Source: Bacillota bacterium
GTDB taxonomy: Bacteria; Bacillota; Limnochordia; DTU087
Assembly (NCBI GenBank): GCA_012798695.1
Contig: JAAZMR010000042.1
Span: 1-36,422 of the forward strand
Direction: 5' to 3'
DNA: 36,422 bases
This document shows positions 1 through 36,422 of this stretch, piece by piece. The notes below the pieces were generated by a model that worked only from the letters and a program-made list of their open reading frames with translations, searched no databases and was not told where the DNA came from. How positions within the stretch are numbered: the first letter of the stretch is position 1; each line of letters starts with the position of its first letter. A program made the translations under genes and the position numbers.

Positions 1-2
1 AA

Positions 3-1079
3 GTCCTGGTAGATTATTCCCTGGAGATCAAAACCGGAGACAAGTTCTTGATTGAATCCACTGACTTAGCCACACCCTTGATCAAGGCCATCTATCGTAC
101 AGCTCTTGTGCGGGGTGCCCATCCCGAAGTCCAACTACAGCCAGAGGGACTTGCGGGTATATATTATGACCATGCTTCCGAAGAACAGCTTAGGTATATC
201 TCCCCTCTACGTGAAAAGGTTATCCTTGAATATGATGCTTTTTTGGCTCTCAAGGCTGACCATAATACGAAGGCCTTGACTAATGCGGATTCCAGCAAAA
301 TTGCTTTGCGACAGCGAGCTTCCGCTCCATTGAACCAGAGGTTTATGGAACGGGCTGCTCAAGGTGAGATGCGCTGGTGTGTGGCCCTATATCCTACCCA
401 AAGCTTGGCCCAGGAAGCTGCCATGAGTCTAGATGAGTATGCCGAATTTGTGATGGAAGCTTGCCTGCTCAATACTCCCGATCCGGTAGCAGCCTGGCAA
501 GCAGTACATGATCGGCAGCAAAGGTATACCGAGTTTCTGAATGGTGTTGATGTGATCGAGGTCAAGGCCAAGGATACCGATCTGCGGCTGAGGGTGAAGG
601 GACGTACGTGGGAGAATTGTGATGGTAAGATGAACTTTCCCGATGGCGAGGTATTTACCGCACCCATTGAGGATTCGGTGGAAGGTGTCATCCGTTTTTC
701 GTTTCCCGGCATCTATTCTGGTAAAGAAGTAGAGGATATTCGATTGACCTTTGAGCAAGGCAAAGTCGTAAAGGCGACAGCTGCCAAAGGCGAAGAACTG
801 TTACATTCACTCCTAGAGACAGATGCAGGGGCACGCCGAGTGGGGGAGTTTGCTATAGGCACCAATTTCGGTATCACCGAGTTCACCCGCAATATGCTCT
901 TTGATGAGAAGATCGGTGGTACTATTCATTTGGCTTTAGGCAGCACCTATTTTGAGACAGGTGGCAAAAACGAATCTGGTATACACTGGGATATGCTCTG
1001 TGATATGCGAGATGGCGGGGAAATCTACGCTGATGGTAAGCTGATCTACCGCAATGGCCATATGTTGGTTGAGGAATAG
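3..1079 (+). CDS. M29-family aminopeptidase (AmpS/PepS/aminopeptidase T type), 5' end missing
   Basis: This is a metallo-aminopeptidase of peptidase family M29, which removes N-terminal amino acids from peptides in the cytoplasm using a two-metal centre. The frame is open from base 3, and the first visible residues (VLVDYSLEIKTGDKFLIE) are the usual family N-terminus. The gene therefore starts just upstream of the window, and the TTG at 48 is internal. About 358 residues are visible, against roughly 370-410 for the family. The C-terminal metal site is intact: GEFAIGTN (Glu), FDEKIGGTIHLALG (Glu and His), STYF (Tyr), SGIHWDMLCDMR (His and Asp). It ends 41 bases before the D-threonine aldolase-like gene, so the two may be cotranscribed in peptide or D-amino-acid turnover. 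Family assignment is firm; substrate preference is not visible. Confidence 0.93.
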   Translation, partial: VLVDYSLEIKTGDKFLIESTDLATPLIKAIYRTALVRGAHPEVQLQPEGLAGIYYDHASEEQLRYISPLREKVILEYDAFLALKADHNTKALTNADSSKIALRQRASAPLNQRFMERAAQGEMRWCVALYPTQSLAQEAAMSLDEYAEFVMEACLLNTPDPVAAWQAVHDRQQRYTEFLNGVDVIEVKAKDTDLRLRVKGRTWENCDGKMNFPDGEVFTAPIEDSVEGVIRFSFPGIYSGKEVEDIRLTFEQGKVVKATAAKGEELLHSLLETDAGARRVGEFAIGTNFGITEFTRNMLFDEKIGGTIHLALGSTYFETGGKNESGIHWDMLCDMRDGGEIYADGKLIYRNGHMLVEE

Positions 1080-1120
1080 CTGATCATGGTCAAGGCAGTT
1101 TGCAGAGAGGCGGAGGAATA

Positions 1121-2212
1121 ATGCATATACATGATCTGCCCACACCGGCTCTGATCGTGGATCGAAAGCGACTGAAAGATAATCTGGAGCGCATGGCACA
1201 GATGGCGGAGGCAGCGGGAGTCAAGCTCCGTCCTCATATCAAGACTCACAAGTCTCCATTCATAGCACACTGGCAGCAGAAGCTGGGAGCGGATGGCATA
1301 ACGGTAGCGACGATCGATGAAGCTGAGGTCATGGCCTATAATGGCATTTCCGACATTTTCATGGCCTATCCGGTGGCCGAGCGGCACCGGGCTGAGCGTC
1401 TCGCCCGGCTCGGTCGTCTGGCCGCGGTAAGTGCCGGAGTAGACAGTAAGACAGGGGTTAGCATTCTGGCCGAGGCTGCCGACAAGTATCACACTCGGGT
1501 AGGTGTACTGATCGAGGTTGATACCGGCCTTATGCGCAGTGGCCTGGCTTCACCGTCGGAGGTGATCGAACTTGCTGCCACTATTAGTCAATCGCCAAAC
1601 TTGGAGCTGAAGGGACTGTTTACCCATGCCGGCCATGCTCATGGGGAGCATGCTGAAGGCAGGCAGACAGTCGGTCGCCAAGAGGGTGAGATCACTGTTG
1701 CCGTAGCAAATGCCTTGCGAGCAGCGGGCTTTGCAGTTTCGGAGGTCAGTACTGGTTCTACCCCAAGTGCTGCCATAGTTGCCCAGGTACCGGGAGTCAC
1801 AGAGATTCGCCCCGGCACCTATGCCTTTAATGATGGCTCATTGGCAACTAGTGGTGTCGCCTCATGGGAACAATGTGCCTTATCGGTACTGGCTACGGTG
1901 ATCAGCAATCCCGTCCCCGATAGATTCATCCTAGATAGCGGCAGCAAGAGTCTTGCCAGTGACAAACAGCGAGGCATGCCTGGTTTCGGTACCATCAAGG
2001 GAGAGACAGCCAAAAGCATCTCCTGGTTGAATGAGGAGCATGGTGTTATTCAAGGCAGTTTCCCCGATTTGAGTATCGGAGACAAAGTAGAAGTTATTCC
2101 CAATCATGCCTGCACGGCAGTGAATCTCTTTGATGAATATTACCTAGTCGAAGATGGCATAGTACTGGCGCGGATGCCGGTGGCGGCTCGGGGGCACAGG
2201 CATCTAATCTAG
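1121..2212 (+). CDS. D-threonine aldolase / D-serine dehydratase-like PLP enzyme (alanine racemase N-terminal fold)
   Basis: The 363-residue protein belongs to the fold-type III PLP enzymes that cleave D-threonine-like beta-hydroxy D-amino acids or dehydrate D-serine. The family opening DLPTPALIVD is followed by RPHIKTHKS, in which Lys41 should form the PLP aldimine. The C-terminal domain carries NHACTAVN, whose His329 and Cys331 match the divalent-metal ligands of the family. Start: the ATG at 1121 is preceded by GGAGG at 1112-1116. The frame is open upstream to a TTG at 1100, but that codon has no ribosome binding site. It lies 41 bases behind the M29 aminopeptidase, which suggests shared use of peptides or D-amino acids. 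The sequence does not separate aldolase from dehydratase activity. Confidence 0.88.
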   Translation: MHIHDLPTPALIVDRKRLKDNLERMAQMAEAAGVKLRPHIKTHKSPFIAHWQQKLGADGITVATIDEAEVMAYNGISDIFMAYPVAERHRAERLARLGRLAAVSAGVDSKTGVSILAEAADKYHTRVGVLIEVDTGLMRSGLASPSEVIELAATISQSPNLELKGLFTHAGHAHGEHAEGRQTVGRQEGEITVAVANALRAAGFAVSEVSTGSTPSAAIVAQVPGVTEIRPGTYAFNDGSLATSGVASWEQCALSVLATVISNPVPDRFILDSGSKSLASDKQRGMPGFGTIKGETAKSISWLNEEHGVIQGSFPDLSIGDKVEVIPNHACTAVNLFDEYYLVEDGIVLARMPVAARGHRHLI

Positions 2213-2234
2213 AACCTTTTCCCCATTCCTTGGC

Positions 2235-2263
2235 TTGACAGCCACCCGATGGTCGGTTATAAT
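2235..2263 (+). promoter_or_regulatory. Consensus sigma-A promoter of the sdpR-sdpI pair
   Basis: TTGACA at 2235-2240 and TATAAT at 2258-2263 are separated by exactly 17 bases, a perfect match to the housekeeping consensus. Transcription should start near 2270, immediately before the palindrome at 2274-2297. Confidence 0.9.
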
Positions 2264-2273
2264 TTAGGTGCAA

Positions 2274-2297
2274 TTAGATGTTTATCGAAACATCTAA
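2274..2297. promoter_or_regulatory. Perfect palindromic operator, probably for the ArsR/SdpR repressor
   Basis: The arms TTAGATGTTT (2274-2283) and AAACATCTAA (2288-2297) are perfectly complementary around a four-base centre. The site begins a few bases after the predicted transcription start and ends 12 bases before the GTG of the ArsR gene. It is thus well placed for autorepression, as known for SdpR of Bacillus subtilis. As RNA it could also fold into a hairpin, but an operator is the simpler reading. Confidence 0.8.
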
Positions 2298-2309
2298 ACT
2301 TAACAGGGG

Positions 2310-2624
2310 GTGATTTGCCTGGCCTCAATTGGATTGACTTTCAAAGCCCTATCGGATCCCAACCGCAGAAAGATTCTTCAGTTACTGAGAGGGGGGGACC
2401 TAACGCCAGGCGAACTAGCTGAGCATTTCGAGATTTCCAAGCCGAGTGTTTCCCATCACCTATCCATCCTCAAGCAAGCGGGTCTGGTGAGTGATGAGAG
2501 ACAGGGCCAGAACATCATCTACTCCTTGGAATCCACCGTGTTTCAGGACATTATCGCTTGGCTGTTAGAGTATACTACCGATGAAGGCATTGCTGCAAAG
2601 GAAGGGGGCACTACAGGTGAATAG
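2310..2624 (+). CDS. sdpR: ArsR-family winged-helix repressor, SdpR-like
   Basis: This is a small winged-helix DNA-binding repressor of about 100 residues. The ArsR/SdpR signature FKALSDPNRRKILQLL is followed by a recognition region (SKPSVSHHLSILKQAGLV) and a beta-wing (RQGQNIIYSL). It has no cysteine metal site of the ArsR type, which fits the SdpR subgroup. Its partner sdpI overlaps its last codons. Known logic in B. subtilis is that SdpR represses its own operon and is titrated by membrane SdpI; the promoter and palindrome upstream fit this. The start is unusual: GTG 2310 lies inside the AGGGGGTGA (2305-2313) that would serve as ribosome binding site, and the codon correctly spaced from that site is CTG 2319. 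Translation may therefore begin at CTG 2319 or TTG 2334. Confidence 0.88.
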   Translation: MICLASIGLTFKALSDPNRRKILQLLRGGDLTPGELAEHFEISKPSVSHHLSILKQAGLVSDERQGQNIIYSLESTVFQDIIAWLLEYTTDEGIAAKEGGTTGE

Positions 2625-3288
2625 AAATATACCGACCTTGTCCCGGGCACAATTGCGACGGGATTGGCCTCTGCTGACCCTGCTCTTGATTTTATTCGCT
2701 TTGGGTATCTACTTCTATCCACAACTACCTGAACGGGTGCCCAGCCATTGGAATATAAGAGGTGAAGTGGATGGGTACAGCAGCCGCTTCTTTGGAGCCT
2801 TCGGGTTACCACTGCTTAACCTGGGGATATATGTCTTGATGTTAGTTGCTCCAGCTTTAGATCCGCAGAAAGCCAATTACCCACGCTTTGTCGGTGCCTA
2901 TAATGTGATCCGTTGGACCATTATCGCCATCATGTCATTGCTGCATGTCGTAGTGCTTATGGCGGGGTTAGGGTATACAATTGATGCCGGCAAGGTAGTG
3001 CAGCCCGCTGTTTCCGTCATGTTCATCTTAATCGGCAATCAGATGGGCCGCTTCAGGCACAACTACTTCGTTGGCATCAAGACACCCTGGACCTTGGCTA
3101 ATGAGGAAGTCTGGAGGAGAACCCACAGAGTCTCAGGTCCTATCTGGGTAGTCGGGGGGTTCATCGGACTTTTGGGAACATGGCTGCCTGCCCCATATAA
3201 CTTCGTTACCATGATGGTGGCCATCCTCGGGGCATCTCTAATATCCCTCATTTACTCATACGTTATCTTCAAGCAAATAACGGCCTAG
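2617..3288 (+). CDS. sdpI: SdpI-like multi-pass membrane immunity/signalling protein
   Basis: The 223-residue integral membrane protein has about six membrane segments and two family marks: an N-terminal DUF1648-type region (YPQLPERVPSHWNIRG, then DGYSS) and the C-terminal SdpI signature GNQMGRFRHNYFVGIKTPW with NEEVWRRTHRVSG. In B. subtilis, SdpI protects against the SdpC toxin and sequesters the SdpR repressor at the membrane. Start: GTG 2617 has AAGGGGG at 2602-2608 and overlaps the end of the regulator gene by eight bases, implying translational coupling. No sdpABC-like toxin gene is present in the window, so it may be a resistance or envelope-stress module rather than self-immunity. Confidence 0.9.
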   Translation: MNRNIPTLSRAQLRRDWPLLTLLLILFALGIYFYPQLPERVPSHWNIRGEVDGYSSRFFGAFGLPLLNLGIYVLMLVAPALDPQKANYPRFVGAYNVIRWTIIAIMSLLHVVVLMAGLGYTIDAGKVVQPAVSVMFILIGNQMGRFRHNYFVGIKTPWTLANEEVWRRTHRVSGPIWVVGGFIGLLGTWLPAPYNFVTMMVAILGASLISLIYSYVIFKQITA

Positions 3289-3308
3289 ATTGTACTGATA
3301 TGAATTGG

Positions 3309-3344
3309 AGAACCCATTGCCTGCCTGTGGGGGCAATGGGTTCT
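3309..3344 (+). terminator. Strong 13-bp hairpin after sdpI, no U-tract
   Basis: AGAACCCATTGCC (3309-3321) pairs perfectly with GGCAATGGGTTCT (3332-3344) around a ten-base loop, 20 bases after the sdpI stop. No run of T follows, so it is either an atypical terminator or an mRNA 3'-end stabiliser. Confidence 0.55.
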
Positions 3345-3650
3345 TACGCGTATAGACTCTCCTTATGCGGCTAGCCCCACCATCTAGAGGGATTGGCCTG
3401 CCAGCAGCGAAGCCATGAACATAGTAGTCTTGACGACTTTGCTCGAGCAAAGCTAGCTGACATTCATGGGTGCAAAAAGCCAGAACTCTGCCACAAGCCA
3501 GAACTCCAAATTCTAATCCTGACGTGTTATGCACAGCGTTACCGGGGAATCAGAGAAACTGCCTATCATGGGATGCCTCAGGGTGGATTCTGGGTGGATT
3601 CTGGGTGGATATCTGGGCAGAATTCATCGGAACTGATAGGGGGAGAATAT
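3345..3650. other. Gene-free leader upstream of the aldolase, with short tandem repeats and a 14-bp palindrome
   Basis: I find no convincing gene in these 306 bases. Visible structure: a perfect palindrome TTTGCTCGAGCAAA at 3438-3451 just after a TTGACG (3430-3435); a direct repeat AAGCCAGAACTC at 3477-3488 and 3495-3506; and an 11-base unit GGGTGGATTCT at 3581-3591 and 3592-3602 with a degenerate third copy from 3603. No good -10 box is spaced from the TTGACG, so a promoter there is only a guess. The palindrome could be a repressor operator for the aldolase. Confidence 0.5.
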
Positions 3651-4523
3651 ATGCCTTTAGTAACAGCAGCATGCTTGCTAGAACATGCACAAGCAAACAC
3701 CTATGCAATCCCATCCTTTAACTTTCATGATCTAGTTGACCTACAGGCTATAGTCACTGCTGCAGAGGCAGAGGCGGCTCCAGTGATACTCATGGCCAGT
3801 GAGGGGACCATTCGGTTTGCGGGTTTTCCCTATATTGAAGCACTAGCCCGGGTCGCCGCCAGTCAAGCGAAGGTACCGCTTGCTTTGCATTTAGATCACG
3901 GACGAGAACTGGATAATATCATGAAAGGCATTCGCCATGGCTTTACATCAGTCATGTTTGATGGGTCGCACCTGGCCTATGCTGAGAATGTCCGCTTGAC
4001 TAATTGGGTGGTCGATGTTGCCCACCGAGCAGGCATCAGTGTAGAGGGCGAACTTGGTCAGATACCGGGGACTGAGGATGATATCAGTGTGGCCGAACAG
4101 GCAGCGGGTATGACCGACCCCGGCTTGGTAGCAGAATATGTAGAAAGAACCGGGGTGGATGCTCTGGCGGTGGCCATTGGTACAGCCCACGGCCTTTACA
4201 AAGGGGAGCCCCAACTAGACTTTGACCGTTTGGCGGCCATTCGCCAAGCGGCCGTTATACCTCTTGTCCTACACGGGGGCACCGGGGTACCCGATGCGAC
4301 CGTAAGACAGGCAATAAATTTGGGTATTTGTAAACTGAATGTGGGCACAGACTTGCGCCTGGCATATACTGGTAGTATCGATCAGGCGCTCAAGGAGCAT
4401 GAGATCAACGATCCGCGGCCACTACTAGATATTGCCAGAGAGGCGGTCATCGAGGTAGTGCGAGACAAGATTCGCTTGTGTGGAGCCAGTGGGCAGGCTA
4501 AGGCCATCAAAGCTCAGCTATAG
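3651..4523 (+). CDS. Class II ketose-bisphosphate aldolase (fructose/tagatose-bisphosphate aldolase family)
   Basis: The 290-residue zinc-dependent aldolase reversibly splits a ketose 1,6-bisphosphate into dihydroxyacetone phosphate and an aldehyde. Signatures in order: IPSFNFHDL near the N-terminus, LHLDHG (residues 80-84, catalytic Asp82 and zinc ligand His83), FTSVMFDGSHL, VEGELGQIPG (Glu134), GTAHGLY (His180), LVLHGGTG (His208 and phosphate-binding loop) and KLNVGTDLR (Asn230). The size fits the short GatY/KbaY/FbaA subgroup. ATG 3651 has AGGGGGAG at 3638-3645; the frame stays open upstream, but no family sequence is there. The ATPase gene follows after ten bases. Whether the substrate is fructose-, tagatose- or another sugar bisphosphate cannot be told. 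Confidence 0.92.
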   Translation: MPLVTAACLLEHAQANTYAIPSFNFHDLVDLQAIVTAAEAEAAPVILMASEGTIRFAGFPYIEALARVAASQAKVPLALHLDHGRELDNIMKGIRHGFTSVMFDGSHLAYAENVRLTNWVVDVAHRAGISVEGELGQIPGTEDDISVAEQAAGMTDPGLVAEYVERTGVDALAVAIGTAHGLYKGEPQLDFDRLAAIRQAAVIPLVLHGGTGVPDATVRQAINLGICKLNVGTDLRLAYTGSIDQALKEHEINDPRPLLDIAREAVIEVVRDKIRLCGASGQAKAIKAQL

Positions 4524-4533
4524 GGTGATAATC

Positions 4534-5427
4534 ATGACACAAGATCATATTGTCAGGGAAATCAATGCTCTCAATCAGAGAATGGGTCGGATGTTAAGTA
4601 TCACGGATCTCTTGGCAGCAGGCACGGTCGATCTGCAAGTTGCGTCCTATCTCATGCGGGCGATGCGGGAAGGTGCTTCACTGCTTGCCTGTGCCGGCCC
4701 TGGGGGAACTGGGAAAACCACGCTAATGGGAGCCCTACTATGCTTTCTACCGGCTCATGCGGTAATCAAGGTAGTGGAGCAACCCCAGCCCCTATCATGG
4801 TATGAGCAGCAAAGTGATCCCGAAGCTCCCGTCTGGTTTCTCTGCCACGAGTTAGGTCCCGGCCCTTGGTACTCGTATCTGTGGGGAGAGGGAGCACAGA
4901 CCTTCTTGAGTATGCCTAATGAGCAGCGATTTTGTGCAACAACTGTCCATGCTGATAATCTCGGTGAACTGCGGCGCTTGCTTCAGGGTAAAGAGATAGG
5001 CCTATCTCTTCAGGATTTTGCCGAGCTTGATTTGATTCTATTTATTCGAGCCATACGGGGTCGTGGAACTAGTAGATGGCAGCGACGGGTGACTGAAATA
5101 TGTCTCGGTACCGGAGATCCTCAGCAAACTCATCAATCAATTTGCCGATGGGATTCACACACCGATCAGTTCATCTGGCAGTCGGAGGAGATCAAATCCC
5201 CGGCCATTGGCTCTTCGGGCACCACGGCTGCCAGCAGATCTTGGCTTAGCAGTTTTCGGTCGGAGCCCGGGAAAAAAGTATCGGAAGCTGCCCACATCCC
5301 AGCGGGATTGCAGCCATACTATGAATTCCTGCGGAATCTACAGGAGAAGCGCGTAATTGCCTTAGAGGAGGTAAGGCGGGAAGTCTTACGGTTTTACCGC
5401 ACAAGTCCGCGAGGTTCAACAAGATAG
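4534..5427 (+). CDS. Orphan VirB11/PilT/GspE-like P-loop ATPase, degenerate
   Basis: The 297-residue protein resembles the C-terminal ATPase domain of type II/IV secretion and pilus motors. Walker A is clear (GPGGTGKTT, residues 55-63). A His-box-like segment TTVHADN (136-142) corresponds to the T-L-H-T-N motif of the family. The usual Walker B/Asp-box region is poorly conserved (FLCHELGPG near residue 105), and there is no N-terminal domain. No pilin, inner-membrane platform or prepilin peptidase gene is nearby. The start ATG 4534 has AGGGTGA six bases upstream and follows the aldolase by ten bases. It may act as a stand-alone ATPase or regulator rather than a secretion motor. Fold assignment is good; function is unknown. 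Confidence 0.75.
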   Translation: MTQDHIVREINALNQRMGRMLSITDLLAAGTVDLQVASYLMRAMREGASLLACAGPGGTGKTTLMGALLCFLPAHAVIKVVEQPQPLSWYEQQSDPEAPVWFLCHELGPGPWYSYLWGEGAQTFLSMPNEQRFCATTVHADNLGELRRLLQGKEIGLSLQDFAELDLILFIRAIRGRGTSRWQRRVTEICLGTGDPQQTHQSICRWDSHTDQFIWQSEEIKSPAIGSSGTTAASRSWLSSFRSEPGKKVSEAAHIPAGLQPYYEFLRNLQEKRVIALEEVRREVLRFYRTSPRGSTR

Positions 5428-5485
5428 GTTTCGTCTCCAACCCACTGATCTCTCCACAGCTGCTCTAACCCTCTAACCATCAACA

Positions 5486-5507
5486 CCGGACACTCTGTCC
5501 GGATGTT
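5486..5507 (+). terminator. Possible terminator before the MMPL operon
   Basis: CCGGACA (5486-5492) pairs with TGTCCGG (5496-5502) across a three-base loop, followed by a short weak T-run (ATGTTTT). It probably ends the aldolase-ATPase transcript. Confidence 0.5.
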
Positions 5508-5528
5508 TTCTGACATCAACTCCAGCTA

Positions 5529-5556
5529 TTGACAGTCTTTGGTGGCATGTTATAAT
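5529..5556 (+). promoter_or_regulatory. Strong sigma-A promoter of the MMPL-LolA-barrel operon
   Basis: TTGACA (5529-5534) and TATAAT (5551-5556) are separated by 16 bases, so initiation is expected near 5563. The TetR-type palindrome begins at 5564, right on the start point. Confidence 0.88.
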
Positions 5557-5563
5557 GGGGGCA

Positions 5564-5579
5564 GACCAACCGGTCGGTC
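5564..5579. promoter_or_regulatory. TetR-type operator palindrome
   Basis: GACCAACCGGTCGGTC reads almost the same on both strands; a single symmetric mismatch (AAC against TCG) breaks the 16-base palindrome. It overlaps the predicted transcription start, an effective repression position. The best candidate ligand is the TetR protein encoded at 10817-11428, directly after the three operon genes. Confidence 0.75.
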
Positions 5580-5610
5580 GGGAATGCTGATGGAGGAGGA
5601 CAAGGGTATT

Positions 5611-8457
5611 ATGGAGAGATTGAACCGTTACGTAGTGGAGCATCCCTGGTTGTTCATTGGCATCAATGTCGTGATCACTCTGATCTTTGCCGGTTTCGCC
5701 TCTGGTTTGATCATCGATGATGACATGATGAACTATCTGCCAGAAAATGACCCGGTAGTGGAAACCTTTCAAGAGGTTGGTGATCTTTTTCAAGGCAATG
5801 CGGTAGGAGTAGTCATGGTGGAAACTGATAATGTTTTTACCAATGAAGCACTACAGCATATTGGCAGCCTCACTGATTTATGCACCCGTGTGGAAGGAGT
5901 CAGTTCCGTAGTCAGCCTGACTAATGTCATGGATATGCGCCCTGATGGTGACATGTTGCAGGTGGAAAGCTTAGTAGAAGAAAATCGGACATATTCAGAT
6001 GGTGAGCTGGCTGACCTCAGAGAATACGTCATGGGTAAGGAGATGTATGCCGGGAATCTAGTCTCTGAGGATGGACGCTTTAGTCTCATCATGGTCAAGT
6101 TGGCATCAGACGCTGACAACAAGACCGTTATTGCGGAGCTGGAGGAGATCATAGACAAGACAGATGGCGGACAGTTTCGACACTATCGGACAGGGACTCC
6201 CTTTGTTGCGGTTGATGGTGATCGCTCGGCCAAGAATGATCTACGCAACCTACTGCCAACAGTGATTTTCTTGGTTGTGGCAGTGCTATTCTTGACTTTC
6301 CGGACAGTGAGGGGAACGGTGATCCCCGCAGTAGCGGTGGTTGTGTCCGTTGTTTGGGCTATGGGCCTTTTAGCTTTGACAGGCCAGGATCTGACTACTG
6401 TAGGTATAGCCATTCCCGTGCTGCTGATTGCGGTGGGAAGTGCGTATGGAATCCATGTGATGAGTGAATACTATGCCACGGTCCGCAGTGAAGAAACCAA
6501 GAAAGAGGACCTAACTCAGGCCATGAATCAGGTAGGTATGCCTATATTTCTATCCTGTTTGACCACCATCGCCGGTTTTGCCTCTCTTGTCACTGCCGAT
6601 CTGTCTCCGATCAAGCAATTTGGCCTTTATACGGCCTTTGGTGTCTTGGCAGCTTTCATTACGGCCTTTACTCTCATACCTGCCTTATTGGCAGTACTGA
6701 GATATCGTCCGGGAGTGCTGCGGGAAAAGAGCACCTCGGCCCGGTTTGCCAATATGGCGAGTGGCATTTTCCGCAACCGAGCAGCAGTAATAACTGTGGT
6801 CGCCATTATTGTCATAGCTGCTATTAGTCAATTCCCGAGACTCACCTTTGATACTGATTTAGCTGGATTCTTTAGGCCCAAAAGCCCAACTAGGATAGCT
6901 ATCGATCTGGTCAATGATAACTTTGGAGGTGCAAATCCTTTACATGTGCATATCCAGGGGGATATGAAAAGCCCATTTGTCTTAAGGCAAATGCAAGCAG
7001 TAGGGGATTTTCTCGAATCTGTAGAAGCTGTTCACCCTATTTCCTATGCCACTCTGATTGAAGAAGCTAATCACACGATCAATGGCCCGGCCCGGATTCC
7101 GGCCACCCGTAATCAGGTGGCATCTCTGGGGCTCTTTCTAGAAGGTCAAGAGCAAGTTAGAGATTACCTTACTCCAGATTATTCCCAGGGCTTGATCGTT
7201 GCCCGAGTGGCAGAGACCAAATCAACGAAGATGGCCGGTATCAATGAACAGATCCGTACCTTTTTGGATAATTTGCCCACATCGGCCTATGTGATTAACC
7301 AAGAGATCGCCTCTGGTGATCTGGCGGAGCTCGCCGAGGCAAGTCTCATAGAGAGCTTAACTGACGAAATCGCCCAACAGCTTTGGGAAAATCCGGACTC
7401 GGCCCACAAGCAGCAGGTCAGGATTGAGCTGGTTAAGCTTCTAGACTACAGTCAGCCGGTATTCGCCCAGGAGTACAAATTGGACATAGCAGATACTATT
7501 GAAGACAATCTTTCTGGTGAGAACCTCTGGTTTGAGCTGGATAACATGTCAGAGAGCCAAGAATTGGCCTGGGAGATGTTTCTCCAAGGAGCCACGGCAG
7601 AGGAACTGGCTATCGGTTGGGAAGAGGTAAATCCCACCTGTGATCCCTTCGACCTTGAAGATGCTGCTTACTTCCTCTGGGATGACCTGGACTGGATGTA
7701 CCAGACAGCGAGGCAAGCGCTGCTGCATACGGCTGCCTCCCATCTACTGGCTATGGGTAACAAAGAGCTTTCCTATGATGCTCTCGCCGGTACACTGCGA
7801 GATATCTGGGTTGACGAGGTATATGTGACCGATCTACCCGCGAGCCTGGCGAAAGACCCGGCTGTCAGACGAGATGAATTCGAAGTGCAGCTCACCGGCC
7901 CACCCGTTGTATATGAAGTAACCACCGCTCGCTTGCAGACCAGTCAGTGGAGGAGCCTGAGCATTTCCCTGGTGTTGGTGGCTTTGCTTCTGATTTTGCA
8001 GCTGCGCTCATTACCCATGGGGCTGATCGCGTGTACACCTATTGTCCTCACAGTATTGATCAACTTCGGGACAATGGCCGTCACCGGCATCCCCTTAGAT
8101 GTGGCCACAACCATGATCGCGAGTGTAGCCATTGGCACAGGTGTAGATTACTCTATCCATTTTGCCAACCGATTGCGTCGGGCCCTAGGACAGAGTGGTT
8201 CGCTCGAAGCCAGTTTGCAGCTGACTCTAGGTCAGGTGGGGAGAGCGATTACCGCCAATGCACTATCTGTAGCATTGGGCTTTCTAGTATTGACACTCTC
8301 ATCAACAGTGACTATTGCACAATTCGGCGGGCTCACTGCTCTAACCATGGTAGTCAGTGCGGTTCTGGCCTTGGTTTTCCTACCGGCACTCTATGCCGTT
8401 ACAGGTAGTGCCGACTTCATAGCTCAATCAAGGAAAAAGGAAGGTGTTGTAAGATGA
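5611..8457 (+). CDS. MMPL/RND-superfamily exporter
   Basis: The 948-residue protein is a two-fold repeated RND-superfamily transporter of the predicted-exporter (MMPL) class. These proteins move lipids or hydrophobic molecules from the inner membrane using the proton gradient. Each half has one N-terminal membrane segment, a large extracytoplasmic loop, and a block of five membrane helices. The first block starts at LLPTVIFLVVAVLFLTFRT and contains GSAYGIHVMSEY; the second contains GTGVDYSIHFANR, the family's helix-4 motif. The second loop is unusually acidic and helical. ATG 5611 follows GGAGGAGG (5592-5599) and AAGGG; two in-frame ATGs at 5584 and 5590 precede that site. It overlaps the LolA-like gene by four bases (ATGA), so the two are translationally coupled. 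Together with that gene and the barrel it resembles envelope lipid-transport operons of Gram-negative bacteria. The cargo is unknown. Confidence 0.92.
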   Translation: MERLNRYVVEHPWLFIGINVVITLIFAGFASGLIIDDDMMNYLPENDPVVETFQEVGDLFQGNAVGVVMVETDNVFTNEALQHIGSLTDLCTRVEGVSSVVSLTNVMDMRPDGDMLQVESLVEENRTYSDGELADLREYVMGKEMYAGNLVSEDGRFSLIMVKLASDADNKTVIAELEEIIDKTDGGQFRHYRTGTPFVAVDGDRSAKNDLRNLLPTVIFLVVAVLFLTFRTVRGTVIPAVAVVVSVVWAMGLLALTGQDLTTVGIAIPVLLIAVGSAYGIHVMSEYYATVRSEETKKEDLTQAMNQVGMPIFLSCLTTIAGFASLVTADLSPIKQFGLYTAFGVLAAFITAFTLIPALLAVLRYRPGVLREKSTSARFANMASGIFRNRAAVITVVAIIVIAAISQFPRLTFDTDLAGFFRPKSPTRIAIDLVNDNFGGANPLHVHIQGDMKSPFVLRQMQAVGDFLESVEAVHPISYATLIEEANHTINGPARIPATRNQVASLGLFLEGQEQVRDYLTPDYSQGLIVARVAETKSTKMAGINEQIRTFLDNLPTSAYVINQEIASGDLAELAEASLIESLTDEIAQQLWENPDSAHKQQVRIELVKLLDYSQPVFAQEYKLDIADTIEDNLSGENLWFELDNMSESQELAWEMFLQGATAEELAIGWEEVNPTCDPFDLEDAAYFLWDDLDWMYQTARQALLHTAASHLLAMGNKELSYDALAGTLRDIWVDEVYVTDLPASLAKDPAVRRDEFEVQLTGPPVVYEVTTARLQTSQWRSLSISLVLVALLLILQLRSLPMGLIACTPIVLTVLINFGTMAVTGIPLDVATTMIASVAIGTGVDYSIHFANRLRRALGQSGSLEASLQLTLGQVGRAITANALSVALGFLVLTLSSTVTIAQFGGLTALTMVVSAVLALVFLPALYAVTGSADFIAQSRKKEGVVR

Positions 8458-9233
8458 GAAAATTCCGCAGTGCATGGGCAATACTGATCTTGGTGGTGAC
8501 TATCATATTGGGAACTACCTTAGCGGCGATGGCCATAACGGGTCAAGACGTAGTGGATCGAGTAAAAGATGAGTATGGCGATTTTCAGAGCCAAGTGGTG
8601 ACCATGAAGATCAGGACTTATGATGGGGCAAGCCTGGTGACAGATCGGGAAGTTGTCCTCCTGACTCAAAAAAGTGGTGATGTGGAGAGATCCTTAGTCA
8701 AATTCCAATCCCCTAAAGATGTCGAGGGAGTGGGTCTACTTGATCAGGGTGAAGAGGTCATGTACATGTATCTGCCAGAATTTCATAAGGTGCGTAGAAT
8801 CGCCGGAAGTGCCAAGCAGGGGAGCTTTATGGGAACAGATTTCACGTACAATGACCTGAGCTTTATCAATTACGATACATCAGATTATGCAGCCAAACTA
8901 CTAGACGAAACTGATGAAATATGTGAAGTGGAGCTGCGTGAGAAGAACCCGAAGGATGCGAGCTACGAGAAGGTCCTGATGACTGTTCGCAAAAGCGATT
9001 GGTTTCCCATTAAGGTGGTTTTCTACAATACCGATGGCAAGCTGCAAAAGGAGCTTACAGCTTATGATGTAACAGCTTACGGCAAGTACAGATATCCTCA
9101 GAAGCTGGTCATGGTCGATATCTTGGCCAATCATAGAACAGAGATCCTTGTTGGTGAGCCAGAGTTTGATCGGGAACTGGCTGATGATATTTTTACAACC
9201 CGTACGCTCCAGAGAAAGAGAATCCGGTATTAG
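8454..9233 (+). CDS. LolA-like outer-membrane lipoprotein-sorting protein
   Basis: The 259-residue exported protein has a signal peptide ending in AAMA (about residue 27) followed by a LolA/LolB-type half-barrel domain. The family marks are SLVKFQSPKDVEGVGLL, MYMYLPEFHKVRRIAG and SFMGTDFTYNDLSF, typical of the COG2834-type lipoprotein-sorting proteins encoded beside MMPL exporters. It should bind a lipid or acyl group in the periplasm and pass it between the MMPL pump and the outer membrane. There is no lipobox cysteine at the cleavage site, so it is likely soluble or anchored by its uncleaved helix. It starts inside the MMPL stop codon. Such a protein makes sense only with an outer membrane or a comparable envelope compartment. 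Confidence 0.88.
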   Translation: MRKFRSAWAILILVVTIILGTTLAAMAITGQDVVDRVKDEYGDFQSQVVTMKIRTYDGASLVTDREVVLLTQKSGDVERSLVKFQSPKDVEGVGLLDQGEEVMYMYLPEFHKVRRIAGSAKQGSFMGTDFTYNDLSFINYDTSDYAAKLLDETDEICEVELREKNPKDASYEKVLMTVRKSDWFPIKVVFYNTDGKLQKELTAYDVTAYGKYRYPQKLVMVDILANHRTEILVGEPEFDRELADDIFTTRTLQRKRIRY

Positions 9234-9262
9234 CACACAGTGCCTGAGGAGGGGGATAACAC

Positions 9263-10630
9263 ATGCGCAAACATTTGACGATAGCAGTAGTTCTGACGTT
9301 GGTCTTGGCCTCAGTAGGGGGCGTCCAGGCTGCTGATGTAGGTGGTGAGTTAATCGGTGAGTTGCGGGTACTGACTAAAGAAGATAAACCCTTGGAAGAC
9401 GCCGTGGCTTCTCTGGCTGTTAAGACCGATATAGAAGGAGAGCTAGGTGAGGGCGGTGAGTGGAAGCTGGGCCTAGATATTCGTCTAGATAAGGCTTTGA
9501 GTCTATTCCGAGACGAAATCTGGGATGCTGATCACACCGATGATGCTGAGGATCACATTGCTCTCGAGTTAGATGAAGCCTATCTTAACCTTTACTCGAT
9601 CTCTGGCGAACCTTTGGATCTGAGATTGGGGAAGCAATATGTGGATGTGGGTGTTGGTGATGGGATTACTGTATTTAGCCTGACCAGGCCGGTCGCAGCT
9701 AATTTCATTGATCAACTGCAGAATACTCGGGCCGTGACCGGTGTACGCGCGGACTATTATGCTGATGATGTAAGTATCACGGCTTTCCTGCAGCCACGCT
9801 TGACACCTACGCAGACCGGTAGGCGGATTGAGGCTGTCTATGGTCAAGTGGAGCAAGCAGCACTCTTATCCTTGGTTCCGCCCGAGGTGGCGCAAATGGG
9901 CATCAATCCTGCCGAGATGACCATCATCCCCGATATTCATAAAGAGGTACCCACCTATGATGACGATGGTATGGGCATCACTCTCAAGGCATCTCGTCTA
10001 CTAGGTACCTTTGATGTCGGTGTTGTCTACCAAAAGGGGTATGCATCAACTCCTATCATAAGAGACTTTGACTTTCTGCTGGATCCGTCTACGCAGTCTG
10101 CTCGGATAGAGCTCACACAGGGCTATTTGCCACTGCAAAAAGTGGGATTAACTGCAGAGGGTGCTTGGCAAGATGCTGGTATCTGGGGAGAGGTAGCGTA
10201 TAATATTCCCAAGGAAGGTTTCTTCTCATCTAAGATGGACACAGAAGCGCTTCCGGAGGAATATCGTTTTAATAGCGACAAGCATGTGACGGGTCTAGTG
10301 GGTATGGACTACTTCTGGGAGAACGGGGTATATATCAATGGGCAGATCATCCATGGATTTCCCCAGGAAATCACCAAGAGTATGGTTAATACCTATCTGA
10401 CTGGCGATATCTACCAAGATTTCCTAAATAACAGGCTTAGGTTAGAGGGCAGGCTGGTATACTGCTTTGATGACCAAGGCTGGATGATTATGCCAGAGGC
10501 TGTTTACCAATTGGATGCCAATAAGAAGTGTTTTGGCAAACTAGCTTTCCCCGGTGGTGACGAACAGTCTCTTTTCCGCCAGATGGAGGATCTAACTCAG
10601 GTACTGGTTGGGATTAGTATCAGTTTCTAG
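9263..10630 (+). CDS. Outer-membrane beta-barrel (porin-like) protein of the MMPL operon
   Basis: The 455-residue protein has a signal peptide ending in VQA (about residue 23). It then shows long stretches of alternating polar and hydrophobic residues with acidic turns, for example DLRLGKQYVDVGVG and GTFDVGVVYQKG. It ends in VLVGISISF; a C-terminal phenylalanine on an amphipathic strand is the usual signal for Bam-dependent insertion. In layout it resembles the DUF1302-type porins found beside MMPL and LolA-like genes in Gram-negative bacteria, though I cannot confirm that family by eye. AGGAGGGGG at 9246-9254 precedes the ATG. It is the third gene of the operon and is followed by a strong hairpin. 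Function inferred: outer-membrane exit or acceptor for the exported lipid. Confidence 0.82.
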   Translation: MRKHLTIAVVLTLVLASVGGVQAADVGGELIGELRVLTKEDKPLEDAVASLAVKTDIEGELGEGGEWKLGLDIRLDKALSLFRDEIWDADHTDDAEDHIALELDEAYLNLYSISGEPLDLRLGKQYVDVGVGDGITVFSLTRPVAANFIDQLQNTRAVTGVRADYYADDVSITAFLQPRLTPTQTGRRIEAVYGQVEQAALLSLVPPEVAQMGINPAEMTIIPDIHKEVPTYDDDGMGITLKASRLLGTFDVGVVYQKGYASTPIIRDFDFLLDPSTQSARIELTQGYLPLQKVGLTAEGAWQDAGIWGEVAYNIPKEGFFSSKMDTEALPEEYRFNSDKHVTGLVGMDYFWENGVYINGQIIHGFPQEITKSMVNTYLTGDIYQDFLNNRLRLEGRLVYCFDDQGWMIMPEAVYQLDANKKCFGKLAFPGGDEQSLFRQMEDLTQVLVGISISF

Positions 10631-10646
10631 TAATCAGCTGTAGTGA

Positions 10647-10676
10647 GAGCACATGGGGTTCTGTGCCCATGTGCTC
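10647..10676 (+). terminator. 11-bp hairpin after the MMPL operon, no U-tract
   Basis: GAGCACATGGG (10647-10657) pairs perfectly with CCCATGTGCTC (10666-10676) around an eight-base loop, 16 bases after the barrel stop. There is no T-run afterwards, as with the hairpin after sdpI. Confidence 0.55.
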
Positions 10677-10816
10677 CGTCACCCTCGTGGTATGCCAGCT
10701 ATTTGCTGGGGAGGAAGAGTGACTCCCACTACAACTATGCTCAAGTGGACAAGTCTCACCTACCAGAATAGGGGAAGCATATTAGGGCCAGCCATGATGA
10801 AGGGAGTACCGGGTAA

Positions 10817-11428
10817 ATGAAGAACCGCCGGCAAGAGATTCTAAGCAAGGCTCGGGAGATGTTTTCCCAGAGGAGCTTTCATGCTGTTAGCCTTGAGGAC
10901 ATTACCCGATCATTGGGTATGGGTAAGTCCACGATGTACCACTATTTTGCTACCAAGCATGAACTATGGACCGAAGTCATTAAGGACACAGTGGCCGGTT
11001 TATACAGGTTCGTGTTGACCCATGTGGCTGCCGATGAGTCTTACGATACCCAGATCTTTCAGTTGGTTAGCTCTATCCTTACTTATTTCGAAGGCAATCG
11101 TGATGGTTTCCTATTGCTCTTGCGCGAGCGCATGGATTTTCTTGATCTGGAGTCCATCCGAGAGCAGTTTGATACTCAATTTTGGGCTGAATATGATCGC
11201 TTTATGGACCATTTCCGAGACACGATAGAAGCCGGCCAGCGAGCCGGTTGGTTTACGCCTGTTGATCCTACAGTAATTCTAGCTAGCATCTTTGGCACGA
11301 TTAATGCAGCTGCCTTGTCTACTATGGTAACCAATCCCGAAAAAGACCTTACAGACCTAATCGATGGATGTTATGAAGTGATTATGGGCGGAATTTCTGA
11401 GCCCAGGCAGGCACATGATCAAAGGTGA
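10817..11428 (+). CDS. TetR/AcrR-family regulator, likely repressor of the MMPL operon
   Basis: The 203-residue protein has a classic TetR N-terminus: helix-turn-helix residues about 20-45 (FHAVSLEDITRSLGMGKSTMYHYFATKHEL), with the recognition helix around GMGKSTMYHYF. An all-helical ligand-binding and dimerisation domain follows. It comes after the MMPL, LolA-like and barrel genes on the same strand, separated by 186 bases that hold a hairpin. The 16-base TetR-like palindrome on the operon promoter at 5564-5579 is its most likely target; no second copy is seen before its own gene. Ligand is unknown, perhaps a lipid or hydrophobic compound. ATG 10817 has a modest ribosome binding site (GAAGGGAG, then CGGG). 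Confidence 0.9.
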   Translation: MKNRRQEILSKAREMFSQRSFHAVSLEDITRSLGMGKSTMYHYFATKHELWTEVIKDTVAGLYRFVLTHVAADESYDTQIFQLVSSILTYFEGNRDGFLLLLRERMDFLDLESIREQFDTQFWAEYDRFMDHFRDTIEAGQRAGWFTPVDPTVILASIFGTINAAALSTMVTNPEKDLTDLIDGCYEVIMGGISEPRQAHDQR

Positions 11429-11530
11429 AGAATGAACAAGCAGGATTAAGCCATGGAAATGGCGTACAAAATATAGGGAGAGCAGTTAACAATTCTCACT
11501 GTATAGTATCCTAAGTGGAGGGACGAAATA

Positions 11531-12823
11531 ATGAATGAAGCTCAGAAACGCAAAGCGGGAGAGATCCTTCGCCAGTATAGAGGAGACTCCTATACCTTTG
11601 GCCTTGGTGTCCTGGATAAGGTAGGAGAATATGCCGCTGATCTGGGTAAGACCGCTATGGTGATCGCCAATCCGGCGGATTGGTTGAAACCCACTGTGGA
11701 TCAGGTGATCGCTGCTTTGCAGCAAAACGGGGTGAAATTGGCTCCGGATTATGTCGTACGTGACGCAGCCCCCAATGCACCTCGGGAGGATGTCTATCGC
11801 CTGGAGACATATATCCTGCATTTCCAACCAGATGTGATTGTCGTCATTGGCGGTGGCAGCAGTATTGATGCAGCCAAGTCTGCCAACGTACTGGCTACCC
11901 TGGGGACATATGATGCGGATATCGAGAGGTATTTTGGTACCGGTGAGGTGACTAAGGCGCTCCAGGCCACTGGTAAAGAGCTGAAACCGTTAATTGCCGT
12001 GGCGACTGCAGCTAGCTCCGGTGCCCACTTGACCAAGTACTCCAATATCACTGATCTGACCGAAGGTCAGAAGAAGCTAGTCGTCGATGATGCCATTGTA
12101 CCCCTAAAAGCTGTCTTTGATTATTCGCTAACGAAGACAATGCCCAAAGGGTTTACTGCTGATGGAGCCCTCGACGGTGTAGCACACTGCTTAGAAGTCT
12201 TCTATGGTGCTTCTGAGGAGACCTTTGACAGTATTAAGGAAGTAGCACTATTAGGCATCGAACTGGTAGTCAGTAATCTAGAAAAAGTCATGGCTAACCC
12301 CAGTGATGAGGCTGGCAGAGAAGCATTAGGGCTAGCCACCGATCTGGGCGGCTATGCCATCATGATCGGCGGTACCAATGGTGCGCATCTAACCAGCTTT
12401 TCGTTGGTTGATGTTACCAGTCACGGCCGAGCCTGTGCTTTGATGAATCCGTATTATACGGTGTTCTTTGCACCAACGGTAGAAAAGCAGCTGCGGCTGG
12501 TAGGAGACATCTACAAGCGTGCAGGGCTGATCACTGAGGATCTTGATAAGTTATCCGGCAGAAAACTAGGAGAAGCAGTGGCTAGTGGCATGGTGGAGCT
12601 TAGCCGTCGAATTGGATTCCCCACCAAGCTTACAGACCTCGAAGGCTTTACCGATGAGCACATCGAACGGGCACTGACCGCCGCTAAGAATCCGCAGTTA
12701 GACATGAAACTCAAGAACATGCCGGTACCCTTGAGTGCCGATTTGGTCGATGAGTACATGGGGCCGATCCTGCAGGCAGCTAAGGTCGGAGACTTTAGCC
12801 TAATCAAGAACATGAAGAGCTAA
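11531..12823 (+). CDS. Iron-containing (group III) alcohol dehydrogenase
   Basis: The 430-residue NAD(P)-dependent dehydrogenase belongs to the Fe-ADH superfamily, which interconverts alcohols or diols with aldehydes or ketones. The nucleotide-binding GGGSSIDAAK is followed by the metal-binding C-terminal domain: DGVAHCLE (Asp215, His219), NGAHLTSFS (His286) and TSHGRA (His298). These match the usual Asp-His-His-His iron ligands. It is somewhat longer than the typical 380-400 residues. The start ATG follows GGAGGGA with correct spacing. It is monocistronic: 102 bases separate it from the TetR gene and a strong terminator follows. Its substrate cannot be inferred from context. Confidence 0.92.
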   Translation: MNEAQKRKAGEILRQYRGDSYTFGLGVLDKVGEYAADLGKTAMVIANPADWLKPTVDQVIAALQQNGVKLAPDYVVRDAAPNAPREDVYRLETYILHFQPDVIVVIGGGSSIDAAKSANVLATLGTYDADIERYFGTGEVTKALQATGKELKPLIAVATAASSGAHLTKYSNITDLTEGQKKLVVDDAIVPLKAVFDYSLTKTMPKGFTADGALDGVAHCLEVFYGASEETFDSIKEVALLGIELVVSNLEKVMANPSDEAGREALGLATDLGGYAIMIGGTNGAHLTSFSLVDVTSHGRACALMNPYYTVFFAPTVEKQLRLVGDIYKRAGLITEDLDKLSGRKLGEAVASGMVELSRRIGFPTKLTDLEGFTDEHIERALTAAKNPQLDMKLKNMPVPLSADLVDEYMGPILQAAKVGDFSLIKNMKS

Positions 12824-12826
12824 TCC

Positions 12827-12893
12827 CCAATTACATCGTAATTGGCTGAGCGCCTAAGGCTTGCCTCGGTTGATGCAAGTCTTGGGCTTTTTT
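12827..12893 (+). terminator. Rho-independent terminator after the alcohol dehydrogenase
   Basis: A small hairpin CCAATTAC/GTAATTGG (12827-12834 with 12838-12845) is followed by a 13-bp stem, 12852-12864 with 12875-12887 (two G-U pairs), and then TTTTTT at 12888-12893. The second stem plus T-run is a classic intrinsic terminator. Confidence 0.92.
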
Positions 12894-13015
12894 ATACCTC
12901 CCATAGAAACTAACCTTACTGGTCATGTATTTGTCCCGTAGTAGTCACAAAATGGCCACAATTAAATTCTATACTTACGGTGTGACAGAGTTCCATCACG
13001 ATGGGAGGTTAACTT

Positions 13016-13519
13016 ATGCAGAAGAAGATAATCGTCTTGGCTTTAGTAGTTGTATTGACTCTGGGTATAGGGCAAGGTGTGTTGGCTTTTGGCCCAGGTC
13101 TTGGCCTGGGTGGGGCAGTAGGCAGGCGCGCCTGCGTGCGGGGAACACAGGCCGCCCGTGAACTGGAAATTACTGATGAGCAACAGCAGCAGCTTTCCGA
13201 ACTGCGTTTACAGTACCTGGAGAAGACACAGGATTTGCGCTTAACACAGGAAAAACTCGGAGTGGAATTGCAGGCCCTATGGTCCGCGGATGAGCTGGAC
13301 GCAGAGGCGATCGCTGCTAAGGAGGCAGAATCGGCTAAGGTCAGGGTCAAGTTAGTAGAAATACGGCGGGAGTTGCAGAGCGCAATAGAAAAAGTCTATA
13401 CAGCGGAACAGCTAGAAAAGCTAAAGGCACAGCCTGGGAACCAAATGGACTGTAAGGGTGATCGGGGCAGGGGCATGCGGCAGAAAAGGTTCCTCGGCGG
13501 CCGTGGCGTAGAATCCTAG
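13016..13519 (+). CDS. Spy/CpxP-like periplasmic protein
   Basis: The 167-residue exported protein has a signal peptide ending in VLA (about residue 24), then a glycine/arginine-rich linker and an all-helical domain. Two LTxxQ-like motifs are visible: EITDEQQQQLSELR and VYTAEQLEKLKA, the hallmark of the Spy/CpxP/CnrX/ZraP group of periplasmic chaperones and metal or stress sensors. The C-terminus is basic and has a single Cys-containing stretch (QMDCKGDRGRG). The ATG at 13016 follows GGGAGG. It stands alone between two terminators. A possible -10 box TATACT lies at 12970-12975 without a clear -35, hinting at an alternative sigma factor. It is more typical of bacteria with a periplasm. Confidence 0.8.
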   Translation: MQKKIIVLALVVVLTLGIGQGVLAFGPGLGLGGAVGRRACVRGTQAARELEITDEQQQQLSELRLQYLEKTQDLRLTQEKLGVELQALWSADELDAEAIAAKEAESAKVRVKLVEIRRELQSAIEKVYTAEQLEKLKAQPGNQMDCKGDRGRGMRQKRFLGGRGVES

Positions 13520-13548
13520 TCCGGGACAATTGTTCCAGAACTCTACAG

Positions 13549-13578
13549 GCAGGTAGGTGTAAACCTATCTGCTTTTTT
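13549..13578 (+). terminator. Rho-independent terminator after the Spy-like gene
   Basis: GCAGGTAGGT (13549-13558) pairs with ACCTATCTGC (13563-13572) across a GTAA loop, followed by TTTTTT (13573-13578). Confidence 0.93.
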
Positions 13579-13671
13579 ATCTGCACAATCAGTGTATGTG
13601 AGGAAAACGGGATATTTTTCCGATAGAACTGAAGAGATATTCTTGCTTGTGATATTTACCACCAATTAACA

Positions 13672-15444
13672 ATGAGAAGCAGGACATTCGGCCTAGGAGG
13701 TGAAGCCTATAGTATACTTTTGCTCACAATTTCTAGAAGAAATGAGGTGATTCCTACGGCAGACTCGCCTAATGGCAGCAGAAAAAGGGAGCGGGTGCTT
13801 CGGCATATCCGGTGGAGATCGACGATTCATCTCCTCGGCAGCCAATGGGCTGCTTTCCCCCGGTTTATCTGGACCTTTATACTGCTATTGCTGGCTTTGT
13901 TTACTTTTAAAGTAGCACGACTAGACGTGGGAACTGGCCTTATTCGCTATCTTTGGCTGGCAGCCTTGATTGGTTTTGGCTGCTGGATGGTAGACCGTTT
14001 TCAGGAATACCCAGCATTAGGCTGGGCAGGGTATTATACCAGTTGGTTGGCACTGGCGGGTATTGTCCTCAGCGCGCCCAACATGATTTTTATGGGATAT
14101 GCTTTGCTAATCGTGGGCATTGTCTTGGCAGCTTTGGATATGCCTTCACGGTTTGGCTTTGCGGCCATGGCCATTTGGGGTATGATTGTTGGCATTGCTG
14201 TAGAACACTTCTACCTTAAGCCAGTCGTAGATGCTGGTCAAAGCTCAATCGGGATGCTGATCTATGCCCTGTTATCGGTGCTTTTGCTTTACTGTTTGGG
14301 CTTTTTTGAGAGTCTCTTTAGGGGTGGCTTTGCCGACGAACTAACCGGTATTGGTAGTCGGCAGCTGCTTAAGTGGTTAAGTAATTCAATTTGGTTGACG
14401 GCAGAGAAAAAAGCACATCCCATTAGTCTATTACTGCTGGATCTGGATAACTTCAAATCGGTCAATGAGCGTGCCGGTCATTCCTTTGGTGATGCAGTAT
14501 TGCAGCGGTTTGCCACAGTTGTGGAGAATGAGATCCGCCCAGAGGACATATTGTGCCGCTATGGTGGTGACGAGTTTGTCGTCATTTTGCAGAATACCAG
14601 CAATTCGGAGGCTGTGGCCGCAGCCCATCGGCTGCGTAAACGGGTAGCAGAGGCATTTCGGAGAGAGCTGCCTGACTACCCGTTGACTGTTTCCATCGGC
14701 GTAGCCAGCTATCCAGAACATGCCCACAGCCTAGAAGGGTTAGTAAACCAAGCTGATAAGGCTCTAATGTCCGGAGCTAAGTTGCTGGGGAAAAACAAAG
14801 TAGCTACTGCTGCCAGCCTATATCATCCAGATCAGTGGGAAGTACTCCGGGAACAGGTGCATCCTGATCTATTGCCTCTGCTGGAGCTGGTCTGCTTGAT
14901 CACCGGAGAGACGGCAGATCATATGGTTCGTCTTGCAGAATTGGGTTTCAGTATAGGGCAGGCTTTGAGTTTCTCTGAGGAGCTTTGCGCTGCTATTACT
15001 CAGGCCGCGGCTTTGCATGATGTGGGCAAACTCGCCATTTCCATGGCTATTCTGGAAAAGCCCGGACCCTTGACTGCGAAAGAACGGCAGATCATGATGA
15101 CACACTCAGAGCTAGGTGCCATCATGCTGGCCAACCTTGATGCAGGAGCGTCTGTGGTCGATGCTGTACGCCATCATCACGAATGGTGGAATGGTGCCGG
15201 TTATCCCGATGGCTTGCAGGGAGAACAGATCCCTATTGCGGCCACTATCTTGGCGGTGGCTGACGCATATGATGCTATGACCAATCCCCGGCCATACCAG
15301 GCGGTTCGCACCCCAGCTGCAGCTTTACAGGAGATTGTGAAATATTCTGGGGTCCAGTTTAGCCCTCGTGTAGTTGATGTGCTGTGCAAGCTCCTAGAAG
15401 GGGATGCCTTATTGGAGGTTGCTGCCGATAGCTTTAATTCATGA
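13672..15444 (+). CDS. Membrane-bound GGDEF plus HD-GYP c-di-GMP enzyme
   Basis: The protein of up to 590 residues could both make and degrade cyclic di-GMP. About six membrane segments span residues 60-225. The GGDEF domain follows with an intact active site (CRYGGDEF, residues 298-302) and an intact inhibitory I-site RxxD (RPED, 289-292) five residues before it. The HD-GYP domain has HDVGK (His449, Asp450) and HHEWWNGAGYP (502-512), so phosphodiesterase residues are also present. Such dual enzymes usually switch activity by signal. The I-site predicts product inhibition of the cyclase. It is the only obvious c-di-GMP enzyme here, and two c-di-GMP riboswitches lie at 28.7-29.0 kb. Start is uncertain: ATG 13672 has no ribosome binding site, while AGGAGGTGA at 13695-13703 lies 16 bases before TTG 13720. 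Confidence 0.93.
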   Translation: MRSRTFGLGGEAYSILLLTISRRNEVIPTADSPNGSRKRERVLRHIRWRSTIHLLGSQWAAFPRFIWTFILLLLALFTFKVARLDVGTGLIRYLWLAALIGFGCWMVDRFQEYPALGWAGYYTSWLALAGIVLSAPNMIFMGYALLIVGIVLAALDMPSRFGFAAMAIWGMIVGIAVEHFYLKPVVDAGQSSIGMLIYALLSVLLLYCLGFFESLFRGGFADELTGIGSRQLLKWLSNSIWLTAEKKAHPISLLLLDLDNFKSVNERAGHSFGDAVLQRFATVVENEIRPEDILCRYGGDEFVVILQNTSNSEAVAAAHRLRKRVAEAFRRELPDYPLTVSIGVASYPEHAHSLEGLVNQADKALMSGAKLLGKNKVATAASLYHPDQWEVLREQVHPDLLPLLELVCLITGETADHMVRLAELGFSIGQALSFSEELCAAITQAAALHDVGKLAISMAILEKPGPLTAKERQIMMTHSELGAIMLANLDAGASVVDAVRHHHEWWNGAGYPDGLQGEQIPIAATILAVADAYDAMTNPRPYQAVRTPAAALQEIVKYSGVQFSPRVVDVLCKLLEGDALLEVAADSFNS

Positions 15445-15538
15445 TTTACCTGTCGCAGATCGCCTCAAGCATTCACCTCCATAGGTCTTGGTCCCTATGA
15501 GTGTACTTATCACCTTTAGGATTATCTCAATCTATAGT

Positions 15539-15865
15539 CTACTTTCCCTGTTTTTCGATCTCAATGCCGACATCGGCGGGCAATGCCAGGCCACAAAAGA
15601 CCTCAAACGCCTTGATCAATCCGATGGGCACAGGGCAGGCGGCGTGCAGCCTATGTGCTTCCGCTGCTTGAAATACCGGGTTTTGACTGATCCGGCCCAC
15701 GGCACCCATCAATAGGTCCATATCTTGGAGTTTTGGTTCCAGGCTTTGCACGAGTGGGCAGCTCGTAGTTAGCACTATCTGATAGCCTGCCTCCAGGGAT
15801 CCCCTCAACATGATCTGTGTCTGCATTCCACAAATGCCGGACTCAACCAGTACCTTAGTTTGCAT
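15539..15865 (-). CDS. DUF6951-like conserved protein with HAACPVP motif
   Basis: The 108-residue cytoplasmic protein is of unknown function. It opens with TKVLVESGICGMQTQI and carries HAACPVPIGLIKAFEV and GLALPADVGIEI near the C-terminus. I recognise these as a conserved family in anaerobic bacteria and archaea (labelled DUF6951 from memory). Four cysteines (GICG, TTSCP, HAACP, FCGLA) suggest a metal or Fe-S centre, which is inference. It runs toward the c-di-GMP gene and is divergent from the lyxose isomerase gene, with 165 bases between the two starts. GAGGGGAG lies 12 bases before its ATG, a rather long spacing. No function can be assigned. Confidence 0.8.
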   Translation of the reverse strand: MQTKVLVESGICGMQTQIMLRGSLEAGYQIVLTTSCPLVQSLEPKLQDMDLLMGAVGRISQNPVFQAAEAHRLHAACPVPIGLIKAFEVFCGLALPADVGIEIEKQGK

Positions 15866-15949
15866 AGACCTGCTTAACTCCCCTCATCTGGGCTCATCAG
15901 AGCTCTCCCGTATATATGAGTACATAATATCACTTAACCGCCATGCCTG

Positions 15950-15975
15950 CCAGATAAAGGGCAAGGCCCATCTGG
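15950..15975 (+). other. Bulged hairpin between divergent genes, upstream of the lyxose isomerase
   Basis: CCAGAT (15950-15955) pairs with ATCTGG (15970-15975). Inside it GGGC (15959-15962) pairs with GCCC (15966-15969), leaving an AAA bulge. It may be an operator for the isomerase or a leader RNA structure. No clear promoter is visible beside it. Confidence 0.4.
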
Positions 15976-16030
15976 TGGTGAAGTAAGACAGAAACCGATT
16001 GGATGAACCAATTAGGGGGAGGTAGAGGAG

Positions 16031-16711
16031 ATGAAAAGGTCTGAACTGAATTCCCTGATGCGAGAGGCGGTTAAGTTCCTGGATAAGATGAGTTTCAAGT
16101 TGCCGCCCTTTGCCTTTTGGAGTCCACAAGATTGGCAGGCCAAAGGTGAAGAGTACCGAGAGATCGTCGATAACATGTTGGGGTGGGATATCACCGATTT
16201 TGGCAGCGGGGATTTTCGCAAGATGGGATTGTTCTTATTTACTCTGCGGAATGGCAACATGTATAAGGATGAATATACCAAGACATATGCGGAGAAAGTG
16301 CTGATTGTGCAAGAGGAACAGGTAACCCCGTTTCACTTTCATTGGCACAAGATGGAGGATATTATTAACCGGGGTGGGGGCAACCTCATGATTCAGTTAT
16401 ACAATTCGACGGAGGATGAAAAACTAGCTGATACCGAAGTACAGGTCTCCATGGATGGCTGCAACTACTCGGCACCGGCGGGGACCATTGTCCGCTTGAT
16501 GCCCGGTCAGAGTATCACATTATTCCCAGGCATGTATCACAAGTTTTGGGGAGAAAAGGGTAAGGGTACCGTTTTGGTGGGAGAGGTATCTCAAGTGAAT
16601 GATGATCATACAGACAATCGCTTCCTGGAGCCCACTGGCCGGTTCCCGGAGATTGAGGAAGATGAATCTCCTCTATACCTATTAGTGACTGATTATCCCG
16701 GATTGAAATAA
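16031..16711 (+). CDS. D-lyxose ketol-isomerase (cupin family)
   Basis: The 226-residue cupin-fold sugar isomerase should interconvert D-lyxose and D-xylulose (also mannose/fructose in some members) with a divalent metal. The metal-binding set is visible: FHFHWHKMED (His102, His104, Glu109) and GMYHKFWGE (His170). Other family segments are FAFWSPQDW near residue 30, GWDITDFGSGDF and NGNMYKDEYTKTYAEK. Length fits the family. Start ATG has AGGGGGAGG with AGAGGAG upstream. It stands alone, divergent from the DUF6951-like gene. A pentose or hexose catabolic role is likely, possibly feeding the aldolase at 3651, but there is no operon link. Confidence 0.9.
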   Translation: MKRSELNSLMREAVKFLDKMSFKLPPFAFWSPQDWQAKGEEYREIVDNMLGWDITDFGSGDFRKMGLFLFTLRNGNMYKDEYTKTYAEKVLIVQEEQVTPFHFHWHKMEDIINRGGGNLMIQLYNSTEDEKLADTEVQVSMDGCNYSAPAGTIVRLMPGQSITLFPGMYHKFWGEKGKGTVLVGEVSQVNDDHTDNRFLEPTGRFPEIEEDESPLYLLVTDYPGLK

Positions 16712-16730
16712 CCAGTGGTATAACTGTCAA

Positions 16731-16768
16731 GCGGGGGAGGTAAGTGGCAGCATTAGAGCTTCTCCCGC
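16731..16768 (+). terminator. 9-bp hairpin after the lyxose isomerase, no U-tract
   Basis: GCGGGGGAG (16731-16739) pairs with TTCTCCCGC (16760-16768), including G-U pairs, 19 bases after the stop. No T-run follows, so termination is only possible. Confidence 0.4.
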
Positions 16769-16813
16769 CCATGATTCCCTTCAACGTTCTCGGTATTCGA
16801 TTGCCGAAGATTG

Positions 16814-17179
16814 CTACCTAGTATCTAGATCTTCTGCTTGTCGCCTAACGGCCAATAGGAACAATATTCCTATCAATACAGGTACAACTGTAAGCATGAT
16901 GAAAGTCCCGATCTTGTCATATGTTCTAAACACGAAGGCGAACAATGCTGCTAGCAGAAAAAATGACAAACCACTCAAAAACGGATTGCGCCAAGTTAGG
17001 GCTAGAATAGCTGCTATCACTAAGGATGGTAGTGAATGTATAATGAAGCCAATAAGTTTCCGTGAGGTACTACCCTCCATAGCGAAAACATCCAGGCAAA
17101 ACAACAGCAAAAACAAACCTAAGGCTATGGCTATGAGCCTAGCTATCCGGATTAGTTTCTCCGCTTCTTCGTTCGGCAC
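16814..17179 (-). CDS. Small four-helix membrane protein (DUF7670-like)
   Basis: The 121-residue integral membrane protein has four hydrophobic segments (about residues 12-32, 42-62, 66-84, 92-110) and charged ends. The opening LIRIARLIAIALGLFLLLFC with LDVF and the middle FIIHSLPSLVIAAILALTWRNP are shared by a group of small membrane proteins of unknown role. The start is a GTG preceded by GAAGGGGTGA at correct spacing. It follows the rRNA methyltransferase on the minus strand with 37 bases between, and could be cotranscribed. No function is visible. Confidence 0.8.
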   Translation of the reverse strand: MPNEEAEKLIRIARLIAIALGLFLLLFCLDVFAMEGSTSRKLIGFIIHSLPSLVIAAILALTWRNPFLSGLSFFLLAALFAFVFRTYDKIGTFIMLTVVPVLIGILFLLAVRRQAEDLDTR

Positions 17180-17216
17180 TGTTACTCACCCCTTCTTTGT
17201 GACATTACTCCACCAA

Positions 17217-18572
17217 TCAATCATACTGCTCCAATCTTACTACTGTCTCTACGTGGGGCGTATGGGGGAACAGGTCTACACATTTGACCGTAGTGGCAGT
17301 ATAGCCACTGGCGGCAAGCACTTGCAGGTCTTTAGCTAGAGAGATGGGTTGACAAGAAACATAGATCAGGTGGGGGGCTCCGATGGCGATCACCTTCTCT
17401 AGGGCCTTGGGATGGATACCACCTCGGGGCGGGTCCAGAATGATTAAATCAGGCTTTTCCTGAAGAGTCTCGATCTCTACCAGTACATCACCGGCAATAA
17501 ATTTGCAGTTATCTAACCCATTGATTCTCGCATTTTTTCGAGCTGCTTCTATGGCTTCAGGCACAATCTCAATACCGATGACTTTTCGAGCTAAGGGACT
17601 AATGATCTGAGCGATGGTACCGGTACCGCAATATAGGTCATAAACGATACCAGGGTTGGGGCCGGCGAAATCCCGAACCAGGCTAAATAGCTTCTCTGCT
17701 CCGTAGGAATTGGTCTGAAAGAAGGAAAAGGCCGAGACCTCGAAGCTCAATCCCAAGATTTTCTCAGTAATGTGATCATCACCACAGACCGCTCGCATAG
17801 TGTCTGCTTGAACGGTATCTGCCTTGCCGTCATTGATCGTGTGTAAGAACCCCTGCAAGTGGCCCGCCAGATCCAAGTGCCACAGCTGTTCACCGAGCTC
17901 TGCCAGAGCCAACTGCTTTTGTGAGGTAGTAACTAGGTTGACCAGAATCTCACCCGTGGTACCCGCCTTACGAATCACTAGGTTCCTCAAAACCCCCTGG
18001 TGGCTCTTCTTATGATAGAAAGGTATGTTCTCTCCCCGGAAATGGGCGAGGACCAAGTCCAATATAGCTAGGAAGTCTCTATCTACCAACTGACAGCCCA
18101 CGACTGGGGAGATCTCATATCGCATTCTCCTGCGATGCAGCCCTAAGGACAACTGGCTGTTGCTACTGTCCCCGAAGGTGTATTCCATCTTATTGCGGTA
18201 CGCATATTCGTTGGGGCTCGGTTCTATGCCCAGGAAGTCGAAATTGGTTATTCCTGCATCGCTCAATAGCTTGAGAACTTGGTTAGATTTAATCTCAAGC
18301 TGCCTTGCATAGGGTACGTTCAGGTAGGTACAGCCACCACAGAGGCCAAATTGCAGGCAGTTAGGTGTCTGTTCGAAGGGGGATTTCTCTAGTATCTCCA
18401 GGATCTTGGCCTCGATCTTGTCTCGGCGCTTCTTGACGATCTTAATCTTTACTTTTTGTCCCTCAAGGGCTCCGTGAACCAGGATTTCCTTTCCATCAAC
18501 GTATACCAGGCCCTTGTTGGGAAAAACAGTCTCAGCCACCGGTGCTTCAATAATAGAGCCCTTCTTTAACAT
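17217..18572 (-). CDS. rlmD: 23S rRNA (uracil-5-)-methyltransferase, RlmD/RlmCD/TrmA family
   Basis: The 451-residue SAM-dependent enzyme methylates C5 of a 23S rRNA uridine. An N-terminal TRAM RNA-binding domain (about 5-60) is followed by a 4Fe-4S cysteine cluster: Cys72, Cys78 and Cys81 in NCLQFGLCGGCTYL, and Cys160. The Rossmann methyltransferase domain carries VYDLYCGTGTIAQII (SAM binding), LDPPRGG and the catalytic YVSCQP (Cys407), with HVETVVRLE at the C-terminus as expected. The start ATG 18572 follows AAAGGAG. The family cannot be split by eye into U747, U1939 or dual specificity; the Bacillota enzymes are often dual (RlmCD). Confidence 0.93.
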   Translation of the reverse strand: MLKKGSIIEAPVAETVFPNKGLVYVDGKEILVHGALEGQKVKIKIVKKRRDKIEAKILEILEKSPFEQTPNCLQFGLCGGCTYLNVPYARQLEIKSNQVLKLLSDAGITNFDFLGIEPSPNEYAYRNKMEYTFGDSSNSQLSLGLHRRRMRYEISPVVGCQLVDRDFLAILDLVLAHFRGENIPFYHKKSHQGVLRNLVIRKAGTTGEILVNLVTTSQKQLALAELGEQLWHLDLAGHLQGFLHTINDGKADTVQADTMRAVCGDDHITEKILGLSFEVSAFSFFQTNSYGAEKLFSLVRDFAGPNPGIVYDLYCGTGTIAQIISPLARKVIGIEIVPEAIEAARKNARINGLDNCKFIAGDVLVEIETLQEKPDLIILDPPRGGIHPKALEKVIAIGAPHLIYVSCQPISLAKDLQVLAASGYTATTVKCVDLFPHTPHVETVVRLEQYD

Positions 18573-18870
18573 AGCTCGCGCTCCTTTGCCCCTCCGCTCT
18601 ATTATTGGTATGTCGTAGACAAATAATAAGTATGAACAGCCGGAGGATTTCTTTCATTCTATTTGTATTTCGAGCCCCACTCGAGTAGATCCTGGTCCCA
18701 GGGGATTTTCTGGCCTTAACGCCACTTGCAGGATAATGTGATAGAATATGACTACGACATGATTGCAGTATAGAGCCACCCCATGGCTGCATGCCAGGAT
18801 GGGTGTAGAGGAATCATAGGCATAAACTCGAATACAATCTTAGTTTGCAATGGGAAGGGAGTCATCTATA
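18573..18870. other. Divergent spacer between rlmD and glnS
   Basis: These 298 bases separate the divergent methyltransferase and tRNA synthetase genes. I found no convincing gene, no T-box motif and no well-spaced promoter, although both genes must be transcribed outward from here. Confidence 0.5.
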
Positions 18871-20550
18871 GTGACCACACCTGTACAGCCGGCGAATTTC
18901 ATCGAAGGCATTATCATTGAGGATTTGGAGAGTGGTAAGCATAAGCGGATAGTGACCAGGTTTCCACCGGAGCCCAATGGCTATCTGCATATAGGTCATG
19001 CTAAGGCGATCTGGCTGAATTTCGAACTAGCCAAGAAATTTGATGGCACTTGCCATCTGCGCTTTGACGATACCGATCCCGAAAAGGAAGAAATCGAATA
19101 CGTAGAAGCGATCAAGCGGGATGTCAAATGGTTGGGTTTTGACTGGGGTGAGCATCTCTATCATGCAGCTGATTATTTTGAGCAGCTCTATGCATATGCT
19201 ATAGAGCTGATTGAAAACGGTAAGGCCTATGTAGATGATCTCTCGGCAGAAGAGATTCGAGAGTATCGCGGTACTTTGACCGAACCCGGCCGCAACAGTC
19301 CCTATCGCAATCGTTCCGTCGAAGAAAATCTAGACCTCTTTCGACGGATGCGGGCGGGAGAGTTCCCCGACGGTTCTCGGGTGTTGAGGGCTAAGATTGA
19401 CATGGCCTCCCCCAACATGAACATGCGGGATCCAGTTTTGTACCGCATCAAACGTGCCAGTCATTACCGAACTGGGGACAAATGGTGCATCTACCCCATG
19501 TATGACTATACTCACCCCATTTCTGATGCACTAGAAGGCATTACCCATTCTATCTGCACCTTGGAGTTTGAGGATCATCGGCCCCTGTATGACTGGGTCT
19601 TAGAAAACGTTAGCGTTCCTTGCCATCCTCGGCAGATTGAGTTTGCCCGGATGAACCTGTCCTATACTATCACCAGTAAACGCCGGCTTCTGCAATTGGT
19701 GGAGCGGGGCGATGTGACAGGATGGGATGATCCGAGGATGCCGACTATAGCGGGGGTACGTCGCCGGGGCTATACGCCGGAGGCTATTTGTGATTTATGT
19801 GAACGCACTGGGGTGGCGAAGAAAGATAACCTCGTGGATATGGCTATGCTAGAGCATTGCGTTAGAGAAGATCTCAATCAGCGGGCTCCTAGGGCTATGG
19901 GGGTGTTGCGACCCTTGCGGGTGGTGATAGAGAACTACCCTGAGGGCAAGGTGGAGGAATTGGAAGCTGTCAATAATCCTGAAGACCCCAGCATGGGCAC
20001 ACGTAAGGTGCCTCTTTCTCGGGTGATCTATATCGAACAGGAAGACTTCATGGAAGATCCACCGAAACGCTACCGCCGCTTGGCACCAGGCCGAGAGGTG
20101 CGCTTGCGCTATGGCTATGTCATCAAGTGTGAAGATGTGATCAAGGACGAAGATGGCAATGTAATCGAACTGCGCTGCACCTACGACCCTGAGACTCTAG
20201 GAGGCGGTACCCCTGACGGCCGCAAGGTGAGAGGCATTGTTCACTGGGTATCAGCTGCTCATGCTATCCAGGCCGAAGTACGCCTCTATGATCGGCTGTT
20301 TACTGTAGAGAACCCAGCGGAACAAGAGAACTTCTTGGATCATGTGAATCCCCAGTCCCTAGAAGTTCTCCAAGACTGCAGGTTAGAGCCTAGTTTAGCG
20401 GATGGGGCACCGGGCAGTTTCTATCAATTTGAAAGACAGGGCTATTTCTGCATAGATACAGTTGACTCAAAACTGGGTAATCTGGTTTTCAACCGCATCG
20501 TACCATTGCGGGATACTTGGGCTAAGATACAGCGGAAGCAGGGTAAATAG
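18871..20550 (+). CDS. glnS: Glutaminyl-tRNA synthetase
   Basis: The 559-residue class Ic synthetase charges tRNA-Gln directly with glutamine. The catalytic domain shows [17 protein letters not shown] (HIGH at 40-43), [13 protein letters not shown] and a KMSKS-like loop ITSKR (267-271). The two-barrel anticodon-binding C-terminus is complete ([49 protein letters not shown]). GlnRS rather than GluRS is supported by these C-terminal segments. The best start is GTG 18871 with GGAAGGGAG at 18853-18861; the ATG at 18850 precedes that site. Many Bacillota lack GlnRS and use the GatCAB amidotransferase, so its presence is notable. A terminator follows at 20624. Confidence 0.95.
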
Positions 20551-20623
20551 CAAGTCTGCAGCACTGCGGTATTCACTATCTCCTATCCAATGGCAGAGCT
20601 ACATTGAGAGTAAAAACGTCCTG

Positions 20624-20654
20624 GGCTGACTCCCTATCGGGGTCAGCCTGTTTT
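20624..20654 (+). terminator. Rho-independent terminator after glnS
   Basis: GGCTGACTCC (20624-20633) pairs with GGGGTCAGCC (20639-20648), followed by TGTTTT. The remaining bases to 20792 hold a run of nine T (20698-20706) but no promoter I can define. Confidence 0.85.
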
Positions 20655-20792
20655 GATGCATGAGTGAACGAGCAAATGATGTGCATATCGACTTTGATTT
20701 TTTTTTGAGAGCTAAGCATTATTATTGGACTCAAGAAGAGGGTAGAAGCAAATTATAGAGAACATTTAGACAAAGAGGATGGAGGTACACCT

Positions 20793-21335
20793 TTGACCAG
20801 CAGCAAACGGATGCTCCTCAGTCTCCTATCGATAGTTTTGGCCTTAGCAGCCCCGGCAAGGGCCCAAGTATTAGATACCGCTGCTCTGCAGGTGATTCTC
20901 AATATCCCCCAGAATCTTTGGGTGAGTGTCAGTGTATCGGAATTGGTATTTGACGAGGATGATTTCGACACAACCAAAGATGCTATTATGTTGCGAGAGG
21001 GTATTCTGGCCACAAAACGGGGTGCTGTACAGGTGGTAGTGGCCGGCAATGTGGGTCATGCTCTCTATGTCTCATCACTAGATGAAGCTTTTCAAGGCCC
21101 TTATGAGGCCAAATTGCCCAGTTCCCAGATGGAGTACAGAATGGCGACCTCAAGCGATGACGACAAGTGGTATCAATTGGGACCCAAAAGCTATACTGGT
21201 ACAGCTTTCTTCGAACAGGCTGCTCCAGGTAGAACCAAGTTCAACATGGATTTTCGGTTGCTGGTGACTTGGATGAACGCTCCGGGTACCTATGAAGGAA
21301 CAATTGTCTATACTGTCGTACCCCTAGGGAGCTAG
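20793..21335 (+). CDS. Exported beta-sandwich protein A, first gene of the secretin locus
   Basis: The 180-residue protein of unknown family has a signal peptide ending in ARA (about residue 24). The mature part is rich in beta-strand patterns: an opening LQVILNIPQNLWVSVSVSEL, a middle GAVQVVVAGNVGHALYVSSL and a closing PGTYEGTIVYTVVPLG. The plan of an LxVxLxIP opening followed by a GxYxGTxxxT ending recurs in the exported proteins at 25416, 26529 and 29037. They probably share an immunoglobulin-like or pilin-like fold (inference). No cysteines are present. TTG 20793 follows GGAGGT with six-base spacing. It is 54 bases ahead of the secretin gene and likely in one operon. It may be a structural subunit or a secreted cargo. 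Confidence 0.8.
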   Translation: MTSSKRMLLSLLSIVLALAAPARAQVLDTAALQVILNIPQNLWVSVSVSELVFDEDDFDTTKDAIMLREGILATKRGAVQVVVAGNVGHALYVSSLDEAFQGPYEAKLPSSQMEYRMATSSDDDKWYQLGPKSYTGTAFFEQAAPGRTKFNMDFRLLVTWMNAPGTYEGTIVYTVVPLGS

Positions 21336-21389
21336 ACTAGGGTAAGCTAAGCACTTAATCATGGGCAACTATTGTGGGGGGGTAATAAC

Positions 21390-22574
21390 GTGCTGAAATA
21401 TGGTCGGTATGTGTTAGCATGCATAGGGGTAATAGTGCTTTTGCTAGGTGGGGTCACCTTTGCCCAGACAAAGGACGAGCCTCTGGTGAATATCATGCTC
21501 TTTGAAACAGATCTGAGGGAAGCCCTCAGTGAAATATCTCTACAAACAGGAGTAAGTATCATCGCAGATCAGACTGTAAGCGGCCTGGTTACCGCAGATC
21601 TTCAGGATGTGCCTTTAGAGAAAGCTCTAAGAATGATCCTCTTTACTGGCGGATTCTCATACCGTCAAGTGGAGGATTTCTACTTTGTTGGCCTACCAGA
21701 TCCCCGTAGTAATACTTTTGGTGCCTTAGTGGAAACTGAAGTGGTACAGCTGTGCAATGCCAAAGCTCAGGATATCCTCGATCAGCTCCCGGCCTTTCTG
21801 ACCACATACGTAAAGGGAGCGGCCAGTGGAAATCTGCTCACGATTTCTGCACCGCCTCTAGAACTGCAGAGGATCAAACACCTGATTGAGCAGCTAGATA
21901 CTCCTCGGAAGACTGTGGAGATTAAAGTGCTGGTCACCGAGGTTTCATCTCAAGCCCTCCAAGAACTGGGGAATAGCATGTTGGATTTCACTGTTAAGAA
22001 GGGACCGAGTATCAACAAAGACTGGTCTGCAAATATCGGTTTTGATAAGGACTTACTCACTTTGGGTACAAACATATGGGGCGAGCTTGTGACCAGCCTA
22101 AAACTACTGGAAGAAAAGCAAGAAGCTAAGATCCATGCCGACCCCCGGGTGATAGTGGCCGACGGCCAAACAGCGGACCTCTTTATTGGTGATCGCCAGA
22201 TTCTGCCCATCAAAGCAGATGAAGGCGAGACTTCCCGCATTGAGCGGATTGAAGTCGGTGTGACATTGAAAGTCACCCCCACCATCATGTCAGAAGATGA
22301 GGTGATTCTCGCCCTTGCTCCCGAGGTCAGCCATTTTGTCAGTGAAGCCAGACCTGATCTAATCATCAAGCGCAATGCCCTATCTACGACCGTTCGGTTG
22401 GCCAATGGGCAAACGGCAGTGCTGGCAGGTATGACTATGCAAGACTACTATGATCTTTCTAAGAAAGTACCCGTGCTTGGGGACATTCCTCTCATCCGGT
22501 GGCTCTTCAGAAGCGATGTGAAGCGGGAGAGCGATCGAGAGGTGCTGGTCTTCGTAACTCCTGTGATTCAGTAG
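21390..22574 (+). CDS. Compact secretin (GspD/PilQ superfamily outer-membrane channel)
   Basis: The 394-residue exported protein has a signal peptide ending in TFA (about residue 25). Next comes an N0/STN-like domain (FETDLREALSEISLQTGVSII, VSGLVTADLQDVPLEKALRMIL) and an N1/KH-like domain ending LIEQLDTPRKTVEIKVLVTEVS. The C-terminal secretin domain carries the hallmark VPVLGDIPLIRWLFRS near the C-terminus. It is much shorter than GspD or PilQ (about 600-750), having fewer N domains and no S-domain. Secretins form gated outer-membrane rings, so this is among the best evidence for a diderm envelope. GTG 21390 follows GGGGGGGT with good spacing; the in-frame ATG at 21372 precedes that site. No type II or IV pilus partners are adjacent. 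Confidence 0.93.
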   Translation: MLKYGRYVLACIGVIVLLLGGVTFAQTKDEPLVNIMLFETDLREALSEISLQTGVSIIADQTVSGLVTADLQDVPLEKALRMILFTGGFSYRQVEDFYFVGLPDPRSNTFGALVETEVVQLCNAKAQDILDQLPAFLTTYVKGAASGNLLTISAPPLELQRIKHLIEQLDTPRKTVEIKVLVTEVSSQALQELGNSMLDFTVKKGPSINKDWSANIGFDKDLLTLGTNIWGELVTSLKLLEEKQEAKIHADPRVIVADGQTADLFIGDRQILPIKADEGETSRIERIEVGVTLKVTPTIMSEDEVILALAPEVSHFVSEARPDLIIKRNALSTTVRLANGQTAVLAGMTMQDYYDLSKKVPVLGDIPLIRWLFRSDVKRESDREVLVFVTPVIQ

Positions 22575-22590
22575 GGGAGGTATGAGACCT

Positions 22591-23898
22591 ATGTGGAAGC
22601 GAATAGGGCTACTGGTCTTGCTCATCTGGCTCATTGGCGCTAATGCAGTTCTCGCTCAAGTCGAGACGATAGATTTAGAAGATGCAGCTCAGCAACTGGT
22701 TCGCCCGGGATGGGAAGAGCCAGCCCTTCAGCAAGATGAGCCGACGATTATCTACTCACTGCGCCTCGTTGAGCTCAGCTTGGATGTGGACAAGATCCTA
22801 AAGGCCGCGGTAGAGCTATCTGTGAATGAGGCATCTGAGGGGGGGTATACCTTAATCACCGACCAAGCTATTTTGAGCTGGGTAGGTGCATACCCCACTA
22901 GCTTCACCGGAGACATGGCTGGTCAATGGGAAAGGTCTTTATCAGGAAGCGGCTGTGAAACTCGGTTAGCTACCATAGGAGAACGATCTGTATGGGCTGA
23001 GTTGACAGCAGACAGGATCACCGGCTCAGAAGAGGAAATGGAACTCGATCAGGGACTCAAGATATCATTAAAGCCCCACCAAGTGTACGGCCTAGATAGA
23101 AGGGTCTTGACCGATGTATCTGTTGAGTACTTGAGCATCACCGGTGCTTTCGCAGAGGCGAGGATGATAGCTCCGATTGGGTCGGAAGCGTATCAACCGC
23201 TGGCTCTGGTGATGCAGGAAGTACAGAGAAACAGACAGTGGTCCAAAAGGTGCTTTGCTCTCTATGCCACCGCCACGGTCACTGATTCCTGCTTCTTGCC
23301 CCCAAAGGGGCCACTAGTCTCTATAGGCAGCATCAAAGGTCTGCAAGAGCTTCTGACTATATCCCAACCTTCTAAGGCACATTGGACGAAGTTTAGTGTG
23401 GGGCTGGGCCGCCTACATGAAGAAATTGGCTTTAGGGCAGGAGTGGAGCTGGAACGAGCGGAATATAGGGTATGTGTTTTGTTAGATGGTTCTAAATCGG
23501 GATATGGGTATAGGCTTGGTGCAGATTGGCGTCTCTATGAGGAGTTAGGGTTGGCTGTTCACACAGTGCAAAGACCGGGTCTCAATCCCGTTTTCCGTTT
23601 GGGATTATCTGATCAAGTCCATTGGGGCACCTTGAAGCTCGAAGCGAGTTATCTCCCCATCACCTTTGCTGCTGAGGAGGGGAGCCTAATTGATTCGTCA
23701 TGGGCTTTGTTTAGTGCCAGGATTGAACCAAATGATTGGATTTTACGCTATGAGTGTATATATGATGCTGGACAGGTTGGGCACGAGGTAGGGGTAATGA
23801 AGCAACTTAGCTCCCACTTTGATTTAGGTCTGATATGGACTCGACTACCTACCGGTGAAGATTATAGTGGTATCGGCTTAGTTTTTTGGATGGACTGA
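22591..23898 (+). CDS. Exported protein, probable outer-membrane beta-barrel, partner of the secretin
   Basis: The 435-residue protein of unknown family has a signal peptide ending in VLA (about residue 22). Residues 25-240 look like a globular periplasmic domain. The last 190 residues alternate polar and hydrophobic residues in about ten strand-sized blocks (FSVGLGRLHEEIGFRAGVELE, YGYRLGADWRLYEELGLAVH, SGIGLVFWM), as in small outer-membrane barrels. It ends in WMD, so the terminal-aromatic signal is displaced. Start: ATG 22591 is ten bases after GGGGAGG, while ATG 22582 is only one base after it. It begins 16 bases behind the secretin stop, so they are certainly cotranscribed. It could be an outer-membrane partner or anchor of the secretin complex (inference). 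Confidence 0.75.
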   Translation: MWKRIGLLVLLIWLIGANAVLAQVETIDLEDAAQQLVRPGWEEPALQQDEPTIIYSLRLVELSLDVDKILKAAVELSVNEASEGGYTLITDQAILSWVGAYPTSFTGDMAGQWERSLSGSGCETRLATIGERSVWAELTADRITGSEEEMELDQGLKISLKPHQVYGLDRRVLTDVSVEYLSITGAFAEARMIAPIGSEAYQPLALVMQEVQRNRQWSKRCFALYATATVTDSCFLPPKGPLVSIGSIKGLQELLTISQPSKAHWTKFSVGLGRLHEEIGFRAGVELERAEYRVCVLLDGSKSGYGYRLGADWRLYEELGLAVHTVQRPGLNPVFRLGLSDQVHWGTLKLEASYLPITFAAEEGSLIDSSWALFSARIEPNDWILRYECIYDAGQVGHEVGVMKQLSSHFDLGLIWTRLPTGEDYSGIGLVFWMD

Positions 23899-23935
23899 AC
23901 CGAGAGTCGGGACCTCTCAACTAGGAGGAGCTAAT

Positions 23936-25138
23936 ATGGCTGCAAACCGACCAGCATGGAGACTGCGGGTCTGGATGTTAGGCAACTTCGTACTTGAGGT
24001 AAATGGCGGCGAGGTGCCGGCATCAAATTGGAAGTCCAAGAAAGCGCTCAATTTGTTTCGCTATCTGGTAGCCAGGCGTGGTGAAAAGGTTCCCAAAGAC
24101 GTGTTGAATGAGCTCCTCTGGCCCGATATGGAGCTGGATGGATCAACAGAACAGAATCTACATACCTGTGTATACTTTGTACGGAGGGTAATCGATCCCG
24201 ATTTACGGCGCTATGAGAAATCTGAGCTGGTTACCTGCTCTGGTGGCCTTTATTGCTTTGAAGATAGCCAACAGTGCTGGGTGGATATTGAAGAGTTTGA
24301 AGCTCACTATGTGGAAGGTAAGAAGCTAGAGAAAACTGCACCTATAGAAGCTATTGAGGCGTTTAAGCAGGAACTGGCATTGTACCGGGGTGATTTCCTC
24401 TCCGAAGAACCCTATCTAGATTGGGCGATTGAACCCAGGGAATACTACCGCGAAATATATGTCGATGGTGCGCTGCGAGTCGCGGCACTGCTGGCAGATG
24501 TAGCAGATGATCGGGCGGAAGCCATACAGATCTGTCGGAATGCATTAAGAAAAGATCCCTATCGAGAGGACTTACATCATGCCGTGATCAACTGCCTGAT
24601 CAGTGCCGGTCGCTATAGCGAAGCCGCAACCCAGTACAACACATATGCCCGCATGATGAAAGAAGAGTTTGCATTAGAGCCGAGTCGTGAAGCTCAAGCT
24701 TTGCTGCAGCAGATACAACACAGTGGTAGACGTGAGTCCATTCTTACTCAGCCAGGAAGCAGTAAGACACCAGGAGCTTATGTCTGTGATCGGAAGTTTT
24801 TTGAATCAATATGTCGTCTGGAGTATCGGCGCCAGGAACGCAGCCGTAAGCCGGTGACTTTCATGATGGTATCTATCTATGGTGCTCAAGCAATCAGTCA
24901 GCGGCAAGTCTACTCCCTCGCCAATATCTTGCGACAGGGAGACGCTCTTTGCCGGTGGGATGAGGGGAAGGTTGGCATCTGCCTATGGGGTACAGATGAA
25001 GATGGGGCCAAGATAGTAAGTCAAAGGCTGAAACGAGAGATTGAGAAAGATGGGCTCGCTAGAGCGGGGGTCAGCTATGATGTGCTTAAAGCTGGTGATA
25101 GCCCACCGGTCTTGGAGATTCTACAGAAAGCCTATTGA
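23936..25138 (+). CDS. SARP/BTAD transcriptional activator with degenerate GGDEF-like C-terminus
   Basis: The 400-residue cytoplasmic regulator has three parts. Residues 8-100 form an OmpR-like winged helix (LRVWMLGNFVLEVNGGEV, SKKALNLFRYLVARRGEKVPK, LLWPDM). Residues 105-260 form the bacterial transcriptional activator (BTAD/TPR) domain, ending YARMMKEEFALEPSREAQALL. Residues 275-400 resemble a GGDEF domain (FFESICRLEYRRQERSRKPV, LANILRQGDALCRWDEGKVG), but GGDEF itself is replaced, so it cannot be a cyclase. It could still bind a nucleotide or act as a dimer module. It starts 37 bases after the barrel gene behind an AGGAGG site, and is probably the dedicated activator of the surrounding exported-protein genes. 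Confidence 0.88.
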   Translation: MAANRPAWRLRVWMLGNFVLEVNGGEVPASNWKSKKALNLFRYLVARRGEKVPKDVLNELLWPDMELDGSTEQNLHTCVYFVRRVIDPDLRRYEKSELVTCSGGLYCFEDSQQCWVDIEEFEAHYVEGKKLEKTAPIEAIEAFKQELALYRGDFLSEEPYLDWAIEPREYYREIYVDGALRVAALLADVADDRAEAIQICRNALRKDPYREDLHHAVINCLISAGRYSEAATQYNTYARMMKEEFALEPSREAQALLQQIQHSGRRESILTQPGSSKTPGAYVCDRKFFESICRLEYRRQERSRKPVTFMMVSIYGAQAISQRQVYSLANILRQGDALCRWDEGKVGICLWGTDEDGAKIVSQRLKREIEKDGLARAGVSYDVLKAGDSPPVLEILQKAY

Positions 25139-25237
25139 TTCGACATATTCCGGTAAGAATTTAACAAATATTTGAGAAAAACTCAAGAACGCCAGGTTAC
25201 AATGTGGATAAGATAGATATGTTGGGGGGAAATACCA

Positions 25238-25450
25238 ATGACATCTTCCACATTCATCATTCGAATTCTGCGCACAGATAATGGAACCTGGCAGGGGCGC
25301 ATCGGGCATACTCAAACCGGTGAGATGAGGCCGTTTAAAGGCTGTTTGGAGATGCTCAGGCTGATGGATGAAATTATAGGGACCAAAGAACGTTCGGAAG
25401 AGGGGATCGGGCGCAATGCAGGTGAATGGCCGACGACCAACAAAGCGTAA
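25238..25450 (+). CDS. Small 70-residue protein, unknown
   Basis: This short cytoplasmic protein opens FIIRILRTDNGTWQGRIGH and continues CLEMLRLMDEIIGTKE. It resembles, from memory, small Bacillota proteins that open with a strand pair WQGxIxx and end in a helix. GGGGGGA precedes the ATG with good spacing, and its end overlaps the next gene by 35 bases, suggesting translational coupling. It lies 99 bases behind the SARP gene; a short inverted repeat TTGAG/CTCAA (25172-25176, 25182-25186) sits in that gap. A small regulatory or adaptor role is possible but unproven. Confidence 0.75.
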   Translation: MTSSTFIIRILRTDNGTWQGRIGHTQTGEMRPFKGCLEMLRLMDEIIGTKERSEEGIGRNAGEWPTTNKA

Positions 25451-26270
25451 TCGACGAGTAGTGCTTATATTTACGCTGGTACTATCGCTGGCTCTGTGTG
25501 GTAGTGCGCGGGGCAACAGCCGAGTGCGAATGAATCCTGGAGCAATAAACTTTCATATAGACACAAAACCGTCTGAGCCGTATGTATATAGCCAAGACGT
25601 CCTGACGTTAGAGTGGAAGAATGGAGCAGACCGTGAAGATATTTCCTATGAGATTACCAATCTCCTGGATAAGGAAACGATGATCCCTGCCTCTCTGATC
25701 GAAGCTGCGAGAATAGGAGTATCGGACTATCAATCATTAGATCTGCCGATGGTTTTTCTAAGGGCCAATGAAGACAAGGCACAAATCAGCTTTCGTATTG
25801 CCTCGGAAGCTTGGCGAAGTGCTGGCAATTTCGATGGCTTGCTGCGAACAACACGTTTAAATAACGGGGATATCAATGTCAAGGCCCATGTCCAGAAATA
25901 TACCTGCCTGGACGTGGACGCGGGTGAAGATGGCATAGTGGTCGATGCCAACCAGGGCCCCGGAATCTACGCAGCAGATGAGAAAATCGGGTTCACAGTC
26001 TTTTCTAATGGTAAACCTTGGATATTAAGTGTTTCTAGTGAATGCCTGAACCTGTCTTCATCTGTACCAGGCTTATCGCAAATACCACCAGAGAATATCT
26101 GGGTGAGACTTGATGATGAGGATTATGAGATTAATATGGCAGAGGGTCTCATCTTGAGTGGCCCTGCCGGTAAGTTGGTGGCACACGAGTTGAGTGTGAG
26201 GGTAAGAACAGAGCTTGAGCATGTCTCTGGTACTTACAAAGGCAAGCTTAAGTTAACTCTCAGTGAATAA
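25416..26270 (+). CDS. Exported two-domain beta-rich protein D
   Basis: The 284-residue protein has an N-terminal basic stretch and a signal peptide ending near CGSARG (about residue 33). Two beta-rich halves follow. The first (about 38-155) starts RVRMNPGAINFHIDTKPSEP; the second (about 160-284) starts VHAQ-like VKAHVQKYTCLDVDAGEDG. It ends VSGTYKGKLKLTLSE, matching the closing strands of proteins A and C in this locus. Two cysteines (YTCLD, SSECLN) could form a disulfide in the second half. The start ATG lies inside the preceding small gene and has GAGGGG upstream at about ten bases. It may be a tip adhesin or a larger subunit of the putative surface structure. Confidence 0.75.
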   Translation: MQVNGRRPTKRNRRVVLIFTLVLSLALCGSARGNSRVRMNPGAINFHIDTKPSEPYVYSQDVLTLEWKNGADREDISYEITNLLDKETMIPASLIEAARIGVSDYQSLDLPMVFLRANEDKAQISFRIASEAWRSAGNFDGLLRTTRLNNGDINVKAHVQKYTCLDVDAGEDGIVVDANQGPGIYAADEKIGFTVFSNGKPWILSVSSECLNLSSSVPGLSQIPPENIWVRLDDEDYEINMAEGLILSGPAGKLVAHELSVRVRTELEHVSGTYKGKLKLTLSE

Positions 26271-26528
26271 GCAAGGAACATAGTGCCATAAGTGGTTGAA
26301 TGTGGTAGACTATCATTGTGACGAGTTGCACAGGAGGTGATGTTGCCGAAGCCGATATAGCGATCATATTCACCCTAAAGTAAATGGCCTTATATCTCAA
26401 GACTTTCCTTTCCTCATTGGAGGCGACGACCCACTACCTTAACTGGTCACCTATGGGTAGTGGCGAGCTAGTGGTGAAACCGGCCAAGAGGGTAAGAAGT
26501 AATCTAGCCAATGAGGAGGAAGATTTCG
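26271..26528. other. Gene-free gap before exported protein C
   Basis: These 258 bases hold no believable gene and no recognisable c-di-GMP aptamer. An AGGAGGTGATG at 26332-26342 looks like a ribosome binding site, but the frame after it closes quickly. Confidence 0.5.
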
Positions 26529-27023
26529 ATGAAAAAGATTACGGCAATGATCATGGTCGTAGCACTGATATTAGGCGTAAGCTCACTGGTGTTGGCCAAG
26601 GAGAATACGGAGCTCGCCAAGCAGGATGTCCATCTTACGGTCAAGGTAGCTAATTGGGCAGAGTTAAGCAATCTAGAGCCTATGGCAGTAGCACTTGCGC
26701 AGCCGGGACAGCGGATAAATGCGAGCCAGCCTATTACCGTACAGACTAATACGAACGTCACAGTTTCCGTGTCAGAGCCTACACTAACCGAGGCAGATAG
26801 CCAGATACTCGCAGCCAAAGAGACTGGGGCTCTCAAGTGGGGACTAGGTTTCGCAAGACACTGTACACCCATGACACCTGGCTCTTCCTTCAAGGTGGAT
26901 GCCGGGAGCGCGGACACCAGAAATCTAATATTCTGGGCAGAATGGGCTGAGGAGGACTGGTGGACACTGATAGCCGGCAATTATTCGGGTACTGCTACTG
27001 TCACCATAGCGTCGATGGAGTAG
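26529..27023 (+). CDS. Exported beta-sandwich protein C
   Basis: The 164-residue exported protein has a signal peptide ending in LVLA (about residue 23). The mature part opens VHLTVKVANWAELSNLEPM, has a threonine/asparagine-rich strand region (VQTNTNVTVSVSEPT) and ends NYSGTATVTIASME. The general plan matches proteins A and B of this locus: short opening strand with V-V-A or I-P, central strand, closing GxYxGT strand. It carries a single cysteine. ATG 26529 has GAGGAGGAAG at 26513-26522; the in-frame ATG at 26511 precedes that site. It is followed after 47 bases by the large PapD-like protein. Likely a subunit or secreted matrix protein. Confidence 0.78.
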   Translation: MKKITAMIMVVALILGVSSLVLAKENTELAKQDVHLTVKVANWAELSNLEPMAVALAQPGQRINASQPITVQTNTNVTVSVSEPTLTEADSQILAAKETGALKWGLGFARHCTPMTPGSSFKVDAGSADTRNLIFWAEWAEEDWWTLIAGNYSGTATVTIASME

Positions 27024-27070
27024 GCTATAGTGGTTAGACTACGCTGACCGTGCGAAGAGAGGGTGGTATT

Positions 27071-28600
27071 GTGAAGACTGCCGTTCGCAGGATGATGCTG
27101 AGCTTGGCTGTTGGCCTGATCATATTAATGGCTTGTCCGGTGAGCTGGGCCTTTGGTGTGCGCCCTTTGGTGATCGACCTGCATATGAAGCCCGGGGATA
27201 CTAGGGATTTTGAGATAATCTTTAATCCTGGCAACAGCGATGAAACAGTACTACTCTCTTTATACCAGCCGGTACAGCTGCTTAGCGGAAATTTGGCTTA
27301 TCAAGAGCCCAATCCTGAGATCTTTCCTTCAGTCAATTGGGTAAAATTGGGCAAACAGGAGATCAAGGTCTATCCTGGTGAAGATTCATCTGTATCAGGT
27401 ACTGTCAAGGTACCCTTTGATGCCGGAGGTTCCCATACAGTAGTGATTATGGCTGAACCGAAGGTGGCAGCTGATCAACCAGGGATTACCCTCATAGTTA
27501 GATATGCGATTCGCCTCAATATTCGAGTTGATCGACCTGGGTTGCGGACTCAGGCTGAACTTGTGGACTTCAACATGCATCCTGGGGCCGAGGGCGAGCC
27601 AGTCATTGCCGCGCGGGTTGCCAATACCTCTGCATGGGATTATCTTGTGTCTGGGGAGATAACCCTAAGGGACTCAGAGAAGCGGCTGGTAGAGCGGATA
27701 GTATTGAATAGTGAGGCTGCTGACAGAGCTAATCTAACTCAAACGAGGGTTTATCCTGGCAGTGAAGTAGAGTTTACGGGTATGGTGACTAGACGGCTGA
27801 ATCCCGGTGATTATACTCTCAGGTGCTTTCTCCGCTATGGCGAGCATGGTCAGATCATTCAAACCAAGGGCATCACTATCGCCGCAGGAGACTACAATTT
27901 CCCGGGAGCGGATGAGATCGGTGCTTTTACTGTAGAGCCCGAAAGCATTGAGATGGAGCTGAAAGCCGGTCAGCAGAAAAGCCAGGTATTGCAGTTAACG
28001 AGTGAAATCCAAGATCCGGTGATACTTGTAGTCAGTGGCAAGGATCTTCAGCCTGAATACCTCTACTCCCCATTAGCATGGGTGGAGTTGAGAGGCTCAA
28101 ATCAGTTTGAGCTTCCCGGGAGGGGTAGAAGTAGGGTTGTATTGACAGTAGCGATTCCTAAGGAAGTGGATGATGCCAGCTATAACGGTTCTCTGGTTTT
28201 GGGAGCCTATTCCCCGGAAAATGGGGATTTGCTCAGCCAAAGGGTGATCCCAATTTCAATCTTAGTGGGGGATGATCACCTTTATGCGGTTGAGCTCAAG
28301 AGCCTTGAAGCTGAGCAGGTAGAAGAAGGCCATGTGCTCTCGCTAGATATAGCTAACACGGGTAATGTGGATCTGAAGCCACATGCTGACCTAGTAATTA
28401 GCACTGAGACTGGTGAGTTTACGGAAAGAGCTGCATTGATGCTAGCGGAGGGGGCAAAGAAGGTCATCCCTCTGCAGAGACAACAGCTGGTGGGTATCGC
28501 CCAGGGGCTGCAGCCTGGACTCTATCGGATCATGGTGACGGTTTATGATGGCAGCCGAGAGATTCAGGCCAGTGAGATGCTGTTGGAGATAGATGAATAA
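27071..28600 (+). CDS. Large exported protein with PapD/DUF916-like and further Ig-like domains
   Basis: The 509-residue protein has a signal peptide ending in VSWA (about residue 27). The N-terminal domain (about 28-150) reads FGVRPLVIDLHMKPGDTRDF, then NPGNSDETVLLSLYQPVQLL and PGEDSSVSGTVKVP. This plan is seen in PapD-type chaperones and in DUF916 domains of WxL-associated proteins. Domains about 155-280 and 290-500 are further Ig-like folds with NTSAWDYLVSGEI and NTGNVDLKPHADL strands. There is no C-terminal membrane helix or sortase motif, in contrast to Gram-positive DUF916 proteins, so a soluble periplasmic role is likely. GTG 27071 has GAGAGGGTGG upstream. It may chaperone the small beta-sandwich proteins during export. 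Confidence 0.8.
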   Translation: MKTAVRRMMLSLAVGLIILMACPVSWAFGVRPLVIDLHMKPGDTRDFEIIFNPGNSDETVLLSLYQPVQLLSGNLAYQEPNPEIFPSVNWVKLGKQEIKVYPGEDSSVSGTVKVPFDAGGSHTVVIMAEPKVAADQPGITLIVRYAIRLNIRVDRPGLRTQAELVDFNMHPGAEGEPVIAARVANTSAWDYLVSGEITLRDSEKRLVERIVLNSEAADRANLTQTRVYPGSEVEFTGMVTRRLNPGDYTLRCFLRYGEHGQIIQTKGITIAAGDYNFPGADEIGAFTVEPESIEMELKAGQQKSQVLQLTSEIQDPVILVVSGKDLQPEYLYSPLAWVELRGSNQFELPGRGRSRVVLTVAIPKEVDDASYNGSLVLGAYSPENGDLLSQRVIPISILVGDDHLYAVELKSLEAEQVEEGHVLSLDIANTGNVDLKPHADLVISTETGEFTERAALMLAEGAKKVIPLQRQQLVGIAQGLQPGLYRIMVTVYDGSREIQASEMLLEIDE

Positions 28601-28674
28601 CCATAAGATAGGATATTTTTCCCACAAAAGCAGGAGTTTGCTTGCTGCCGTGGAACCTACTAATTGAAAGTGTT

Positions 28675-28704
28675 TTGGAAGTCAGAATTTGTGGTATATA
28701 TATA
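28675..28704 (+). promoter_or_regulatory. Probable promoter of the riboswitch leader
   Basis: TTGGAA (28675-28680) is followed after 16-18 bases by TATATA (28697-28702 or 28699-28704) within an alternating TA run. This would start RNA about 15 bases ahead of the first aptamer. Confidence 0.6.
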
Positions 28705-28723
28705 CTGGAGAAATTATTATAAC

Positions 28724-28813
28724 CTCTACGATAAAGGCAAACCCGTCGAAAGGCGGCGACGCAAAGTCAACGGGCCTAAAGCACAAAGCTAAGGTGGCCG
28801 GACTGCCGAAGAG
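28724..28813 (+). promoter_or_regulatory. c-di-GMP-I riboswitch (GEMM-I), copy 1
   Basis: All main marks of the GEMM-I aptamer are present: GGCAAACC (28736-28743), a CCGTC/GGCGG stem capped by a GAAA tetraloop, GACGCAAAG, GGGCCTAAAG as tetraloop receptor, and GGCCGGACTGCCG at the 3' side. P1 closes with CTCT (28724-28727) and AGAG (28810-28813). The base equivalent to G20 is G, which predicts c-di-GMP rather than cyclic AMP-GMP as ligand. A terminator follows at 28834. CCGAAGAGA (28806-28814) can instead pair with TCTCTTTGG (28848-28856), which would form when P1 is open and would interfere with the terminator. Prediction: c-di-GMP stops transcription. Confidence 0.93.
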
Positions 28814-28833
28814 AGACACAGGACCATGTAAGG

Positions 28834-28875
28834 AAGGAGCCTGACCATCTCTTTGGATGAACAGGGCTCCTTTTT
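28834..28875 (+). terminator. Riboswitch-controlled Rho-independent terminator
   Basis: AAGGAGCC (28834-28841) pairs with GGCTCCTT (28865-28872), extended by TG/CA next to a bulged G, followed by TTTTT (28871-28875). It lies 20 bases after aptamer 1 and before aptamer 2, so it decides whether the second switch and the gene are transcribed. Confidence 0.88.
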
Positions 28876-28941
28876 GATATACTTCGAGATTGCGCACAAG
28901 GAGCCTGATACAGCTACAATCGATCATAAAGATGAGGATCT

Positions 28942-29028
28942 CTCCAGAAAAGGTAAACCCGCTGAAAGGCGGGGGCACAAAGCCACGGGCCTAAGAGGAA
29001 ACTTATGGCGGCCGGGTTGCCAAAGGAG
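28942..29028 (+). promoter_or_regulatory. c-di-GMP-I riboswitch (GEMM-I), copy 2, P1 overlaps the ribosome binding site
   Basis: The aptamer shows GGTAAACCCGC (28952-28962), a GAAA-capped stem, GGCACAAAG, GGGCCTAAG and GGCCGGGTTGCC. The G20 equivalent is G, so c-di-GMP is expected. P1 can close with CTCC (28942-28945) and GGAG (29025-29028). This GGAG is the core of the AAGGAGGA ribosome binding site (29023-29030) of the gene starting at 29037. Ligand binding, which stabilises P1, would therefore hide the site and block translation. AAGGAGCCTGA at 28898-28908, between the two switches, repeats the start of the terminator arm at 28834. Confidence 0.92.
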
Positions 29029-29036
29029 GATTAGAA

Positions 29037-29501
29037 GTGAAGAGAAATGCAGCCCTCAGTGTTGTTTTGGTCTTCTTACTGTTAGGCAGTTTTGCTCATA
29101 CCGCATGGGCGCGAGAGTTAGCTAGGGCTGAACTCAAGGTTCGGCTAGAGATTCCGGTTATGCAAAGACTGACTGTCCTGCAGCCGGCAGAGATTGTCTT
29201 CACGTACCCAGCCAATGGACAGGCTTTGGTGTTCACCAATGTGGGCAAGGTAAGGGTGCAAAGTAATGCCAATTGGGCTTTGACTGTCGGTGCCATTTCT
29301 GATTCCAATGTGGCCATATCCATAAGACCCTCCCATGATAGATTTGCTCCTTGGCAGACCATCGATGGCTACGGGCGAGTATATACCGGCCCCAATGGTT
29401 CTGAAGACATAAGTTGGGATGTGAAGATCGAAAGTCGGCGGTCAGCCGATGCAGTCGGACAAGGCATGGTGCAGCTCTATTTCACATTGGGTCACCTGTA
29501 G
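29037..29501 (+). CDS. Exported beta-sandwich protein B under tandem c-di-GMP riboswitches
   Basis: The 154-residue exported protein has a signal peptide ending in TAWA (about residue 26). The mature part opens AELKVRLEIPVMQRLTVLQ, continues with PAEIVFTYPANGQ and VRVQSNANWALTVG, and ends MVQLYFTLGHL. It has no cysteines. The opening strand and the central S-N-W strand closely match protein A (20793) and more loosely C and D, so these are probably distant paralogues. GTG 29037 has AAGGAGGA six bases upstream; that site is part of riboswitch 2. A terminator follows at 29550, so it forms its own unit. It is predicted to be made only when c-di-GMP is low. A surface or matrix role is inferred. 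Confidence 0.85.
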   Translation: MKRNAALSVVLVFLLLGSFAHTAWARELARAELKVRLEIPVMQRLTVLQPAEIVFTYPANGQALVFTNVGKVRVQSNANWALTVGAISDSNVAISIRPSHDRFAPWQTIDGYGRVYTGPNGSEDISWDVKIESRRSADAVGQGMVQLYFTLGHL

Positions 29502-29549
29502 GCTTGGCTTGGCTGCGAGGATGTGCATCGATCAAACACCAGAGAATCT

Positions 29550-29572
29550 GCCCAGGTGTATCCTGGGCTTTT
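29550..29572 (+). terminator. Rho-independent terminator after exported protein B
   Basis: GCCCAGG (29550-29556) pairs with CCTGGGC (29562-29568) over a five-base loop, followed by TTTT. Confidence 0.88.
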
Positions 29573-29595
29573 GTGTTATCAAGCGTAATGCAATA

Positions 29596-29772
29596 CTATC
29601 TGGTCAAAGAATAATCCTGATCATCGTGATGAATGTGGCCGCAGTACTGACAGCGTTTGGGGCTCTTTACTCTGATCTTGATCTCTAGTCCCTCGTTTTC
29701 GATCTTGATTTTTTTCTTCCGGCCATCATCGCTTTGGCGCACTCTCACTTTGAGTTTGTCATTCCCATCCAC
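29596..29772 (-). CDS. Small zinc-ribbon-like protein (58 residues)
   Basis: The predicted cytoplasmic protein of 58 residues has a lysine/arginine-rich first half of strand character (KLKVRVRQSDDGRKKKIKI, then ENEGLEIKIRVKS). A single C-terminal CQYCGHIHHDDQDYS follows, which could hold zinc through two cysteines and two histidines. GTG at 29770-29772 is preceded, reading leftward, by GGAGGG at ideal seven-base spacing. The open frame extends 38 codons further to a TTG without such a site. It lies convergent to exported protein B, with its end just past that gene's terminator. Function unknown; nucleic-acid binding is plausible. Confidence 0.65.
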   Translation of the reverse strand: MDGNDKLKVRVRQSDDGRKKKIKIENEGLEIKIRVKSPKRCQYCGHIHHDDQDYSLTR

Positions 29773-29963
29773 ATCTGTTCCCTCCAGGACTCTTTTGTTG
29801 TTCGCTCTGGGATATAGTACGGGTGGAAAGCGGAATTGGTGACGCATGCCGCTGCTAGAACAAGTGGTCCTCCCAGTTCGATTCAACTACTTGAGTCTGG
29901 CAGGAAAATGCTGCCGACTGGCGAAAAACAATCAGAGTAGACAGGAAGGAGAAGTGATGGCGC

Positions 29964-30821
29964 ATGGCAAGCCAGATACCCGCTCATGATACGTATTACC
30001 AAGACGAGATCGAGTTGCGGGAAATAGTAGAAGTAATTCGCAAACGCATATGGCTGGTCATACTCATACCTTTGATCGCAGCACTGACGGCCCTAGGTGT
30101 ATCGAAGTTCATCATTGTCCCCGAATACGCAGCATCAACCGGAATCGCTCTAGGGAGTTTCGTCCATGAAATCTATGGCAATGTTGCCGCGTCCAAAGAG
30201 GTCTTGATGAGTCGGGATTTGCTGCGTCAGGTGTATCAAGATCTAGACTTACATAATGAATATAGTTCAGTAGATGATTTTGCCCAGACCATTTCGGTAG
30301 AGGATATCCGGAATACTCGCATACTCAACATTCGCTACCAGGATAGTGATCCCGAGCGTGCTCAAAAGGTAGTACAGACCATTGCAGATCGGTTCTTGGA
30401 GCTATCAGATGAGGTCTATACTGCGAAGCGAGCTTTGCTAGAAGAGCGGTTATTAGATCTCCAGGAGGCCCATCATGAAGTAGGGGTTACGTATCAGAAC
30501 ACATTGGAGACCCTCAAGGCCTTAGAGGCCGCAGAGACCCAGAATGCCGAGACAGCTTTGGCCCGAGCTCGGATTATCGATTACCTCGTCAAAGGCGAGA
30601 CCTCGCTGGTGGCTCTGGGTTCTGAGATCCACGAAGTCCAGGTGCAGTTATCTGATTTGGAGAAGACAACGATCATCGAACAGCCCATGGTGGGTATCGA
30701 TCCGGTCAATGCACGACCCCTGCTGAACACCGCCATCGCGTTGGTCTTGGGTGGTATGGTCGCTCTAGGTGTAGTTTTCATCTTGGAGTATTTCGAGAAG
30801 AATCCACTGCAGTCTAGCTAG
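29964..30821 (+). CDS. Short Wzz-domain polysaccharide chain-length/export protein
   Basis: The 285-residue protein has the Wzz layout. A cytoplasmic N-terminus with DEIELREIVEVIRKR leads into membrane helix 1 (about residues 29-52). A periplasmic domain with SRDLLRQVYQDL and ISVEDIRNTRILNIRYQDSDPE follows, then a short coiled coil (about 150-225), and membrane helix 2 near the C-terminus (TAIALVLGGMVALGVVFIL). Members set polymer length or couple synthesis to export of exopolysaccharide. No tyrosine-kinase domain is fused. AAGGAGAAG precedes the ATG by about ten bases. It shares the ELREI opening with the larger Wzz protein at 34703, suggesting that both act on one polymer. Confidence 0.88.
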   Translation: MASQIPAHDTYYQDEIELREIVEVIRKRIWLVILIPLIAALTALGVSKFIIVPEYAASTGIALGSFVHEIYGNVAASKEVLMSRDLLRQVYQDLDLHNEYSSVDDFAQTISVEDIRNTRILNIRYQDSDPERAQKVVQTIADRFLELSDEVYTAKRALLEERLLDLQEAHHEVGVTYQNTLETLKALEAAETQNAETALARARIIDYLVKGETSLVALGSEIHEVQVQLSDLEKTTIIEQPMVGIDPVNARPLLNTAIALVLGGMVALGVVFILEYFEKNPLQSS

Positions 30822-30868
30822 GCATGGCACCGTGGGTTAGGTATTTCATAGGCTTCCTCTTCGGAATC

Positions 30869-30898
30869 AAAAGGACACCCCGGAAACCTGGGGCGCCC
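30869..30898 (-). terminator. Rho-independent terminator of the antiporter gene
   Basis: Read on the minus strand, GGGCGCCCC pairs fully with GGGGTGTCC (9 bp, two G-U) over an eight-base loop and is followed by TTTT. It lies in the gap between the convergent wzz-type and antiporter genes. Confidence 0.8.
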
Positions 30899-30925
30899 TT
30901 CTCGATCAAGCTTGATCCTGATCTA

Positions 30926-32098
30926 CTATACCGCTCTGGACTGTTTGGTGGTTGGTATGTCTCCAGCCCGCGTCAGAGCGTATTTTGCTCCAATGGGTCC
31001 CACAATCTCTGATGTCACAACCGAGGCCAAGACGATGGTCATGATCACAGATTGCAGCTCAGGGAACTTGACTGAGGTCACTACTCCAAGGCCTATGGCA
31101 ACACCTGCCTGAGGTATGAGGGCAAGACCTAGATAGCGCCGAAAAGTCTCCGGAGCTTTGGTGCGCAAAGCACCGTAATATGCCCCGCCGATCTTACCTA
31201 ATGCTCTAGCCAGAATATATCCGATCCCCAAAAGCCCCACCTTGGGCAATACTTCTAGCTGCAAATACATTCCGGACAGAGTAAAGAAGGCTACATAGAT
31301 CGGTGTTTCTACTTCCGCGATCAGCTGGAATAGGTGCCGGTTTTCCCTACGGGCATTGGCTGTGACCATACCTAGAGTCATGGTTGCTAGTAATGCAGAA
31401 AAATCCCAGTGGGAAGCCAGCCCACTGACTAGTAAGGCAGTACCCAGACCCAAAGTGAGGATTTCGCCATCGTTTCTCAGATGACGCAGCCCGTAAGATA
31501 GTAGGAATCCGCCAGCACCCCCGAGGACAAGTGAACCAGTGATCTCTATGAGGGGCCCCCAGATGATTCCCATCGTCAAACCAGAGCCATACAGCAGTGC
31601 ACTGGCAAAAGCAGAAGCCACACTATAAACCAGTAAACATCCGGCATCGTCTAAGGCTACTACTGCTAGTAGTGCATTGGTAAAAGAACCTTTGGCCTGA
31701 TACTGCCGAATGACAGCTAAGGTAGCCGCTGGTGCCGTGGCTGTAGCCAAAGCCGCTAGCAGCAGACTCAAAGGTAATGACGCACCCAGAAGCAGAGTAA
31801 CTGCCAACACCAGAATAAAGGCTCCCATGAGCTGGCTAATCGTGATGCCGAGGATTTGGGGACCCAAATCCCGGAGGTTTTCGATAGTGAGTTCGCCTCC
31901 GATGGCCAGAGCGATCAGACAGAGGGCAAACTCCTCTAAGGGCTGGTGTAGGACAAATTCAGGAATGGCGTTTAGGACTGATGGTCCCAGTAGAATCCCT
32001 GCTACGATATACCCGGTAACTGCCGGAAAATGCAAGCGACCCGCGGCTTTGCCTGCCAGTAGACCGACCAAGAGCAAAAACCCCAAGGTAGCCATCAT
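30926..32098 (-). CDS. CPA2-family cation:proton antiporter (Kef/NapA-type membrane domain)
   Basis: The 390-residue integral membrane protein has about 12 helices and the Na+/H+ exchanger domain. Visible marks are GRLHFPAVTGYIVAGILLGPS at the N-terminus and the unwound-helix region ATATAPAATLAVI. An Asp pair lies at VALDDAGCLLVYSVA, corresponding to the ion-binding aspartates of CPA2 proteins, and GLALIPQAGVAIGL lies near the C-terminus. It has no RCK/TrkA-N domain, so it is the bare transporter. GAGAGGCGG lies upstream of tandem ATG codons at 32096-32098 and 32093-32095. A PII-like gene lies upstream on the same strand, which may provide the missing regulation. Ion specificity (Na+ or K+) cannot be told. 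Confidence 0.92.
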   Translation of the reverse strand: MMATLGFLLLVGLLAGKAAGRLHFPAVTGYIVAGILLGPSVLNAIPEFVLHQPLEEFALCLIALAIGGELTIENLRDLGPQILGITISQLMGAFILVLAVTLLLGASLPLSLLLAALATATAPAATLAVIRQYQAKGSFTNALLAVVALDDAGCLLVYSVASAFASALLYGSGLTMGIIWGPLIEITGSLVLGGAGGFLLSYGLRHLRNDGEILTLGLGTALLVSGLASHWDFSALLATMTLGMVTANARRENRHLFQLIAEVETPIYVAFFTLSGMYLQLEVLPKVGLLGIGYILARALGKIGGAYYGALRTKAPETFRRYLGLALIPQAGVAIGLGVVTSVKFPELQSVIMTIVLASVVTSEIVGPIGAKYALTRAGDIPTTKQSRAV

Positions 32099-32282
32099 TT
32101 TATCAACCGCCTCTCGTTCTTCTATTACGGAAAAGCTATAGATTATTCCATATATGATATGTCATCATACCAGATAATCGAAGGGCCCAGTCTAGGGGTG
32201 TAATGGCTCCAGTTGTTGTTAGAGGATTCCATAAAAACACCAATCATACCATACACTAGTTGGACGAGGGTTGCAAGACCCC

Positions 32283-32304
32283 AAGGCCCATCTAACTGGG
32301 CTTT
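32283..32304 (+). terminator. Small hairpin in the gap between antiporter and PII-like genes
   Basis: AAGGCCCA (32283-32290) pairs with TGGGCTTT (32297-32304), including one G-U. There is no clear T-run. It could end minus-strand transcripts of the PII-like gene or be an operator. Confidence 0.35.
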
Positions 32305-32373
32305 AAGGTTAAATCCGTGTTAAGTGCTTGCATCATTTCCCAGAACACACTAGTGATAGAGGAGGTGGCTTGG

Positions 32374-32550
32374 GTGACACGTGGAGAAATATCTACGGTG
32401 GCTCCGGTCTGTTTCGAAGGCATCGGGGGAGATGTGACCGGTGAAGCTGGAAACAAGACGGTAAATGCATTGGTTGGAGCTGGGCCCCATAGCATAGAGC
32501 TAAGGAATATACAGGGTAACATCGTGCTAAGTCACCCTCCCCATCCTTAA
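32374..32550 (+). CDS. Possible small protein with DUF4097-like beta-repeat
   Basis: This 58-residue frame starts at GTG 32374, seven bases after a near-perfect GAGGAGGTGG. The product EGIGGDVTGEAGNKTVNAL, then HSIELRNIQGNIVLS, has the repeating short-strand pattern of DUF4097-type adhesin-like beta-helices, but is only about two turns long and has no signal peptide. It lies between two minus-strand genes. It could be a real small protein, a remnant of a larger gene, or chance; the ribosome binding site is the main argument in favour. Confidence 0.4.
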   Translation: MTRGEISTVAPVCFEGIGGDVTGEAGNKTVNALVGAGPHSIELRNIQGNIVLSHPPHP

Positions 32551-32604
32551 CAGTTAGCCTTTGTGTCATGATGCCAGCCATTGCGGACTCAACCCAGAGT
32601 ATCA

Positions 32605-32955
32605 CTAAATGGCATAATTTCCTTCGGCATCGCGCAGTCCTCGAATTGAGTCTACAGGTACTGTAAAGACGATACCGGTATTTGGCTGTGTGAGGTCACC
32701 GATAACGTCTTCGATGATCTTTACAGCCAATTCTACCTGATTATCCTCGATAATCGCCATGAGAGTGCGGCTCGGAGCAGCGGAACCCATGGCCACCTGA
32801 CTGAGGCGGGCGAAGATGGGGGCCGATTCGGCCATTAGATAGCCCATGCCCATGGATTCAAAAACTGTAGCACCGCTGATTCCTTGATTGTGGAATTCCA
32901 GCAAGATTGACGAGAGCAGTTCGGGCCTCTGGATTACTGCAAACAGTGCTTTCAT
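32605..32955 (-). CDS. PII-like regulatory protein
   Basis: The 116-residue protein is of the PII superfamily type: ferredoxin-like fold opening KALFAVIQRPELLSSILLEF, middle HNQGISGATVFESMGMGYL and end NTGIVFTVPVDSIRGLRD. The T-loop region lacks the uridylylated tyrosine motif of classic GlnB/GlnK, and the C-terminal segment differs, so it belongs with the PII-like group that regulates transporters by binding nucleotides. GGGAGG precedes the ATG. It is on the same strand as, and 506 bases upstream of, the cation/proton antiporter. Regulation of that antiporter is a reasonable guess; the ligand is unknown. Confidence 0.8.
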   Translation of the reverse strand: MKALFAVIQRPELLSSILLEFHNQGISGATVFESMGMGYLMAESAPIFARLSQVAMGSAAPSRTLMAIIEDNQVELAVKIIEDVIGDLTQPNTGIVFTVPVDSIRGLRDAEGNYAI

Positions 32956-32998
32956 TATGGACGCCTCCCGAAGCTAAGCTTTGTATTACGTTACCATT

Positions 32999-33027
32999 AC
33001 AATACACCAATCTGCCGTCAAACTCAA
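32999..33027 (-). promoter_or_regulatory. Probable promoter of the PII-like gene
   Basis: On the minus strand TTGAGT (33022-33027) and TATTGT (32999-33004) are 17 bases apart, placing the RNA start about 35 bases before the ATG. Confidence 0.55.
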
Positions 33028-33093
33028 ATACTACTCTAGCCGCAGGAAAACAAATCCTTCTGATTAAGTATAGTATTAAGGAATCTCCATAGG

Positions 33094-34368
33094 ATGGGGG
33101 ATCATGCCGTGAAGCAATATCTGAAAGGTCTTATCATCTCTGTTATTCTATTGATTACGTCAGTGATTGCAGACAGGGTAGGTTTGGGTTTATTGGCCAT
33201 ATCCTCGAGCCATACTCTTAGTGGCTTCTTGAGCATCGTTTTTGGGATCATGGCCTTGTATTACGCTATCTTAAGTGCGACCATTTTCTCTGTAAAGCGG
33301 CGGCATGGGATGCCCGGTGAGGTCAAGATGCTCAAGGGTCTATACCGGGTTTTAGCTTTCTTTGGACTCTTAGCCGGTTTCGTCTACGTCCAAGGGCAGC
33401 TAGCAGTTTTCAGCAGCTTTTTCTCACTCTTCGGGGGCATGCTGTTGGGCTGGTCCTTACAGGCTCCAGTGAGCGGTGTGGCCGCGTGGGTGTTAGTTAC
33501 CTTGAAGCGTCCATTTAGGATTGGTGATCGAGTCCAGTTTCCTTCCTTAGGATTGACCGGTGATGTCATGGAGCTATCAGCCATGTATACCACGTTGAAC
33601 CAAGTGGGAGGCGCCATTGGCAGTGAGGAAGCAGTAGGCCGCAGTATCCTGATACCTAATGCTATGTTATTCAGCAATGTAGTGATCAACTATACTGCCC
33701 AGCAAGAGACTGCCTATATTCTAGATGAGGTGGTAATCAGGATTACCTATGATTCTGACTGGGATACCGCTGTACAAATTCTCACTGAAGCTGCTCGTGA
33801 GGTAACTGCAGACATAATCAGGAATACCGGTCAGGAGCCTTACGTCAGAGCAGATAACTACGATTATGGAGTGTATATGCGCTTACGCTATATTACCCTA
33901 GCTACTGACAGGCCCCGGATATCCTCGCTCATTCTAGAACAGGTGTTCAAACGTTTTCAGGAAAACAAGAACGTTGATTTTGCCATCCCCTATGTCTATT
34001 CCTTCAAACGGGGCAAGTTCGCTACAGAGAGCCATAGAAGTGGGGATAGGCATACCGAGCTTATTCCGGTTGCAAGAATCACCGATGGGGCAACACTCTT
34101 AGCGGAACTAGAACAGGACCCGGAAGCGGTTATGCCCCTGGCCCGCAATATTGCTGACCAGGGGCTGCTGCAGCCACTAATTGCAGTCCGCAATCTCGGT
34201 GAAGATACCTATACGCTGATAGCTGGCCATCAGCGACTAAAGGCTTGCCTCTACCTTGGCTGGGAGTCAGTTCCAGCAATTGTGCAGAACCCGATTGGTT
34301 CTGAAGTACAACCTTTTAGGGCCAAGGGTTCAGGCACCACTAGTTCAAGCCAAACCCTTGGCCAATAG
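33094..34368 (+). CDS. MscS-family mechanosensitive channel fused to a ParB-like domain
   Basis: The 424-residue protein combines two modules. Residues 1-310 are a small-conductance mechanosensitive channel: three or four membrane helices, a glycine/alanine-rich pore helix (SLFGGMLLGWSLQAPVSG), the MscS beta-domain mark RPFRIGDRVQF, and a cytoplasmic alpha-beta part ending near KNVDFAIPYVYSF. Residues about 325-395 match the ParB/Srx N-terminal fold: PVARITDG, MPLARNIADQGLLQPLIAVR, YTLIAGHQRLKACLYLGW and VPAIV. The GHQR motif (378-381) stands where ParB has its nucleotide-binding G-E-R-R. The stop comes soon after, so no helix-turn-helix or CTP-clamp parts follow. ATG 33094 has AAGGA 11 bases upstream; GTG 33109, with GGGGGA at seven bases, is an alternative start. 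It is divergent from the PII-like gene. Confidence 0.9.
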   Translation: MGDHAVKQYLKGLIISVILLITSVIADRVGLGLLAISSSHTLSGFLSIVFGIMALYYAILSATIFSVKRRHGMPGEVKMLKGLYRVLAFFGLLAGFVYVQGQLAVFSSFFSLFGGMLLGWSLQAPVSGVAAWVLVTLKRPFRIGDRVQFPSLGLTGDVMELSAMYTTLNQVGGAIGSEEAVGRSILIPNAMLFSNVVINYTAQQETAYILDEVVIRITYDSDWDTAVQILTEAAREVTADIIRNTGQEPYVRADNYDYGVYMRLRYITLATDRPRISSLILEQVFKRFQENKNVDFAIPYVYSFKRGKFATESHRSGDRHTELIPVARITDGATLLAELEQDPEAVMPLARNIADQGLLQPLIAVRNLGEDTYTLIAGHQRLKACLYLGWESVPAIVQNPIGSEVQPFRAKGSGTTSSSQTLGQ

Positions 34369-34702
34369 GCCGCGAACCCACGATTCATGTATGCAAGCCA
34401 CAGTAGGTCTGAAGCCTCTGTGGCTTCACGTTGGTAGTTAAGCTAGGGTAATGGCCGTGGGTACTGCATTAGCTATGGGTCAGCGGAGCAAACAATCGGT
34501 ATGATGGTTGGACCAAGTACAGTGATCTCTGGCCTGCAAAACCAATAGTCCAGAGGCCTCTCATCGTCAGAGGAGTCTTTGAATTGCTAGAAAAATGTAA
34601 AGCAGAGAGGATTTACCTCTAGACTTGTGGAAAGTTTCAGCATCTATCTTCTGGGCGTTTTCCTCAACGCCGAATTCTGTCGATCCTAAGGGGGAGTTAC
34701 AA
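34369..34702. other. Long gene-free leader before the large wzz-type gene
   Basis: These 334 bases contain no likely gene. Hairpins visible: AAGCCACAG/CTGTGGCTT (34395-34403 with 34418-34426), probably linked to the end of the MscS gene; AGAGG/CCTCT around 34615; and GGCGTT/AACGCC (34654-34659 with 34666-34671) just before the ribosome binding site. I see no strong promoter and no known riboswitch. Exopolysaccharide operons often have long regulated leaders, so a regulatory RNA is possible. Confidence 0.5.
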
Positions 34703-36422
34703 TTGGATGCACAACCACAATTCTTAAGGGATGACGAAATCGACTTACGTGAGGTCTTCATGGTCCTATGGAATGGGAAATGGACGATCATTGCATTGAT
34801 GGTAGTTGCTGCTTTGGTTGCCGGTGTGGGTGGACGCATATTCTTGACTCCGAGCTATGATGCAGTGGCCACTCTCTTGATCATGCCACCTACCTATCAG
34901 AGTGCCATAGAGCCAGAACCGTTACCGCTAGATACTTATCGTGCCCTGGCCATGACTCATTCAATAGCGAGTCAAGTAATCGAAAGCCTACAGTTGAAAA
35001 ACGCGAAAAACGAGTCTTTGACAGCCGATGGTGTTCTGAAAGCCGTGGAAGTCGAGACGTCCGTTCCCCAAGGTAGCCGCACTGATAGTAGAGAGACAGC
35101 AGGAATGATGAATATCAAGGTATCTTGGAACGATCCGACTATAGCAAAGGACATTGCTAATACCTGGGCAGATGTCTTTATGAAGAATACAGCCCATATT
35201 CGCAAGAGCGAGTCAGACGAGATCGCCGGGGTTATTCTTAGCCAATTTGGTTCTACTGAAGAAGCACTGAAAAACGCGGAGAGACAACTTCTGGAGTTTA
35301 GAACGGCAGGTAGCATACCCATGATGACTCAACAGGTTGAACTGCTCATGTTTCAATTGGGCCAGCGTCGGGAGCGCGTTCTACGTATGCAGACCGATCT
35401 AGAGATGAAGCGGCATCAGTTTGAGACCCTTAGTAAACAGCTTGCAGCTCTTGAAGAAGACGGGGAGTGGTTGGGATTACTCACACGTGATCCCTCTAAG
35501 CTTTCGGACAATGGTCATCCCGCGAGGCGACAGATTGTTGAGACCATGGAACAGCTCTTGGCAGCCAACGCTGCTTTGATTGAATTTGATGAGCGGGCAA
35601 AAATCTCTCTTCTGGAGCAGGAACTGGAGCTTGAGCAAGAGCGTTTGCTCACTTACCAAAGTGAACTGGCTGCTCTGGAAGCTCAATACCCGCAGCTTGA
35701 AGCTCAATTTGCTGCCCTATTTTCAACCCTACAGAATCAGGAGAAGACCTTGGTTATGTCCCGTAGCCTTTCAATTGATGCTATGTGGTCAGCGGTGAGT
35801 GATGACCAAGAACTACTAGATAAGCTCAAGGAATTGCGTTTGATGGATGAGTCTCCCAACCCAACATATCAGCAAGTAGAGATGCTTTTAGCCGATAGCC
35901 AGGTAGAACTTGCTGCACTACCCAGGAAAATCCAGGCTTATGAGGAGTTAGTTGGGTCTTGTACAGAACGCATCGCATATCTGGAATCTACATTGCCAAA
36001 GCTTCAACAGACTAGGCAAGCACTAGAGGCACCAGTTACTCTCAGCAATGAATTATACGACTCCATGAAGGAACAGTACGCCTCTATGAGAAAAGAGTGG
36101 GCAGAGTTGGCGTCGGAAGTCCCGATGTTGAAAGCCGAACTGCAGTTAGCTGAAGGAGAGCTGACCCAATATGAGGAAAATGTATTAGCGATACAAGGAG
36201 CACTATTGGATTTACAGTTGGAAGAAGAACGGCTTGTTCGGAGTATTGACGCGCTAACAAGGACACATGACTCTTTGTCGGAGCAGGCGGAGAGTGCTCG
36301 CCTCGCCGAACTGCAGGCGACCGGTGATGTCCGATTTATTTCGCCCGCAGTAGCTCCTCGCTCCCCATCGAGCCCTAATCATAAGCTTAACATAGCTATC
36401 GCCATAGTCTTGGCCGGCATGA
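34703..36422 (+). CDS. Long coiled-coil Wzz-type polysaccharide co-polymerase/export protein, 3' end missing
   Basis: The frame runs open from TTG 34703 to the window end (573 codons visible). AAGGGGGAG (34688-34696) is spaced six to seven bases ahead of the TTG. The N-terminus DDEIDLREVFMVLWNGKW leads into membrane helix 1 (WTIIALMVVAALVAGVGG), then a Wzz domain with SYDAVATLLIMPPTYQS and AMTHSIASQVIESLQLKN. A very long coiled coil occupies about residues 170-545. The final visible part SPAVAPRSPSSPNHKLNIAI is the proline-rich segment that always precedes membrane helix 2, so only the C-terminus is missing. It is a second, much larger Wzz protein after the short one at 29964, and the genes beyond the window are probably exopolysaccharide synthesis and export genes. 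Confidence 0.9.
   Translation, partial: MDAQPQFLRDDEIDLREVFMVLWNGKWTIIALMVVAALVAGVGGRIFLTPSYDAVATLLIMPPTYQSAIEPEPLPLDTYRALAMTHSIASQVIESLQLKNAKNESLTADGVLKAVEVETSVPQGSRTDSRETAGMMNIKVSWNDPTIAKDIANTWADVFMKNTAHIRKSESDEIAGVILSQFGSTEEALKNAERQLLEFRTAGSIPMMTQQVELLMFQLGQRRERVLRMQTDLEMKRHQFETLSKQLAALEEDGEWLGLLTRDPSKLSDNGHPARRQIVETMEQLLAANAALIEFDERAKISLLEQELELEQERLLTYQSELAALEAQYPQLEAQFAALFSTLQNQEKTLVMSRSLSIDAMWSAVSDDQELLDKLKELRLMDESPNPTYQQVEMLLADSQVELAALPRKIQAYEELVGSCTERIAYLESTLPKLQQTRQALEAPVTLSNELYDSMKEQYASMRKEWAELASEVPMLKAELQLAEGELTQYEENVLAIQGALLDLQLEEERLVRSIDALTRTHDSLSEQAESARLAELQATGDVRFISPAVAPRSPSSPNHKLNIAIAIVLAGM

Follow-up and report, generated by a model that had tools for sequence, protein, structure and literature searches.

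A conserved gene module combining a secretin with pilin-like subunits suggests a motor-independent chaperone-secretin pathway in diderm Bacillota

We analyzed a 36,422-nucleotide stretch of DNA from a Bacillota bacterium (the window) and found that nine genes at positions 20793-29501 are a real conserved module. On balance, we think it probable that they encode a "chaperone-secretin" pathway by which diderm Bacillota would handle pilus-like surface proteins without a motor. Regarding a broader proposal we are evenly divided: that the module represents a new class of fibre biogenesis, in which a secretin and a secretin-derived barrel replace the usher for donor-strand subunits coming from a WxLIP/PapD-type chaperone. 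Such a class would extend across diderm Bacillota and possibly share an origin with the WxL systems of monoderms.

Secretins are normally partnered with a motor or with type IV/T2SS machinery. To our knowledge, their partners are always type IV-filament, T3SS or phage machineries, and in diderms ushers are the sole route of donor-strand pili across the outer membrane; we know of no secretin that polymerises donor-strand subunits. In the open literature (titles and abstracts), we found no description of a secretin with donor-strand subunits and none matching the module, and no paper joining "secretin" and "DUF916".

A conserved module in Bacillota with an outer membrane

All nine ORFs, originally predicted as consecutive plus-strand genes, are present at 20793-29501 (all features described here are on the plus strand). 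Seven of the nine proteins start with hydrophobic signal-like segments, judged by eye, in agreement with the seven signal peptides first proposed, and both proteins modelled with AlphaFold have an N-terminal helix. Pfam and NCBIfam provided no name for the four subunits described below (A1, B284, C170 and D154), for the barrel protein (BAR) or for a 70-aa protein.

Terminator-like hairpins are no commoner in the region than in shuffled sequences, and one pair of them sits at the borders of the module. The left one (20622-20650), with a 12-pair stem and a U tail, lies between glnS and the module, and the right one lies at 29550-29568. A promoter scan of the region gave no more matches than shuffled sequences. 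We did not count the Wzz gene at 29964 as part of the module, since the terminator-like hairpin at 29550 separates the two and Wzz is an inconstant neighbour.

The gene order, which the original prediction had proposed to check in other genomes, is conserved in relatives. For 57 out of 67 related secretins, a PapD-like gene is encoded no more than 7.5 kb away on the same strand; the remaining 10 secretin loci sit at or near a contig end. Because the gene order is conserved across many families, chance can be excluded. The module is also taxonomically tied to the outer membrane in Bacillota. Of the 299 genomes sampled from the phylum, 33 carry a full-length PapD-like gene, and all 33 genomes with a strong PapD-like match encode Omp85, which is found in 44 of the other 266. 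Seen from the other side, the PapD-like gene is present in 33 of 77 genomes with Omp85 versus none of the 222 without it (Fisher p=7e-23, a statistic that ignores relatedness).

Exported subunits resembling chaperone-usher pilins

Judged from profile comparisons and predicted folds, the four small exported proteins (genes at 20793, 25416, 26511 and 29037) form one superfamily that is chaperone-usher-pilin-like. The first reading of these proteins as small or medium-sized, beta-rich and exported holds, and is refined to chaperone-usher-type subunits by a CsuE profile match and a predicted fold; as such subunits, they would bring the system closer in mechanism to chaperone-usher than first thought.

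The gene of subunit A1 (180 aa, 20793-21335) lies directly 5' of the secretin gene in many relatives; A1 is placed in the superfamily by a comparison of profiles A5 and A6 (E=3.3e-16) and by its alternating N-terminal strand. The two-domain subunit B284 (284 aa, 25416-26270; profiles A4 versus A6, E=1.4e-9) conserves an AGxYxG motif in both domains and is a candidate tip or adaptor. For C170 (170 aa, 26511-27023), the family profile matches CsuE (E=2.3e-5) and Caf1 (E~0.009). The best PDB matches of its AF2 model (pLDDT 88) are chaperone-usher subunits with middling Z scores (PapG pilin domain 7.4, Csu pilus 7.3, CsuE 7.2). CsuE is also the top Foldseek match (1.9e-4), and weaker Foldseek matches of the subunit model include TasA and Pyrobaculum bundling pili. 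D154 (154 aa, 29037-29501) belongs to the superfamily common to A1 and C170, and riboswitch-led orthologues of it exist in other families. Profiles A5 and A4 found nothing useful in the PDB, and the 52 aligned subunits contain no WxL domain and no TasA-family Pfam match.

The N-terminal strand of the subunits alternates sharply, the hydrophobic fraction being 0.88, 1.00, 0.72 and 0.96 at residues 40, 42, 44 and 46 and 0.04-0.08 between them. We infer that this strand is donor-like and that the subunits would undergo donor-strand exchange. Some relatives add an exported protein of ~620 aa with a small-subunit domain at its C-terminal end, built as a tip adhesin would be.

A WxLIP-related candidate chaperone

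The gene at 27050-28600 encodes a PapD/WxLIP-like candidate periplasmic chaperone (516 aa from the first start, 509 aa from an internal start). Profile comparisons bear out its original description as a 509-residue PapD/DUF916-like protein, in that it is distantly related to WxLIP/DUF916 (E=5.7e-7 against EfmWxLIP1, 9i1y). Its relation to WxLIP_PGBD is under the Pfam cut-off. Across 32 members of its family, Pfam found no PapD_N or PapD_C, and WxLIP_PGBD, fn3_5 and NPCBM_assoc instead. The protein is much larger than ordinary PapD chaperones and has a long, alternating strand that resembles PapD G1 (residues 146-160, eight alternating hydrophobic positions). A search for a PapD-like Arg/Lys anchoring pair gave R38 (18 of 32 members), R151 (24 of 32) and R155 (23 of 32), conserved in one branch only. 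WxLIP has been modelled to complete the WxL sandwich by inserting a parallel strand (PMC10599100).

This relationship raises the possibility of WxL-like anchoring in a diderm, without polymerisation: the 27050 protein would be a permanent partner that keeps individual subunits attached to peptidoglycan or the outer membrane, with the secretin serving only as their exit. The protein is indeed profile-related to WxLIP and not to the Pfam PapD chaperone, and some relatives have the composition of a WxL cluster, with a small subunit, a large subunit and a WxLIP-like protein. However, the WxL domain (PF13731) was absent from all 61 genomes of relatives searched (the Lactococcus lactis control was positive), which agrees with the first reading that the combination fits no known system. 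Furthermore, WxLIP_HBD occurs in only one of the 32 family members, the sequence of the 27050 protein ends without a transmembrane helix, the subunits resemble fibre-forming chaperone-usher subunits, and loci carry several subunit genes with alternating N-terminal strands. We regard permanent anchoring as unlikely.

A compact secretin and a secretin-derived barrel

The gene at 21372-22574 encodes a compact secretin (400 aa when read from the first start codon and 394 aa from an internal GTG), as had been predicted. Its STN, Secretin_N and secretin core domains are recognized by Pfam, with PF00263 (4.7e-40) and PF03958 (8e-9) above the cut-off and PF07660 just under it. In profile comparisons, including matches to GspD and PilQ in the PDB, the core is nearest to GspD/PilQ; the protein scores under the NCBIfam cut-offs for both PilQ and GspD, so that profiles do not place it in T2SS or type IV pili, consistent with the original view that the combination fits no known system.

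The next gene (22582-23898) encodes BAR, a 438-aa protein in which a degenerate secretin paralogue is fused to a 12-strand outer-membrane barrel. The barrel part (residues 268-437, about 23383-23892) was modelled by AF2 with 12 strands at pLDDT ~95 and matches NanC/KdgM with Z~17-18. The barrel was thus correctly recognized in the original prediction, which missed that the N-terminal half is a relative of secretins (residues 52-236, about 22735-23289). As the fold search covered the barrel half only, the assignment of the secretin-like half is based on profile comparison with the secretin family (hhalign, E=3.2e-5 and 8.8e-6) and on relatives L069, L087 and L129, which carry an STN domain. The BAR profile had no match among PDB sequences. 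In type-2 loci the secretin is followed by a stand-alone barrel, for which no homology to the BAR barrel could be detected.

The secretin and the barrel could instead serve a T2SS, type IV pilus or Tad machine encoded elsewhere, with the beta proteins as cargo or accessories. The secretin core is nearest to those of GspD/PilQ, and such machines may exist in the genome because it encodes other secretins. But the genome's two other full-length secretin ORFs differ in architecture (they are about 1005 aa long, with BON and T2SS-T3SS_pil_N domains), so that other machines would have their own gates. Moreover, when the window proteins were scanned with Pfam, none was a motor ATPase, a platform protein or a type IV pilin, and the conserved neighbours of the secretin are the chaperone and the subunits. 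The usher (PF00577) was likewise absent from 61 genomes, including this one, with a positive E. coli control, so the usual partner genes are missing as first noted. We consider service to a distant machine very improbable.

Regulation by c-di-GMP riboswitches and a SARP-type protein

The predicted SARP-type regulator (400 aa, 23936-25138) is confirmed by its BTAD/SARP region (PF03704, 6.6e-20) and also has a degenerate GGDEF-like C-terminus (PF00990, 2.4e-4). Its gene is syntenic in many relatives. The conserved 70-aa protein (25238-25450) usually follows directly after the SARP gene; several of its nine homologues adjoin SARP.

The window also contains three c-di-GMP riboswitches, overlooked in the original prediction, that belong to the system; out of 19 detected overall, 17 lie directly 5' of subunit genes. 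A c-di-GMP-II riboswitch (26410-26494; RF01786, 66.4 bits) precedes the C170 gene. Its 5' strand TTTCCTCATTGG is able to pair with the Shine-Dalgarno segment CCAATGAGGAGG, and this pairing is conserved in relatives and covaries in L058. The switch is probably translational ON. Two c-di-GMP-I riboswitches (RF01051) precede D154. The distal one (28726-28810, 73.2 bits) is followed by a terminator hairpin (28834-28875; MFE -23.6 kcal/mol, z -3.4) that has equivalents in L051, L012, L088 and L090, and the proximal one (28942-29024, 79.0 bits) ends 13 nt ahead of the start codon at 29037.

These switches bear on another explanation, that of a static envelope scaffold, either a connector between outer membrane and wall or an S-layer-like coat; the secretin ring would then be a structural element that exports nothing. 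Multidomain envelope connectors are reported to be abundant in Deinococcus (PMC9388160), and Limnochordia strains have S-layers and unexplained envelope filaments (PMC11456536). However, individual subunits switched by c-di-GMP, together with a partner that resembles a chaperone, better fit a regulated surface appendage than a constitutive scaffold, and we find a scaffold quite improbable.

Proposed mechanism and implications

In the proposed chaperone-secretin pathway, A1, B284, C170 and D154 would reach the periplasm via Sec, by means of their putative signal peptides. The 27050 protein would capture them by donor-strand complementation through its G1-like strand and deliver them to an outer-membrane gate formed by the secretin and BAR. 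At this gate, the N-terminal strand of one subunit would displace the chaperone strand in the next. As the chaperone strand is replaced in this way, folding energy, and not an ATPase, would drive export and the assembly of a fibre (or coat). c-di-GMP would set the supply of single subunits, through the c-di-GMP-II switch for C170 and the tandem c-di-GMP-I switches for D154, and the SARP-type regulator may sit above this riboswitch control.

The original suggestion of an undescribed route that places beta-sandwich subunits on the surface of diderm Bacillota is supported by these results. If true, the use of chaperone-held pilin-like subunits together with a secretin would be a new combination. 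It would explain how diderm Bacillota that lack ushers could build such surfaces, and it suggests how WxL/WxLIP surface systems might have arisen once the outer membrane was lost. The envelope filaments of cultured Limnochordia, so far unexplained (PMC11456536), may also be products of such a module.

Comparison with known systems

The module shares several features with the chaperone-usher pathway, and with the archaic pili (Csu, CupE) in particular: small secreted Ig-like subunits with an alternating N-terminal strand and an AGxYxGxIxVTV last strand, several subunit genes, some of them two-domain, a PapD-like partner whose long strand alternates and no energy-coupling ATPase in the locus. 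Unlike in chaperone-usher systems, a secretin and a secretin-derived barrel protein take the place of the usher in the outer membrane, and the chaperone candidate is larger, WxLIP-related and without a Pfam PapD match.

In monoderm Bacillota, WxL clusters (small WxL, large WxL and WxLIP) likewise encode a WxLIP-related protein beside beta-sandwich surface proteins; the module has small ones and, in some relatives, large ones. It differs in that WxL domains are absent, the WxLIP-like protein lacks a transmembrane helix, and an outer-membrane secretin and barrel are added.

The STN, Secretin_N and secretin core domains clearly belong to a superfamily common to the T2SS, type IV pilus and Tad secretins. 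Unlike in those systems, the module secretin is not accompanied by genes for an ATPase, a platform protein or a type IV pilin; its N-terminal part is short, and beside it is encoded a degenerate paralogue that carries a 12-strand barrel.

Finally, TasA/TapA and the archaeal bundling pili form donor-strand fibres without an usher, as is proposed here for the module, which differs from them in its dedicated outer-membrane proteins and in subunits lacking a TasA-family Pfam match.

Gene content and conservation of the module

The nine consecutive plus-strand genes originally predicted at 20793-29501 are present. Terminator-like hairpins lie before the module, 3′ of glnS (20622-20650), and 3′ of its last gene (29550-29568); the frequency of such hairpins in the region is not above that in shuffled sequence. 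Pfam and NCBIfam name only two of the nine genes, the secretin (21372) and a SARP/BTAD regulator (23936) whose C-terminal tail is a degenerate GGDEF-like domain (Pfam). At a related locus (L081), a SARP gene adjoins a homologue of the 70-aa protein (25238), few genes from the secretin module; from this adjacency the two may form a regulatory pair.

Two Wzz chain-length determinant proteins are encoded near each other at 29964-30821 (+) and 34625-36421 (+), and a Wzz gene lies directly 3′ of the D154 subunit gene in L051. An odd fusion at 33094-34368 (+) joins a mechanosensitive-channel domain (1.6e-10) and ParB_N (3.6e-11) in a single chain. At 5539-10630 (+), successive genes for an MMPL/RND transporter (972 aa), a LolA-like sorting protein and an unnamed 455-aa protein, with a TetR regulator gene after them, resemble a lipoprotein- or lipid-export operon of a diderm Bacillota.

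The host genome is a 2.68-Mb draft, and its relatives in GTDB contigs are "Bacillota bacterium"/DTU087 metagenome-assembled genomes from anaerobic digesters. Secretin relatives occur in 58 of 61 related genomes, the weaker matches being other secretin types. The gene order recurs in these genomes, in two arrangements. Type 1, that of the window, is A1 - secretin - BAR - (SARP - 70-aa protein) - B284 - C170 - PapD-like - D154, where A1, B284, C170 and D154 are exported subunits and BAR is the barrel-bearing protein. Type 2 is (large ~620-aa exported protein) - small subunit - PapD-like - secretin - stand-alone barrel. A PapD-like gene lies within 7.5 kb on the same strand at 57 of 67 strong-secretin loci; the remaining 10 loci are interrupted at a contig end or close to one. 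On two contigs of the host genome (C82 and C87) the PapD-like gene adjoins two paralogous secretins. In a complete genome of the same class (G026, 3,817,036 bp), which resembles Limnochorda pilosa, the module locus has ~70% G+C; on this basis the host probably belongs to class Limnochordia or close to it.

In a phylum-wide sample, where the type-2 order was seen again, the PapD-like profile matched 47 of 299 genomes, 33 of them strongly (E below 1e-38). All strong matches fell among the 77 genomes with Omp85 (33/77 vs 0/222 without; Fisher p=7e-23, genomes counted as independent). Within this sample, the module is thus confined to genomes with outer-membrane machinery.

The secretin and its barrel-bearing partner

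The secretin matches PF00263 (4.7e-40), PF03958 and PF07660, and falls under the NCBIfam PilQ and GspD cut-offs. The host genome encodes two other full-length secretins of ~1005 aa with BON repeats and a T2SS-T3SS_pil_N domain, both separate from the module (contig C121, L045 7521-10532; contig C112, L046 9756-12770). Other filament machines of this genome thus use gates of their own. A search for usher genes in the 61 genomes found none (E. coli control positive).

BAR (22582) had been predicted to be an outer-membrane barrel. Residues 268-437 do model as a 12-strand barrel (pLDDT ~95; NanC/KdgM fold matches, Z 17-18), but the whole protein is more than that: hhalign relates residues 52-236 to the secretin family (E=3.2e-5, prob 73; when these residues are taken alone, E=8.8e-6, prob 83). 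Because BAR relatives in L069, L087 and L129 keep an STN domain and several relatives score >200 bits with the secretin profile, the best reading of BAR, from profiles and model, is a duplicated secretin which has since lost its gate and acquired a barrel or become fused to one. The stand-alone barrels that follow the secretin in type-2 loci (L134 12091, L135 12178, L133 6557) are distant from that of BAR. They carry the signature ARLMGMGYxYVAVWDEPNPLYSNPA, which is reminiscent of PorV/UPF0164 proteins.

Subunits and PapD-like protein

Profile comparison places the small exported proteins A1 (20793) and D154 (29037; alignment A5), C170 (26511; A6) and B284 (25416; A4) in one superfamily (A5-A6 E=3.3e-16, A4-A6 E=1.4e-9). 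The C170-family profile matches CsuE, the archaic-pilus tip subunit (2.3e-5), and Caf1 (about 0.009), and its AGxYxGxIxVTV end aligns with the last strand of both. Best fold matches of the C170 AlphaFold2 model (pLDDT 88) were the PapG pilin domain (Z 7.4, 108 aligned, 3.4 Å), the Csu pilus (7.3) and CsuE (7.2); the rest of the top matches consisted mainly of subunits or chaperones of chaperone-usher systems, besides some Ig-like proteins of unrelated kinds. Foldseek placed CsuE, PapG and CfaB on top. A Z of about 7 alone is middling; here the sequence match and two fold programs concur. Judged by sequence and model, the small exported proteins are predicted chaperone-usher-type subunits. As expected of a donor strand, their mature N-terminus shows strict hydrophobic alternation (hydrophobic fraction 0.88/1.00/0.72/0.96 vs 0.04-0.08 at positions between). 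In some type-2 loci, the C-terminal domain of the ~620-aa protein is a small-subunit domain (blastp down to 2e-25), an arrangement shared with tip adhesins and "large WxL" proteins.

In profile comparison, the PapD-like family (27050) matches the Enterococcus faecium WxLIP (solved structure 9i1y, E=5.7e-7). Among 32 members, nine match WxLIP_PGBD weakly and one matches WxLIP_HBD. Across these 32 proteins, hydrophobic residues alternate at eight positions within residues 146-160, a segment that resembles the G1 donor strand of PapD; we looked for a PapD-type basic anchoring pair in the family and established none. In the published model, the WxL sandwich is completed by an inserted WxLIP strand that runs parallel to one of the WxL strands (PMC10599100), so chaperone-like action has precedent in the WxLIP family.

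c-di-GMP riboswitches

Rfam identified a c-di-GMP-II riboswitch 17 nt upstream of C170 and two c-di-GMP-I riboswitches upstream of D154. Across the window and the related loci searched, a subunit gene lies directly 3′ of 17 of 19 such riboswitches, class I preceding D154-like and class II C170-like genes. One exception (L088) has only a truncated contig stretch downstream. The other, a c-di-GMP-I-GGC riboswitch in a Limnochorda-like genome (L059 13682-13759, +), is followed by no called ORF in the next 500 nt; a gene may have been missed or lost. The leader of C170 allows an alternative pairing, between the 5′ aptamer strand TTTCCTCATTGG and CCAATGAGGAGG, within which the Shine-Dalgarno sequence lies. 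This pairing is kept in L051 and L088, largely kept in L069, and covaries in L058, which suggests that c-di-GMP would free the C170 ribosome site (ON). The window, L051, L012, L088 and L090 each have an intrinsic terminator behind the distal class I aptamer. Group II intron D1-D4-3-like RNA matches lie near subunit genes in L056 (9035-9202) and L064 (8026-8198).

Proposed mechanism and comparison with known systems

We established the families, folds, gene order, outer-membrane link and riboswitches by computation, and the module very probably encodes a dedicated secretin-chaperone-subunit surface system. With less assurance, we favor a chaperone-secretin mechanism with donor-strand exchange. 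Subunits would cross the inner membrane via Sec, be held by the PapD-like protein through donor-strand complementation, and be released at the secretin/BAR gate, where the N-terminal strand of the next subunit would displace the chaperone strand. The lack of a motor in the module fits such folding-driven assembly, in the style of chaperone-usher pili. We found no paper joining these parts in the open literature searched. Cultured Limnochordia have unexplained filaments on their envelope (PMC11456536), which offer an obvious place to look.

The main rival is a WxL-like display system whose subunits do not polymerise. The WxLIP match of the PapD-like protein speaks for it. The module differs from WxL clusters in having no WxL domain and no WxLIP HBD/TM architecture, the window's PapD-like protein ending without the WxLIP transmembrane helix. 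We regard this rival as unlikely. The module also differs from the chaperone-usher pathway, whose defining usher is absent, and from T2SS/T4P/Tad, as the window's gene set has no motor; nor do its subunits match the TasA family, the mark of TasA fibres. The combination thus fits none of these known systems, as had been predicted.
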